Source of the DNA: Parietichytrium sp. I65-24A | Lineage: Eukaryota > Sar > Bigyra > Thraustochytrida > Thraustochytriidae | DNA length: 64,000 bases | Direction: 5' to 3' | NCBI GenBank assembly: GCA_012862575.1 | Contig: BLSF01000002.1 | Coordinates: 1,221,653 to 1,285,652 of the forward strand | Shown: one piece after another, positions 1-64,000 of the stretch | How positions within the stretch are numbered: position 1 is the first letter of the stretch | Layout: each line of letters opens with the position of its first letter | Notes under the pieces: model-generated | Database searches by the model: none | What the model was told of the DNA's origin: nothing | What the model saw: only the letters and a program-made list of their open reading frames with translations | Position numbers and translations under genes: made by a program

Positions 1-1
1 G

Positions 2-1219
2 GTGGACCTATTTGCACCAGCTGCAGTCCGGCAGTTGTGCACAGCATCAACTATCCGGAATCGCGTGAACCAGGCACTTCGAAAGAATCTGCAGGAAAGC
101 GATATTGATCGCTTTACTACAAATGTGCTGACTCACGTTTCCAGCGAGGATGTTGATGGCGAGAACGATTCTGCCCCAAAATCCAGCATGGATGAAGGCG
201 AGGTACAGACTCGCTTTCTGCGGCAGAGCGCGGATGAGCTACTCGACAGCCTGAAAAGCACACCCAATAATTGGACCGTGGCGGTCGCCAAGACCTTGCA
301 GACGCACTTTTCTGCCGCCAGCTTTGATCGGGAAGATCTCAAAGCAGTTGCAGAGTTGTTTGCCGACAACCTATGCGGTAACTTGAAAAAGTGCTCGGAC
401 AAGTCCGCCGAAAGCGCCATTAAAACAATCGAGCTTGGGATTCAGTATGCACTGGACGATCCTGAAAATGTTGAGTATCTCTCGGTGCTCTTGCCGTTCA
501 CGAAAGTTCTTCGCAATAAGCACATCGGAACGCTCCAGGAGTTTTGGACAACACATATTACGAGCTTGCCCAAAGAAATCGCCGACGTCGTATTTGGGGA
601 GGAGACCGGGAAGAAAGACAAAACATTTGCAGCATTCGAACGAGCTCTCAAGGTGACCACGAAACGCGCACCTTCTGACGCAGGAGGCTCTGATGAGCTG
701 GAGAGCGATGATATTGAAAACTCTTCAGATGACTCTCAGCCCGCCTCGCGAAAGCGCAAGAACCGCCGTAGTGAACAGAGCATTGCGTCTTTGCGTCAGG
801 ACGGCAGCGAGCAAGGATCCGACGATGAGCTCGAAGCCTCTTCGAGCAAGCGACAAAAGAGCCTCGAAACTTCCCCCGATGAGCCTGATCGTCGAAAACG
901 GTCGTTGGAATCGTCTTCGGAGGGACCCGCCGACGACGCGAGCACGAAAGAAATCGAGAAAAATTTGTATGATTCTGACGATGCCCAGGGCCCCTCGACG
1001 AAAAAGAGGCGTTCTATGCCGATAAGAAGCGCAAAAGAAGTGGAAGGCGGCGAGAAATCTGATGCTCTTTTCGGTGAAGACAATGACGACACTGGCGCGG
1101 ACGCCGAGGAAGGCTCCGGCAAGCCTGATCCTGAAGCGCAGGATCCCGGCGCGGAAAGCGACTCGAGTGAAGAACTGGCTCTCGCATCACGTGCCAAATT
1201 GCCGAGAGATTCTCAGTAG
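2..1219 (+). CDS. Acidic, basic-patch-rich nuclear-type protein, 5' end outside window
   Basis: The frame is open from the first complete codon (position 2, GTG) to a TAG at 1217-1219, so this is the C-terminal 405 residues of a longer protein that starts upstream. The first ~220 residues look alpha-helical and globular. From ~220 onward the chain is low complexity, with alternating Asp/Glu/Ser runs and basic clusters (KRKNRR, KRQK, RRKR, KKRR) like nuclear localisation signals. This composition is common in nucleolar or chromatin proteins, but I see no diagnostic domain and assign no function. The overlapping minus-strand ORFs are shadows of the Ser/Glu-rich tail. Confidence 0.75.
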   Translation: MDLFAPAAVRQLCTASTIRNRVNQALRKNLQESDIDRFTTNVLTHVSSEDVDGENDSAPKSSMDEGEVQTRFLRQSADELLDSLKSTPNNWTVAVAKTLQTHFSAASFDREDLKAVAELFADNLCGNLKKCSDKSAESAIKTIELGIQYALDDPENVEYLSVLLPFTKVLRNKHIGTLQEFWTTHITSLPKEIADVVFGEETGKKDKTFAAFERALKVTTKRAPSDAGGSDELESDDIENSSDDSQPASRKRKNRRSEQSIASLRQDGSEQGSDDELEASSSKRQKSLETSPDEPDRRKRSLESSSEGPADDASTKEIEKNLYDSDDAQGPSTKKRRSMPIRSAKEVEGGEKSDALFGEDNDDTGADAEEGSGKPDPEAQDPGAESDSSEELALASRAKLPRDSQ

Positions 1220-1325
1220 CAGAGCCACAAGGGCTGAATTTTTTTTTGATGTTAGGTAAAGTACAAGTACAAACAAAGACAAGATTTATGCATACAAGTT
1301 CTTCTCTCACGCCTTTGAAGCAGGC

Positions 1326-1790
1326 TCATAAGATCGTGCGAGCCCATCCATCAGAAATTTGCCGTAAATACCTGCGACGTTCCTCGTCCCGCATGACTTC
1401 CACGAATGTCGCATAGTCAAAAATAGTCAAGATGGCGTGCACGAGCGCGAAGTGCTTGCCAGCGTGTTCGTCACTCAGATATTCTCCTACCTGCTCGAGA
1501 GAGTATCCTTTTCCAGCGACGGCTTGCTCGATTCGAGACTCAAACTCTTCGCAAAATTCCTGGTGGGCTTGTGTGTACTCTAGCTTGTGCTCGAACTTTT
1601 CCGCGCACTCTTTCCGCTCCTGCGCGTCGTCCACCTCGAACAACTCTTGCAGCTCCTCCATATACTTCCAAAGTCCGCGCTGGAACTCCTTGTCCAACAC
1701 GGCGCTCACCACTGCATGCGCCGCATCTTGCAGTCCTTCGTCTCTTCCACTCTCTTTGCTTTCCTGCCGGCCGCGCGAGCCTCGACGCAT
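1326..1790 (-). CDS. BART-domain protein (ARL2BP / CFAP36-like)
   Basis: The 154-residue reading uses the ATG at 1790; the open frame continues upstream to 1961 but crosses a CT-rich tract and looks non-coding. After a short basic N-terminus (residues 1-25), residues ~28-140 match the BART fold: a helix ending in a LDKEFQRGLW-type segment, the acidic KxEYTQAHQEFCEEFES helix, and a C-terminal IFDYATFVEVMRDEE helix. BART proteins (ARL2BP, CFAP36) bind GTP-loaded ARL2/ARL3 and act in ciliary and mitochondrial trafficking. The short length suits an ARL2BP-type protein; CFAP36 is longer. A sense-strand GA tract lies directly upstream (1791-1819). Confidence 0.75.
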   Translation of the reverse strand: MRRGSRGRQESKESGRDEGLQDAAHAVVSAVLDKEFQRGLWKYMEELQELFEVDDAQERKECAEKFEHKLEYTQAHQEFCEEFESRIEQAVAGKGYSLEQVGEYLSDEHAGKHFALVHAILTIFDYATFVEVMRDEERRRYLRQISDGWARTIL

Positions 1791-1819
1791 CTCTCTCTCT
1801 CTCCCTCGTTCTCTCTCCG
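1791..1819 (-). repeat. GA/CT microsatellite abutting a start codon
   Basis: A CT run on the plus strand, so GA on the sense strand, ends exactly at the ATG of the BART-domain gene. It probably lies in the 5' UTR or core promoter. It belongs to a recurring set of sense-strand GA tracts in this window. Confidence 0.7.
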
Positions 1820-1961
1820 TCGACCAATCAACGCCTCGCGCAAAGCCTCGCCTACATGGAAAGTATATCAAAGCGTCGATGGTATTCCAGTACCCTTTAC
1901 AACTGAGCAGACAGATGCGAAACCATTGTGGCAGCAGCTCCTTCAGCGCTCGGAAGCTCAC

Positions 1962-3943
1962 AGCCGACGCAATTACCGAGTGTAACGTGGGATCAGTTTG
2001 AGACTACTAGCTCTGGACCACAAGAGCGCAAGAGCGTAAATGTCCTGGGAAAAAAAAAGAGGAAGGCATGATGAACCGGTGAGTTGCGACTTGTCTCAAT
2101 CAACAATGTCAATCATCACGGGCTAACAAGAGACTTGGAGACCGCAGGAGCAGCACAGCCACAGCCACATGCACATGCACATCAAGCCTCAGCCACGATG
2201 ACCATCGCATGCGACACGCAGAGTCGGCCACCTTTCTTCGAACTAAACCTCCTTCCATCCGTCCGTCCGTCCGTCCATTCTCCATTTTGCGATCCGCTAT
2301 TTTGCATTTCGCATTTGGCATTCATTTCCCAAGTTGTATCTTCCAACTTTCACTTTTCATCTTTCACTTTGCTATCACAGCACCCAACCCGCGCAACCTG
2401 CGCGGCAGAGCAAACACTGCCAAACAACCCTCCCTAGCGTTTTGCCTATCTGCTGTAAACCCGGGCTTACGGCTCAACGGATCTAAACGCCGGGTCCCCC
2501 ATGACGTGTATGGAGAAAGTGGTCGCATATGCATGTGCGTCTCACGGACAGAATCGTTACGGGAGACAGCCGCTCGGCGATCGAATTTTGGAACAGTCTT
2601 TGGATGTCTTTGGTGGTGTCTTTGGGACCTGCGACCAAGAACCAAGCGACCCCCATAAGCAATGCAGTGCACAGACGAGCAAGCCTGGGCTTGACGAAAC
2701 AACTAAACAGCGAGATATAGCGAAACAGCGAACAATGAAAAGAGCGGCCAGGCCACACACTAGTCCGCGTCTGGCCTCAGACGCGCAAGAGCACAGGGAT
2801 GGCGATCCCTTTCGTTCCTTTCGTCCACGAATGAATACGAAAGAGCTGCTTTAGCATGCTTTAGCGCTGTTAGTGCGCGGCGCGGCGCACACTGTTGTTG
2901 GTACTGGTTCGGGTACTGAATGTACAGTAACCAAGTGGACTGCGGCGTTACGAACGTAGGGAGCGGCTACTAGGCGCGTAGAAGGTGGCATGATGGAGAG
3001 ACAGAGAGTGGCGAGCGGGATTGGGCTTGTGCCACTTTCGAAAGATGGAAGTGATGGAAGATCCAGGTTGCGTTTTTTGGTTTTAGTGGTTTTAGACAGC
3101 GCTCCTCTTCTTGTTGTGTGTCGTCACAGCGTCTCGCGCCGATTCATGATCTGCGATCTGCGATCTGCGATATGCGATCAACCATCGGGTCTCCGGGCAT
3201 GCACGCACCAGTGGCGGGGAAATTTGTCTTGTTTCAATCTGGGCAAATGGACAAGGACGAGAAGGAGGATCGTCTCGGCTGAACGGCTCAGAACGCTAAG
3301 AGGAGCAACTATCCTTTTGAGATTGGTGTGTGATTGAAGATGATAGAAGTCACAAAGTAGCAAGTGTGCGTGTGCTCCGTGGTCTAGGCGGCTCTAAGAC
3401 ACACTTGGATTGCGTTCATTCTCCTGATCGCGCGAAAGCCGGCGCAAGGAGGAGGGGGAGGTTGGCCAAGTAGAGGAGTCCAAGGAGAGAGAGGCGAGAA
3501 GGACGGCTTGACAAGCACTTTGTGGCATTGAGAGTCGACTGCGAGTTGAGAGGGAAGGAGCCCTGGTTTCAGCCACTTTGCAGGTGCTGGGTTGGCCATT
3601 GGTCTTCTGGCGTGTCTGGCGAATGAATTGCATGGGAAAATAAAACTACAAAAGGTGACAGCACGAGTCTTGTGACCTTGATAGATTCAAAATCAGACCA
3701 ACGAAACAAGAGAGAGTGAGCCCTTTTTTCTCAGGCGTGTGTGTGAGTGTGTGAGTGAGTTTGTGGTGGCATGCGAGGACATTGCGAAAACCACGGTTGA
3801 TTGCTGCGTCGTCTTGCTCACATCTTGCCCTTGACAAGAGCCGGCAAAACCCAAACGCAGAGACTCGAGAGACTCGAGAGACTGGATAACCAAGGCAAAC
3901 CAAACCCAGATCTTCCGAATTCCGAAAAGCACGAATCCCAACC
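1962..3943. other. Gene-free stretch with simple repeats
   Basis: I see no convincing gene in these 2 kb. The open frames are short, overlap on both strands and have no domain. A TCCG tetranucleotide run lies at 2255-2276 and a 7-base GATCTGC tandem repeat at 3148-3179. The right part must hold the promoter of the GH19 gene. Confidence 0.6.
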
Positions 3944-5815
3944 ATGAAGGTCGCTCTGCTTCTGGGGGCTGCGTGCTCGATTTGGTCCGGCGAAGCGAAA
4001 TGTATCACAATCAGCCCGGTCGTTCCAACGGATGAGTGGTGCGAGCTGAACGGGTGCGAGGAAAACTACCCACAGTACTGCAAAGAAGTGCCAGATTCCG
4101 CGACGTACTCGCCAACCACCGCTGGAGACTCAGGCAACGGTTGCCTGGAGGGTTCCTTCGACATACAATACAGCAACCTTGGCCAGGAAATCGAAAGCGC
4201 CGCAACTGAGCTCGTGCAAGTCGAGATCCCAACCTCAATGAGCGTTACCGTCGAAGTGGTCACCGGAAGTGCGTACTCTCTTCAGATTCTCAGCAAAACC
4301 GCAAAAGAGATTGCTCTTGTGACAAACCTGGTTAGCAAAGACGGCGTTGTGTTGCTTGCTCGTATCCAAGACACTCTGAATAACTTGAATTACACCTCCT
4401 CAGGAGATAGCCTTTCTTCTGACGCTGCCAAGCTCTCCAAGCTTCAGGCTGGTTTGGTTGCTGCAGGAGTCGCTCTAGTTGGCCAGCAACAGAACCGCGC
4501 CGGGGCTCTTGTGCTGGCTACCGCAGCGATGGGAGCCTGTGCAAATGGAGCTTGCTCCAACGAACTCGTGGTGCGCATGACCATACCTTCGACCTCGGCC
4601 TGGGCCCAATCGGGGAAGGTGAAGACCAGCGTAGTGCAGAACAACGGAGGTGCAGTGGCGTTCCTTGACTTTAGCTCGGGAAGTCCCACCCCGGCACCCG
4701 TAACGGCGCCCGTGACAGCGCCCGTAACGGCGCCCGTAACAGCGCCAACGACGGCCCCTGGTTCCACCGGGGTGGCAGAGCAAGTCTATGCCGCATTGAC
4801 AGCAAAGAAGGCTAGCATTGACAGCCAGGTCCTTGTGACGGAAGCCGGGCCATCGACTCTCTATCGCTTCGATGACCTTTTAAAAGCAGTCAAGGTGATG
4901 CACGACACCGGGGCAGGTTCAATGAGGTTTTACGTAGGAGCTGACACTGATGGGACAAACGCAGTGAAATACGGTCTCTTGAACATCGCTGCATTTCTTG
5001 CGCAGAGCATGCAAGAGACCATTCGCTACGACGCTTGCGATGAGAACAGCTGGGACACGGTGATGGTAAATGGAGCTGCAAAGTACCCAATCAGTAACTC
5101 TTGCGGTCAATTGGGTCAGAGTTATCAGTCTTACACTTGCGGGGCAGGAGAGGAGCACATGCAGTGCGCAATCGACCCCAACATGCAAATTACTGCAAGC
5201 ACCACCGCTACTTGGTGGGGGGCACCTGGGCCGATGCGATGTGCGCCAAAGTCTGTGATTGCCACAACAGGTTACTGGGACGCCAGCGTGAGCTGCCCAA
5301 ACAACGTATGTTCCGCCTATCCTGGTCAGAAGGGAGGCGCTGAAGTACAGGGAAATGTGGCAAGCAATTCGGGTCGCACCGACATTGAGGGCTGTTGCTG
5401 GTGGGGGCGCGGAGTGATTCAGACTACCGGGCCTTGCAACATCGGCAAGCTCAACTACTACCTAGGTGCAAAAGCTGCATCCGATGGGAGGACCAGCGCG
5501 TTTCCGGATGTGAACTTTTGCACAACGCCAGACGCCATTTGCGCCAGCACGAAATATCCAGAGCTGCGCTGGGTGGCTGGGCTGTTCTATTGGATGAACA
5601 GCGTGGAGGCGTTTGCCACCGCAGAGTTCAACTACATGGCTCAGCTCAAGGCCTTTGCTGACGGCGGATTCCAAGGCACGGGTTTCATTGATGCCGTTTC
5701 CGGAATTGTGAATCGCGGTTGTCCAAAGCTCACTTGCTCCTCCGGCGAGGTGGACGGCGTGGCTAACCGTCGTGCGTACTTTTCCACTGCCCTCGCAAAC
5801 CTTGGGCTCGTATAG
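3944..5815 (+). CDS. Secreted GH19 chitinase-like protein with novel N-terminal region and PT-rich linker
   Basis: This 623-residue protein begins with a signal peptide (MKVALLLGAACSIWSGEAKC). Residues ~20-245 form a Cys-containing region I do not recognise. A linker at ~247-275 repeats Val-Thr-Ala-Pro (12-base DNA unit, about 4684-4760). Residues ~280-620 match glycoside hydrolase family 19: FLAQSMQETI carries the probable catalytic acid E358, CCWWGRGVIQTTG is the family's substrate-cleft segment, and a LRWVAGLFYWMN helix follows. GH19 enzymes hydrolyse beta-1,4-GlcNAc chains in chitin, and some relatives act on peptidoglycan. Many cysteines imply disulfides and an extracellular location. 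The N-terminal part could bind substrate or the cell surface. The ATG at 3944 is the natural start because the signal peptide follows at once. Confidence 0.88.
   Translation: MKVALLLGAACSIWSGEAKCITISPVVPTDEWCELNGCEENYPQYCKEVPDSATYSPTTAGDSGNGCLEGSFDIQYSNLGQEIESAATELVQVEIPTSMSVTVEVVTGSAYSLQILSKTAKEIALVTNLVSKDGVVLLARIQDTLNNLNYTSSGDSLSSDAAKLSKLQAGLVAAGVALVGQQQNRAGALVLATAAMGACANGACSNELVVRMTIPSTSAWAQSGKVKTSVVQNNGGAVAFLDFSSGSPTPAPVTAPVTAPVTAPVTAPTTAPGSTGVAEQVYAALTAKKASIDSQVLVTEAGPSTLYRFDDLLKAVKVMHDTGAGSMRFYVGADTDGTNAVKYGLLNIAAFLAQSMQETIRYDACDENSWDTVMVNGAAKYPISNSCGQLGQSYQSYTCGAGEEHMQCAIDPNMQITASTTATWWGAPGPMRCAPKSVIATTGYWDASVSCPNNVCSAYPGQKGGAEVQGNVASNSGRTDIEGCCWWGRGVIQTTGPCNIGKLNYYLGAKAASDGRTSAFPDVNFCTTPDAICASTKYPELRWVAGLFYWMNSVEAFATAEFNYMAQLKAFADGGFQGTGFIDAVSGIVNRGCPKLTCSSGEVDGVANRRAYFSTALANLGLV
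4684..4762 (+). repeat. 12-bp coding tandem repeat (Val-Thr-Ala-Pro linker)
   Basis: About four copies of a 12-base unit (gcgcccgtaacg type) encode the Pro/Thr linker of the GH19 protein. Such linkers are usually O-glycosylated and vary in copy number. Confidence 0.85.
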
Positions 5816-6530
5816 ATGTCAAATCAAATTACCTTCGGGATCCTGGCACAAGACATCTCCGGAGCAAGGGCACTACTTCCATCTTAACCTATTATTAAGC
5901 TCACTGTGAACTCCATCAATCAAACCATTCATCACCACTTGAGGCCCCTGGTTTTAGCCAGGCTGGTCCTGTGCAGTTTCTTGCGAAGAAGCCAGTTACC
6001 TAGGCAAGCTGCATCACTCAGGCATCTTGTAGAGAGCTCCTTTGAGCTCTGAATTCTGAAGAAGATTCTGGCGAACAAAGACTTGAATGGGTGAAAGAGT
6101 CTATGTTTTGTATATATGTAGCTGGTGATTGCTCATCGACCGTCACTGATTTGACGTGAATTCTGATCAATGAAAGATGTCACTGTATCCTTTCATTAGC
6201 GACCGTTGTCACAGAGTCAGGACTCCCAACTTGATTGAACTGAACTTCGAACTTGAGCTGAACTTTAAGATCCGTTAAGTATCTCGTATGCCAGTGGTTG
6301 AAAAAAAAGGGTCAAATAGGAAACAAATGCTCCATTCATTAATAGCTTCGTGACCGTGGCACCTGAGTGGAGAAACATGAACATCTGCTCCAGGTGTTGT
6401 CCGCGGACATAACTCAAGAACACTTCGTCAAGACTCTCGATCTCGTCGAAAGGCAATCAATCCCCAGACATCCTCAGCTCAGGATCCATACAACACATCG
6501 ACTCAGTCCCAAAAGTAAGCGCCTCGCAAG
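5816..6530. other. Gene-free stretch
   Basis: AT-richer spacer between the GH19 gene and the Gag-like ORF. Only one short minus-strand frame (6265-6456) occurs, with no domain. I see no LTR-like direct repeat here. Confidence 0.55.
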
Positions 6531-7241
6531 ATGACCACGCCTGAGCGGTCAAGCAGTGCGCTCGCGGCAGAACGAGTGAGCAAAGTAGCTTCTCCGTCTC
6601 CTTCCCCGCCGCTCAATCAAGATGCCTCCCAGACGAGAATTCTGCATTCCTCCGTGCACAGTCTGCGCGTTCAAAAGTTCCGTGGTGATCCGCCAACCTG
6701 GAAAACCTTTGAGAGGCAGTTCAAGAAGCTTGCAAAGTCTTACAGTCTTGAAATTACGGAAGATCTCTCGCCGTTACAGAGAAACGATCTTTTCTTCTTG
6801 CTTCACGAACACACGGCGCGGAAATTTCTCCCGCTTCTCCTTCGGAATAATAAAGAATTAGACGGTTGCGTGGCTTTCGAGAACCTCAAACACGATTTCG
6901 GACTCGAGACCATGACTTATAAGTGCCAAATCGTCCTCCACAGAGTCAAGAGTAAACCTCGTGCAACCTCACTCCAGAAAGGACTTACTCTTGTTGAACA
7001 CTGGGCAATTGAAGATGAAGAATGGATTGAGGAAGGCCTCGACTTGTGGCACTTGGCAGCTATTCACAGACTCCAGGTCGCCAGGGAGATGTGGCCTGAG
7101 GCGAAAGATCGCATCAACTTGATCATCAGCACCCTTGACCTATACTTACAAGGTGAGACCGGACGGGACGCGTACATGCGAATAATGAATGTGCTTCGCT
7201 GGCTTCTATTGGAGTTTGCAACAAGCCGAAATCGACGATAG
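6531..7241 (+). CDS. Gag-like orphan ORF (possible retrotransposon remnant or domesticated gene)
   Basis: A 236-residue ORF with its ATG at 6531. After a Ser/Pro-rich N-terminus, residues ~45-125 resemble the Gag region of LTR retrotransposons: a start of the VQKFRGDPPTWKTFERQF type, a helical core, a KFLPLLL segment, then FENLKHDFG (compare 'aW..L...Fg' in copia and Pao Gag). No zinc knuckle, protease, integrase or reverse transcriptase follows, and the next 700 bases are repeats. It could be a decayed element or a host gene derived from one. The family call rests on a weak visual pattern, and it could also be a lineage-specific host protein. Confidence 0.5.
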   Translation: MTTPERSSSALAAERVSKVASPSPSPPLNQDASQTRILHSSVHSLRVQKFRGDPPTWKTFERQFKKLAKSYSLEITEDLSPLQRNDLFFLLHEHTARKFLPLLLRNNKELDGCVAFENLKHDFGLETMTYKCQIVLHRVKSKPRATSLQKGLTLVEHWAIEDEEWIEEGLDLWHLAAIHRLQVAREMWPEAKDRINLIISTLDLYLQGETGRDAYMRIMNVLRWLLLEFATSRNRR

Positions 7242-7604
7242 CTCTTTTGAGCTCTGCTCTCGCTCGCCGTGATCCAGATTGCTGCGCTCCGTCTTTCTGT
7301 GTCATATAAAAGTAATGATGGCGGCCAAACGTTTCAAGGCCCAAAATGGAGCATCACCATCAATCATAACATATATATCGAATGCTCAAACCCAACCTCA
7401 AGGTCTCGAGAGGCATCACCGTAACGCCCGGCTCTCCCGACAGAAAAGGGCGGCAACTTTCGATGGCCGCACTGTCCTGGCCCGGCCAGCTTCATGCATT
7501 CAAGTTCCGTAAATCAAAAAGCAAAGAGAGAGCACAAACAAATGTCTCTCTGTTCACAGTCAGTTCAAAGCCCTCGGTCCTTCTCCATCGAACGATCGTG
7601 CGCA

Positions 7605-7672
7605 ATCGATCAATCGTTCAATCAACCAATCAATCCATCTCAACCAATCAACCAATCAATCAATCAATCAAC
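7605..7672. repeat. CAAT-type tetranucleotide repeats
   Basis: Runs of CAAT/CAAC upstream of the methyltransferase gene. The open frames across 7382-7858 are products of this repeat rather than genes. Confidence 0.8.
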
Positions 7673-7925
7673 AAAACACCAATCTCCATGCAAACATCCG
7701 TTCACCAACACTCTTTCAAAGTTTGTCAGTCCAGTCAATCATCAACCGATTCGCCTCACTCGACAGCGCGAACAGCACCCACCCACTCGCGCTCCATCTG
7801 CGCGCCTCGCCCGTCGCAAGGTGGCTCTGGACTAGGTCCCTCCGGTCCAGACAGCTAGCGAAGGAGAGCAGCACAGGAGCACAGCACCAGACGACCACAG
7901 GACCAGACGACCAGAGAGGAGACCG

Positions 7926-9098
7926 ATGTCGCAGCAGTACTTTGACAGCGACTTTGCGTGGGCCGACGCGGCCGCGGAGCGTCACGAGCGATGCCAAGGT
8001 GAGTGAGTGAGTGAGTGAGTGAGTGAGTGAGTGAGCGGAAGAGAAGAGAAGTGGAAACTTGCGGCTGGCTGGAACTGAGTGGCGCCGACTGCCGACTGCC
8101 GACTGGGTGGTTTTGGCAAGGACGAGATGTGACGTGATGAGACTGGATGGAAGTGATTGATGGACTGGACTGGACTGGGCTGAAATGTAGTGCTATGATG
8201 GGACGCTGCAGGGAGCGAAGCGCCGCCGCTGGTGAGCGAGGAGGAGGCGCTGCAGGCGAAGGAGGCGCTGTCTGGAAGATGGGAGGTGTTTTACCAGCAG
8301 CATGAGAACAAATTTTTCAAGCCCAGAGCGTACCTGGTGCACGCGTTTCCTGAGCTGGGCATGGCACAAGCGACCGATAAACTAGCGGTCGTTGGCGAAG
8401 TTGGATGTGGCACCGGGTCGTCGATATTGCCTTTGTTGCGCAGCTGGCCGCGGATGCAGGCGCGGGTTCTGGACGTCTCGGCCAGCGCGATCTCCGCGTT
8501 GGAGCAGCAGCTGGATGAGGAAACACAGAAGAGATGCAGCGCAGCGGTGTGCGATGTGGTGAGCGAGGATCTGCCTTTCGAAGATGACTCGCTAGATTTT
8601 TGTTTGCTAGTTTTTACATTGTCTGCAATAACTCCTGAAAGGCACATGGACGTTCTGGGGAAAGTGTTCCGCTCTTTAAAGCCCGGCGGGTACCTCTTGT
8701 TTCGAGACTATGGCCTATATGACATGGTTCAACTCCGTTGCGAGAAGCGCATTGGAGAGAATCAGTAAGTGGCGGCGTATCTTTTTTTTTGGAAATCGAA
8801 GCTGGTGTTGAATCAAGGAAGCTTTGTTATCTTCTGACTGTCAAGAGATGAATAACTCGCCAGGTATATTAAAAGCGATGGGATACAGTGTTATTTCTTC
8901 TCGCGGGACTCGTTTCTTGCGACGTGCAGTTCCATTGGCTTTGAGACGCCGAGTGAGAGCGACTGTAAATATTGCACTGTTCGCAATGTGAACAGGAAAA
9001 AGCAGATCAACATCGACCGTGTGTTTTTAAATGCTTCAGTCCGCAAACCATTAACTCAGGCGGGTCCGAACGCGGTCACCGACGATGGTATAAACTAG
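7926..9098 (+). CDS. METTL2/METTL6-type tRNA N3-methylcytidine methyltransferase (3 exons)
   Basis: Three exons join in frame: 7926-7998, 8212-8764 and 8864-9098, giving 286 residues, about the length of METTL6. Introns are 7999-8211 (gtgagt..cag) and 8765-8863 (gtaagt..cag). Exon 1 encodes MSQQYFDSDFAWADAAAERH; exon 2 holds the family segment WEVFYQQHENKFFKPR, then SAM-binding motif I (VGEVGCGTGSS), an LDVSASAI acidic loop, and LKPGGYLLFRDYGLYD. Exon 3 completes RIGENQYIKSDG, YFFSRD and the conserved VNRKKQINIDRVFLN end. The family methylates C32 in tRNA-Ser/Thr anticodon loops, sometimes with seryl-tRNA synthetase as partner. Without exons 1 and 3 the protein would lack both family-specific ends, which supports the splicing. 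I cannot separate METTL2 from METTL6 by eye. Confidence 0.88.
7999..8034 (+). repeat. GTGA tandem repeat starting at a splice donor
   Basis: About nine GTGA/GAGT units begin exactly at the intron 1 donor of the methyltransferase gene, so every unit repeats a GTGAGT donor consensus. Confidence 0.85.
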
Positions 9099-9137
9099 AG
9101 GCGGGTAGTAGGGGATGGGTTCAGAATGATAGTGTGT

Positions 9138-10088
9138 TCACTTTTTCTTCTTTCCTTTCTTGGCTTGAAAACTTTGCCATCCTTGTTTCTTTTGGTCCAT
9201 AATGAGATCCTTTTGCGCGTCCTTCGTTTCACGTTTGAGCTTGTCAAGCGTCTTCTTTTTCTTCCTCTTGACTGCTTCAGTGTCAGTGTCTTTCACTTGC
9301 AAGTGTTTCGGAACTTGCGCTACCACAGCGTTTGCAGTCAAACTCGAGTCGTCAGCTGGAAAGTCGAATTTCAAATGTTCGAATGCCACCTCTTCCTGGT
9401 TTTTGTACTTTTCGTACTGCACCACGCAGCCGTTGGTGGTTACCTGCATGACCACCACTGGGTACCATTTGCTATCTCCGGAGAATCGTGCTTCGGCGCT
9501 CATCCCAATGAGCACCTTCGTTCTGTCGTAAGTCGAAGCGTTTTTAATCGGCCGAACTCTGCTAGCTTTAATTCTCTTTTCCTCTCCATTGTGCAAGTAC
9601 AATACCCGCACCATTCCGTCTTCATCTGCTGGTCCTTTCAGCACTGCGCCTTGCCACACGTCATTGCCATCGTCGTATGCCTCGCACCGGCTTCCGGGAA
9701 TGATCGCGTCTCGTAGTCCTATCGATTTTGCCTTTTTCGAGGGCAGCGATGCCATCACTTCATCTATGCCTGCAGCAGGACGCTTCTCCGGCATAGGCTT
9801 TGCCGGCTCCGCCCCTGCAGACTCCTCCACTGCTACTTGCTCAATTTTATTGACGTGAGACGCTTTGACATCATCATCATCATCATCATGATCATCAACA
9901 GATGTGACTTTTTTGCTCTCACCCTCACCCTCGCCGTCCTCCTCGTCATCGCTTTCGTCCGAGTCATCAACAGCCGCCATGGCTTCTTTCAGCGCGTCAA
10001 CCAGCTCCTTATAAGCAGGGTTGCCAGGGTCCTTTTCCAGCATGGCCTCGGCTTGCGCCAGCTGCTCTTCTAGTCCGTTCAAGTCCAT
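9138..10088 (-). CDS. SMNDC1: SMNDC1/SPF30-like splicing factor
   Basis: This 316-residue protein starts at the ATG at 10088 (MDLNGLEEQLAQAEAMLEKD). The open frame extends to 10217 but the extra part lacks family similarity. The N-terminal helical pair (residues 1-45) matches SPF30. Then comes an acidic Asp/Glu stretch (~47-75) encoded partly by a CAT repeat, a Tudor domain (~130-180, RCEAYDDGNDVWQGAV), a second Tudor-like segment (~194-245, SAEARFSGDSKWYPVVV), and a Lys-rich C-terminus ending in KKQGWQSFQAKKGKKKK. SMNDC1 binds symmetric dimethyl-arginine on Sm and other spliceosomal proteins and is needed for tri-snRNP joining in the nucleus. Human SMNDC1 has one Tudor domain, so the second segment may be a divergent copy or a family extension. 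Confidence 0.85.
   Translation of the reverse strand: MDLNGLEEQLAQAEAMLEKDPGNPAYKELVDALKEAMAAVDDSDESDDEEDGEGEGESKKVTSVDDHDDDDDDVKASHVNKIEQVAVEESAGAEPAKPMPEKRPAAGIDEVMASLPSKKAKSIGLRDAIIPGSRCEAYDDGNDVWQGAVLKGPADEDGMVRVLYLHNGEEKRIKASRVRPIKNASTYDRTKVLIGMSAEARFSGDSKWYPVVVMQVTTNGCVVQYEKYKNQEEVAFEHLKFDFPADDSSLTANAVVAQVPKHLQVKDTDTEAVKRKKKKTLDKLKRETKDAQKDLIMDQKKQGWQSFQAKKGKKKK
9867..9898. repeat. CAT trinucleotide run coding poly-Asp
   Basis: A trinucleotide repeat inside the SMNDC1-like gene encodes a run of aspartates. Confidence 0.8.
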
Positions 10089-10754
10089 TTTTTCTACAAC
10101 TACCCCAAATTCCAAACCTAACAGCTCGCCGGTCAATCGTTTCTCCCGCGGCCCAATCGATCGCAAGCCGCTCTTTCCAACGCTTCTCCACGCGGTAGAC
10201 TTTACCGCGCAATGCACGAGCGGCAGACCTTACTTTTACCACTCAAGACACCGCTAGTCCGCACCTGGACCTGCGTTTCTGCGTTTCTGTGTTTCTGCTG
10301 TTTCTGCGTTTCTGCGTTTCTGTGTTTCTGCGCTGCAGCGCAGTTCCGGAACCCTTTCCTTTGCTCCTCGAAGAACGAGGAACCTTCTTCTAGTCCCCGC
10401 GTACCCCTACGGTTTCGCCAAATTTCGCCAGGTCCAACGTCTCCCTCCACACACTTGCGCAAGAGGAGCACCTAGGACCACTCACCCTAAACACTAGCCC
10501 CCGAGGAGTCCATCCAAAGATCACGCGGGAGAGTTCTAGACGGCCATGTAACAATACCACTAGTAGTCTGCATGGGACGCGACTCTCGCGTACTCGAGTA
10601 CCCCACACGTGCGCAGCGCAGATTGATTTCGTACGTTACTCTCGTACGCCGCGCACCCCCATCTTAACCGAAAACCTAGCCCCGCAGCGGGTTCGCATGC
10701 GTGTGTATTGCTAAGAGGGACTGACGGAGGAGAGAGGATTTGCACTCGAGCGAG
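10089..10754. promoter_or_regulatory. Divergent promoter region with TTTCTG(C/T)G minisatellite
   Basis: This 666-base region separates the starts of the SMNDC1-like gene (-) and the Cys-rich membrane protein (+), so it must hold both promoters. A minisatellite of 8-9-base units (gtttctgcg/gtttctgtg) fills 10271-10332. A GTAC palindrome (tactcgagta) lies at 10591-10600 and CGTACG motifs near 10630. I see no TATA box that I would defend. Confidence 0.55.
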
Positions 10755-11672
10755 ATGATGGTGCGTTGGTGGTCCGCACTGGCGCTCGCGGGGTACGCGC
10801 TGTCCGCGGTGTACGCGGCGCCTACGTCATCATCATCATCATCATCATCATCGTCAACGTCATCTTCTTCACGAAACAACGAGGTGTGCGTGGCCAGCGG
10901 AGAGCCTGCGTACGCACGCGCGGGCGGCCTCGCGTTCTGCACGAGCTTCTCGCGCGGCAGCTGCTGCTCTCACCGCGATGCGGAGCGCGTCCTTGGCGTG
11001 TGGCTCGCGTGGCGGCAGGCGAGCAGCGCAGAAAGCTGGGACGGGTCGGAAGAATCTTCCCAAGAAAACCCGGCGTGGTCTGCGGAGAGGTGCGCCCAGG
11101 CGGCGCAGGTGGCGCTCTGCGCCAAGTGCCATCCTGGAATCGGCACGGGACGGCTGGCAGGTGCGTGCGAGTCTCTGTGCGACGCGTGGTTTGACGCGTG
11201 CAAGGACGGGTTCTTCGAGACGCCGACCGCTGTGCGAAACTCCGAAGACACTCTTCGCCCGTGCGCGCCGCACAGTCTCGTGTGCTCGCCTCTACGGGAT
11301 CTGGTGACATCCGGAGCGGACATGTGTGCTCGCGCGGGGCTGGCCATAGCCCCCGCCGGCGCATGCTACGACGGGTCGTTCATGGAAAGCGATGCGGGGC
11401 CGCCAGAGCCGCCACGAGCGCGCGCGTCTGCGCAGAATCCCCGCGGGGACACCGACGTGGATAGATGGTACATGATGGTGGCAGTGGCAGCCGCGGCGGG
11501 GGTTATAATCGTCGCGTTCACTGCGGCGAATGCGGTCGTGAGGCTCGCGGGCGTGGAGCCCGTGTCGAGCGCTAATGCGAATGGAGGGCGTAGACTCGGC
11601 GGTGACGCGCAGCGCAGCAGGTTATTGGGCGAGGTGATGGAGACGCCGAAGGAGGAGTCGAAGGAGGATTGA
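10755..11672 (+). CDS. Type I membrane protein with Cys-rich, folate-receptor-like ectodomain
   Basis: A 305-residue protein from the ATG at 10755; the frame runs upstream only to a TTG. Residues 1-~20 are a signal peptide (MMVRWWSALALAGYALSAVYA), followed by a poly-Ser run from a TCA repeat. Residues ~40-215 are rich in cysteine: FCTSFSRGSCCSHRDAERV, CAKCHPG.., CESLCDAWFDACKDGFF, and paired Cys in LVCSPL. The CC-His start, the C-x3-C-x2-WF-x2-C motif and the spacing resemble the folate-receptor/riboflavin-binding ectodomain family. One transmembrane helix spans ~239-262, with a short cytosolic tail. It may bind a small ligand at the cell surface. Protist members of this family are uncharacterised, so folate binding is only a guess. 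Confidence 0.7.
   Translation: MMVRWWSALALAGYALSAVYAAPTSSSSSSSSSSTSSSSRNNEVCVASGEPAYARAGGLAFCTSFSRGSCCSHRDAERVLGVWLAWRQASSAESWDGSEESSQENPAWSAERCAQAAQVALCAKCHPGIGTGRLAGACESLCDAWFDACKDGFFETPTAVRNSEDTLRPCAPHSLVCSPLRDLVTSGADMCARAGLAIAPAGACYDGSFMESDAGPPEPPRARASAQNPRGDTDVDRWYMMVAVAAAAGVIIVAFTAANAVVRLAGVEPVSSANANGGRRLGGDAQRSRLLGEVMETPKEESKED
10826..10855 (+). repeat. TCA trinucleotide run coding poly-Ser
   Basis: About nine TCA codons lie just after the predicted signal-peptide cleavage site. Confidence 0.85.
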
Positions 11673-12039
11673 TGCGCAAGGGGCGTGTGATCGATCGGAT
11701 TAGGCTCCTTGAGTCTCAGGAATCCGGGCGCTCTTGCGCGTTGCTGGGCCAGAGCAGCGTAGGAGCAGAGGCAAGTAGGCCCCCCTCAGTGACGCCGGCG
11801 TGGCTGTTGTTTGTGATCGGCCTTCGTGAGCAAGTATGCTATTGAACCAGCGAACCAAAAGATGGTCGACGCGGATCGTGGTTGATTCTCTTCAAGGATG
11901 TTTCGGGTGCCGAAGCTTCGCTTATCGCAGAAACGCGGAATTTAGAATATAATTAAACATGTACTACCTAGACTGACGTTCGAGAGCGAAAGAGAAATTG
12001 ACTGAAGCGATGATGGTTGCTCTTCCCAACTTTTACGAG
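11673..12039. other. Convergent intergenic spacer
   Basis: The 3' ends of the Cys-rich membrane protein gene (+) and the coiled-coil gene (-) face each other across 367 bases. No gene seen. Confidence 0.6.
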
Positions 12040-13308
12040 CTAGTCCTTCAAACGTTGCTGCAGTGCGCGCAGCTCCTCCTGAAGCGCATTCGCTTGTTTG
12101 GACAAGGCTAGCATTTCATCGTCGCTATTCATGTCCTTGGCACGTGCTGCGAGATAAAGATTTGTTTCTTGCGACACGAGACTTTCGACAGCTGCCATTT
12201 GAGCAGCCGATTCTTTACCCAAAGGAGGGACTCTCTCGCTAAATATTTCGGCTAGTTTCGGTGCAATATCGTCGAAGAATGCAAAGCCACGAAAAGCCTC
12301 TTCGAAGATCCCTGGCACTAAGCTGTGGCTACCATGCGAGCACTCATAAGGTGTGGAATCGTTCAACCACCGCGAAGGGATCTTGTTTTGTTGGGCGAGC
12401 TCCAGAGTCTCTTCTTCCGTGATCTCGTGAGCGTCCGCGCCAGCCAGGAAATCTCTTAGTAACCCTTCGTATCGTGATTTGATCTCCTCCATGACTTGTT
12501 CTTCCTGTGAAACGCGCTCGCTCAAGAGTACAAGCTGCTCCTGCAAGGATCGGAGCTGTACGTGGCCGTCAGAAACCTCCAGTTTAGTGTCCATCTCTTC
12601 ACGCTCAGCGCGACTTCTCCGAGACACCAGCTCGCTAATTTCGAGACGTAGGCGATTGCTCCTTTCCTGAAGAGAGGATTCCCTTCGAGACATCTCTTGA
12701 CAAGATTGTTCGAGAGCTTTTGTGCGCAGAATAGCATCATCAAGGCGCTTGGCAAGCTCCTTTGCGCCTTTGAGCTCTTGCATTGCACAGGCTGCAAGCG
12801 CCTGCATTTCGTCATCCAGCGATTTGCTCTTTTCGGATGCAGCTTTTAGCGCACCCTTGGCATCTTCGCGCTCTTTCGCCAGGCGCTCAAGCTCTTTGCC
12901 TAGGTGTTTCAGCTCTTCAAACTCGGAATCTCCAATCCTGCACTGGGGTATGTCCTGCTCCAAACGAGAATGACCCGCGCACAGTCAGTTTCAAAACACT
13001 ACAAAACACAGGCCGCAAAGTGCATTTGCACAAGTACTCACAGCTCGCAGCTGGTCTCTGCGCTCCACCAAATCCATCATCACCTGCTCTTCTTTGAAAA
13101 TCATTTCCTGAACATCCTGCAACATCTGCATTGCCAGTGCCGCTCTGTGCTCCGCAACGCCCAATTCTGTTTTCTGCTCGGCTCGTCAGCTCTCATTCAT
13201 TCATTCATTCATTCATTCATCCATCCATCCATCCAATCAGTCTCACTCTCAACCTGTCACCCCTCCTTGCCTACTCACTCGCTCCGAGAACGCATTGTAG
13301 AGCTCCAT
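12040..13308 (-). CDS. Coiled-coil protein of unknown function (3 exons)
   Basis: On the minus strand three exons join in phase 0: 13308-13279, 13173-13042 and 12954-12040, giving 358 residues. Introns are 13278-13174 (gtgagt..gcag) and 13041-12955 (gtgagt..gcag). The protein begins MELYNAFSERKTELGVAEHR, and the short first exon codes for just ten residues. Heptad-rich coiled coil runs from ~40 to ~225 and again near the C-terminus. Between them is a more globular stretch with RWLNDSTPYECSHGSHSLVPGIFEEAFRG split by non-helical residues. Coiled-coil composition gives many false similarities, so I name no family; a cytoskeletal, kinetochore or ciliary scaffold is plausible. The largest exon alone has no ATG at its start, which supports the upstream exons. 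Confidence 0.78.
13193..13235. repeat. ATTC/ATCC tetranucleotide repeat inside an intron
   Basis: About seven ATTC and four ATCC units fill the middle of the first intron of the coiled-coil gene. Confidence 0.85.
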
Positions 13309-13792
13309 TCTCTCTCGTCATTCGCGTTCAGGGTCTGCTCCACCCTTGCCGATTACCTTCAAGGTGTCCTGTAGAAGAACCCGGTTCTTGGTTCTGCGCC
13401 CATCCACTTTTCTTTTTTTTTTTAGTCACAGAAGTATCAACCTTCAAAGAAGAACCAATATTTGTTCATCTTCATTTTGAAAAAGAGAGGTTTTTGATTG
13501 GAAGAAGGATCATGCATGAAAATGAAAAGGTAGAAGAAAGCAAGCTGTGGCCGAGTAAAAGCATGCGGTTCTTTGGTTCTTTGGTTCTTCGGTTCTCCTG
13601 TTCTGATGCGGTCTTTCGGGTTCCTCTTGACACAGAGCGGGTTCTGCGTGCGTGGTTACAGTCGCAGAAGCGAAGCATGCGCCAAGCAAGAGGCGCAAGA
13701 CGTTCAGAGCTGGTGAGGCGACGCTTCAGTTACAGTTAAAAAGAAAAAGGACAGGTGGAAATTGGTAATAACTACGGTTTCTGGCAGACTTA
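13309..13792. promoter_or_regulatory. Intergenic: coiled-coil gene promoter and phosphatase 3' flank
   Basis: 484 bases between two minus-strand genes. A repeated (t)ggttctt element lies at about 13566-13600. No gene seen. The stretch next to 13309 is CT-rich, so GA on the sense strand. Confidence 0.5.
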
Positions 13793-14704
13793 TCATGTAA
13801 AGTAAGAGACCTGAGGGCCTTTCGCGCTGTCCGAATCGGATACTTCCCGAAAAATTCTAAATTCGCGCTCCAGGTTGTCATCAAAACAGAGAATTGCGGC
13901 AACGTTTCCACACCGGTAGCAGTAGTTTGGCGCACTCCAGACGGTCACGAGATTCTGCTCTGGAAAGTGGTACTTGAAGCCTTCCTGGACCAACTGGTGC
14001 GCTCGGCATATCAACTCCAAACGATTCAGGTGATTGAACTGGGAGGCGACCTTGGAGCCGAAGAGGTATCCCGCACCTCGCGGCGACACGCGCCAAGTGT
14101 CGATGTCTTCCGGATCGCTCCACATCAAGTCTGTAAAAGCGCCCTCTTGCGGTATCTCCTGCAGGCGCTCAATTGTGCGTATTTGGTCGATTGTGCGAAT
14201 GTCCGGCGACAAGCCCCCATGCACAGCGAGCACTCTACTTTCTATTAGCGCGGACACATTCAGGTAGTCAAAGACCTCTGTACAGTATTTCCAAGGGTTC
14301 GCATTGCCATACTTGCGAATGCATTCGTCATAAAATCCATATACCTGAGTGATTTGCCGACTCTCATGGTTGCCTCGAAGCAGCGTGATATTCCCCGGAT
14401 ATTTTGCCTTCAAACACAACAGCAGCTCGAAGCTTTCCACACTATTGTGTCCTCTATCCACAAAATCGCCCATGAATATATAGTTCTTGTCCGGAATGTC
14501 GCCGCCCGTGCGGAACAACTCCAGCAGATCGTAGAACTGTCCATGGATATCCCCGCACACGATCACCGGGCAGCTCACTGGGTGAACATTCGATTCCTCC
14601 AGCAGAATCGACTTTACGATCTCACAGATCTTGCGCAGCTTGCCTTCCGGAAGAAACTCTCCGCGCTTCACGGTCTCCAGCGCCTCGTCCACTAAACCTC
14701 CCAT
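13793..14704 (-). CDS. PP2A-family Ser/Thr phosphatase catalytic subunit (PP4/PP6/PPG1 type)
   Basis: The ATG at 14704 gives 303 residues, the usual PP6/PP4 length; an upstream in-frame extension to 14788 is basic and unlike the family. All metal-site motifs are present: GDIHG (51-55), GDFVDRG (79-85), RGNHE (110-114), with HGGLSP, WSDPED and the CRAHQ histidine further on. [25 protein letters not shown] and [10 protein letters not shown] place it among PP6, PP4 and PPG1 rather than PP1 or PP2B. It would act with regulatory subunits (for example SAPS for PP6 or R2/R3 for PP4) in cell-cycle or stress signalling. Oddity: it ends SYFT, not the family's YFL, so the carboxyl-methylated leucine is missing. 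Confidence 0.92.
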
Positions 14705-16035
14705 CTTGACACAAGCCGTCCCCTTCTCGCCCGCGCTTCTCTTTCGCCGCGGCACCGACGCACACGCGTGGTCACGCTCGCGGACCACTTGTAGCTACAG
14801 CGTCGCTCCGTGGGGCCCAGGGGGCGAGCCTACGCGGCAGCCCTCTTTTTCCACAAGGTATTGTTCTTTTGTTCCTGTTTTCTGGTGACTTGCCTTTACT
14901 TGCCGGCCCTGGTTGATTGTAGGGTTGGGGCTGTTGGGGCAAAAAAGCTGTTCTGATTCTACAGTTGGTGTAGTTGGTGTAGTTGGTGTGGGCAAGCTGA
15001 GCGTCATCAATGGTCGAAATTTCTTTTGAATTTTGATTTCACAACCAAGATAGCTTGGGTTTTATTTATTTATCTTCATGAAAATGAAAATGAAAATGAA
15101 TTGAAACATGAACGAATCAAAGGTTTGCCAGGGATTCGCACTTCTCACAGCCGCTGCGTTGAGATTTCAGAATCATTCCGGGGAAGGGAAAACTGAAAGA
15201 TTGGAATAATTACTCGCGGGAGTTTCATTCACTTGTTTTGATAATGATAAGCTACGGCACTCTTCGGGCGCGATATCTCCATTTCACTTTCCTTTTCTCT
15301 CCTCTGTCTTCTTTCTATTTCCTTCGTCTGCATGGAGTATTTTCGTCGACCGTCAAACAAACTAGCTCGGTTCGGTTTTTCAATTTGCTAATGAGCGAAT
15401 GCCGCCTTTGTCCTTCACGGAAAACAGCTTGCTATCTCAGCTCGCCACTTGCAAAGTTATGTCTCAGTCCGACATTGACGCGATTAGATCTTTCCCGAGT
15501 ATCCCGAGTCCTATTCGAGTGTGCTGGGCATCATGGCTACCGATAGGTGCACAAGATCATGACCTGCTGCTAGTAGTACGAGTACGCCTTCCAACTCTTC
15601 CAACTCGAACTTGAACTTTTCACGTCGAACGATATCGAACGATAGCGCAGCATACGCCGTTCATTATCTACGAGCATTGGTTCCGAGTGCAGTCAGCCAG
15701 GTTGAGCCTGAGGAGCCAACAGTCAACGATCAGAACGCAGAGCTCAGAATTGAAAATTGTGGATTGAGGATGAGGATTCAGAATTCAGATTGCTCACATT
15801 CAACGCCAAACTCCAGCTTTTGATCGAGATGCATGTGATGCATGAGAAACAATAAACAAAAAAACTTACTGTTAATCCGCTGTGTTATCTTCAGACTCGG
15901 ACTTCTCGGACTCGGAAGTCTGAGACGATCAAGGTGATTTGCTTACTTGCTTGTTCGAAGTTTACACTGTAAATAACACCGCGTATCTCTGAAATCTCTG
16001 ATGGGTAATGATAAGCCGTGGATAGGGCTACTGAA

Positions 16036-16066
<31 letters not shown>

Positions 16067-16221
16067 GGACTTGAATTGGAGTTTGGTTAGTTTTGAGAGT
16101 GTCGGGAGACAGGACAGCGAGCAGAAACGAAAGAGGCGAGGAGTACGGAAGGATTGCCAAAGCCCGACCGGGGAAGCAAGCTCTAGAAGACGGGGAGGGG
16201 AGGAAGCTCTCGTTCCGCACA
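14705..16221. other. Gene-poor 1.5 kb: divergent promoters and microsatellites
   Basis: Lies between the starts of the phosphatase (-) and the hydrolase (+). It holds a GTTGGTGTA 9-base repeat (14964-14990), a GAAAAT repeat (15077-15101) and a GA tract (16034-16063). A 224-base frame at 15391-15614 is open but has no recognisable protein. Confidence 0.55.
16034..16063 (+). repeat. GA microsatellite upstream of the hydrolase gene
   Basis: About 14 GA units on the sense strand, 160 bases before the ATG of the alpha/beta hydrolase. Confidence 0.8.
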
Positions 16222-17316
16222 ATGCCTGTGCAGACCAAAACCGTCGCCGGGGCGCTGGTTGCGTCGTACCTCGCGTACAGGTATCTGACCTTGAGAAACC
16301 TGCTTCAAGGCTTGTACGAGCTGCGGCTCGCGCTGCTCAAGTGGGGGATATGGAAAGTTAAGGGCGAACACGTGTTCGTGCCGTACGACGCGAGCAAGCC
16401 GCCTTCTGTGGAGCTCTTGGCATTTTGCCACTTGCAAAAAGTGCTCGGGATCCGGCAGAAGAACTGGACCCTGCAAAAGTCCAAGCAGGTGACCGAGATG
16501 TTTTACAAGATTGGCCTTTTCCGCGAGAGGTGTGGGCTGAAGACAGCCAAGTGCGAGCCTGTCAAGATTGGCGACATTACCTGCTATTGGGTTCACGCAA
16601 AGTCGAACACTCGCCAAGATAAAGTCATCATGTACAACCACGGTGGCTGCTTTCTCGGCGGAACTTTCACCGCCTACAAGGACGTCTGTGTCCGATTGAG
16701 TGACAAGTGCAACTGCCCTGTGCTCTTTACGGACTACACCTTGGCTCCAGAGAAGACCATTATGGAGTCTCAAGAAGAGCTCGTCGAAGTCTACAAGTAT
16801 CTGCTGGAGAAGCAGAACTTTGACCCCTCCAACATTATCATCGCGGGTGATAGTGCAGGAGGCGGCCATTCTCTTGGGCTGCTCCAGAAGATTGTCGCCC
16901 GGAAGCTGCCAAATCCTGCTGCTGGGGTTCTCATCTCGCCGTACTGCGACCTCACCCACGAGTCTCGATCGTACCAATCGAATGACCACGACGTGCTCTT
17001 TGGTGACAAATACTTCTTGCAGGTTGCCGGGTTTGGTCTGGCAGACCTTGCAAACCGCAGCCGTGACCACCCAGATATTTCTTTCCTCTTTGGAAACTTT
17101 GAGGATCTGCCACCATTGTACGTCATTGTTGGACAAAACGAGCGCCTTCACGACGACGGTTTCCGTGTCGCGCAGCGCGCCAAGGCTGCCGGGGTCTCAG
17201 TCGAGCTCAATGACCAGATCTACGGCATCCACGACTTTCCGCTCATGGGCTTTGAAGTGCCCGAATTTCGCGCCGGCATGGATCATCTCACCGACTTTGT
17301 AAACTCCAAGATTTGA
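16222..17316 (+). CDS. HSL-type alpha/beta hydrolase (membrane-anchored esterase/lipase)
   Basis: The ATG at 16222 gives 364 residues; the open frame upstream begins at a TTG and lacks similarity. A hydrophobic N-terminus (VAGALVASYLAYRYLTLRNLL, ~9-29) may anchor it in a membrane. The oxyanion-hole motif HGGCF starts at H140, the nucleophile S211 lies in GDSAGG, and H337 lies in a GIHDFPL motif. These define the hormone-sensitive-lipase/AADAC group, which cleaves short-chain esters and neutral lipids. At the acidic triad position the usual DxLxDE reads ERLHDD, so E307 replaces Asp. Such Asp-to-Glu changes can stay active. The substrate cannot be told from sequence. Confidence 0.88.
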   Translation: MPVQTKTVAGALVASYLAYRYLTLRNLLQGLYELRLALLKWGIWKVKGEHVFVPYDASKPPSVELLAFCHLQKVLGIRQKNWTLQKSKQVTEMFYKIGLFRERCGLKTAKCEPVKIGDITCYWVHAKSNTRQDKVIMYNHGGCFLGGTFTAYKDVCVRLSDKCNCPVLFTDYTLAPEKTIMESQEELVEVYKYLLEKQNFDPSNIIIAGDSAGGGHSLGLLQKIVARKLPNPAAGVLISPYCDLTHESRSYQSNDHDVLFGDKYFLQVAGFGLADLANRSRDHPDISFLFGNFEDLPPLYVIVGQNERLHDDGFRVAQRAKAAGVSVELNDQIYGIHDFPLMGFEVPEFRAGMDHLTDFVNSKI

Positions 17317-18985
17317 AGGCGCCAACCTTCTATTCTTGAGTGGTGTGTTCATCCTTTACGTTAGTCCAGCTCGCGATCAACGAAATCCGGTGCAGGGCAC
17401 AGATACTTTATCCTCCCTTTATTATACAACCACCCAAATAAGAAACAAAGGAAGACAGCGCCAGAAAAGAAAGCTACATCTTGCCGACCCGGGTATCCAC
17501 TTACGTCTAAAAAAAAATACATTCCAATGAAGCCAAACCTTTCTGTCGAAGGAAGAGTATTTAGAACAACCAACGATGAACAAATCACTCTGCAACTCAT
17601 CGCCAAAGACAGACAGAGGCACACAGAGAGAAGAGAGAGCACCCCACCTTCCGATAGGGTTTGTTTACGCTCTCACTTCGTGGCTTCACTTAAAGAGAGA
17701 GAGAGTCACATAGAGCGCAAAACAACGTAAGAGAGACCTACCTCCCCGGCGCACACCAGTGTTACGTTGACCAGTCTAATGCAAACTATAAGGAGGAGGA
17801 TTCTTTTCACGAAAGCCGTGAATGCAAATTAGTAGTACTAACCTGTCGGAAGAAGTATTATCTCTGGATGTCTGGACTCTGGTCTCTCTGGCTTGTTTCA
17901 CCGTGAAATCACAAAGAGCCAGAGGTTGTTGGCTACGTTTTGCATCTACCTGTCAACCATCAACTCACAGTCAATCAACAATTCAGATTTCAGATCGCAG
18001 GAGCGACGCTGGCTCGGAATGACAATCTCGGATGGTGTCTCGAGCGATTCGTTTCGTCCTGCTGAGCACGTCATTGGCAAGTTCAAGTTGAGGGAGTCAG
18101 CGATGTCCGTCAAGTCACAGCTGGAAAATTTGGAGGTATCAGTACGCACTACGCAGTTTTCGCAGTATCGGCGCTAACTCATGGCTCGAAGTCAGAATTA
18201 AAATCTGTTTCACTCGCTCATTTTCATTGCTCGAGTCAATGGACAACTCCTCAGCCAAAGACAATCTCGATGCCACGAACGTCCGCGAATTGCTCACCTA
18301 GGACCGGTGCTCCTCAGTACTGTACAGGGTACCTCCGCTGCCACCAGTGTCGATAACCTTAGGACGCACGAAAGCCAGTCACATCATAGCACATGCGCGC
18401 ACTCGGATGCTCCTCGACACTCACCAGTCTCCCTAGAGGCTGACTTGACTTGCGTCGCTGATCTGCGATGCGCTGTGTGAGTAATTGAGCAAGTGAGTGC
18501 ATATTAAAAAACAGCCGCAAAAGTTGTGAGACCCCATTCGTCTGCGGCGCACGTGAAGCAAACGCCTTTTCACACTCATCACACCACTCGCTCGCCAAAC
18601 CTGTTTCATGCTCTCTTTCATTCTATCTTTTCATTCATGAACATCCATTCGCAGAGCAAGAGCATGAGCATGAGCAAGAAAGAACAAGGACAAATAGCAA
18701 GAGCAAGAGCAAGAGCACGAGGAAGTGTGGTTGTTAGTGTACAGTACCCAGTACGCAGTACACAAAGTGAGTAGGAGTGGGCCGTGCGGAAGTATTTACA
18801 TTTGGTGACACGAGCCAGTGCAAGCAGAGTCAGAGTGAGATTGGGGTCAGAAAGGCTTGCAGGTGTGAGCGAGCACTGCGCGAAGGCAGGACTCGAGTGC
18901 CGGCCGGCGATTGGTGAAGCGGGGAAAGCAGGGAAAGCAGCGGCGTAGGAAAAGTGCGGAGTTGCTGCACGGAGCTGTCGCGAAA
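17317..18985. other. Gene-free 1.7 kb
   Basis: Only short shadow frames. A GAGCAA-type hexamer repeat lies at 18652-18722, and GTAC-containing repeats (gtacagtacccagtacgc) at about 18738-18760. The right end is the MCTP promoter. Confidence 0.55.
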
Positions 18986-21274
18986 ATGAAGTCTATTCAA
19001 GGGCTGCCTCGCAGGGGCAGCATGTTGTTGAAGAAGCGCCTGGGCCGCAAAGGCTCCAAGCATAGCAGCATGTATGAAGTGGAGAGTAATGCGTCCGTGA
19101 CCAGCGAGGTCCCCGATGACATCTCGATAGCAGATGAGGATGATGCGAACGTGGCTGGGCTCGTCGTGTTTCTCGACTACGCCGAGAACCTCCCTTCCGC
19201 GGACATGAACGGCTTCTCGGACCCCTACGTGGTTTTCAAAACCAACTCGGGCAAGCACAAGTCCTCCGTGGTGAAGAAGACTTTAAACCCAAGCTGGCAG
19301 GAGGAATTTTTCATTGCCGCAGAGCCTGACTTTACCAAGTTGAGTATTGAAGTCCGTGACAAGGATACTGTCGGCTCCGAGTCTCTAGGCGTTGCAACTG
19401 TGGACTTGAGCGGTGTCACCATGAATGGGCAGCCCGAGTCTTTTGAGGTCAACCTGATTGCGGTAAAAAAGAAGAGGGAGTCAAAGCAAAGTGCAGGGAC
19501 GGTACACTTGACAGTGAAGCGCGTCATGCGAACTGCTGGCCAAGCAGCGCAAGGCGCAAAATCTTGGAGCGCGACCAAATTCTCCAAAAAGCAAGTCATC
19601 GTGGAGCTCATTCAAGGGCTGCATCTTTTGGCGATGGATATGAATGGTAAAAGCGACCCGTACGCATCTCTAAGAATCGGGAAGGTCAAGCACAAGAGCA
19701 AAGTTATCAGTCGTACGCTGAACCCAAAGTGGCGACAGCGGTTCGAATTTGTACTTGATGAAAAGCTTGATAGCATTCCGCCCCTTTCCGTTGAGCTTTA
19801 CGACAGAGACCTGCTGAGCAAGAATGACGCTATGGGCGAGTTTGAGGTGGACATCTCGAAGCTTAAGCCCCATATTGTTCACGACAACTGGTACGACGTG
19901 ATGAAGAAGGGCAAGCCAGCCGGAAATGTGCAATTGCAAATCACGATTCTTGACCAGAACGCTTCGACCTCTCTTTCGAAGGAAGAGAAGTCGCTCCGCA
20001 CCGGGACTCTCAAGGCGCATATTATTCGAGCCAAGCATTTGCGAGCGGGAGACAAGATGAGCGGTCTCAGCGATCCCTTCGTGGAAATTCAGGTGGGAAA
20101 ATCTCGAGTGAGGTCTGTCGTGATCCCCCGTACACTCAAACCAGAGTTTGACTGCGTCCTCGAGATCCCAGTGACCGACATATACTCTGTCGTCAAGGTC
20201 ACGTTGTGGGATTACGACTCGAAATCCAAGCCAGATTTTCTCGGTTGCTTCTGTGTCCCACTGTTGAAGATCAAGAACGGAAGCATCGAAACCTACGGCC
20301 TGAAGAACAAAGACATGAGCAGACCTTTCAAAGGGGACGTGAGAATCGCATTTAATTTCACTCACTCCAAGCCCATGAGTTATCTCGATTTTAAAAAGCC
20401 TCCACAAGCAGACTTCATGGCCAAGCCAAAGCCGTTCAGCATGCGCCGATTGAAGAATATCACAGATCGGCTCAACTCGCTGCTGCTCCCAGTCGTGGGC
20501 TTTGCGACTCTCTCCGTCGATATCCTCCTATGGAAGCGCGGAATTTTGGCGACTCTGTTGGGGATGGTGGCTTGGTCAGGCTTTTGCCTCTTTTTTCGAC
20601 TGTGGCACATCCCAGTTGCTATAGTTGTGGCCATTCTTTACAATGGGGTATTCCGAAAGCGCACGCAGCCCAAATTTGATTCCAGCGGGCTCTTGATAAC
20701 AAAGATGGCCACCACCAAGCACAAGAAAAAGCTTTTCAAGGGTTTGGACAAATTTGACGATGATGAAGACAACACTGCCTCTGCTGAGCCAGAACCGGAG
20801 GATGACGAGCACGCTGACGAGCAGGACGACGAGCAAGCTGCGAAGAAAGAATCGAAAGCTGGCCTCATGAAGCAGATCTCAGTACTCAAAGAGCTCGGTG
20901 CCCAAGTTCAAAACTCTTTGGAAAAAGCTGTGGATAATGCCGAGAGAGCCAAGAATCTACTCAACTGGACTGTTCCACCCCTGACACAGCTCACAATTTT
21001 GCCATTGCTGCTAGTTGCGGGGACACTCTACTTTATCGAGTGGAACGTCCTTATCATGATTGGCGGCAACGGTGCCTTTGTTGCGACTGGAGCGAGTAAA
21101 TACATCATTCGAAGAACCAAGTGGGACGAAGAGCACCTGGCTCCCCATGACTTTGTGTTCCGCGTTCCGAGTGATGCAGAAAAGGCACAGCGAAATCCAA
21201 TCATACTTGATGCTTCGTCGAACCAGAAGCGGCACTCCAAAAAGAGATCAGTTGCAGGACTCCTCAAATTGTAA
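18986..21274 (+). CDS. Multiple C2 domain and transmembrane region protein (MCTP)
   Basis: 762 residues from the ATG at 18986 (the frame upstream begins at TTG). Three C2 domains are visible: C2A ~55-150 (DYAENLPSADMNGFSDPYV), C2B ~202-310 (LHLLAMDMNGKSDPYA) and C2C ~340-430 (KHLRAGDKMSGLSDPFV). Each keeps the N/S-GxSDPY/F calcium-loop signature. A long C-terminal part has a hydrophobic reticulon-like pair (~499-557), an acidic linker (~590-625) and another hydrophobic segment (~667-690), then HDFVFRVPSDAEKA, all typical of the MCTP/PRT_C region. MCTPs tether the ER to the plasma membrane in a calcium- and lipid-dependent way. Extended synaptotagmins differ by their SMP domain, which is absent here. 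Confidence 0.9.
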   Translation: MKSIQGLPRRGSMLLKKRLGRKGSKHSSMYEVESNASVTSEVPDDISIADEDDANVAGLVVFLDYAENLPSADMNGFSDPYVVFKTNSGKHKSSVVKKTLNPSWQEEFFIAAEPDFTKLSIEVRDKDTVGSESLGVATVDLSGVTMNGQPESFEVNLIAVKKKRESKQSAGTVHLTVKRVMRTAGQAAQGAKSWSATKFSKKQVIVELIQGLHLLAMDMNGKSDPYASLRIGKVKHKSKVISRTLNPKWRQRFEFVLDEKLDSIPPLSVELYDRDLLSKNDAMGEFEVDISKLKPHIVHDNWYDVMKKGKPAGNVQLQITILDQNASTSLSKEEKSLRTGTLKAHIIRAKHLRAGDKMSGLSDPFVEIQVGKSRVRSVVIPRTLKPEFDCVLEIPVTDIYSVVKVTLWDYDSKSKPDFLGCFCVPLLKIKNGSIETYGLKNKDMSRPFKGDVRIAFNFTHSKPMSYLDFKKPPQADFMAKPKPFSMRRLKNITDRLNSLLLPVVGFATLSVDILLWKRGILATLLGMVAWSGFCLFFRLWHIPVAIVVAILYNGVFRKRTQPKFDSSGLLITKMATTKHKKKLFKGLDKFDDDEDNTASAEPEPEDDEHADEQDDEQAAKKESKAGLMKQISVLKELGAQVQNSLEKAVDNAERAKNLLNWTVPPLTQLTILPLLLVAGTLYFIEWNVLIMIGGNGAFVATGASKYIIRRTKWDEEHLAPHDFVFRVPSDAEKAQRNPIILDASSNQKRHSKKRSVAGLLKL

Positions 21275-22241
21275 CAGTTTGGCTTTCCTCCAATCTTTGG
21301 AAAAACTTTGCGCCTCAGCGCTCATTGAACACATTTGAAAATTAATCACAGAATCACATCACAGAATCACAATTTTCGAAAACTCACAGTCAATCTTCCG
21401 ACTCCATTCCGCCATTGGCGAAGCTTGAACCGGAGCACCGTTCGAGAAACTTTGTCTTCCTGACTAGGTTGTCGATCTGCGAAAGCATATGATCTGATTA
21501 TCTCTCAGTACTGATGCTTTGCATTTTGGGCCAACCACATCTCTTCGAATCCTGTTCGCTTTGCAACCTCACGAGATTTACGTTGTCAATCGCACCAAAT
21601 TACTTTTACGCTTGAAGCGACGGATGGAGATCTCTGTTCAAGCACAATCCCTGGCGCACATTTGTGGTCGCAAAGATGAGTTCGCCAGCTCACATAGAGG
21701 AAGGGCGATACGAAAGCTTATGGATAGCCCCCCATTATCATCTACTCTAAGCCTACACCTTGACCAAAAGGTTCGTAACGGTAACAATTTTTCGGAACAT
21801 AACATTTACGATTTTTGCAACGTTGGAAGCTATATTGTACTGAGCACCCTCCACGACATTGCCCTGCTCGGAAATCAAATCGTTGTTGGAACATAAGTCC
21901 TTTCCAAGCCGTGGAGGGAGGGCCTGGGAATATGGTCACACAACAACAGCGGGAGACTGACTGTCGAGAGCGACTAGCTTTAGCGTTCAGACACAGTGAG
22001 TGATAAAGAGGTCTTGTACTCTTTGGTGTAGTGACTTGGTAAACTTGGTAAACTTGGTACTCTACCGGAAGGCGGGCAGGTAGTGGCGAGTGCATGCGAT
22101 TGCACGGCGACGAAAGAAGCGCGTAGAACACACCGACCGACCACGTGAGAAAGCGCCGATTGGTTGCTCTCCTGCGCGAGAACAGGGCACGCAAAGGCTG
22201 CGAAGGGGAAGGTCATATTGTATAGTGGACAGGCCGGCAGA
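21275..22241. other. Intergenic spacer with tectonic promoter
   Basis: 967 bases without a supported gene. A 125-residue plus frame at 21519-21896 has no domain and is AT-rich. A short tandem (aacttggt, 22035-22060) precedes the tectonic gene. Confidence 0.5.
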
Positions 22242-24284
22242 ATGAGGCCGAGGGTATGGACGAGTGCAGTCTGGGCCACAAGAAGCTTGGGACTGGCCGC
22301 CGCACAGACGGGTTGGGACAACAGGCAGTATGACGCAGAGAATCGCGTGACCGTGCCGCTGACGGACTCGTTGTGGTCGTATGTGACGCTCAGGAGTGAG
22401 GCGCCGACTGTGTTTCCGAACCTTCCAACGGGATGCACCTGTGTCAACGAGGAGCAGACAAGCGCGCAGTGCACGTCTTTCCTATGCGAGGCGACCTGCA
22501 ATCTCAACATCGGACTCTGTGATCCATATTGCTGCAGTGATCCAGACTGCACGACGGAGCAGATAGAGCAATTTGAGGCCACTGGGGAGTGCCTTTATGA
22601 TGGAACAAAGGAGGCTGCGCGAGTTTGCACCGACTTAACCTCGTTGGACCTTGTGAACGAAAAGTACAACATGTACGTAGATAGCGACAACGAGGCGCTG
22701 GATGGTTTCTTGTGCGTATCGGTGTACAACACACCCTTTGAGGGCGAATTTTTTCAGCCACAAACCACCCTGATAAACAACCCAGAGCTCCTGGACGATC
22801 CGGCTTATCGCCCGGAGTTTTCTTTCCAGACAGAAGCTGCTACTTCCGGTTCTGAATCGGAAGTTTATATTGATGGGGTAAAGATTGTGGCCGCGATCTC
22901 TTTAAATTCGACTCTGTGGTCGTCGTGGGGTGGCTACTTGAGCTTGCCTACCGCAGGTCCGGACGGCACCTGCACTTCGTCAAACTACGTGACATTTGCC
23001 AGAGATGTCTCTCAGTACAGTTGCGTGCAGCCCATTTCTGACTTGGCGTCATTGTGTTCGGCCACAAATGGGCCGCTAAGGTCCGACTGGATCACATCCA
23101 GCCTTGTACTTGGAACCACTCCGCAATCGACACTGAGTGACAAGTCGAGCTCAACTTGGGTGTCAGTAAGCGCGGGGAACTTGTTTGCGAGGGATGCTGA
23201 CGGCGTTCTCACAACGATTGAGGGTGGCATTCCGACAACGGAGTGGTCCGAAGAAACCCAAACTTGCTACAATGCAGCAACGGAGATTCAGTTTACTATT
23301 CGGTACGGTGTAAATGGCTACATCAGCTCGGTGAGCGCAGATATGGGGTACTCCAACCTGACGGCAACCTCGGCATCTGCTGTCATGCAGCGATTCTCGG
23401 TAAAGTTCATCAACACGGACTCCATCGATTCTGCGGAAGGAGTCATTGACCGGCAGGTTTCTGGATACCCTGGATATATTCAAGGCTTGCCAGTCCAGGC
23501 TGGAAACCTAACGAGCATAGGGAGCGATGGCGACACTCAAAAAGATGCGGTTGAATATTTTACCAAAGGCCTGTATATCATGAGCGCAAGTGGCCCAAAA
23601 GGCTCATGCTTGACTGAGGATGGATCGCTCTCTTGGATTGATGCAATTGAGGAGCAACCAATCACATCGACGTCTCCGGTCCTCTTCGGTGTCGACACTG
23701 TCTCCGCGTGCTCAGTAAAGCTTAGCTATGAAGATTTTCAGTCGAGATCGACGTGGTGCAGGGACTTGTCATCGATTCCGATGTTTGATCTTGGTGCAAA
23801 CGTGGTGGGAATATACGGTAATTCGGACCCGCTAAAGGCTTGGGACTGGGTGACTCTGGACGTGGACGCTTCGGACCTTTTGGCTACCAAAGTATCCACT
23901 ACAGCCGGATCACTTGTGTGCAATAACATGGTTGATCGCCTCGATATCGAGATCCTCTGGACCGATTCTGGTGACGTGTCCAACCCTCAGCCGATGATCT
24001 TGTCAGCACGGGCGGTTTTGAAGCAGTCCGACTGGACGTGGCGCAAGCCGCTAGTGGCAGGCACCACGCAACAATTCCACTTCACGCATTCCGTGACCTT
24101 TATCAAAACCGAGGCGACGGACACCGAGAACTACAAGCCCGACGTGGCCCCTATTATTCCCCAGCTGCCATCCGACGTTTTCTACCCATTCGACATTGCC
24201 ACTTCGTCAGCATCATATACATCTCCTCTATTCACCACCCTCGCTATTCCAGTGGCTCTTGCTCTCTGGCATCTGCGAGTCTGA
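22242..24284 (+). CDS. Tectonic-family ciliary transition-zone protein
   Basis: 680 residues from the ATG at 22242, where a signal peptide begins (MRPRVWTSAVWATRSLGLAAAQ); the upstream frame has no ATG. The Cys-rich N-terminal segment (~65-110) shows the CDPYCCSDPDC signature of tectonics. The middle and C-terminal parts carry family landmarks: SGYPGYIQGLPVQAG (~406-420), VLFGVDTVSACSVKL (~479-493) and NPQPMILSARA. A C-terminal hydrophobic stretch follows (~655-676). Tectonics sit at the ciliary transition zone in the MKS/B9 module and gate entry of membrane proteins into the cilium. Its presence implies that the organism makes a flagellum at some stage. Assignment to TCTN1, 2 or 3 is not meaningful outside animals. 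Confidence 0.87.
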   Translation: MRPRVWTSAVWATRSLGLAAAQTGWDNRQYDAENRVTVPLTDSLWSYVTLRSEAPTVFPNLPTGCTCVNEEQTSAQCTSFLCEATCNLNIGLCDPYCCSDPDCTTEQIEQFEATGECLYDGTKEAARVCTDLTSLDLVNEKYNMYVDSDNEALDGFLCVSVYNTPFEGEFFQPQTTLINNPELLDDPAYRPEFSFQTEAATSGSESEVYIDGVKIVAAISLNSTLWSSWGGYLSLPTAGPDGTCTSSNYVTFARDVSQYSCVQPISDLASLCSATNGPLRSDWITSSLVLGTTPQSTLSDKSSSTWVSVSAGNLFARDADGVLTTIEGGIPTTEWSEETQTCYNAATEIQFTIRYGVNGYISSVSADMGYSNLTATSASAVMQRFSVKFINTDSIDSAEGVIDRQVSGYPGYIQGLPVQAGNLTSIGSDGDTQKDAVEYFTKGLYIMSASGPKGSCLTEDGSLSWIDAIEEQPITSTSPVLFGVDTVSACSVKLSYEDFQSRSTWCRDLSSIPMFDLGANVVGIYGNSDPLKAWDWVTLDVDASDLLATKVSTTAGSLVCNNMVDRLDIEILWTDSGDVSNPQPMILSARAVLKQSDWTWRKPLVAGTTQQFHFTHSVTFIKTEATDTENYKPDVAPIIPQLPSDVFYPFDIATSSASYTSPLFTTLAIPVALALWHLRV

Positions 24285-25829
24285 AGCGTTTTCTTTGGCC
24301 TCCTATTTTGACTGCGATAAAAAGATGACACAGGTCCATTCACGAAATTTTCATGTTTTTCACATCCACTCTATCCTTCCAAACCTCTTTTGAACCCATC
24401 ACTGCAGCTGGACGTCTCTGGACCCACTTGCTACGACTCTGTGTCTGTGCGATGCTGACGCTTACTGCGCACTTTGCTTTCGCACGTTGACACGTCAGCA
24501 ATTTTTCATTTCGAAGGAAGCACTTGCAAAGGAAAAATCGAACTCGTGAAAATGTACTACTACTCGTGTAAATCGTCTATCTAGGACCTTAGCGTTCTGT
24601 ATAATTTGCTGTTACGCTCCACCAGTAAGAGCAGTTAGCACTGCGTAGAAAATGTTCTGGATTCTCCTAAGGTAATGCATAGCTAAAGTACTCACCTTCT
24701 GGGAATTATGATTTCTATTCCTAACTACTAGAAGAGGTATATGGTTTATCATAGGTGTGGTTTGGATTGAATGGAAGAAAGAGAAGGAAAAAAGGCGCGA
24801 GCTTCTACTACATGTAACGAGAAGCAAGTCATTCACTCACTTTCTGCATTCTGACTTGTGTGACTTGTGATAAATACGATTAAAATTATACCAGGTACAG
24901 TCAGAGCGAGTATGATGATGGGCGTTCACTGCCAATTTACAATTTACAATTGACAATTGACAATTCACAAAGAGAGCTAAACGCAGGATAATCTTACCTG
25001 ATGCTAAGTGTTTTTTTAAACTCACTCATTCACCTTCCTCTTACTACCACACCATACCACACCCACTACAGCGCATTACCCCACTCACATACCTACAACT
25101 CTAGTGTTCGCGAGGGAAAACTTCCCTCACCTCTGCTCCCTAAGAGTCTCAGCGAATGTATTAGCAAATCCTATCCAGTCGCGGCTACTGTCAACCATAA
25201 CAATCGGCATACTGCGCGTACTCAGAAACCTTGTAGAGGGAAAAGTGAGAATTACCGTCCACCCAATTGAACGCCCCTGCGGAACGCATTTGCGCGTACC
25301 CTGCCCGTGTGCGTACGCTCGTACGATCGTACGCTCCACGCTCGCAGGTCCTCGCGGAACCACCGACCCCGACCCTGCACCTTGCACCTTTACTTGCACG
25401 CATCTCCACTTGGTCAGTTCGTCAGTTCGTCAGTGGTCGCCGAGGCGCGAGATATTGGGCACCGGTGAAGTGTCCTCGCAGGTACGTTCTGGCGGAGTAA
25501 AGTGTCCCCGCAGAAACGGCTCGGCAGAGTTTGGGGCTGCGTGGTTTGAGAAGAGCAGACTTGTGGAGGGTTTCGCAGTGATTGAACATATTGAGATATT
25601 GGGAGGAGACGGACATAATACGGAGGCACAGCCGGTGTAAGGAAAGGAGTCGATTGGGTGACGTGTTGGAGTGGATTGATTCACAGTCTTGCAACACGTG
25701 AGTGGGAAACAGAATTCAGAAGATCGAACGAACAAATCTGCGCGAAAAAAAGAGAAAGTAACCCCGACGTCGGGCGACAGGCGGGCGGCCGTGGCGCTCG
25801 GTAAGATCTGGACTCTCTATCTCTACACA
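24285..25829. other. Gene-free 1.5 kb upstream of IRE1
   Basis: A 7-10-base ACAATTT/ACAATTG tandem array lies at 24932-24970. Near 25465-25530 two imperfect copies of a ~32-base segment (gtgaagtgtcctcgcag / gtaaagtgtccccgcag) stand side by side. No gene seen; the right end is the IRE1 promoter. Confidence 0.5.
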
Positions 25830-28800
25830 ATGCGTGGAAGAAGGAAATGGATGCGGCCGATGGTTGCGTCGTTGACTTTCAGCGCCCTTCTGATCCTGGC
25901 TTCTGCCGAAGTAGACATGGACTCGAGCAGCAGCGGATTGGCAGTCGTTGAAGTAGACATGGATTCGATGGACGACCCTTCGGACTCTCAGGTGCACTGG
26001 CAGACGAGGATAGGAAGCGGAGGTGTGAAAGGTGTGCATCAGGACGACGATGACGAGCATCAGGATCACGAAGATGACGAGGTCGGGGGGCCAGATATTC
26101 TGGTGGTGGGGACAGTTGACGGCGAGTTGCATGGGATCGGTCCGGACGGGACGACGTTTTGGTCCAATGACGACGTAGGCGGACCAACGATCAAGAGCTT
26201 TCAGACGCACGAATCTGGAATGGGAGGGGCGGTTGTGCCTGGCGAAGATGGACTGCTCTATCTTTTCTCCGAGGAGAACGGTCTGGCGTTGCATCACCTG
26301 TCGATCAAAGATTTGGTCAATGCTGCCCCTTTTACTGAGAGTCTCGGAGAGAACAAGCAAAAGGTACGCGTGGTTGGTGAGAAGAAGACTTCGATCTACG
26401 AGTTAGATCCGAACACTGGCGAGAGACTTCGAGTGTTCACTTCGGAGAGTGGGAGCTTGCTCAATGGCAAGTGGGACGAAGAGAGCAGCCCACAGCCTGT
26501 GAGGCGGTACACCGACGACGAGACGCCGTTTAAAGACGCTCCGCCAATATCTATTGGACGAGTTGATTATCGCGTGCGAGCTTTCGACGCCATGTCTGGT
26601 TTGGAACTGTGGAACTTCACGTACGGGCAATTCATTTCTAATCAGAAAGACGTCGCTCAGATAAACCCCAACACCTTGGATACCAATGGTGTTGACGGGC
26701 ACGAATTACCACAGCGATTCACCATCTCTGGGATGCCTGTGACCACTGTCTTTGGTGCGCAGAGAGAGTTTCAGAGGCACGATCCTTCATGGCGGTATGT
26801 GTCGGAGCTCTCCGTGGCTCAGTCTGGGCAAAATGTCATTGGGGACATTTCTCGGGCAAGAGAAATATACTTGCAGCGAATTCATTTTCGAAACGGAGAT
26901 TCGCAAGTGTACGCAACTTCTGGACGACCGGGGAAACCGCTCGCTTGCAGCGAGACTGTGTTCCCGGCGCTCACCAGTGACGGCGACCGAGCTATCATCT
27001 CCAGCTCGTCTCCGTCCGGGCAATCATGCGAGGCAAATCACATGGATAACGATTTTCCTCTTCAAGGGCCACATAGGGTGACAAACCAAATTCAAATCCT
27101 TCGCAGCCAGGGTTTCAGCCGGGTTGGTTTTCTTCCCTCCCCAAATGACCACGTTGCGGAGTCCGACGAGACTGCGCTAGCCAATAAAGACTTGAGCACT
27201 AGTGTTAGCAGCACTCGCGACGACAAAAGGGCGCCCAAGCGAATCTCCCTTCCTTCGTTTGCAGAGGCAAAGAATGACGTCCGAACCCTGCAATACGCTG
27301 TGGGAATTTTGATTGTGCTCTTGTCTTACTTTGTCCTCCAAAGTCTGGAACGGCCCAGTGGAAATAACGTTGGCCAGTCGATCCTCGACACAATCTTGAG
27401 GCGCGCACCTGGTCTCGGGTCTCCCTCGACTGGTGGTGTCGGATCTGGATTCACGAGAGAGGTCCAATTTGATCCCGCAAACAACACGGAAAAGGTCGGT
27501 GATCTAGTAGTCTCTCTGGACTCTATCCTGGGCCGCGGATGCCAAGGCACGACCGTTTTGAAAGGCTCCCTGCGAGGGCGACCGGTGGCTGTGAAGAAAG
27601 TGCTTGCGAGCCAATTTAAGCTCGCCGAGAAGGAAATCGACCTCCTCATTCGATCAGACAAACATCCAAACATTGTCAGATATTATCACACAGAGGTAAC
27701 GCGCGACTTTATTTTCCTGGCACTGGAACTTTGTGATGCTACCCTCGAGTCCGCGGTGGCGAGGCTTCGAGAGATCAATCGCAAGCGCAAAGACTCGGCA
27801 AACAAAAGCGCTCGAAAGAATTTGCGAATCCCGTCAGGCTCGCTTACATTCTTGGAGGCCATCGCCAGCGCAACAAATCATTTGCACACGCTTCGGATTG
27901 TGCATTGCGATATCAAGCCTGCCAACATCCTTGTGTCGCTAGTGGTCGACGACTCGGAGATAGGTGAGTCCTTGGAAGACGCAAGCCAATGCGACACTCT
28001 TCTTTTAGGTATAGGTGATTTGTACGAGCCCAAGCTCTCTGACATGGGCCTGGGCCGAAAGTTCGCGGGAAACACGAGCTCGATATTTGGTGGTACGAGT
28101 ATTCACGGTTCTGGCACAATCGGATGGCGTGCCCCGGAGCTGTTGCGCGGCCTTACGGTCAACGGGAAGAAGAATGTGAACGAGCATGACATAGCAGTTC
28201 GGCTCGGGCGGAAAGTGGATGTTTTTTCGCTTGGTTGCGTCTTTTTCTATGTCATTTCTGGCGGGCATCACCCTTTTGGTGAACATTTAGATCGTGAGCG
28301 AAACATTTTGCAAGGCGAACCAGTTAATCTTGATAAGATTAAGCACTACCCGCTGGCTCACGATCTCATTGGCAAGATGATCCAGATGGAACCTGCAAAG
28401 CGTCCCTCAATGGAAGAGTGTTTGCTCCACCCTCTGCTATGGAAGCCTGCTCACAAGCTAGAATTTATCAAACATGTCAGTGACCGCCTAGAGGCGGAGA
28501 GGGGTCAAGACGGAAAGCCAAAGGCGATGAGTGTCCCCGAAACTCTTCTGCATGAGCACTTCGAGAAAAGCTCCGAGGCGGTCATAGGGAAGCAAGGCTG
28601 GCTTCAACGCCTTCACCCGGCCTTGCGGCAGGACGTTGTGGACTCGAAGCGGCGGTACTATGCAACGCACTCTCTTCGAGACTTGCTTCGATACATTCGC
28701 AACAGGCTTGCGCACTTTCATGAGCTGGATGGCCCAATTCGGGATTTGCTCTCTCCATTACCTGAAGGGTTTCTGGATCAATTCTTGGGAAGTAATAGGT

Positions 28801-29480
28801 TTCCGAATCTGTTGCTGGCGTGCTACACGTTTGTGTTGGAAACTTGCGCTCACGAGCAGGAATTCGAAAAGTTGATTGGTTCATGCATTGCTGCGAAACA
28901 TAGCGGGGAGTCCTCCACGTGGTTAGCCCGTGCAGAGGCTCACGATAGCAAGATGCAATCCTTCCGCACTATGGCCAGCCTGCGAGGATCGAAGGATGAA
29001 GTAGAAGGGAACACGGACAACTCTGAGGAGGGCAACCAAGGCCAAGAACAGCCTGCACTTTGCAATCCAGGGAGCAGCGAGGACGGTGGCCACATTGACG
29101 GGCGAAGAACACCTCCCGGATTTGAGCACATCACAAAGACCCCTACAAGCAGTGCTTTGGAGGAGATGAACTGGAGACAATCCAGCTCTCCCCCTTCCTC
29201 CATACCCTTTGGTGGGAACAAAAATGCGTTCTCAAGCTTGGCTTCGAACCTGCGTCAAAAGCAGCAGAGCCCTCCGCCTCACAACCCTTTCCCGTCAAGC
29301 AAGTCTCCAAACCCAAAACCACCGCGACGCTACCAAGGTGATGCTAAAAAGGACCCGCATTACAAGACAAAACTTTGCCTCAATTGGGAGAATTCCGAGG
29401 GAACATTTTGTAAAATGGGCGACAGGTGCTTTTTCGCGCATGGTCCCGACGAGCTGCGTGAGAAGCCTGACAACATGTAA
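25830..29480 (+). CDS. IRE1: IRE1-like ER stress kinase/RNase with C-terminal CCCH zinc finger
   Basis: 1216 residues from the ATG at 25830, where a signal peptide starts (MRGRRKWMRPMVASLTFSALLILASAE). The lumenal part (~30-480) contains PQQ/beta-propeller-like strands (VVGTVDGELHGIGPDG). A transmembrane helix spans ~487-506. The kinase follows: glycine loop GRGCQGT, K589 in VAVKK, HCDIKPANIL with D694, and SDMGLG (D738-M-G instead of DFG). The KEN RNase keeps Y944, R957, N958 and H962, matching the human catalytic set. After a Ser/Pro-rich linker (~990-1175) the protein ends with a TTP-like finger: YKTKLC, C1183-x10-C1194-x5-C1200-x3-H1204, then FAHGPDELRE. IRE1 senses unfolded protein and cleaves RNA. 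The finger, continuous in the same open frame, could recruit AU-rich RNA. Confidence 0.93.
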   Translation: MRGRRKWMRPMVASLTFSALLILASAEVDMDSSSSGLAVVEVDMDSMDDPSDSQVHWQTRIGSGGVKGVHQDDDDEHQDHEDDEVGGPDILVVGTVDGELHGIGPDGTTFWSNDDVGGPTIKSFQTHESGMGGAVVPGEDGLLYLFSEENGLALHHLSIKDLVNAAPFTESLGENKQKVRVVGEKKTSIYELDPNTGERLRVFTSESGSLLNGKWDEESSPQPVRRYTDDETPFKDAPPISIGRVDYRVRAFDAMSGLELWNFTYGQFISNQKDVAQINPNTLDTNGVDGHELPQRFTISGMPVTTVFGAQREFQRHDPSWRYVSELSVAQSGQNVIGDISRAREIYLQRIHFRNGDSQVYATSGRPGKPLACSETVFPALTSDGDRAIISSSSPSGQSCEANHMDNDFPLQGPHRVTNQIQILRSQGFSRVGFLPSPNDHVAESDETALANKDLSTSVSSTRDDKRAPKRISLPSFAEAKNDVRTLQYAVGILIVLLSYFVLQSLERPSGNNVGQSILDTILRRAPGLGSPSTGGVGSGFTREVQFDPANNTEKVGDLVVSLDSILGRGCQGTTVLKGSLRGRPVAVKKVLASQFKLAEKEIDLLIRSDKHPNIVRYYHTEVTRDFIFLALELCDATLESAVARLREINRKRKDSANKSARKNLRIPSGSLTFLEAIASATNHLHTLRIVHCDIKPANILVSLVVDDSEIGESLEDASQCDTLLLGIGDLYEPKLSDMGLGRKFAGNTSSIFGGTSIHGSGTIGWRAPELLRGLTVNGKKNVNEHDIAVRLGRKVDVFSLGCVFFYVISGGHHPFGEHLDRERNILQGEPVNLDKIKHYPLAHDLIGKMIQMEPAKRPSMEECLLHPLLWKPAHKLEFIKHVSDRLEAERGQDGKPKAMSVPETLLHEHFEKSSEAVIGKQGWLQRLHPALRQDVVDSKRRYYATHSLRDLLRYIRNRLAHFHELDGPIRDLLSPLPEGFLDQFLGSNRFPNLLLACYTFVLETCAHEQEFEKLIGSCIAAKHSGESSTWLARAEAHDSKMQSFRTMASLRGSKDEVEGNTDNSEEGNQGQEQPALCNPGSSEDGGHIDGRRTPPGFEHITKTPTSSALEEMNWRQSSSPPSSIPFGGNKNAFSSLASNLRQKQQSPPPHNPFPSSKSPNPKPPRRYQGDAKKDPHYKTKLCLNWENSEGTFCKMGDRCFFAHGPDELREKPDNM

Positions 29481-29703
29481 TCTTTTATTGTACTTTGAAC
29501 GAGCCATACCCATGTTGGCACATATTTTACAACTGACAATGTATTACAATAAGAATGTCAATTCACAAAACAAATCTAATCCAGTTGCGGTCGTGACTTC
29601 TGTCACCGTCTCCGCCGCAACCAAAATTTATAAGGTAGCATACAACTAGCTAGCTTTTATATAGTGCTCTATGGTCCAACAAAAGAGAAGATTAAAAAGG
29701 AAT
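29481..29703. other. Spacer between IRE1 and the tRNA gene
   Basis: AT-rich 223 bases holding the IRE1 3' flank. The oligo-T that would end pol III transcription of the minus-strand tRNA corresponds to an A run near 29690-29700 (aaaaagg), which is weak. Confidence 0.4.
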
Positions 29704-29798
29704 GACCACGGTAAGACTCGAACTCACAACCTCCTGATATCAATTGGACACAAGTTCCAATCGTAGTCAGACGCGCTGTCCAATTGCGCCACGCGGTC
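29704..29798 (-). tRNA. tRNA-Arg(ACG) with 22-nt intron
   Basis: The minus strand folds as a complete tRNA: acceptor GACCGCG/CGTGGTC (one G-T pair), D stem GCGC/GCGC, anticodon stem TCTGA/TCAGG, T stem GTGAG/CTTAC with TTCGAGT loop. The anticodon ACG lies at 29764-29762, with A37 at 29761. A 22-base intron at 29760-29739 sits at the canonical position after base 37. The spliced length is 73 bases, without encoded CCA. A34 would be edited to inosine to read CGN arginine codons. The intron holds a 9-base perfect complement to the D-loop region (see findings). Confidence 0.93.
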
Positions 29799-30166
29799 GA
29801 AACAGGAGGACGATTGAGAGTATATAATTGTAAAACTAAAGGCTAGGAGTAAGCATTTCTGCTACGTTTCGATTTGAAAGAAATCTTCGGCCAAGAAATT
29901 CATGAACTTTTGCTTCACAGCGAAAGACCTGCATGAACGTAGACTTGAAGAACGACTTTGGGATTCATTTCACTGAACAGAGGACACCGAGAAGAGACAA
30001 AAAGGCTTGAAAGAGCAAGCCACGAAAGATGTTTAGTGCAGGCAGATGGTTTGCTACTCTGTCTTGTAAAGGAGCGAACATGAGAGACATCAAAATTCCA
30101 GCTTGAGAAGGAGTTGAAACAGCTTTTTGGAAAGGGCAGGTTTGAGAATTCAATTTGTTTGTTAGT
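29799..30166. other. Spacer, 3' flank of ETFB
   Basis: 368 bases between the tRNA 5' end and the ETFB stop codon, both on the minus strand. No gene seen. Confidence 0.5.
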
Positions 30167-31221
30167 TTAGATGACACCGTCAGCCTTGAGCTTTGAAATG
30201 ACCTCATCGACCGACTCGACCTTGATACCAGCCTGGCGGACTGGAGGATCTTCGACAGAGACAATCTCGAGGCGGGAGTCGATATCCACGCCAAGGTCAG
30301 AGGCAGTGAATGCATCAATCTTCTTCTTCTTGGCCTTCATGATGTTTGGAAGAGTGGCGTAGCGAGGTTCGTTGAGACGCAAGTCAGCAGTGACGACAGC
30401 AGGGAGCTTCATCTCGAGGTTCTGGACACCAGTGTCGATCTCCTTGGTAAGCTTGAGGGCGCCCCCCTCGACTGCGAGCTTAGACGCAAAGGTAGCCTGT
30501 GGCCAGTCCATCAGACCAGCGAGCATCTGGCCGGTAGCGTTGGTGTCATCATCGATGGCTTGCTTGCCCACGATAACAAGGTCTGGCTTCTCCTTTTCTA
30601 CAATTGCCTTGAGGCACTTTGCCACTGCCAAAGGCTCTACCGCAGTCGGGTCGCTACCAGCCAGACCAGGATCCACGTGGATCGCTCTGTCGCATCCCAT
30701 AGCAAGCGCGGACCTGAGCTGCTCCTGGGAGGTCTTTCCTCCGATGGTCACAGCGATGACCTCCTTTGCGATCTTCTTCTCCTTGAGACGGACAGCCTCC
30801 TCCACTGCGATCTCACAGAACGGGTTCATCGACATCTTCGCCGACAAGTCCACGCCCTTCTTGTCTGGCTTGACGCGGATTTTCACCGCATAGTCCTGTG
30901 CACATCATCGCGCATCATCCAATCCACGTCAGCATCAATCAATCAATCTATCTATCTATCCATCCATCTACCGACCGTCCTCCAACCTCTCTATCCGTAA
31001 AACCATCCCTTCCCTTCCCCGCCGCATCTAACATCGCGCATCATCCCACCTCAGGCGCACATGTCAAAACACCACTCCCGACTCTCCAATCCTCGGGCAT
31101 CCCATGTTGGAAGACCAAACTTTGCCACCTTTCGACACGCTTCCACACGCTTCCAAACGCTGCACAACTCTGTCCGAACGCAACTTACGATCACCCTCTT
31201 CACTCCAACGAGAACCTTCAT
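30167..31221 (-). CDS. ETFB: Electron transfer flavoprotein subunit beta (2 exons)
   Basis: Exon 1 (31221-31189) encodes [11 protein letters not shown] and exon 2 (30895-30167) continues [16 protein letters not shown], in phase 0 across an intron with gtaagt and cacag ends. The joined product is 253 residues, matching the usual ~255. Family features include the [20 protein letters not shown] segment, the [11 protein letters not shown] region, [31 protein letters not shown], and a C-terminal pairing arm ([11 protein letters not shown]). ETF-beta binds AMP, pairs with ETF-alpha in the mitochondrial matrix, and carries electrons from acyl-CoA dehydrogenases to ETF-QO. Exon 2 alone would lose the first beta strand, so exon 1 is well supported. 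Confidence 0.94.
30933..30969. repeat. AATC/ATCT/ATCC repeats inside the ETFB intron
   Basis: Three successive tetranucleotide runs lie near the acceptor of the ETFB intron (minus sense). Confidence 0.85.
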
Positions 31222-32743
31222 CTTGCCGCTCGCACTCTTTCTCTTTCTCTCTCTCTATCTGTGTGTGAGTGTGAGTGTGTCTCGCTCGCTCTGCCTCTCC
31301 GCCGCGCTCAATTACGTATCTATCGCCCAACTCTCTCTCTGTCTCTCTCTCTGTGTGTCACTTCTCTCATTTCGACACTCTTCCGACTCTTACCGCACGG
31401 GTTAACTGCCAGTGCTAGCAGCGCGCTCGCTAGCTGGAGAGAGTAGCGAGGCCTACCTCCGGGTGCTAGGAGGCGGCTGGCGTTTCAGGTAGCAGTGCCC
31501 AGTCCTGCAGGATAGATAGAAAGGTAAGCGAAGGGGTAGAAGTTGCGGGAATAGGCTGGATGGTAGGAGTGCAGGATAGGATGTATGCAGCCGTGGAGCG
31601 TAGCGGGATGGTAGAAAGGACTAGGACGAGGTGAGAGCGTCGTTGTAGAATGTTGTAAAGACTTTGGGAGGTGCTAGCGTTGTGGGTAGCTGCGGATGTG
31701 ATGGAAATAGTTGTTGAAATTCTTATAATTTTGTGGGGATAGCGAAGACTACTGAAAAGTGGTAGCCTCGCTGCCACACACAGATGTGGCTAGCAAGACT
31801 CATTACTCTGAACCGTAGCGAAGTCTTGTGCGCAGAATCCAATAGTAAGCCCTCACACTCGACGGACACGTTCTGCAGCATTTCCAAGTCCAGAATAATT
31901 GACGCTCGAAGTATCCTACAAGCGAGCGGGAATGGCCTCTACGAATGCTTCTATTGTTCCTCAGTGCCTCATAGTGTAAACCACTAAACGCAGCAGCCTG
32001 ATGCTGGCTGAAATGTGGTTACGAAAGTGGGGTGCTAGTAAGTGGTAACGAAAATTATGGGGCTCTTACAGGTGCGTATGGGTTGCTATAGTCCATTTTG
32101 CATTTACACATTGAGCTGCTGCGATGTGTGCCAAAGTGTGGAATGGCAAGTCTGTTTGCAAGATTATTCGTTTAGAATTCACAATCAGAGCATTTAAACA
32201 GAAATTTCAGAACATAGAAGAAAAAAAACAAAGGGCGACTCTTTCTTTGACATTGTCTCTGACTAGGCACGGACGCGCAAATAGAACTGAAGGTGGAAAA
32301 GCTAGCTAGTGAAGCGATCGATAGCTGTCTTGTTGAGCACATTCGTTTAGCAGTCAGATTGCTGCGGGGGGATCAGTCAGCCTGGCTGAAAGTCGTTAAA
32401 AAGTAATAATAACAGAGTCAGCTAAAGGATCCCGTCACTAATGCATGTTTTCAAAATCAGGAGAAATGGCCAAATGCGAGGGGTGATCAAGTCAGCCTAC
32501 CAAAAGATGGGATCGACGAACTTGGCTGACTTTGAGACTTGGCACAACGAAACGCGACAAGACTTCCTTAACTTTTCCGCATTCAAAGGCAGGTCCTCGG
32601 AGCTCACCCCAAACACCCCAAACAACGAACAGGCACGCACCGCGTTATGGCGTTACGGCGCAACCCCAGGATCCTCGGAACCGACATGAACGCATGTAGC
32701 GCGTAATGTCGGAACGAGTCGCGGTATTACAGTAGCATCAAGC
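31222..32743. other. Gene-free 1.5 kb with ETFB promoter and CT tracts
   Basis: CT runs at 31234-31260 and 31328-31353 give sense-strand GA tracts just upstream of ETFB. A minus-strand 103-residue frame at 31466-31777 is low complexity. I see no gene. Confidence 0.55.
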
Positions 32744-33048
32744 TCAGCCGTCCTTTTGCTCGTCCAGGTTCCCGTACACCAGGCGGCGCAGAAATTTAAT
32801 CTCCTTCAAGACGAGCTCCCATAGCAGGTACCACGCTAAGTTTCACAATCACAATATATACCAAGCGTGTCAGGACAAGCGTTGTTGCCGCATTAAGCCG
32901 CGCAACCTCGAAACTTACCGACTCCGATCACTGCCAAGTTCGTCCCCACCGCGACGACCACGTACAGGATCATAATCCAGCTCCAGCTGAATCCTGCGAG
33001 CTCCACCAGAAGATCATCCAGCCACGGCCACCAACCTCCAGTGACCAT
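32744..33048 (-). CDS. Small two-exon single-pass membrane protein (73 aa)
   Basis: Found by splice reading: exon 1 is 33048-32919 and exon 2 is 32835-32744, joined in phase 1 across an 83-base intron with gtaagt and aacttag ends. The product has 73 residues. It begins MVTGGWWPWLDDLL, has a hydrophobic core from ~24 to ~52 (WIMILYVVVAVGTNLAVIGV then AWYLLWELVL), and ends KEIKFLRRLVYGNLDEQKDG, a positively charged juxtamembrane helix with an acidic tail. The size and layout resemble SMIM-type proteins, but I do not recognise a family. Consensus splice ends, the open frame in both exons and a coherent membrane protein argue that it is real. GA-rich sense sequence lies upstream. Confidence 0.7.
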
Positions 33049-33591
33049 TCTCCTCGTCGCACTATTTATCCTTCGTCCTCGCCTCTTCCTCTGCTTGCTT
33101 CCTCTCTCTCTCTATTTCTATTTCTATTTCTCTCTCTATATCTATTTCTTTCGGTCAATAACTTCAGCCTAAAACAGCGAGAAAAGTGTCCTCGCTCCAA
33201 AGAGAACCTTTCCTTGCGACAACTTTTCCTCACATTCGCTACCCCTACTTACCCAAACGGCTAATCCCAGTTCCCAGGAGGTCGCGATTCTCAACGAACA
33301 AATAATGCTTCCTTGGCTTCTCCGCTGCACTTTCCCGCTCATGTTGTTCCGGTTATCCGGTATAAGACCGCATAACGAACAAACGAATGCTCCGGAATCC
33401 TCGCCTGGTGCCACTGGTAGCCGAGTATAGCCAAGTCCTACCCGTCCACTCTGGAGGCGAGCGAGGACTCTGACGAGCTCTGGGGACATACGCGCAGGTA
33501 ACAGACAGAAAGCGTTCCGCAGCAGGCGAGCTGGACGGTGGGACAGTGGGACAGTGGGACACGGGGACACTTGGATACTGAAAGAGGAGGG
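33049..33591. promoter_or_regulatory. Divergent promoter region (small membrane protein / GET4)
   Basis: 543 bases between two diverging starts. CT/TTTCTA runs at 33100-33150 are GA-rich in the sense of the minus gene. A gggacagtgggacagtgggac tandem sits at about 33540-33565 close to the GET4 start. Confidence 0.55.
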
Positions 33592-34649
33592 ATGACTATC
33601 ATAGGAGCCGCCGGATCCAAGGCAGAGCGGCTGGAGAAGAAGTGAGTTATTGACGGTGTTTTGGGTAACTTTGAAGAAGGCATGAATGATGAATTAGGGG
33701 GAAATTTATTTCTTTGTTAGCTGTCAATGCTCTTCGGTTTTTTCTTCATTTGGTTTTGCTGACGAATCAAATGGGTAAAATGTGTGGAAACAGTGTGCAA
33801 GAAGGCGACGCATACGGCGCACTGCAGACTTACAAAACATTCCATGCTAGGGCTGCCAAGAAGGGCGACTGGGACTCAGCGATCGACCTGCTGAGATCTG
33901 GCAGCGTGGTTCTCCTTAAGAACAATCACCTCACAGCCGGAACTGAGCTTGCCCTCCTGTTGGTGGAGACTCTAGAGAGCGGCAAACTTGATCAAACGGA
34001 TGAGATTAAAAAGGTGTTGTTGGAGATAAGCGCTGCCTTTGAGCTAGTAAACGAGTCCGACGCTAAGAAGGCAGAGGCTGCAAAAAATCAAGCGCGATTT
34101 TTAAAGGCTAGTATCGCGTGGTCCACCCTACAAAAGCATGGTCTCTACCCAAAGGGCGACCCTGAACTACACTATCTCGCAGCAAAGGCGAAAATTCGAA
34201 CCCGTGATCTCCCTGGCGCATCCACCCACTTTCTTCATTCGAGGCAGCCGAAAGAATTTGCGACCTTTCTCTACCAATGGTCCTCGCTTGGCTATGCCGG
34301 GGAACGCGACCTCTTCCTCGCTCGAGTGGTTTTGCAGCTTCTCGCACTGGAGAATCTCAAGGAGGCTAATGAGGTGCATGACACTTTCATCGCCATTTGT
34401 ACTATGCAGAAAACACCGATGAAAGAAACGCCGCTGTCCAATTTCATCCGCTTCCTACTCAAGACGTTGGAACGCGACGCATACCCACTCTTCAAAATGC
34501 TCTGCGAGAAGTACGACAACTCAATCAACCGCGATCAGTCTTTTCAATTGTACCTGGACAGGATCCAGGAGCTATTCTTTGGCGTCAAACCGCAAAAGCG
34601 TGGATTGCAGGCCATGATGGATAGCATGCTCGGCATGTTTGGCGGATAG
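33592..34649 (+). CDS. GET4: GET4/TRC35 homologue (2 exons)
   Basis: Exon 1 (33592-33641) encodes MTIIGAAGSKAERLEK, and exon 2 (33794-34649) continues NVQEGDAYGALQTYKTFHAR. The join is phase 2, with gtgagt and aaacag ends, giving 301 residues. The all-helical TPR-like solenoid matches GET4: SAIDLLRSGSVVLL, TAGTELALLLVETLE, DPELHYLAAKAK, STHFLHSRQPKEFA, FLARVVLQLLALENL, PLSNFIRFLLKTLERDA, and the near-terminal YLDRIQELFFGVKP signature. GET4 is the scaffold that links the SGTA/UBL module to GET3 for tail-anchored protein delivery; in animals it also binds BAG6. The next gene, convergent and 283 bases away, is a BAG6-like protein. Confidence 0.92.
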
Positions 34650-34932
34650 ATGCAGGACTTGAGAGTTTTTTTTTAATCTATCATCAATTAAAACCAAAAT
34701 CCAGGTTTTTTTTTGTTCGACATTCACGACCCCGAATAGAGAAGAGAGACAAAGAAAACAAAACGTCAAATAAGCAAGAGGTTTCTTCCACACATGACAC
34801 AAAGTGAATACTGTTGTATTCAATATTTCGAAGTCTGTAGAACGAGCAAAAGTCCTACTGGGGCAAAGGTTTGTACATTCTTGCTCAAAACATCAGACTA
34901 TGCAACTTGTTCACTGTGCTGTAGGGGAGCTT

Positions 34933-36480
34933 TTATCTCCGTTGTCGTTTCGACGGACCCATACCAGAATTGCTGGAGAGACGTTTATTCCTTTCCTCAT
35001 GAGGGGCCAGTTCCAACGAGGATGAACTAGAGGATGTAGAAGAGTTTGGAGGGACTCTCGACTCCTCCAATGGCGCAGTTTCCTGTCTCTCCTCGGTTGT
35101 GCTTGCCCCGGCTGAACGCGTATCAGAGCCCGTCGACGAATCTTGGCGACGGCCAGGCGGCAACGGTAACGAACGCAACCGAATCGGATGCCCATTTGGG
35201 CGTTGCGATCCGATAATCGCAGAGAGAATGTTCCCAACAAGGTTTGGCAGCCTGCCCCTCGTAGACCTCGAAGAAGTGCCATCTTCTGAGTTTGCCTCTG
35301 GGCTCCTACCAGAAGCTGAGCTCGTGCCAGGCCGGCCTGACTCTGCGCGAGGGCCGGTATTTCGACCTCCAGGCGCCGTGGGGTCCGAGTCAGGAGCGCC
35401 GAACGACTGAAACTCAAAGCGCCCGGAGCCAGAATCAGATGGAAGGATCACATACTCCCGTCGAACAAACCGAGGCTGTAACCCTGGAATAGTGCCAGAG
35501 GGAGATCTATCGGGGTGATTGCGTTCGCTTAAATCTGCGTCAACGGAAAGCAAGGGTTCCATCGATGGCAGTGCCAAAAACGCTTCGGCAGCAAACTGAA
35601 AAGCGGGGTCATGCGGCTCTCGCGACCTAGAAGATTGAGGTAGCACCTGGCCGATGATTTCTTGCAAGCGAATACTTAAAGTCAACAGAGAGTCAACAAA
35701 CGACTCGGGATCAGACCCATGAATTTCCTCTCGAGCACGACGTAACTGAGCGAGCGCATCCCTTCTTGTCTGATGAAAACGTAGTCCGCTTTGCGTTGCT
35801 CCTATCGACGACCGGCGCAAACGCTGTAGAGATTGGCAAATTCTTGCCTGTCGGCGTCGAAACACTGCGCTTTCGTCGCTCTGACCGTTGGACCGCCTTC
35901 CTGAAGTCCGCGCGATACCACTTGTGCCACTTTCCTGCGGTTGTGAATCCCCTCCTTCTGTTCCCTCGTTTCCGGCTGCCCGTTGCCTCCCCCACGGCGG
36001 TCTCTGTGGGAACAGATACGTCATCATGTGGTGATCGAACGACTCATCGGGAAAGAGCCTGCCTCTTGACCTCTCCGAGCCATCACCAACGACTTCTGCC
36101 TGGACAAGCACTCGGGGTGGAAGCATGCCAAACGAAGGGCTCGCTTGCGGGGGCCTGTGGCCCCTGAGCCTTCCTGCTGTCCGCCCTCTTGCAGCACCCT
36201 GTGGGGATCCCCGATCTTGCCTCACAGTTTGAGGGTCCGTGTTGAGCTCTACAGGGCGTTCCACGAGGTGTATGGTTACCCCATCGCGGATCGAATACGA
36301 GGCCAGATCTTTGTCATTCGCGAGTACTTTTCCCTGGAAAATGAGTCTCTGCCTCTCCGTCTCCACGCCAGTCTCATTAAACACTCTCCTTTTGAGATCT
36401 GGCACGCTGCATTCCGGGTCGATGTTTAGCTCAAAGTGCGTCGACTGCAATGTCTTTACTCGTATGTTCCACAGGGCCAT
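34933..36480 (-). CDS. BAG6/Scythe-like ubiquitin-like-domain protein
   Basis: From the ATG at 36480 (-3 A, +4 G context) the product has 515 residues; an ATG at 36495 would add five. Residues ~1-78 form a ubiquitin-like domain whose second half (RQRLIFQGKVLANDKDL.., VTIHLVERP) is close to the BAG6 type. The rest is largely disordered, rich in Arg, Ser, Pro and Gly. One helical island lies around residues 205-275 (RRDALAQLRRAREEIHG, FVDSLLTLSIRLQEIIGQVLP), a layout like the central conserved helices of BAG6. The protein ends in a basic cluster, GMGPSKRQRR. BAG6 shields exposed hydrophobic segments and triages membrane proteins. The C-terminal BAG-similar domain of animal BAG6 is missing here. 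Other UBL proteins (ubiquilin, HERP) are less likely since no UBA or STI1 domain is seen. Confidence 0.75.
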   Translation of the reverse strand: MALWNIRVKTLQSTHFELNIDPECSVPDLKRRVFNETGVETERQRLIFQGKVLANDKDLASYSIRDGVTIHLVERPVELNTDPQTVRQDRGSPQGAARGRTAGRLRGHRPPQASPSFGMLPPRVLVQAEVVGDGSERSRGRLFPDESFDHHMMTYLFPQRPPWGRQRAAGNEGTEGGDSQPQESGTSGIARTSGRRSNGQSDESAVFRRRQARICQSLQRLRRSSIGATQSGLRFHQTRRDALAQLRRAREEIHGSDPESFVDSLLTLSIRLQEIIGQVLPQSSRSREPHDPAFQFAAEAFLALPSMEPLLSVDADLSERNHPDRSPSGTIPGLQPRFVRREYVILPSDSGSGRFEFQSFGAPDSDPTAPGGRNTGPRAESGRPGTSSASGRSPEANSEDGTSSRSTRGRLPNLVGNILSAIIGSQRPNGHPIRLRSLPLPPGRRQDSSTGSDTRSAGASTTEERQETAPLEESRVPPNSSTSSSSSSLELAPHEERNKRLSSNSGMGPSKRQRR

Positions 36481-38123
36481 TCTCCTCTCTCCCATGTACA
36501 ATAGCTACTGATCTTTCTTCAGCTTGCCCTTCGCCTCTTCGCCTCTTCGCGGCAAACGCAAACGCAAACAATCAGCAAGCCCACGCACAAAACCTCGCCT
36601 GCTTCTCCGAACTTGCTTCTTCCCAAATTCCAAATTCCACACTTTTCGTTCGCGGGAAACAAAATGAAACAAACGTTCTCTCTTTTGCGCCAAGGCCGAC
36701 TCTCTCCTAAACTTGCACACTTTTACTTTGATCCCTTTCAATCTACGTGGACCTTGCTCTCCACTTCTATTTCCAAACAAAACACAAAACAAAAAACAAA
36801 AAAACACAAAACCTCGTGTCCTTTTCTGTCCTTTTCTGTCCTTTTCTTCCCGCGTGATGGCGTGATGGTGTGATGGCGCTCCAAGTACGAGTTTCCTAGG
36901 TACTTACTTAGTAGCTGCAAGCTGTCCTCGGTCGAGGCGAGCGTTTCTTTGCTCTTTAGCCAGTTACATATGTGCCCCTACGCCCGCGGGTACTCGAGTA
37001 CAGCTTGTTACCGTACGAGGACGTTCGGGGAAATTACGCCGACTGTTGTAGGGTTCAGATAGATGGAACGATAGAAGTTGGAGAAGACGGATATACGAGT
37101 TGTCCTAGAGGAAAAAGATAGGAAGCGGGCTGGGGGGTTAATCGGTAAGTATTTGTGAATATTTAAAGTACGTAGTTGGATATTTGAATATCCGGAAATA
37201 TAGAGCAGTGTTCGATTTTTGAAGTTTTCAAGTTTCCAAGTTCAAGTTCCAAGTTCGAGTCCGAACCAATTCCACGTTCCGAAATTCCACCAGAGTCTGA
37301 TTGATGAGGCTGGATCGAAGTGCTCTAGCTATCTCTAGAAGGACCGACTGCTGCTCTCTTTGGATTTTAATTAAAGGCTTGATGGATCGATCGACGCCGT
37401 AAAGAGACATAGGCCCATTGATCCGTTACGAAGATGTGCGACTCGGACTCAGACTCGGACTGGCAAGGAAAGATGTGAAAAATGGAAAGTGAGAAGTGGC
37501 TCAGAAACGCAGACTTGAGACCACATTTGCATATTGGACGGTGGGCAGCTCGATGAAACTAGGGCCACCATTTGAGATGCGATTGATTGACAATAGATTG
37601 GACAGGATTGGATGCTGGAAATAAGGTTGCCTCGAAAATTAGTTGCAACAACTGAAGCGTTGTGCGACACCGGAAGCTCGACTTTACTGTTTTGTTCAGT
37701 CTCCCATACTTTGCACGCGTCAATTTTTGGGGAAGAGGACCCCAGCTTCTGGCGCAGCTCGTACAAACAAATTTTGATTTCTGATACTGATTGTTCATTG
37801 CTGAGTACACGCAACGCAGTCAGTACCGGTGCGCTATCGATGGGTTAGTTGCCCACCATCCATCTACTCACCACACTTCCGACTTGGACACAATCTGCGC
37901 TGACTCGTGCTCGTTCCAGCAGACAAAAGGAAGGGATAACGGAGAGGAAGAAGCGAGGCTGAGCACAGCCCTGGCGCACAGGATAGACATCGTGGCCATT
38001 GCGCACAGTCTGGATGCTCTGTGGCACATTCTCGATTCTGAAACAGGTTTAACGCTGGCCCAGGTTGGAGTGGAGTACAGAGGCGAAGGCGAAGGCGACT
38101 GACGTCGGCGCGACAAACTCGAG
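36481..38123. promoter_or_regulatory. Divergent promoter region, 1.6 kb
   Basis: Separates the BAG6-like gene (-) from the PDZ/LRR gene (+). The left side is CT-rich next to the BAG6-like start. A tactcgagta palindrome lies at 36991-37000. Frames here are short and overlapping; none is supported. Confidence 0.5.
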
Positions 38124-41100
38124 ATGTCTCGCGTCACGCTGGACCCGCTACCAGCGAGCCCGAGGGCTGGAGGAAGGGACCAGCATCTGTCAAAAGCGGA
38201 CTCGGGCATCACGAAGAGCTTGCCAGATTTGAAGGCTGGAAATCAGGAGTTTGCGCTGTTTCCTGCAGCTTCGCCGCGAAGGCTGGAGCCGCTGAATGGA
38301 GGAGGACAGACGCAGCCGGCAGGAAGTGTGCTGGAGAATAACAGCAAGCTTTATATTTTGGAGCTGAGGAAAGGTATGCATGGCCTTGGGTTCAAGATGC
38401 TCAACGACAATGACCAGGTGAGGATCTCACATGTGTACATGGACCAGAGAGCGCCACAGTTTCGCCAACCGACTGGAGATCCTGACGCCATGGTCAAAGA
38501 CTTTGACATTGTTCTGCAAATTGGAGATGTAGCAATCACAACGGTGATGGACGCTGAAAATCAAATCTCTTCCGTCCCGCTGGATAAATTTGTCACGGTG
38601 CACCTGTGGCGAGAAGGACTGAACAAATTGAAAGAGGAGGAGCTGAGGCTGAAGAAGGAAGCTCTTATTGCCCAGAATAATGCGCAAGCTATGAAGGAGC
38701 GGGAGCATGAGCATCGTGTGCAAGAGCATCAGAGGAAGACTGAGCGACAGCTGATCGCCAAGAAAATTGCGAGAAGCTCTCCGCTACTGCGCATGTTCAT
38801 CGAAGAGTGCGAGAAACGTTTCACTGTACCAGACATTGAGCTCATGTACCGCATGCGATGTTTACTTGGTACCATGAGGCCAGAGATGATGAAGGCATTT
38901 TCTCCGACCGGCAAAGAAGAGGAGACCAAAAAGGAATCCGAGGAAGGCCTCAACTCTGAGCTGATGGGCGAGAATATCTGCGCACTGGATCTTGGTGCGC
39001 TAGTTTCAGTGAAACCAGTTCACATCTCAATCCTTTGCCACGTACTAGGAAAGCTGCAAACCAAAGTTTTGGGTCAAAAGACTTTGGTCATTGACTTCAA
39101 TTGGAGAGAAATTGACCGACTATCACTACACGCACTTGCCATTTTAATACGGGACTGGCCGGAGACAGTTGGAGATGACGGGGTAAAGCTGGAGCCAATC
39201 ATCGTTCGCGCGGAAGGGATCAACACTGCGTCCGAAATCAGTGCCAGCAAACCTTATCTATTTGGAAACTCCTATCTTGACACTGTTGCCTCCCTCATTC
39301 CATGTATCAGAGGGCTCACAGAATTATCGCTGCACAAATCCAACATTACTGATCTCGCAACCGAAAACCTGGTAAATGCCATCTTGCAATGCACAGACGG
39401 AAGTTTGCAAAAGTTGGACCTGAGCCAGAATAACTTTGGCAAAGTTTTCGCCAACAAATTTTGTGGCGCTTTAAGCGAGGAAGAAGGCAACCCTTGCAAG
39501 CAAATAAAGTCCATCTCGTTGGCGTGGAACGAATTAGGCTCCCAAGGTGGTATTCCATTTTTCACGAATTTGCTCGACGCCAAGAACAGCATGCTGCAAG
39601 AAATCGACGTTTCTTTCAACGGGCTTACGGATGATGTGATCGGGCCCGTGTGCAAGTTGCTCGAGTCAGGAGTTTTGGCTCTACAAAAGCTGAATCTGTC
39701 GCACAACAGGCTTCAACGCAAGGGTGGAGAGGATCTTGCGAGTGCTATTGGCAGCTGCTCTACGCTGACTGACCTTTCCGTAGGCTTCAACAAATTCGGA
39801 TTTGATTCGACGATCTTGCTAATTGCAAAGTGCAAGTTGCATGAGACTCTGGAAACATTGGAAATCGAGAACACCTGCGGCGACTATATGATGAGCAGCG
39901 TTGGGGGAAATAAAGTTTATTGCGAGGGAAAGGAGTTCGAGAAATTTGGCGACGATATTGTGCAGTATTTATGGGACTTGAAAGAGCACATGAATATGTT
40001 GCGTTGTAGAAGTGGGAAAGATTTAGTTGAAGTGAAGATTGAGTATCCATTCAAGCAAAGGGAATGCTTGTCTGAGCTCATTTGGTTCCACAAGCCTCTT
40101 GATATTACGCCAGAAGGCAAGGAGGAGAGCAAGCCAAACAGATACAGCCTGGCACTGTCCATATTTAAAGATCGCTGCAAGGAATCTGACAGTAGGGCAT
40201 TTTTTGACACTATCGCTGTGGTGGACACAGCCATGACCGTGGATTGGCAATTTTTGTGTCCCAAACTCCAGCGCTTCATTAAAAAGGATCCAGAGCAGGT
40301 CGACATCATCCGAACTATTGTTGCCGAAAATTACTTTGCGCTGTCCAACATTTTCCGATTTTACGCTTCAACTGGTGATGAGCATGACTGCATTGGCTTT
40401 GTGGAGTTTCTTGACCTGGTTCAGCGCTGCAAAATTACCGATCGCCAGTCGTGCCCGGAGACAGCTGCCCAGGGCGCATTCATCGCAGCGAACGTGGAGA
40501 TCGAGGCCGAGACTAAGGCCGAGAAAAACGCTATGGATGAGAATCCTGATAATGCTTTGTGTCTGGTAAGTGTTTTCTTCTTGGTTATCGCATTGTGCTT
40601 GCTTTGGGGGAAACTATGGCCTCTTACTGATCTTATCGCGTGTGACACCATTTCGAAATTTTGACAATAAAGTACGAGTTTATTGAAGCCCTGGTTCGTC
40701 TTGCGAACCGCAAATTCTTTGATAAGGGCTCACGAAGAATGGCAAGCTGCGAGTCGGAGGCGTTCCGGTGGATCTTGGACGAGCATGTGCTCAAGCACTG
40801 TGAAGCGCTGGACTCGAACGCTTTTAGGCGGGATAAGATGTATCGCGCAGATGTGGTGACAACCTTGGAAACTTACAAGTTCAAAATTGACAAAGCTTGG
40901 AGGGACTACGCTGGAAGTTCTGGAGCGAACCTGCTCATGGACAACGACCAGTGGAAGGAGTTCTTGCTAGGCACTGGACTTACAAAGCTTTCGGTGGGTG
41001 AGAACGCGAAGACGAGCATTAATGTGTTTCCACCGGCGACGCTTGCATACGCATTCTGGGCCTCGCAAACAATGATCAAGAACATACTGGTCAGGAACGT

Positions 41101-41554
41101 GCGGGAAAAGTCGCGAAACAGCAATGACTTGCTCACCTACACAGAGTTTCTCGAGGCCATCGTGAGATTGGCCGACAGCATCACAGCAATTGACATCCTT
41201 ATAGAGTTTGGCCTACCGCACGACGCGATTCTCTCGGAGAAGGTCGTTGCAATTCTGGAAATCATCAGTGGCACGGCACCGAAAGACGTATTTCTGAACG
41301 CCAAGTATCCAGCACTCTTGAGCTCACTCAGAGACCATGACTTTTCAATGGAGTGGCCGACAAGAGAGGACTATGTTTTTGAGTACGAGGCTGTTGATGA
41401 GAACGCTGGAAAAGGCAAGCCTGCTGAGGAGGTTGAAGACGAAAAGGAAGGGAGCCTTGAGCCAGAGGAGCAGAACGTCCCGAGCTCTCGGAAGAGCGTG
41501 GAGGAAGAAGCCAATGCGGAGAAGAGCTCGGCGAATGAATCGAATGAAGCCTGA
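38124..41554 (+). CDS. PDZ-like plus LRR protein with C-terminal EF-hand-like region (2 exons)
   Basis: Exon 1 (38124-40565) and exon 2 (40673-41554) join in phase 0 across a 107-base intron (gtaagt..aaag), giving 1107 residues and the junction NPDNALCLYEFIEALVRLANR. Residues ~76-168 look like a PDZ domain (YILELRKGMHGLGFKM, IVLQIGDVAI). A charged coiled coil follows (~169-220). Ribonuclease-inhibitor-type leucine-rich repeats run ~395-600 (ELSLHKSNITD, KLDLSQNNFG, EIDVSFNGLTD, KLNLSHNRLQ). The C-terminal part has two helical motifs of the form Y(E/T)EF(I/L)EA(L/I)VRLA, as seen in protist EF-hand-like cytoskeletal proteins, and an acidic Glu/Ser tail. It is probably a cytoskeletal or flagellar scaffold; I do not know a named orthologue. 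Confidence 0.82.
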
Positions 41555-41735
41555 ATGGATCCTCTTGACGATATTTAAAACAATCATGATCTGGCGAGAG
41601 AGTCGAAACCGGATCATTTTAAAATCGAAAAACCGAAAAGAGTTGTTTCTTTCATCATGAATTCTATTTTTTGTTCTGAAAAGATAAACAAGACACACGA
41701 AAAAAAAAAAAAAAAAGTGTGTGTGTGTGTGGTGG

Positions 41736-42162
41736 NNNNNNNNNNNNNNNNNNNNNNNNNNNNNNNNNNNNNNNNNNNNNNNNNNNNNNNNNNNNNNNNN
41801 NNNNNNNNNNNNNNNNNNNNNNNNNNNNNNNNNNNNNNNNNNNNNNNNNNNNNNNNNNNNNNNNNNNNNNNNNNNNNNNNNNNNNNNNNNNNNNNNNNNN
41901 NNNNNNNNNNNNNNNNNNNNNNNNNNNNNNNNNNNNNNNNNNNNNNNNNNNNNNNNNNNNNNNNNNNNNNNNNNNNNNNNNNNNNNNNNNNNNNNNNNNN
42001 NNNNNNNNNNNNNNNNNNNNNNNNNNNNNNNNNNNNNNNNNNNNNNNNNNNNNNNNNNNNNNNNNNNNNNNNNNNNNNNNNNNNNNNNNNNNNNNNNNNN
42101 NNNNNNNNNNNNNNNNNNNNNNNNNNNNNNNNNNNNNNNNNNNNNNNNNNNNNNNNNNNNNN
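41736..42162. other. Assembly gap (427 N)
   Basis: Unknown bases, preceded by an A16 and (GT)n run and followed by G7. The gap probably reflects failure to assemble simple repeats. Frames reported across it are artefacts. Confidence 0.99.
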
Positions 42163-42342
42163 GGGGGGGTCACTACAATTTTCAATCATTTACACATACA
42201 CTGGCAGGCAATTATAAATTTGTCAAGCATCAATCAAATTTGAACTCTTACAAGATGGCGGCGCACAAAACAGACGGAGCAGAGCGTTCGTATGCCGATT
42301 GATGAAGTCCGTTACCGTTGAGCGCAAACCCAAGTGATTTCC

Positions 42343-43323
42343 TCACTTGGCCAAAAGTCCAGCCTCAATGGTAGCCTTGGTTGCTTCCTGAAGCTCCTCG
42401 ATGGTGTCATAGTCCATGGGGTCGATCGGCTCGTGCACCTGTACCATCACTGGGGCGTCTTCGCCCCTTTCCATCCAGGTCTCGCCTCTGTTGGCCGGCA
42501 TGAGCTTACCGGTGCCGCTGATGGATATGGGTACAATCTTTGCGTTCGCACGTTTGGCAATCACGAACGCCCCCCGCTTGAAGGGCTGTACGAACCCATC
42601 CCTGGACCGCGTCCCTTCCGCGAAAATGAGAATGGACACGCCCGACTTGATCTTCTCCACACACGTGTCGATGACCGCTGTCCTCCGCTCCGGCCCGGCG
42701 CCGCGTTTCACTGCCACGTGGCCGATGATGCCCATGCACCAGCCCACCACTGGAATCCAAAAAATCTCCGTCTTGGAAACGAACCTGATCGGGCACGGCA
42801 GCCACAGCAGCGAGTAGATATCCGTCCAGCTCTGATGATTCGACACCAGCACCACCGCCTCGCCGCTCTCCAGCAGCGGCGCCAGCTTCTCCAGCCCCAC
42901 CATCTCCGGCTCGAAGAACGGCATGCACGTCAGCTGCGCCCATCGCCGTTGCACCCAGTCCATCGCCCGTCGCTGCTCCGAGTCAAACATTGCCACCACC
43001 GGCGCCGCTGCCAGCACCACCACGCTCAGAGGGAGGCACAGGTATCCCGTCCACGCGAAGAACATGTGCGCGCGGACCACTTGATCCGGGTGGCCCACAG
43101 CCCAGTGGTACCCTCCTGCTACTGTCAGGGACATTGGGATGCACGCTAGCACACCGTACGACACCTTCACGCCGCGGGACGCTGCGCGGACGCCTCTCAC
43201 AAGACGCCCCGCACCTGGCGCCTCCTGTCCCACGCTACTGTGTCCCACACCACTGCGTACCTCATTGCTGCGTCCCAAAAAGCGTCCCACACGGGCCCAG
43301 CGTGCAAGATGTCCGCGCCACAT
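42343..43323 (-). CDS. 1-acyl-sn-glycerol-3-phosphate acyltransferase-like (PlsC family)
   Basis: 326 residues from the ATG at 43323; the frame further upstream has no ATG. N-terminal residues ~1-45 are basic and could be a targeting sequence. Two hydrophobic segments (~52-75 and ~88-113) precede the catalytic domain. The PlsC motifs are clear: N162-H-x4-D in NHQSWTD, FVSKTEIFWIPVVGW (motif II), FAEGTRS (236-240, motif III), and VPISISGTGKLMP (motif IV). The family moves an acyl chain from acyl-CoA to lysophosphatidic acid, making phosphatidic acid for membrane and storage lipid. Substrate preference is not readable, and lysophospholipid acyltransferases of the same fold cannot be excluded. 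Confidence 0.9.
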   Translation of the reverse strand: MWRGHLARWARVGRFLGRSNEVRSGVGHSSVGQEAPGAGRLVRGVRAASRGVKVSYGVLACIPMSLTVAGGYHWAVGHPDQVVRAHMFFAWTGYLCLPLSVVVLAAAPVVAMFDSEQRRAMDWVQRRWAQLTCMPFFEPEMVGLEKLAPLLESGEAVVLVSNHQSWTDIYSLLWLPCPIRFVSKTEIFWIPVVGWCMGIIGHVAVKRGAGPERRTAVIDTCVEKIKSGVSILIFAEGTRSRDGFVQPFKRGAFVIAKRANAKIVPISISGTGKLMPANRGETWMERGEDAPVMVQVHEPIDPMDYDTIEELQEATKATIEAGLLAK

Positions 43324-43741
43324 TCCCCTTTTTTTTGTTGGGGACCACTCAGCACGGAAGATGGGGAAAAGGAAGAAGGAAGAAGGAAGGAGGCTGCTGC
43401 GAGGCGCCCACACACGGGCACGCTTTTCACCTTCCTCTTCCCGCGCGCCGTTAGTGCGTCACCGGCCGTTTAGAGGCGTTACAACGGGCGGTTACACACC
43501 CGCTTTCCTCTCACGATATGAACATCTGAACGATATGGTTGGCTGTGGGAAACGTGGTCCTAGTCGTACATAGATAGTACCCATAGCACTCTATGGCACT
43601 GTTACTCGGGTGCTGAGTACTACTAACAAATTGTGGAGGAGTCACAGCTAGTGTACCGTACGGTAGGTACGTACGTTACATGTCCTCGCTCGTGTGATTG
43701 GAGGAAAGAGCTGGGTACTCTTTGGCGGCTGGGAGGAAGGA

Positions 43742-43881
43742 AGAATGAATAAGTGAATGAATGAATCATTGAATGATTGAATGATTGTACAGTGAATTAA
43801 TGATCGAATTATTGAATGAATGATTTCATTGAATGATTGAATAAATGATTGATTGATTGTATGAATGAATGAATGATTGCA
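43742..43881. repeat. Degenerate GAAT/GATT tetranucleotide array
   Basis: About 140 bases of GAAT, GATT and related tetramers, much longer than the other microsatellites here. Confidence 0.85.
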
Positions 43882-46109
43882 TGAAAATAGCAAAGTGTTG
43901 TTGGATGTCGCTTTTCCTTTTGTCGGAGAGGACGCTGGGAGCTGTGGAGCTGTGGAGGGCGCAACGCGTGGTCGCGGGACGACCGAGATGAGAAGGAGCC
44001 AAAAAGTGGCTAGGTTCTCTTGATACGACCGGGGAAATTTGGTCTTGGTTCTCGCAGGCAGCCCGGGAAGAAGCGCACTTGCGAAACGGCCTCAAACGCG
44101 GTAAAAGGCGGTCAAGGCGCTGTTGAAATTGTGGTCCATACGGATGAGGGATTGACCTCGTGCCGCGTACTCACACAGCGACGTGGCTGCGCACGGTGTG
44201 GAATGAGGACGCCATCGCTTGGTTTTTATGTTTTGCCTTCTTGACACATTTGGGTATCACCGAAACAGTGATTTCAACGCCATCTTGCCGGAGTCCTATG
44301 ATGAGTCAAGTCAGTTACTGTGCCAACGCTGCTCGAAACTCGAGTTTCACTCGAGTATACACATGAGATGACTTTAGCCATCATGGATTGAAAGTCGGAT
44401 GCTGCTGCTGCTGGGAGTGCGACTTGTATTCTGAGCGTATCTCCCCTGGGCGTTTATTTGGGCTAACTAATTTGTATATCGCCCCAGGCCCGGAGCAAAG
44501 AGTTCTTGGCGCTGACGCGAGGCGAGCAGCTCCTCGCAAAAGGACTCTGTAAACCGCAGCTTGGGGCGAACTGCATTGACATTGTGAAGAGGAACCTCGT
44601 ATCGCAAGAACATCATTCATTGAGGCCAACCAAGAAATAACCACTTCGACTGACTGACACTTTTTTCCTCGGGGTGCTGTGCTCACTTTCAGCAGCATTT
44701 GATCGATTGATTTGTCGTAAACCAGAGAGGCGAAGGACTTTGTAAATGCTGAATTCTGAATTCTGAAGTTCTGACTGCCACCCAACTTCACCCAAGCTAC
44801 CTAAGCATTGACTGTGAGGAATGAAAATTGTTCATCTTTGTTCATTTTCTGAATCTTACTAGTACAGTATGTATGGCCCTGGGAGCCCTGGGACATTTTT
44901 CCTTTCAATAAGCTGCTTAGTTAGGGTCTCGTTGATGCCACAGTTCATTATGACCTCTTTCAGGTCATTACGGGACCACTATGGCATTTCCATTTGCTAT
45001 CATTTTGATTGAAAAGCTAAGATTGACTCTGCCTCTCTCTTTCTTTCATTCTCGAGTGAACAGCTCACAGGCTACAGTTCTGACGGTGAGTACAGTAGTA
45101 GCACAAGTGAACGCTGACTTTCAAACCGCTGCACGCGCGCTTCAAGCTAGGATAGGTAGGAGCGGCGCACAGATTCTCGGAAATAAGGTTGAGCTCTATA
45201 TAATAACCTAACTGTTCGCGCTAACCTCTTTGGTCCTCTTACTGTTCATTTCATTGATTGAAGAGCGTGTGCTCTTCTGATTTGCAGGATTCCGGTTGGA
45301 CGGAAGGAGGCGGCCGTACGACATTCCTTCATGAACAGTAAAGGCTCAGGAATCCAGAATCTGGACCAAGTATGACCGGGTCCAGTAATCATTCATCCAA
45401 ATACCACTTGCAGCTCCTCTTTTTGACTCTCAATTGACAGTGAGTGAGTGAGTGAGTCAATGATCTCTGAAGGTACACTACCTTCCGTACGCACCGCCTG
45501 GTATTGACTGTGAGGAAGGCGGAAAGCAGTAGAAGCTACGACTTGCAGTGCATTTTATTTTTCTGCAAATTGCAAATTTCTGCAAATTGCAAAGGTGAAA
45601 TGACATGCAATGACGTACCACTCAGTACACTTGTGCACAATTTCGTCCTCCAGGGGATCCAGGGGTGCCGAGAGGAGCGGTTGGTCTATGTCTCGCTTAT
45701 TATGATGTCTTCTTCGCCCTCTCCTACTGTTCACTGCGGCTGAAAACTAGTCTTCCGTTTTTTATCTCGAGAGAGAAAGAAAACATCACCTCTTCGACAT
45801 CTTCGACCCTCTTCGCCTCTCGAAAATATAGGACCTCTACTAGTACCAGTACCGGTGCCCTAGTTGTGCATTTTCTGATCTTCTTTCTCAATCGAAAGTG
45901 GAAGAGAAAGAGAAGACGAAGGTTTTGTTCAAGGGGTATACTATAGAACACTAGCACACAAAGTTCTCTCTTCGCACTCTCTTCTCCCTTCCAACCTTGC
46001 TTCCTTCCCTTCAGCCACAACCTCTCTTCTGTTCTGTAAGTTTCTTTCTTATTGTTTGCCACACGTGAACAACTGTTTCACTAGCGATGGGGATAGGTTG
46101 GCCGACTCA

Positions 46110-46150
46110 AAAGAGAAAGAGAGAAAGAGAGAAAGAGAGAGAAAAGAGAG
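46110..46150 (+). repeat. GA/GAAA tract upstream of the flavoprotein gene
   Basis: Sense-strand purine run about 140 bases before the ATG at 46287. Confidence 0.8.
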
Positions 46151-46286
46151 TCTCGCTTGCCTCAAGACAGATCATCAGTGAATCATTCACAGTCGGTCAA
46201 TCAAGAGAAGCAAGCAAACACCAAACGCGAAGGCACAGGCAGAGGGAAAGGCAGGTCAAGAAGCAGGCAGGCGTGTTGCGAAACGG

Positions 46287-47606
46287 ATGGGCTCGAAGGA
46301 CAGCAAGATGGAAGAGATCAACACGGTAGTGGTGGGCGCAGGAGTGTCTGGTCTCCATACCAGTTTGCGGCTCAAAGAAGCAGAAGTAGCGCACGTTGTG
46401 CTGGAAAAGTCCGCAGAGACTCTGTCGCAATGGCGCAGCGGGCGCTGGAATGCATTTAAAATGAACACGCCGCATTGGAGCAACAGGCTTTACGGGCAGC
46501 AAGACGACGTCGGAGACGATGAGGTGGCGCTTCCAGTTGCTGACGTCTTGGCATCTTGGGACAACCATCTCAAGAAGAGCGATCTGCCAATCAAGCTCGA
46601 GACTGAAGTGGTGCGAGTGACTGTCATCCCGGAGGCTGAGCGCAAAGGCAAAGGCAGATTTTTTGTGGAATGGAAGAAGGCAGACGGGAGCAACGGACAG
46701 TACGTTGCGGAGAACATCGTCGCATGCCCAGGCCAACTCCGTACGCCAGTATACCCGGAGTTCAAAGACAAGCTTCCAGCAAGCGTGAAGCAGTTTGACA
46801 TTTTCAGCTATAAATCAACGGACGACTTGAACCCAGGTGCCGTACTTATCGTGGGTTCTGGACAGACAGGCTGCCAGCTTGCAACTGAAATTGTGTCTTC
46901 CGGCAGGAAGGTCTTTATGGCGACCTCAAAGGTGAAGGGTCTACAGAGAAACTTTCGTGGCAAAGATATCATTACTGCTCTCAAGCTTTTGGGGATCAGT
47001 GCCTTGCCAAAAGCTGCGTTTCCTCCAGCGGATCTTCTCTCCACTCCACCTATGGTAGGCGCAGACAAACCGATTAGCTTCCACTCTCTCTATCGCGAAG
47101 GCGTGAAACTGCTCGGCCGTTTCGAGGGAGTCTCCGAGAATGGCCAAGTTGCAAAATTTGCAAGCGATTTGGAGGCCAACATTCAAGTTTCGGACGGAGC
47201 CTATGCCGGCCTCTTTGGCATGCTCTCTGGGGCATCGGCCGAGCATCCAGCCTTTGAGGGCGCCCCACAGCCTGAGCCCGAGGCAGAGTACGAGAAGTCC
47301 GAGGAGCTCATGCAAGAGGCAAAGTCCCCAACGCTCGAGCTCGACTTGGAGAAAGAAGGCATCACCAACGTTGTGTGGGCCTGCGGTCTTGATTTGGACT
47401 TGTCATTTGTGGACGTTGCTGACATCCAGGGTGCACTCAACGAGGCCCGGCGGCCGGTTGATAGCAGCGTGGAATCCGTGCCAGGATTCTATTGGGTCGG
47501 GTTCCCTTTCCTCCGCACCTTCTTTTCCAACTTCATTGGAGGCTTCAACGAAGACGCAGAGTGGGCCGTGCAGCAGATCCAAGCAGAAGCTGTCCCAAGT
47601 CAATAA
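46287..47606 (+). CDS. FMO-like FAD/NADPH-dependent oxidoreductase
   Basis: 439 residues from the ATG at 46287. The FAD-binding Rossmann motif VVGAGVSGLH (17-22 core GAGVSG) is followed by LEKSAETLSQWRSGRW and a NTPHWSNRLYG segment typical of the CzcO/flavin monooxygenase superfamily. A second dinucleotide motif VGSGQTGCQLA (189-199) would bind NADPH. Near the C-terminus, VVWACGLDLDLSFV and VPGFYWVGFPFLR match the closing FAD site. Residues ~310-350 hold an acidic Pro/Glu-rich insertion. Such enzymes hydroxylate N, S or C atoms of small molecules. The substrate is unknown; this looks like the bacterial-type YUCCA/CzcO branch rather than classic FMO, but that is a guess. Confidence 0.85.
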   Translation: MGSKDSKMEEINTVVVGAGVSGLHTSLRLKEAEVAHVVLEKSAETLSQWRSGRWNAFKMNTPHWSNRLYGQQDDVGDDEVALPVADVLASWDNHLKKSDLPIKLETEVVRVTVIPEAERKGKGRFFVEWKKADGSNGQYVAENIVACPGQLRTPVYPEFKDKLPASVKQFDIFSYKSTDDLNPGAVLIVGSGQTGCQLATEIVSSGRKVFMATSKVKGLQRNFRGKDIITALKLLGISALPKAAFPPADLLSTPPMVGADKPISFHSLYREGVKLLGRFEGVSENGQVAKFASDLEANIQVSDGAYAGLFGMLSGASAEHPAFEGAPQPEPEAEYEKSEELMQEAKSPTLELDLEKEGITNVVWACGLDLDLSFVDVADIQGALNEARRPVDSSVESVPGFYWVGFPFLRTFFSNFIGGFNEDAEWAVQQIQAEAVPSQ

Positions 47607-49052
47607 ACAACATCGCCATCACGCTGCGTCTTCCAGGTGAGCAGACCTTTCGTGCTTGCATGCCCAGACTTGGCTGCCCTGTCTACCATGTCCACTCCTC
47701 TTTCAGTGAAGCAAGCGTTCGTTGATCTCGTCGGCAGGGCTGGCACTACAGCTACCGCAGCTAACGGACGTGCATGGGACCGCTTTGCATCGCTTCGCGG
47801 TCAAACAAACTTTGCCACGTGAACCTTGCTAACTTTTAAATTAAAAAACGAATCAATGCTTCAATGCGAAGAAAGAAGTGAAGAAGCTCGCTTAGTTTCA
47901 AGCCAGTGGCAGAGGGGGGCGGGCATTCGAGTGCTTCGTAAACATTCATTCAACTTTCCAGCGATCTAATGTAACATACTTGGCTACGCTTTTCCCACCA
48001 GTGATTTCCATGATTGCATACCACTGCCAATTTTACGGTAACCGCACTCGTACCGTGATCAACTCGCCGATCACTTGGCGCATGTCTGTCCAACTTGTGC
48101 CCCGGTGGTCGCCCACTTAGGAGTCAACGAACGACTGTTAGACAGGAGGCAATAGGATTATGCCGACCCTCACTGGCGCTTTGTTGTAGTGTTCAGTAGC
48201 CACATCTGTCCATGCGTTGAGTGTTCATGATTCAAGTTGAAAGAGAACATGACATGTCATGACACTGCACATGCATCCCCCCGACCAGCAACCATTAACG
48301 ATGCACTATTGCAAACAATAGGGAAAGGTGAAATATGGGACCCCCTCATCGTCTCGTTCACCTTTTGTTTTTTTTAACATGGAAAAAACACAACGCTGAA
48401 AAAAAGTTATGAAAGTACAATGGGTGAAAACAAAGAAAGGCAATACAACAAATGTGAGAAGACTCCCGAGAGAGATTCGATTCGATCGTTTGCAAGCATT
48501 TTCAGTCTGAGAAGACTGAAAGGGGCTAACTCTATGTAAGCTGGCTGCGGTGCGCACAAAAATTCGAGAAGCGGAGAAGGACAAGGAATACAATGTACGC
48601 ATGGACAAGGAGCATCTGTTTTCGCCTGGAAGGTCAGAGCGAAAAGCGCGGGCATAATCATTTTGCTTGGCCGAGCTGATGCGATTGTTGCAATTGCTGC
48701 GGCACACATGACACCATCAAGTCCGTCCATTCAAGGCGTGAATCCTCAAAAGCTTCCTTGCTACTGGCAACAGGCCATCAACAACAGTTTTGCACACTTT
48801 TTCCGTACTGGTGGTACTCAAAAATTTCCCGGACAAGGATACGAGGGAGGCCATAAGGCAGCAGTCTTGCTAACTCTTGAACTGCTCTTCCTAAGGTTGA
48901 GTGTGTGGCCAGTCTGACGGTAATTGCACTGTTACATGTCGGTCTTTCGAAGATGAGAAGGGGGCGCCCCATGGATCATCCCCATAGGAACATTCGCCAC
49001 CAAACACCAACAGGGAGGCACCAAACCCCAAATCGAAGGCACGCAAACAAGA
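47607..49052. other. Gene-free 1.4 kb
   Basis: Intergenic between the flavoprotein and the first multicopper oxidase. The short frames on both strands have no domain. Confidence 0.55.
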
Positions 49053-50681
49053 ATGATCTCGAAACTCCTCAGTCGGGGCGCTGCCCTGTTTGCGCTCGTG
49101 GCGCTGTCGAGCGCCAAGACGGTCAAGTTGGAGCTTACTATCCAAGATGCAATGGTCCAGGTGGACCCGGACCTCGAGGCGGTCCTCGGAATCTCTGTGA
49201 ACGGGCAAACCCCTGGACCAGTGCTCCGCGCCACTGAAGGCGATGACGTGGAAGTTACTGTTCACAACAACTGCTTTGGAGGAGCCCAAGGAGTTAGCAT
49301 GCACTTTCACGGGGTGGATCAGTACAAGACCAATTACGCAGACGGAACAGCATTTGTGACAGAATGCCCGATCCCGTTCAAGTCTTCGCGAACTTATCGT
49401 TTCAAAGCAGATCGTGCCGGAACCTACTGGTACCACAGCCACACCTCTGCTTCCAGAGCCGGAGGTGCATTTGGAGCATTCATCGTGGACGAGCGACCAA
49501 AGAATGCTGTCGACTACGACGGGGAGTTTGTTCTCGTTCTGCACGAGTTCTACACCGCGTCATATCTCCTGAGCTCCACTCAAATGCAGGTAGATATGCC
49601 CGGCGTGGTTTGGCCTGGTGACGGAACCGCGCTGGTTGTCAACGGTAAAACTGGGGCATCTTCGGATGCGCTTCAAGTAGAGCCCTCCAAAAAGTACTTG
49701 ATCAGGGTCATCAACGCTGGAGCATTGCAGTCCATGTCGTTTGGTGTATCCGACCATAGTCTGGAGATTGTGGCTGCAGACAGCACCAAGATTGTTTCGG
49801 TTGAAGTAGATTCAATCAACTTGTCCGCTGGGCAGCGGTATGATGTTGTCCTGAGAACAAAGGAGCAAGGGACTGCTTACGAATACGTTGTCGTGCAAGA
49901 TTTCCGCTACGTGGCGGATCTCACCGACTATGTTTTCCGCTCAAAGATTGTCTACGGCGACAATGCTGAGGCTACCGTCGTGGCTATGCCGGACAGCTTT
50001 TTCACAGAGCTTCTCCCAGCAAACTGGGAATTCGATGTGATTCGCGGAGATCTCTCCGAGCAGCCAAAAATACCAACCAAGGTAGACCGCACCTATACAT
50101 TCGTGGCAAACATGGGTGTTGTCGATGGTCGCATGGGTTGGCGCTTCAACCAGATCTTCTGGACCTTACCTGCAACTCCGTTTCTTCTGCAGACCATCTT
50201 CAACAAGGTGGACAAGCCCCAAGCTGTTGAGGACAGCCTTTTTTACCTGAATAAAGACGACGTTGTGGATATCATTGTCCAGAACAGTGTCGCTCTGAAC
50301 GGAGAGTGTGAAGCGCATCCGATGCATCTGCACGGCCATCGTTTCTGGGTCATGAGCGCTGGACCGGGCGAGTACAATGCTGACGATGAGGTATTCCTCG
50401 AGTCCCCCGTCTATCGCGACACCTACACCCTCATGGCATTCGAATACAACCTCCGCCGCACTGGCGACCAGCCTTTGGGCGTGGTCGACCAGCCATGCGG
50501 TTGGGTTCGCATTCGCTTTGTTGCAGACAACCCTGGCTACTGGGCTTTCCATTGCCACATCAGCTGGCACAAGGACATCGGCATGGGCGCCACATTCGGG
50601 GTCAGCCCAAAGTACCTCAAGTCGCTCACTCCTGCGAAAGAGAAGAGGAGACTCTATGGCTGTGGAAAATTCTACAATTAA
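49053..50681 (+). CDS. Secreted multicopper oxidase (laccase-like), copy 1
   Basis: 542 residues with a signal peptide (MISKLLSRGAALFALVALSSA). The three cupredoxin domains carry all four copper motifs: H84-F-H86 in MHFHGVDQ, WYHSH, HPMHLHGH (H422, H425, H427), and H500-C501-H502-x3-H506-x4-M511. C501 links the type 1 copper to the trinuclear centre, and methionine at the axial position predicts a fairly low redox potential. These enzymes oxidise phenols, ascorbate or metals while reducing oxygen to water outside the cell. The ATG at 49053 starts the signal peptide directly. A paralogue (52137-53771) lies 1.5 kb downstream on the same strand. Confidence 0.93.
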   Translation: MISKLLSRGAALFALVALSSAKTVKLELTIQDAMVQVDPDLEAVLGISVNGQTPGPVLRATEGDDVEVTVHNNCFGGAQGVSMHFHGVDQYKTNYADGTAFVTECPIPFKSSRTYRFKADRAGTYWYHSHTSASRAGGAFGAFIVDERPKNAVDYDGEFVLVLHEFYTASYLLSSTQMQVDMPGVVWPGDGTALVVNGKTGASSDALQVEPSKKYLIRVINAGALQSMSFGVSDHSLEIVAADSTKIVSVEVDSINLSAGQRYDVVLRTKEQGTAYEYVVVQDFRYVADLTDYVFRSKIVYGDNAEATVVAMPDSFFTELLPANWEFDVIRGDLSEQPKIPTKVDRTYTFVANMGVVDGRMGWRFNQIFWTLPATPFLLQTIFNKVDKPQAVEDSLFYLNKDDVVDIIVQNSVALNGECEAHPMHLHGHRFWVMSAGPGEYNADDEVFLESPVYRDTYTLMAFEYNLRRTGDQPLGVVDQPCGWVRIRFVADNPGYWAFHCHISWHKDIGMGATFGVSPKYLKSLTPAKEKRRLYGCGKFYN

Positions 50682-52136
50682 TTCGCATGCGGCTGCCTGG
50701 CCATCGTCGTTTCGCGATGAGGATGAAAATGAATGGCATTGACTTTCGAGTCGTCTTCTCTTCCCGATCTTGCTTACTCGCAGCTAGCTAGCTACTAATA
50801 GTAGGACTACGAATTATTATTATTACATATAACTATCTTACCTTTGGGCATACTCGGCCGTATCTTGCTACAGATCAATACGTTAAAAGTTAGCGCACGC
50901 ATGTTCTCTAGGTGTGCACCCGACTACAGTACTAGATAGATAGCTAAAGCAGCTAGCTAGTGCAACGGTGGAAATGGGGGGCGTTCATTCATTTTGAACG
51001 AACGTGAAAAAGTCACAGCAGTTGAGAGAGAATTCCACAGTCAAATAAGTAGTACTCAGTACTCACTCAGTATCAGTATCTGCATCTATGTCTGCCAGTA
51101 TGGTGCACGATAGACGCCAGCTTTTCCGAACGCTTGGAATGTTCATTTTCATTGAACAAGAAGAAGAAGAAGAAGAAGAAGAAGATCATCTGTGGACGAG
51201 AGCCACCTGAGAGAGAGAAGGTGGTAGTCTTAGAGCCACTTCCAATCTTTGCCAAGGCACAACGCATGGCCATATAAGATCTCCCTATGACTCTCGACAC
51301 TGGCTACACATTTGAAGAGAAACACGGTACGGTCCGGGGTAGCAGTGACGCTACGGTGGTTAGTGAATCCGATAGACCTCACACAGATCTTCTTCCGACG
51401 ATTTTGATTCGAACGGTAGGAGAGCAAAGAGCGTTTCAAAATCACCTTTTATCTTGACCATTCACAGTCAGTCTTTATTTTCAATGACGTTTAAACAATC
51501 ACTAACAAATCATAAATCATACAAAGAAGAAATAACAACAACTTCACAGTACGGTGTACTCAGTACTCGTACCGCGGCGAGTCACACAGTTGGTGAGATT
51601 CCGAGGGGGAATGGAAACTATCGTACCCGATACTAGTATGCACGAGTACTTCAACGCTACGAAACTACGAAGCCTTTCTTCCAAACACTTGCTCCGCCGA
51701 TCACACAGTCCATTCGCCGATGTGGAGTACCGGTCAGCTACCCAGTACTCTACTCACGACGCGTCCACAGAAGACTCGCCACGCAACAGAAACAAAGAGG
51801 AAAGCGCTTTGCACCTGCGTTTCTCTCACATGCACGAGCGAGTGATTTGTCAAAGAGTTTACTCTTGAGTGTCTCGAGTGTGAGTGAGTGGGAGAGAGAG
51901 AGAGAAAGTGCATGCTTGAGCAGTCATAATAACGAATGTTTACTGCAGTTACAACGAGAGAACGAAGAGAGAGAGAGAGAGAGAAAGAGAAGACACAATG
52001 AGAAGAGAGATGCGAAGGACGACTTCATTATAACTTCATATAAACTGTGACAGCGACCAAACGCCAAACACCAAACACCAAACGCAGAGCTCGCAAAGAG
52101 ACAACGGTTCGCAGTGCGAGTGCGCGAAGAAGCAAG
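50682..52136. promoter_or_regulatory. Intergenic between tandem oxidases, repeat-rich
   Basis: Contains an AAG repeat (51157-51185), GTAC palindromes (51052-51064 and 51556-51572) and GA tracts (51965-51992). The last lies ~150 bases before the second oxidase's ATG. No gene seen. Confidence 0.55.
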
Positions 52137-53771
52137 ATGATCAAGGCAATGAGGGCGCTATGCGCTGGCGCGGCGGTGCTCGCGCTGGCCGCGAACGGCA
52201 AGACGGTCAAGGTGGAGTTGACAGTGGCGGACTCGATGATCCAAGTGGACCCGAACTTGGATGCAGTGCTGGGCGTGACCGTAAATGGGCAGTACCCGGG
52301 GCCTGCGATCCGCGCGACCGTGGGAGACGATCTGGAGGTGACCGTGCACAATAATCTCTTCGGCGGAGCGCAAGGCCTCGGCATGCATTTCCACGGAGTG
52401 GATCAGTACAAGACTAACTACGCTGATGGAACTACCTTTGTGACGGAATGCCCGATCCCGTTCAAGTCTTCCAGGACGTATAGGTTCAAGGCGAACCGCG
52501 CCGGAACGTACTGGTACCACAGCCACATTGCCGCAACAAGGACTGGCGGTGCCTTTGGAGCGCTCATCGTTGACGAGCTTCCGACGAACACCCCAGAGTA
52601 TGACGAAGAGATTGTCCTTCTCTTCCACGAGTTTTACACCACAACTTACCTTCAGATCTCCACGAGGCTGCAGGTGCCAGTGCCAAACTGGGCTTGGCCA
52701 GGTGACGGATACGCTCTCGTTATTAACGGAAAGACCGGCAGCGCCTTCGATGCGCTCCAAGTGGATCCTTCCAAAACGTACCTTCTGCGCCTCATTAATG
52801 CAGGTGCACTTGAGACGATGTCTTTCGCGGTGGCCGATCACACCATGGAAATCGTTGCTGCAGATAGCTCTAAGACTGTACCGGTCGAAGTCGGCTCCGT
52901 CAACTTGGCCTCCGGACAGCGCTTTGATGTCCTTCTTCGGACAAAATCCGAGGGAACTGCATACGAAGTGGTGCTTGCTCAAGACTACAGATACGTTGCA
53001 GACCTTACCAACTACGTGTTCCGATCCAAGATCTTTTACGGGGCGGAGAATGCCGACACCGAAGCAGTCGCTGTCCCAGCGTCTTTCATCACCGATGTCC
53101 TTTCACCAAGCTGGGAGTTCGACACTGTCCGTGGAGACAGCACCGAGCAGCCAAAGCTTCCGACCAAGGTAGACAGGACGGTGACCCTTGTTGTGAACCA
53201 GGAGCTTGTCGGATCTCGCCTTGGTTGGACTCTGAACAACAAGTTCTGGGACCTCCCAGCTACTCCATTTCTGCTTCAAAAAGTTTTCAACAAGCGCGAC
53301 ATCCCAGACACTGTGGCGGACACTCTCATGAACTTCAACCGCGACGAGATCATTGATATCATCGTGCAAAACAGTGTCGCGCGAAACGGCATCTGCGAGG
53401 CTCACCCTATGCACTTGCACGGACATCGCTTCTGGGTACTGAGTGCTGGCCCAGGATTGTACAACGCCGAAGAGGAGGAGTTATTGGAGGAGCCTATTCT
53501 CCGCGACACTGTCAACCTCATGCCCTATGCCTACAACCCTCGCCGCAATGGTGCAGACACTACCAAGGGTACGCACATGGAGCCATGCGGCTGGGTCCAC
53601 CTTCGCTTCAAGGCCAACAATCCTGGCTACTGGCCATTCCATTGCCACGTTAGCTGGCACCAAGACATTGGCATGGGAATCACCTTTGGCGTCAGCCCAA
53701 AATACCTCAAATCAATCGTCAGTCGCAAGGAGAGAAACGAGCTTTACAGCTGTGGTAAATTTTACAACTAA
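52137..53771 (+). CDS. Secreted multicopper oxidase (laccase-like), copy 2
   Basis: 544 residues from the ATG at 52137; the upstream in-frame part has no ATG. A signal peptide (MIKAMRALCAGAAVLALAANG) leads a mature protein nearly colinear with copy 1, with the same copper sites: H84-F-H86, WYHSHI, HPMHLHGH and H502-C-H504-x3-H508-x4-M513. Differences cluster in surface loops and the domain 2/3 linker (for example a short insertion NPRRNGADTTKGTHMEPCG). Both end with a Cys-Gly-Lys-Phe-Tyr-Asn tail. The pair arose by tandem duplication with enough time to diverge clearly in sequence. A GA tract marks its upstream region. Confidence 0.93.
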   Translation: MIKAMRALCAGAAVLALAANGKTVKVELTVADSMIQVDPNLDAVLGVTVNGQYPGPAIRATVGDDLEVTVHNNLFGGAQGLGMHFHGVDQYKTNYADGTTFVTECPIPFKSSRTYRFKANRAGTYWYHSHIAATRTGGAFGALIVDELPTNTPEYDEEIVLLFHEFYTTTYLQISTRLQVPVPNWAWPGDGYALVINGKTGSAFDALQVDPSKTYLLRLINAGALETMSFAVADHTMEIVAADSSKTVPVEVGSVNLASGQRFDVLLRTKSEGTAYEVVLAQDYRYVADLTNYVFRSKIFYGAENADTEAVAVPASFITDVLSPSWEFDTVRGDSTEQPKLPTKVDRTVTLVVNQELVGSRLGWTLNNKFWDLPATPFLLQKVFNKRDIPDTVADTLMNFNRDEIIDIIVQNSVARNGICEAHPMHLHGHRFWVLSAGPGLYNAEEEELLEEPILRDTVNLMPYAYNPRRNGADTTKGTHMEPCGWVHLRFKANNPGYWPFHCHVSWHQDIGMGITFGVSPKYLKSIVSRKERNELYSCGKFYN

Positions 53772-54258
53772 AATACCCAAATTGTAGTATCCATACTTGT
53801 GTCGTTCGAACATCAACGCACCTCCGTCCAGATTTTACCCCTTGCTTGTCCCTGGTAGTTTTGACAGACTCTTCAACTGCGCCTGAAGTCACTGATGTCT
53901 CGAGTATCTCTGAGAGAATGACAGCAAAACGTACACCAGTTGACACCAGTTGCGTCGAAATAGTTGTTCTGAAATGATGCATGTGAAAGTACACCATACA
54001 GCTCTTGGTAGAAATCGGGGTAGTTTGCATCTCTCCCTCGAATCGCTAACCGATGCTACAAAGGAACACCAGAACAAAGTGAACAACGAGCTATTCTTCG
54101 TACCCTGACCTTCAGTTAGGGCGTGAGGCGAGTCTGGCCAACCTAAGGCGGGGACGGGAGGACGAAAGCCGAGGTAAAAAGTGTACGCGGCGCGGACACT
54201 GTGGGGTAATCATCTGTAGTTTTGGATAGAAGCTATACTGAAGGGCGGTAGCGGCAAG
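53772..54258. other. Intergenic spacer
   Basis: 487 bases downstream of the second oxidase; no supported gene. Confidence 0.5.
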
Positions 54259-54570
54259 ATGAGTTTCATCACCGAGTTCATCGCGGCGCAGATGGAGGAT
54301 CACAAACAGGTGCGCGCGCAGAATCAGAATATTATGCGCAAGATGGCCATGTCTGCGAAGAATCTCAAGGAGAGATGGGCTGCTCCACTGTTGAACGAAG
54401 AGTACTGGAAGACGAGGAAAATGACTTTCCCGTACAGGGAGGAGTTGCAACACACCGGAAGCGACGGACACGGCTGCAAATACTTGGCCACCCCAAACTC
54501 GCGCGGAAACTCGCTTGATAGCTGCCTTGACATCTACGCGGAGATCGAGCGCAGGAAGAACAACAGCTAA
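54259..54570 (+). CDS. Small hypothetical protein (103 aa)
   Basis: An ATG in good context (gcaagATGag) opens 103 residues beginning MSFITEFIAAQMEDHKQ. The product is helical and charged, with a central NLKERWAAPLLNEEYWK segment and an ERRKNNS end. No family is recognised. Amino-acid make-up and codon use look like those of the neighbouring real genes, while the opposite-strand frame (54112-54657) has no domain and is likely a shadow. The small size and charge could fit a mitochondrial or complex-associated subunit, but nothing shows that. Confidence 0.5.
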   Translation: MSFITEFIAAQMEDHKQVRAQNQNIMRKMAMSAKNLKERWAAPLLNEEYWKTRKMTFPYREELQHTGSDGHGCKYLATPNSRGNSLDSCLDIYAEIERRKNNS

Positions 54571-57216
54571 GAGGGCTGCGCGAGAGGTCTTTTTAGAAAA
54601 GTAATTATACGTACATATTCTTTTTGTCTGCAAACACATTTTTTCTTGGGCGAGCATGCCTCGCCTTCAGAAACCCATCAACATTTCGACACCAACAACT
54701 TGACTTCCTTTTTGACGGCCAACATGATGTCGAGGTCATGTCGCCATCCCAGGCGCAAGAACCTACGACAGTGACGGCGGCGACACGACCACCTTCACGC
54801 ACTCCAGAGAGGTCTTCAGCCCGCACGGGCACGTCTGCCCAGGAGAACAAAGCGGAAACAGCATACCCAGCTCCGTCCTTCAGAGGCCTTTCCGCTGAGT
54901 TGATCGAGAAGCTATCTGACTTCCATAAACCCAATAAAACTGCAACTCCCGCGAAAACAAGGCCGACAACGAAATCATAAGTTTTCGGCGCTGCCTTGCA
55001 AGCAGTATAATCGCCCTTTGATCTTGGGGACCTTCCGCTCCAATCGAGACCCTCACTGCCAAGGAACTCAGTCCAAGCCGGGGACTCCTTTACCCTGGCT
55101 GAGCAGCTCTTCTTATGAGGCCCAACTCAACTTTCCCCTGCCAAAGCAAAAGGAGAGCGAAGGACAATTGCGATCCACATTTCAGCGTGTTGGCAACATC
55201 CCAACGTCTGGGTAATCATTGCCCAAGGCGGTTTGCTCTAGAACGACAACCTCTCTGCTGATGTCATTGACCAGAAAACATGCACAGTACCAATTGTTCG
55301 CAAATTTCTCCCGAGTTAGCAAGCATTCTGCTTTCCCTAGAGGGAGTGCAGCAACACATCTGCTTCAGATCTGATGTCGACAAGTACCTTCTTGAGATCT
55401 ATCAAGGTTCCGAAAGCAATAATCCCAGCTCTAAAACTCGCAGCGACGAAGTTTCTCTGCAAGTTTCAACAACGACAACTTTTCTTTTGCAAGTGCCAAG
55501 CTAAATTCTGAATTCTGCCAAGTAGGCCTGACATTGGATAGGCGAAACTGCTAATGCGTCGAGCCGGCATAGCCCTCGAAACATGATCGAAGGAAATCTT
55601 TGAAGGATATGCCCAGCCTAGCCCTTGCCAATCCTTGCCTTCAGATTAGGGTGGGAAAAAATGTGATCTGCCTGCTCGAGCGGAACTCACTCTGCCCAAG
55701 GTTTGATAGATGCAATCAAGAAATAATCAAAGCCCGGAAAATTGAAATCGAAACCATGCAGTCCAGGCAGCGGAGTTTTAGTTCACACAAACACGACGAA
55801 GATCGAAGAAGACTAAGAAGACCGCCGAAATCTAGCTAGGCGATCAATCTCTTGCGTTATGCCCACGCAGCGCGAATCAAGATTCACGCGTTGTTTGAGA
55901 AGATTGTCATCCTCCCTCTCGCTTGCCAGTTCCGACTACCAAACTCCACTTGTCTCTGCCTGTCTATCATACTCCCTATGCTCCCTATCCATCTATCTAT
56001 CTGTAATTTTTAGTAACCACCACACATGGCTCTAATTGGCTCTACTAGCCTAGCTAGGTAAGTCATATGATAGAGAGTTACTATAGATAGCTAGATTTTC
56101 TGGATTATATAGCTTCCTACGCTGTTAATTAGAGTGATAGAGAGATAGGGCTCTAGTCTAGCTAGTCAAGAGAGCAGTTCCCTCCTCCACCTTCTTTCCA
56201 AACAAACCCTACGCAACTAAGAGTGCTGCACAGTTCAACCACTGGTACGCTAATCAAGGTGACCGACCAATAGCAGATGCTAGCGTTCCCCGAATGGAAT
56301 TAAAAGAACAGAATGAGAAGGGAAATGAAAGAGTTGGAGGGCCTGACTGTGAGTGGCAGCAAACCAAACAATGAGCGCGGAAGGAAGGAAGACTTGCCTT
56401 CTTACTCAATATGAGTAATCAACATTAAGTCCAGGTACGCATACAACAGAAAGTGTGCACTACTGTACTTGGGTATCTAGTGATATTATGCGCACTCCTA
56501 CAGTCGTACTCGAGTACTACCTAGCGCACTACTTATATTATTATTATTAGTGGACGAAAAAAATGCAGCGGAGGCGAACGATAGTGTCCCCTTAGAACAT
56601 GTCGTTTTGTGAGGGCGAGAACTTGAAGCTTCAAAGTTGTGTGAGAGAGCGGCTCTGTGAGAGGGAAGCAGAAAGAGATGGGAATGAAACGCTTGAATTG
56701 ACTGTGGATTCACTCCTTCACTGTCAGAAGTCAAAGAAGTCAAAGGTCAGAATGCAGAGTACTCAGTACCTAACTTGCTGTCAAATCAATAAAAAATTTA
56801 ATCGGAATGAGATGGATTGAGAGTGCGAGAGCGCGAGAGTGGGTTGTCTGGGTTGACTGACAGTGAGAGAGAGCCTCTGAGAGAGAGCAATTGGGTGGAC
56901 TTTGTCAAATGAGCGAGTTCGGAACAGAGAGAAAGAGATCGTAAGCAGCGGCGTATTCCGAGCCAAAACGAGTGAGCAGAGACAGAGACAGAGACAGAGA
57001 CAGAATAGACAGAGACAGATATAGAGATAAAGACAGTTGATCTGAGTACCGAAGGCGAGGACGGGAGCGCTGTTTGCTGAGAGAACTGCGTCTGGGGACG
57101 TCGAGCCGCGCTCTAGGGAAAGAGCAAGTTGAAGAATTCGTGCGAGAGAGAAGGCTCCGCAGCGGAGTTGAGGCTTGGAAGAAGGGAGACTAGGCGAGCT
57201 CGCACATTTGGACACG
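54571..57216. other. Gene-poor 2.6 kb, possible decayed ORFs, GA/GACAGA repeats
   Basis: Plus-strand short frames in different phases occur at 54624-54980, 55018-55215, 55280-55504 and 55600-55839, each without a domain. They could be remnants of one broken gene or chance. TAGCTAG-rich sequence lies near 56040-56170, GTAC palindromes at 56507-56516 and 56759-56770, GA tracts near 56865-56890 and a GACAGA array at 56977-57021 just before the GTPase gene. Confidence 0.45.
56977..57021 (+). repeat. GACAGA hexamer array
   Basis: Purine-rich hexamers on the sense strand about 200 bases before the large GTPase start. Confidence 0.8.
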
Positions 57217-60200
57217 ATGGACTTTCTGCGAGGACTGGTGACACAGATCTTCAATGATGATCAAACGAGCGGGTGGGAATTTTGGCCATGCAAGAGGCGC
57301 AAAACGATAAAAACGCTGGGGAATGCCAAACATGATCTCTCGAGGGGTCCAGACTGCAGCTCTCGCGCTCTGAATGAAGTTAGCGATGGGAATCCTTCTG
57401 AGCATAAGCGCGTTGCTGTGGGAGAATCCTTTGAACTCGAGCGACCTCTCAAGCGTGCGAAAACTGGGAGCGATGCTACCGAACCTTTTGATTCTTTCGC
57501 TGTTGGGCAAGCGGACAATGAGAAGCGTCCGCACACAGCATTTGCCGAGGAGACTAAAAAGTCCCAGAAATCAGAGCTAAATCGTTTCAAAACTCGGATT
57601 GAAGAGGGGGTTGCACTTTTCAAGAAGTTAAAGAAGCACCCTTTCGCAGCGAGCAGTGAATTCACGTTCTTAAATGACGAGTTAGGAGAGGTGGATCAAA
57701 AATGCCGAATCGCATTAAGTGCGAAGGCATGTGTGACCTTTTTCGGACCGCAAGGATCAGGAAAAAGTCACATGATCAACCGTTTGTGCGGGGTTGAAGG
57801 ATTAACTCTCTCTGGAGCTACAAATTCGAACGTTGCTGGAGGTGTGACAACAATCCCCACGGTTGTCGAGTACAGTGATAAGCGACAACTAATTGTGTAT
57901 CGCTTGAAAGACTCAACACTCAAGGAATTAAAGGGGATCAAAGACGAAGGTGACCAAAAGTTGGAAGACCTTATCCAACGAATCCTTAAAGACGGACTGG
58001 ATCAAGATACCATTTGGAATGCACACCCGCACTGCTCAATAGCTCAAAATATTGACGAGATGCACCGGTTCCTGCAAAATCACAAGCCCAAAGACTCTGT
58101 AATTTATTTTCTCATCCGATGGCCTGCCGCCGGGTTGAAGAGGAAGTTCGTCTCTAAAGCAATTGATTTGCCTGGACTCAACAATGAAAGTGACAACATC
58201 CTTACCATTGCTCGCAACAGAATTGCACTGTCCATGTCGGATGTCATACTCTCCACTGCAGTGGATAACCGAGGAGAGCTTCTGAATGATTTTTATGATC
58301 AACTACACAAGTTTGGTTGGTTGAGATCTCGCGAGGTGTTTCCGTCTCTAGGAGCAGTGCTAAACGAGCATAACCGGGATTTAAAGGATTGGATGAAGGA
58401 CAAAGATCATCATCTCTTGAAGTTGCAGCTGCAGATGATCCAGGAATTTCAGCACGCCCACAAGTTTGATTTGGGCGAGCGTCGTGCAGTTGCTACAGAT
58501 GCAGAGGGGGGGAAACCAGGGGCAGGGCGGCTTTCCATAGAAAGAGCGCGGCACATGGCTCGGGCCCAGAAATGGCTCGTCGCTGGTATGAAAGCGGTCC
58601 CTCTGGATGAAGCTCACCGCCCCCTCTCCAAAGACTTTGAAAAGGCTATAGATAGCTTGGCTGAAGATGCAGTTTTCCGTAAAAAGCACCATACTTACCG
58701 CGTAGGAAGCTTGAAATTGCACGCTCTTTATCTTAACGTTGAGAGGATATTGGAAACCACGGGCGAAAGTAGTCACTCAATCGAAAGCAAAAAAAAAATG
58801 GACCGGGAGAGGTGCATCCTGGCAAAGCTCTTGAGAAATGGTATTGACTGTGAGTTGGACAACCTAGAGCTGAATTCCCCCAGATCCAGTAATCTGCAGG
58901 GACCTGAGATCTCTAAAATTTCCGCAAATGATGCTGCCTCGCGCCCCAGCGAAAGAGATGACCAACACAACATCTCACAGCATGAGATTGTGGTGAGGGT
59001 TGAAGACCCAAACTCTTTTCCTCGTCTGACCGAAGGCGAAAGTCGAACGTTTTCCACGAAATACGGGCACATCTGTGTCACCGGCACTAGCGATGGATTA
59101 AAGAGCATCGAAAGGGACACGATAGAGGTCTGCAATGCTGCACATGATTCCATGGTGTCAGACGAATCAGGACCAACTTGCCCTCCTGCTCTGTTCCCGG
59201 TATGCGTTTTTCCGTCACCTAAGCGTAAGGACCTGACTGATAAGCTGCTCTCTGATTTAATGCAATATTTGAATGCATGTGAGCAAAACACTTGTCAGAA
59301 AGGGTTCGTATTGTTCGTGTTTCGTCCATCAAAATACAACAAGAGAGCATCGCTTCCTGCGCCTCGCAACCTGGAAGCGCTACGGAGAGCAGGGGGAACT
59401 TTGGTAGAGGCTCGTGTTCAAGGCCATGTTGGACCCGTACATATGCGCTCAATTGCCCAAACCTTGATGGATAGCTGGCTGACCGCGCCGTATTACTTTC
59501 TCATGGACGGCGATGTCGAATTCTTGGAATATATAGAAGAATGCAATCAGTACATAAGTACACCCTGCTGTACTGGAAGAGCTCTTGCTCACGCCCAGCG
59601 CGTGATGTATTGTCAAATGACTGAAGATGATGAACTTGATTCTGACAAGGATGCTGTGATAGCGTTGAGTGCCGCACTTGGTGAAGAAGACTTGATTGGC
59701 AGCGCATTTGGTGAAAGAGAAGACTTGATTGGCAGCAATGTAACGGTGAGAAAGTACAGACGCTGTCGAGAGGCATTAGCGAATATAACTCGAAGCGAAA
59801 AAAAGTTGACAGTGACCGCCCGTGAAAAAGGGAAGCTGTTTGCAGAGGTAAAGAGGTTAGATCGCTTGCTGCCTGAAAACGTGAACATCGGGAAATGTAT
59901 ACTCAAGCTTTACAATGACGTAAAGCTATCTTTGAGCCGTTCTGAGCCAGTCCCTAATGGTGACGTGAGCTCAAAGGAGCTCGAGTGCCTATTGAAGAAC
60001 CTGGACGAGGGTGTATTGTGTAGAAAGAAAATGCAAAACGGAGAGGTCGTGACGTGGAGTGATTTTCTGAAGGAGATCATTTGTCCCCGAAAGTATGCGC
60101 AGGTTGGATTTGGGGGATTTCAAGAAGAAAGCAGCGAAAGACTTGATCACAAGCTTGAAGCATCTCGCCCCATTGATGTGACGCCTGGGCTGGGGAGGAG

Positions 60201-60402
60201 TAGAGCCGTATTGCTCAACGTGGCGAGTTTTCAAGGACTGGTATACTTTGGCGAAGAAGACTCTCTCGCAAATGGGGTGAGGCATGTTGCAGAGGACCGC
60301 TCGCTAGGGGTTAGCGATGCCGAAGAAGCCTTGATTGCAAAATTACAAATAAAGGGCTATTCCGGGCTCAAGACATTCGAATATTTGGCAGTCCGCGCAT
60401 GA
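57217..60402 (+). CDS. Large dynamin/SLIP-GC-like GTPase with unusual C-terminal DxD-bearing region
   Basis: 1061 residues from the ATG at 57217 (the upstream frame has only TTG). The basic, Lys-rich N-terminus (~1-110, with CKRRK and LKRAK) may direct it to the nucleus. A P-loop G177-PQGSGK-S184 and the switch-II/G3 motif D317-LPG with LNNESDN define a large GTPase. The segment VDNRGELLNDFYDQ follows, then a helical region (~390-540) like the stalk of dynamin/NUGGC (SLIP-GC) proteins. A second domain (~680-830) begins FPVCVFPSPKRKD and includes a VHMRSIAQTLMDSW helix and YYFLMDGDVEFLE, with D764-G-D766 as a possible metal-binding DxD. The C-terminal part has a coiled coil and an EDLIGS tandem duplication. 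The role is unknown; NUGGC relatives act in nuclear genome maintenance. Confidence 0.8.
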   Translation: MDFLRGLVTQIFNDDQTSGWEFWPCKRRKTIKTLGNAKHDLSRGPDCSSRALNEVSDGNPSEHKRVAVGESFELERPLKRAKTGSDATEPFDSFAVGQADNEKRPHTAFAEETKKSQKSELNRFKTRIEEGVALFKKLKKHPFAASSEFTFLNDELGEVDQKCRIALSAKACVTFFGPQGSGKSHMINRLCGVEGLTLSGATNSNVAGGVTTIPTVVEYSDKRQLIVYRLKDSTLKELKGIKDEGDQKLEDLIQRILKDGLDQDTIWNAHPHCSIAQNIDEMHRFLQNHKPKDSVIYFLIRWPAAGLKRKFVSKAIDLPGLNNESDNILTIARNRIALSMSDVILSTAVDNRGELLNDFYDQLHKFGWLRSREVFPSLGAVLNEHNRDLKDWMKDKDHHLLKLQLQMIQEFQHAHKFDLGERRAVATDAEGGKPGAGRLSIERARHMARAQKWLVAGMKAVPLDEAHRPLSKDFEKAIDSLAEDAVFRKKHHTYRVGSLKLHALYLNVERILETTGESSHSIESKKKMDRERCILAKLLRNGIDCELDNLELNSPRSSNLQGPEISKISANDAASRPSERDDQHNISQHEIVVRVEDPNSFPRLTEGESRTFSTKYGHICVTGTSDGLKSIERDTIEVCNAAHDSMVSDESGPTCPPALFPVCVFPSPKRKDLTDKLLSDLMQYLNACEQNTCQKGFVLFVFRPSKYNKRASLPAPRNLEALRRAGGTLVEARVQGHVGPVHMRSIAQTLMDSWLTAPYYFLMDGDVEFLEYIEECNQYISTPCCTGRALAHAQRVMYCQMTEDDELDSDKDAVIALSAALGEEDLIGSAFGEREDLIGSNVTVRKYRRCREALANITRSEKKLTVTAREKGKLFAEVKRLDRLLPENVNIGKCILKLYNDVKLSLSRSEPVPNGDVSSKELECLLKNLDEGVLCRKKMQNGEVVTWSDFLKEIICPRKYAQVGFGGFQEESSERLDHKLEASRPIDVTPGLGRSRAVLLNVASFQGLVYFGEEDSLANGVRHVAEDRSLGVSDAEEALIAKLQIKGYSGLKTFEYLAVRA
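59678..59737 (+). repeat. Coding tandem duplication (GE-EDLIGS)
   Basis: Two near-identical copies of a ~27-33-base segment encode GEEDLIGSAF and GEREDLIGSN within the large GTPase. Confidence 0.85.
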
Positions 60403-60781
60403 TTGGGTGTTATTTTCTTAGTACGAGTTTGATAACAACGATAAACAATCTGAGCTTCTCTTTGCTAGAGTACCTTCAAACGCACGGATAGTGTTGGGAA
60501 AATCTGAATTTTGAAGTTCTCAGCAATGCAGAGAATCTCAAACAGCCATCAGACATCAGAATGCAGAGAATTTCAAACAGCCATCAGACATCAGAATGCC
60601 CGAATACTATAATGATGTTCTGCGGTGTATGTACAGTGCACCGAGATGCCAGAGCTTCGGAAAGGCCAAGGCAGGAGCTCGCATTCCGGAGAAAGCTTTG
60701 AAAGGCAATAGGACGTATGGGGACACGCAGTTTCACAGACAGGTCGAGCCCCGCTATTGGGCCGCTAGTTCATCGCCAAGC
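60403..60781. other. Convergent spacer with 35-bp tandem duplication
   Basis: Between the GTPase 3' end (+) and the unknown minus gene. A 35-base segment (aatgcagagaatctcaaaca...) occurs twice head to tail, 60525-60559 and 60560-60594, with one difference. A 91-residue plus frame from 60596 overlaps the minus gene and is not supported. Confidence 0.6.
60525..60594. repeat. 35-bp direct tandem duplication
   Basis: Two adjacent copies differing at one base (ctc/ttc), which points to a recent duplication. Confidence 0.9.
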
Positions 60782-61498
60782 TTAAAAGACATTATGAGTC
60801 TTCACGTTTCTCAGAAGATGGATCACAGCTTCTTTGCGATCTTCGGAGGAAAGAGAAACATCCTCTTCTAAAGAGCAAAGATCGATTGCTCTCTCGAGTT
60901 CCCTCATTCTTCTTACAGAAAGCTTTTCCTGGAAATTGTCCTTATTCCCTTCGCTTCGCTTATGCCTCTTTATCTTTGTCCAGACCTTGTCATACATCTT
61001 GTAATCAAATTTTTTGTCGGCCCGCATTTTACCTGAAATTTCTTGAAGCCGCATAGGTGTTCGTCCCTGAAAAAATACTCCTGCAAGCACGCGATCTCGA
61101 ACATTATCCTTCATTTGAGTCCACGCCCACACTATTTCTAGCAGCTGAGATACTTCTGTCGTTTGAAGCATTTCACGCACCAATTTAGTCTGGCTTTTGT
61201 AAGGTTGACTGCTGAATCCTTCAAAGTCGATGATCTTCGTATTAGGAAACTTCGTTCCAAACACGAATCTTTCATACTTGGTGTTCCAGTCTTCGTCCTC
61301 CCCCGGAAGGAACTTGAACAACGCAAAACCCACAACATGAACTAGTTCCAGTTTGCCAAATCGAAGCGGGGATTCCCGCACATTCTCGACTTTGATGCCC
61401 TTTTCTAGCAGAAACGCTTTAAGCTCGGCGTCAGAGTTCGCATCGACCTCAACTCCCGCTTCCGGGCCGAATTCCTCGTCATCCGAGAAAAGCCCCAT
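60782..61498 (-). CDS. Hypothetical protein (238 aa)
   Basis: The ATG at 61498 opens 238 residues beginning MGLFSDDEEFGPEAGVEVDA. An acidic N-terminus leads into a globular middle (ELVHVVGFALFKFLPGEDEDW, YERFVFGTKFPNTKIIDFEGFS), a helical stretch with QLLEIVWAWTQM and DRVLAGVFFQGRTPMRLQEISGKM, then a basic segment (KVWTKIKRHKRSEGNKDN) and a charged end. I recognise no family. The ordered mix of hydrophobic and charged segments and a length above chance make it a likely gene. The plus-strand frames on top of it are shadows. Confidence 0.65.
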   Translation of the reverse strand: MGLFSDDEEFGPEAGVEVDANSDAELKAFLLEKGIKVENVRESPLRFGKLELVHVVGFALFKFLPGEDEDWNTKYERFVFGTKFPNTKIIDFEGFSSQPYKSQTKLVREMLQTTEVSQLLEIVWAWTQMKDNVRDRVLAGVFFQGRTPMRLQEISGKMRADKKFDYKMYDKVWTKIKRHKRSEGNKDNFQEKLSVRRMRELERAIDLCSLEEDVSLSSEDRKEAVIHLLRNVKTHNVF

Positions 61499-61795
61499 TT
61501 GCCTTCACCGCCGACCTGCCTCCTCTCCTTGCGCAAGATCACCGACGCCGCGTCGGAGCCGCCAATCTCTCTCTTTTCACTCGTTTCGCTCTGTCCTCCA
61601 CTGCGCTTCAAGCTCCAGACATCTACAGACTCTCGTGCTGCGCAATGTATTGCACTTCGCTGCCGATGGTGGTACTCAGTACTCGAGTAGTGAAACTTGC
61701 TCGCGAGCGTGCTACGAGGAGAGGGTGAGCGGGACTTTGAGGATTGCGAGCACAATCTCTCTCTCGATTTCGATTTCTATCTGGCAGAAAAAAAT

Positions 61796-61839
61796 GGACT
61801 CACAGGACTCACAGGACTCACAGGACTCACAGGACTCAT
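61796..61839. repeat. 9-bp GGACTCACA tandem array
   Basis: Five perfect or near-perfect units; one frame would read Ser-Gln-Asp repeats but lies in no supported gene. Confidence 0.9.
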
Positions 61840-62451
61840 AGTCAGATAGAAGCCGCGATGGCCTGAGAGATCCTGAGAGATCCTGAGAGCACGAGCCGAG
61901 AGAGTGAGACATTGAGCGACGTGGAAAGATTTTACGCGAAGAAGAAGTTTCGCATGAAGGACAATCTTTAGAATTTAGATTGTTTTTTAATTTCCTTACA
62001 TTATTTGGCTGTGCTGTCTCGTGCTGTCTCTACTCGAGCTCTGGCTCTCTTCTAGCTAAGTCGTCGAGTACGAGTACGAGTACGAGTACCTTGAGCAGTA
62101 CGCGCTCAACGCATTTCTCCAAACGAAAAAATGGAGGAGAAAGGAGAAAGGAGGAGGAGGGCGAGGAAAAAGGTGAAGGAGGAGGTCAAAGAGGATACTT
62201 TTGGCTTCACAGAGGAGCGCTCCTCCGTCTGCAGTATCGTCAAATTCTTGACTCATTTACGTGCTGCAGCTAGCTAGAATTGACTGAGAATCTATACTTT
62301 TAGAATTACAGAATTCAGAACTCAACTGCGGTGAGGGCATGAGCCGCAGTTTTGCGTGACGACACGGATCTCCGAGAAGAAAGGGTTGCTTCTCTCAGTG
62401 CCGGTCAGTTGAGAGGGGACTGCCTAGTTAATATTATCATTAAATTATAGC

Positions 62452-62466
62452 AGAGAGAGAGAAAAA

Positions 62467-62497
<31 letters not shown>

Positions 62498-62560
62498 GAA
62501 AGGAAGGAGGGAGGAAGAGAAGGAGGAAGAAAGAGAAGGAAAAGAAAGAGAGGGGGTGTC
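62452..62560 (+). repeat. GAAA/GA/GGAA purine tract
   Basis: About 110 bases of almost pure purine on the plus strand, 580 bases upstream of the LRR gene. Confidence 0.85.
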
Positions 62561-62726
62561 CAGTTTGACGCACACTGGACGTGAGTATGCCTGAGACTGA
62601 GTACTACCAGTACTCCCTGTATGCGCTACTTCCAGTCGCTAGCACCGGTAGGCCAGATCAATTAAAAAACTCTGGTACTCAGTACGCGTCTGTCCACCGC
62701 AACGTCCAGTACACGAGATCTGTTTC

Positions 62727-62762
62727 AGAGAGAGAGAGAGAGAGAAAGAGAGATGAGAGAGG
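62727..62762 (+). repeat. GA microsatellite upstream of LRR gene
   Basis: Sense-strand GA run ~390 bases before the ATG at 63143. Confidence 0.85.
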
Positions 62763-63142
62763 GGGAGTACCGGTACATGCCGTGTGAGGGAGTAAAAATA
62801 GTCAATCAAGAGAGCGTAAAAGTTGGTCCTTCATACAAGTAAATACCAATAAACTTAACAAATGAATGCTGGTAAGGCTTCTTCTTTCCGTGCCAGTACA
62901 TCCCAGTACATCCCAGTAGTGCCCGTGCCATCTATTGCCATCTCTAAATAATTCATTGTTGATTGTTGCTTGGCAAGTCTAGCAAGCTAGTTACTGGAGC
63001 TGATAGTAATCGCTTAGTAGCTGGACCTGAAGAACAAAAAATTTGGAGTGCGGACTGCGAGGACACAGACATACACAGACTTACACAGACATACTCTCCG
63101 AGGAGGCGCAGGGGCAGTCCTGGTGTGGGAATACAAGTCCAG

Positions 63143-64000
63143 ATGGGGGCCAAGAATCGGGGAGAGGACGGGAAGGTTACGAAGAGTGGACGTCGGAAAG
63201 TCACGCTGGAAGAGGCGAAAGAGAGCGGGTACTTGCCGATTCAGTCGGTGCTGGATTGGAGAAGGAACGCCTTTGCATTTCTCAATGAGTTGGCCAAACA
63301 GGCAGTGGAGCGTATCAACTTTGCAAATCTGCGGCTGAGAAATGATGGAGTGAGGTTCCTCTCATCGCTCTTGCCGACTCAGTTCCAGAGTTTGTGTGCA
63401 ATCAATCTTCGAGGGAACCAAGTGGAAGACAATGGTATTAAGGACCTCTCAGAAGGACTTCAAAAGAGACGTGGACTCCCCAAGCTCAAAGCCTTGGGCC
63501 TTGCGGACAACATGTTTGGCCCAGACGGAGCAGAGGAGATCAGCAAAGTGATGTACCAGGTCAATAGTCTTGACCTGAGCTCAAACAACATTGGAGACGA
63601 GGGAGTCAGGCATTTATGTAAAAATTTAAAATCTTCCGGCATGCAGACTTTGAGATTAAGCTCCTGCTCCATCACCATGAGCGGGGCGTCCGAAATCAGC
63701 GCTGTAATGGATCGTCTGAAGGTTCTGGATCTTGGTGACAACGAGCTGGGAGATGAAGGAGTGTGCAGCATTGCGGAAAATCTCCCAGGTTCCGAGCTGC
63801 AAGTGCTGAGATTGCAGGCGTGCGATTTTGGAGACGGCGGGGCGGAGGCTTTGGCAGACGGCATCAAGTCTTCACAAGTAAAACAGCTCGACCTGCAAGA
63901 TAACGACATTGGTGAAAAAGGCGGCCAGTCATTGGCTAAAGGGGCTTCTGATTCCGCTTCGCTCGAAGGGTTGTACTTGCAAGGTAATAAATTAGGAATA
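63143..64000 (+). CDS. Ribonuclease-inhibitor-type LRR protein, 3' end outside window
   Basis: The frame opens at the ATG at 63143 (MGAKNRGEDGKVTKSGRRKV) and stays open to the last base, so at least 286 residues are present and the gene continues to the right. After a basic N-terminus (~1-50), leucine-rich repeats of the RI class recur every ~28 residues: INLRGNQVEDNGIKDL, LGLADNMFGPDGAEEI, LDLSSNNIGDEGVRHL, LDLGDNELGDEGVCSI, LDLQDNDIGEKGGQSL. Such domains are binding scaffolds, common in protist cytoskeletal, flagellar and NLR-like proteins. The missing C-terminus could hold the deciding domain. The 150-residue minus-strand frame (63460-63909) is a shadow of the repeats. Confidence 0.85.
   Translation, partial: MGAKNRGEDGKVTKSGRRKVTLEEAKESGYLPIQSVLDWRRNAFAFLNELAKQAVERINFANLRLRNDGVRFLSSLLPTQFQSLCAINLRGNQVEDNGIKDLSEGLQKRRGLPKLKALGLADNMFGPDGAEEISKVMYQVNSLDLSSNNIGDEGVRHLCKNLKSSGMQTLRLSSCSITMSGASEISAVMDRLKVLDLGDNELGDEGVCSIAENLPGSELQVLRLQACDFGDGGAEALADGIKSSQVKQLDLQDNDIGEKGGQSLAKGASDSASLEGLYLQGNKLGI

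Follow-up and report, generated by a model that had tools for sequence, protein, structure and literature searches.

An IRE1 with a C-terminal TTP-type CCCH zinc finger in a labyrinthulid-like stramenopile

One reading frame for sensor, kinase, nuclease and finger

In the window, by which we mean the whole stretch of 64,000 nucleotides that was analysed, the plus strand is stop-free for 1266 codons between positions 25680 and 29480. This frame encodes, in one chain, a lumenal part, a transmembrane helix, a kinase, a KEN domain and, behind a linker of 164 residues, a CCCH finger (Table 1). A preliminary description of the locus had read a single open frame as an IRE1 that ends in a CCCH finger like that of TTP, and this is upheld by the stop-free frame and by the Pfam and PDB matches given below. 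An artefactual gene model, or two separate genes, is rejected in view of the open frame and of relatives in which KEN domain and finger are likewise joined, although transcripts of this species may yet be spliced; the two are joined in MMETSP transcript models of a labyrinthulid (P0003) and of ochrophyte-type sequences (P0162, P0176, P0182 and P0197). The KEN domain has a single match in the whole 42.5 Mb assembly, and tree placement identifies the gene as the IRE1 of a labyrinthulid-like stramenopile, a protist of marine type.

Table 1. Features of the IRE1-CCCH gene, with window positions and the basis of each assignment
Feature	Position	Strand	Basis
IRE1-CCCH coding sequence	25830..29480	+	1216 aa from ATG at 25830; intron-free reading suffices
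Hydrophobic leader at the N-terminus (residues 1-26), probably a signal peptide	25830..25907	+	By-eye reading
Lumenal sensor core (residues 84-287)	26079..26690	+	Weak similarity to the lumenal domains of IRE1, IRE2 and PERK
Transmembrane helix (residues 486-504)	27285..27341	+	Top hydrophobic 19-mer N-terminal of kinase; mean Kyte-Doolittle 1.77
Kinase (residues 564-869)	27519..28436	+	PF00069, 1.9e-29; HCDIKP at 692, SDMG at 737
KEN RNase (residues 876-1014)	28455..28871	+	PF06479 (Ribonuc_2-5A), 2.3e-24
Catalytic Y944, R957, N958, H962	28659..28715	+	Alignment columns
Weakly conserved KEN-finger linker (residues 1019-1182)	28884..29375	+	Alignment, tail reading
PPGFE, candidate GYF-domain ligand (residues 1095-1099)	29112..29126	+	PPGF[DE] motif
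CCCH finger, C-x10-C-x5-C-x3-H (residues 1178-1211)	29361..29462	+	Pfam, alignment, finger profile

The IRE1 part of the protein

Among the sensors of the unfolded protein response, IRE1 is very widely conserved, and its choice of RNA is known mainly from yeasts, animals and plants. It is established for the family that ER stress leads the lumenal domain to form oligomers, which in turn renders the kinase and the KEN nuclease active. The window protein has the same lumenal sensor, transmembrane helix, kinase and KEN domain with four catalytic residues as yeast Ire1p, human ERN1/ERN2 and plant IRE1, and its lumenal sensor, its transmembrane helix, the kinase preceding KEN and the Tyr/Arg/Asn/His set mark it in sequence as a member of this family. 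The lumenal part gave weak PDB sequence matches to IRE2 (9i3u, 5.5e-4), yeast IRE1 (2be1, 0.003) and human IRE1 (2hz6, 0.003), with designed beta-propellers and a PQQ protein, each matching over one repeat, ranked above them, and a weak beta-propeller Pfam match lies at residues 91-203. Yeast IRE1 2rio was matched at 3.7e-78 over residues 554-1013, which span the kinase and the adjoining KEN domain. The four catalytic residues said beforehand to be kept were found at the positions claimed for them; in an alignment of 143 of 239 rows (96 near-duplicates being left out), Y, R and N are present in all 143 rows and H in 142, with one gap. The window IRE1 is predicted, as in the rest of the family, to cleave RNA on ER stress.

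A conserved finger of the TTP type

Translation confirms the C-x10-C-x5-C-x3-H spacing and the TTP-type lead (YKTKLC) and tail (FAHGPDELR) that had been claimed for the finger, whose zinc ligands are C1183, C1194, C1200 and H1204. When the protein was scanned, the UNK-like CCCH model PF25427 matched the finger at 9.8e-6 and 25.8 bits, under the model cut-off of 31.1, and the general CCCH model PF00642 gave an E-value of 0.068; when the genome was scanned with both models, the finger was found by PF25427 alone (31.4 bits against the same cut-off) and was absent from the PF00642 matches. Beyond this match, no other feature of Unkempt was seen. Searched against the PDB, a profile of six labyrinthulid fingers found 9y10, a C3H1 protein with two fingers (3.6e-19), TIS11d (1rgo, 1.5e-18) and TTP (1m9o, 1.1e-17), with Roquin and Unkempt ranking below these three, and 6nzl and MEX-5 also among the nearest. 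We take 6nzl to be POS-1, and the nearest PDB fingers (TTP/TIS11d, 6nzl, Roquin, Unkempt and MEX-5) are presumably all those of RNA binders. The finger is of the TTP type in sequence, and we infer that it binds RNA. A finger that instead governs oligomerisation, turnover or partner recruitment without RNA contact would be in keeping with the other conserved, protein-like motifs of the tail described below, but its nearest solved relatives are the fingers of RNA binders and in green algae the C-terminus of IRE1 gained a CCCH pair of its own, and we consider this reading unlikely.

Like ZFP36/TTP, the window protein has the YKT lead and the FAHG..ELR tail, and labyrinthulids also have PPGF in the same polypeptide; ZFP36/TTP, however, carries tandem C-x8-C-x5-C-x3-H fingers, as opposed to the one finger with a first spacing of x10 seen here, which differs at two positions and is fused to an ER nuclease. 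Compared with TIS11d finger 1, with which it shares YKT and FAHG-x-x-ELR, the finger has K for E ahead of the first Cys and M for Y past the second. According to the 2004 work of Hudson, this Glu and this Tyr of TIS11d are said to touch RNA. Residue-level TIS11d contacts were not found in the accessible part of PMC12710939. The Tyr site is occupied by M, M, R, F, M and H in six labyrinthulid rows, and a TTP-type tandem-finger protein is encoded elsewhere in the genome (L012). The preliminary description had given AU-rich RNA as an example of what the finger might select. For a finger that directs KEN to AU-rich 3'UTRs speaks the top rank of TTP-family fingers in the profile search, together with the shared lead and tail; with a single finger, both substitutions, a variable Tyr site and a separate tandem-finger protein against it, the proposal is unsupported and appears very improbable, and binding of UAUU-type AU-rich RNA by the window finger is doubtful. 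Because there is one finger, which departs from TTP at two sites, its specificity may be low.

All four ligands, together with A1203 and E1208, are identical in every row of a 25-row alignment spanning the clade, and W1186, F1202, E1208, L1209 and R1210 are kept among non-ligand residues. The mean majority share is 0.65 for the finger, 0.51 for KEN and 0.19 for the linker; conservation of the finger exceeds chance, and the finger is constrained, the linker unconstrained. Spacing between ligands varies within the clade, with x5, x8 or x10 to the second Cys and x5 or x7 to the third. Variable spacing, a single finger and the absence of the TTP residues at two positions would suit a general anchor: one that contacts RNA, ribosomes or the translocon largely regardless of sequence, so that IRE1 stays close to ER mRNAs under translation but does not select among them; this has a small share of the probability in our estimate, as the five residues kept over 25 rows go beyond the needs of a generic basic tail.

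Distribution across relatives

To our knowledge, the IRE1 forms studied so far are without a C-terminal CCCH finger. In a clade of 116 IRE1 rows, made up of labyrinthulids, diatoms, other ochrophytes and unnamed rows, the finger is present in 109, of which 108 fit the finger pattern and P0247 has a longer first spacing; three rows break off within the finger (P0137, P0141 and P0014) and four end or stray before it (P0005, P0200, P0206 and P0257). In a 62-row tree chosen from 260 rows, where P0005, P0014 and P0200 carried no finger label, all 35 finger-bearing rows form one branch (support 97/96; 96% of 200 bootstrap trees), and the finger is absent from plant, fungal and animal IRE1 rows. A quick 76-row tree gave six changes, because P0014, P0137, P0141 and P0200 were labelled as fingerless and the green P0078 as finger-bearing; the tails of those four are broken or partial models, and loss of the finger within the clade is rejected. 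A finger peculiar to this genome is likewise rejected in view of finger-bearing IRE1s in labyrinthulids, diatoms and other ochrophytes. The most likely reading of these sequences is that the finger is ancient and was inherited within a stramenopile-containing clade.

Six IRE1s of the chlorophyte branch (Trebouxia P0078 and Astrephomene P0254 among them) likewise have C-terminal CCCH modules, but these are tandem pairs of a different type on a branch of their own, apparently a second, separate fusion; as a different tandem CCCH stands at the same end of IRE1, such modules probably arrived there twice. The view that known IRE1s stop soon after KEN does not hold for deposited stramenopile and chlorophyte sequences. 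The fusion is already present in deposited sequences and no published description of it was found: a full-text literature search, with subscription journals outside its scope, gave none among the matches listed, and no IRE1-CCCH protein was found in the accessible parts of PMC4891664 and PMC12898128.

The linker and a candidate GIGYF ligand

The PPGF[DE] motif, spotted by eye before statistics were applied, occurs in all six readable labyrinthulid linkers (shuffle P of 5e-5 to 1e-3 each) and is limited to labyrinthulids among the rows compared, with one PPGV elsewhere; across the assembly its codon sites number 43, scarcely above the 35 of a reversed control. Its presence in the labyrinthulid IRE1 linker is a new observation. 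In the accessible parts of the sources, PPG-phi is defined as the ligand of GIGYF-type GYF domains (PMC12171015), and TTP is described as binding GIGYF2 via PPPPGF (PMC12249416). The same genome has a GIGYF-like gene (L002), whose GYF domain is nearest to that of GIGYF1 (7ruq, 1.7e-16) and is preceded by a YxxxxL-phi motif. Both the PPG-phi motif and, in L002, an SMY2/GIGYF-type partner are recognisable by sequence in this organism, and the labyrinthulid IRE1 motif is a putative GIGYF-binding site. In the ochrophyte-type and other group, GW-x-R...W stands N-terminal of the finger in 56 of 90 rows and GG[EV]D C-terminal of it in 78.

Docking box, hairpins and KEN stringency

In yeast, HAC1 mRNA docks before cleavage on a basic linker motif of Ire1 outside kinase and KEN, and the HAC1 3' element has a role in recruitment only under translational repression of the mRNA, according to the accessible part of PMC4279078; this is a precedent for mRNA docking by IRE1 of the kind proposed below. 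The net charge of the basic juxtamembrane box is +1 to +5 in six labyrinthulid rows and +3 in each of four metazoan rows, and a basic linker is kept in finger-bearing P0008 (+10), P0203 (+8), P0219 and P0152 (both +7). The idea that the finger replaces the docking box fails, since the box is weak in metazoan rows too and basic in some finger-bearing ones. A scan for hairpins with CNGCNGN loops, over about 1.5 kb either side of each of 15 bZIP loci, found no HAC1-type pair 3' of the bZIP domain, with none or one hairpin at each past the start of that domain; L035 has an extra hairpin upstream, so that its pair flanks the domain, unlike in HAC1.

The 2021 work of Li reportedly gives an acidic residue at Sc992 with a basic one at Sc1059 as the mark of the S. 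pombe-like promiscuous KEN. The window IRE1 has H and L at these sites, which departs from that pattern; sites 988/992/1059 of the same numbering read EHL, DHY, EHL, EHY, EMA, EHY and DNV in seven labyrinthulid rows, and the promiscuous pattern fits 35 of 85 ochrophyte-type rows. The labyrinthulid KENs match neither published pattern, so that no stringency of cleavage is predicted from them. As KEN is intact, the finger would add to hairpin recognition and not replace it, contrary to the earlier view of it as an alternative to that of HAC1/XBP1.

Proposed working and meaning

We propose, with a probability of roughly 0.6, that the finger is a C-terminal mRNA-docking module choosing substrates for KEN, to which the labyrinthulid tail may add GIGYF repression. 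Under ER stress the lumenal domain would oligomerise and, as for IRE1s in general, switch on kinase and KEN; the finger, on its flexible linker behind KEN, would dock chosen mRNAs at clusters of IRE1, biasing which transcripts are cleaved, and clustering would multiply many weak single-finger contacts into a useful affinity. In labyrinthulids, PPGF in the linker would recruit a GIGYF-type adaptor, and docked mRNAs would be translationally repressed. The fuller version, in which stramenopile IRE1 has, from early in the clade onwards, selected its mRNAs by itself, with labyrinthulid GIGYF recruitment in addition, is tentative and stands at well under even odds.

If true, labyrinthulids would unite a repressor of the TTP kind with the nuclease of IRE1 in a single molecule. 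The finger kept across labyrinthulids and ochrophytes, together with what is probably a second CCCH fusion, that of green algae, points to a docking solution that is apparently unstudied, to judge from the literature searched; since relatives such as diatoms have the finger as well, IRE1 there may choose its RNA targets in an unstudied way, and the finger would offer a handle, modular and open to mutation, on how substrates are chosen in diatoms and in oil-producing thraustochytrids.

IRE1 with a C-terminal CCCH finger

The plus-strand frame is open across 25680-29480 and encodes 1216 amino acids counted from the ATG at 25830; Pfam places a kinase, a KEN domain and a CCCH finger within it (table) and the catalytic residues Y944, R957, N958 and H962 are all intact, so that the single-frame joining of IRE1 to a C-terminal CCCH finger, put forward in the preliminary description, stands. 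When searched against PDB by sequence, the kinase-KEN block is matched by yeast IRE1 (3.7e-78), while the lumenal part gives weak matches to the lumenal domains of IRE1, IRE2 and PERK (5.5e-4 to about 0.03) and stronger ones, via one PQQ-like repeat, to designed beta-propellers. A single KEN domain was detected across the 42.5 Mb assembly. There is no sign of further IRE1 exons, because the downstream DNA is occupied by a tRNA-Arg and an electron transfer flavoprotein gene. Upstream lies a Tectonic-domain protein (TCTN_DUF1619), of a ciliary transition-zone family, and the window also contains three long open frames.

Features of the IRE1-CCCH protein, of the surrounding window and of the GIGYF-like locus
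Feature	Position	Strand	Remarks
Kinase	residues 564-869		Pfam
KEN	residues 876-1014		Pfam
CCCH finger	residues 1178-1211		Pfam, score under that model's cut-off
tRNA-Arg (acg)	29703-29798	minus	about 220 bases 3' of the IRE1 stop codon
Electron transfer flavoprotein gene	30170-30904	minus	downstream of IRE1
Tectonic-domain protein	22149-24281	plus	upstream of IRE1
Open frame	3890-5812	plus	641 codons; no Pfam match at 0.001
Open frame	9138-10229	minus	363 codons; no Pfam match at 0.001
Open frame	57172-60399	plus	1076 codons; no Pfam match at 0.001
L002, GIGYF-like protein	G000:C31:187034-187168	minus	GYF domain match

Distribution and origin of the fusion

Protein searches (best 120 of 480, best 120 of 358 and 32 of 32) gave 259 distinct proteins, or 260 rows with the window sequence, each assigned to a group according to its place in the tree or its best BLAST hit. 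Among these rows from the matches listed, in which finger-bearing rows are possibly favoured since all three query regions spanned the finger, 116 belong to a finger clade, 6 are green-branch IRE1s with tandem CCCH and 138 are fingerless; the last are plants, fungi, animals and the green alga Myrmecia where the organism is given, and include P0258 and P0259, listed without a KEN domain. The finger pattern is matched by 108 of the 116 clade rows. In P0247 the finger is present but its first spacing is longer; the sequences of P0137, P0141 and P0014 stop within the finger at apparent exon ends, and those of P0005, P0200, P0206 and P0257 terminate or go wrong upstream of it. No case of finger absence was found in this clade among the listed rows with a readable tail. 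Among the clade members bearing the finger are Ochromonas danica, Chrysoparadoxa australica, Cylindrotheca fusiformis, Amphora, Nitzschia inconspicua, Pseudo-nitzschia multistriata, Seminavis robusta, Corethron hystrix and Triparma laevis, and a further branch comprises P0202, P0203, P0207, P0219 and P0239-P0247. The architecture is real, conserved and old. The view that known IRE1 proteins end soon after the KEN domain does not hold for deposited sequences, some of which already have the CCCH domain annotated (P0006, P0078, P0254); among the papers listed by literature searches none describes IRE1-CCCH, which is a new form of IRE1, though present in those deposits.

Among the matches listed, P0002 stands closest to the window protein, being 75% identical to it across 403 columns of kinase and KEN; next come P0001 and P0003-P0006, and these six form with the window protein one labyrinthulid branch of seven rows (support 100/99). 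One of them, P0005 from the labyrinthulomycete Hondaea fermentalgiana, has unrelated sequence after KEN in its deposited model, whose end is probably wrong, since its closest tree relative, P0001, has both linker and finger.

In a tree built from 62 selected rows and confined to 424 columns of the kinase and KEN domains, all 35 finger rows lie on one side of a single branch (support 97/96; 96% of 200 bootstrap trees). P0211 and P0226, which lack the finger, are placed close to this clade, yet outside it. Most rows share a finger start of C-x-[NHD]-W, and the finger end resembles FAHG-x-x-ELR. The finger is read as one ancient gain in a stramenopile-containing clade, the tree alone being compatible with gain or loss. 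Chlorophyte IRE1s carry C-terminal tandem CCCH fingers of a type unlike the window finger (P0250, P0253-P0256, P0078), nested within the plant/green branch (100/99); the Myrmecia model P0011 is without them. The Trebouxia fingers best match 6nzl (POS-1) and cleavage and polyadenylation factor subunit 4. This was apparently a separate fusion, with the tree alone again allowing gain or loss.

Finger type and specificity

When a profile of six labyrinthulid fingers was searched against PDB, TTP-family tandem fingers came first, followed by 6nzl, Roquin, Unkempt and MEX-5. The genome encodes a TTP-type tandem protein of its own (L012), and the nearest other fingers in it are 41-47% identical to the IRE1 finger. 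Compared with TIS11d finger 1, the window finger has K instead of E ahead of the first Cys and M instead of Y past the second, positions reported to touch RNA. The finger is therefore TTP-like yet not a TTP; the likeness proposed earlier survives, whereas the AU-rich targeting suggested with it has no basis.

Linker motifs and a possible GIGYF connection

The 164-residue linker between KEN and finger is weakly conserved, but all six readable labyrinthulid tails (that of P0005 is unreadable) contain PPGF with D or E as the next residue, with a shuffle probability per protein of 5e-5 to 1e-3, computed after the motif had been spotted by eye. Its codon pattern occurs at 43 sites on both strands of the assembly against 35 for the reversed control; such rarity makes a chance occurrence in a 0.5 kb linker unlikely, but there is barely any enrichment genome-wide. 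Outside the labyrinthulids, the other finger-bearing rows examined contain no PPGF and one PPGV. Instead, 56 of 90 ochrophyte-type and other rows (e.g. P0012, P0133, P0152) have GW-x-R...W within 110 residues before the finger and 78 of 90 have GG[EV]D within 60 residues after it, compared with 3/12 and 0/12 in the further branch (P0202 etc.) and 0/5 for each in the labyrinthulid rows counted.

Two papers describe PPG-phi as the ligand of SMY2-type GYF domains, and GIGYF2 as bound by TTP and ZNF598 via PPPPGF (PMC12171015, PMC12249416). Among 10 GYF matches in the assembly, that of L002 is GIGYF1-like (7ruq, 1.7e-16); L002 also has an upstream YSRDELL, of the YxxxxL-phi kind, a long and charged stretch resembling a coiled coil, and two KPAWG...SLK-IQE repeats.

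Proposed role of the finger

In yeast, HAC1 mRNA docks before cleavage on an Ire1 motif of basic character that lies outside the kinase and RNase, and a HAC1 3' element recruits the mRNA while it is translationally repressed (PMC4279078). An analogy with the finger has limits: labyrinthulid juxtamembrane linkers are weakly basic, but those of four metazoan rows are too, and some finger-bearing IRE1s retain a basic linker. The labyrinthulid KEN interface residues match neither of the two patterns, stringent and promiscuous, defined in Li 2021 (PMC8104961). By analogy with yeast, the likeliest role of the finger would be RNA docking, providing a site for mRNA behind KEN, and PPGF may be a means of repressing the docked mRNA; a link of labyrinthulid IRE1 to GIGYF is offered as a new and testable proposal.
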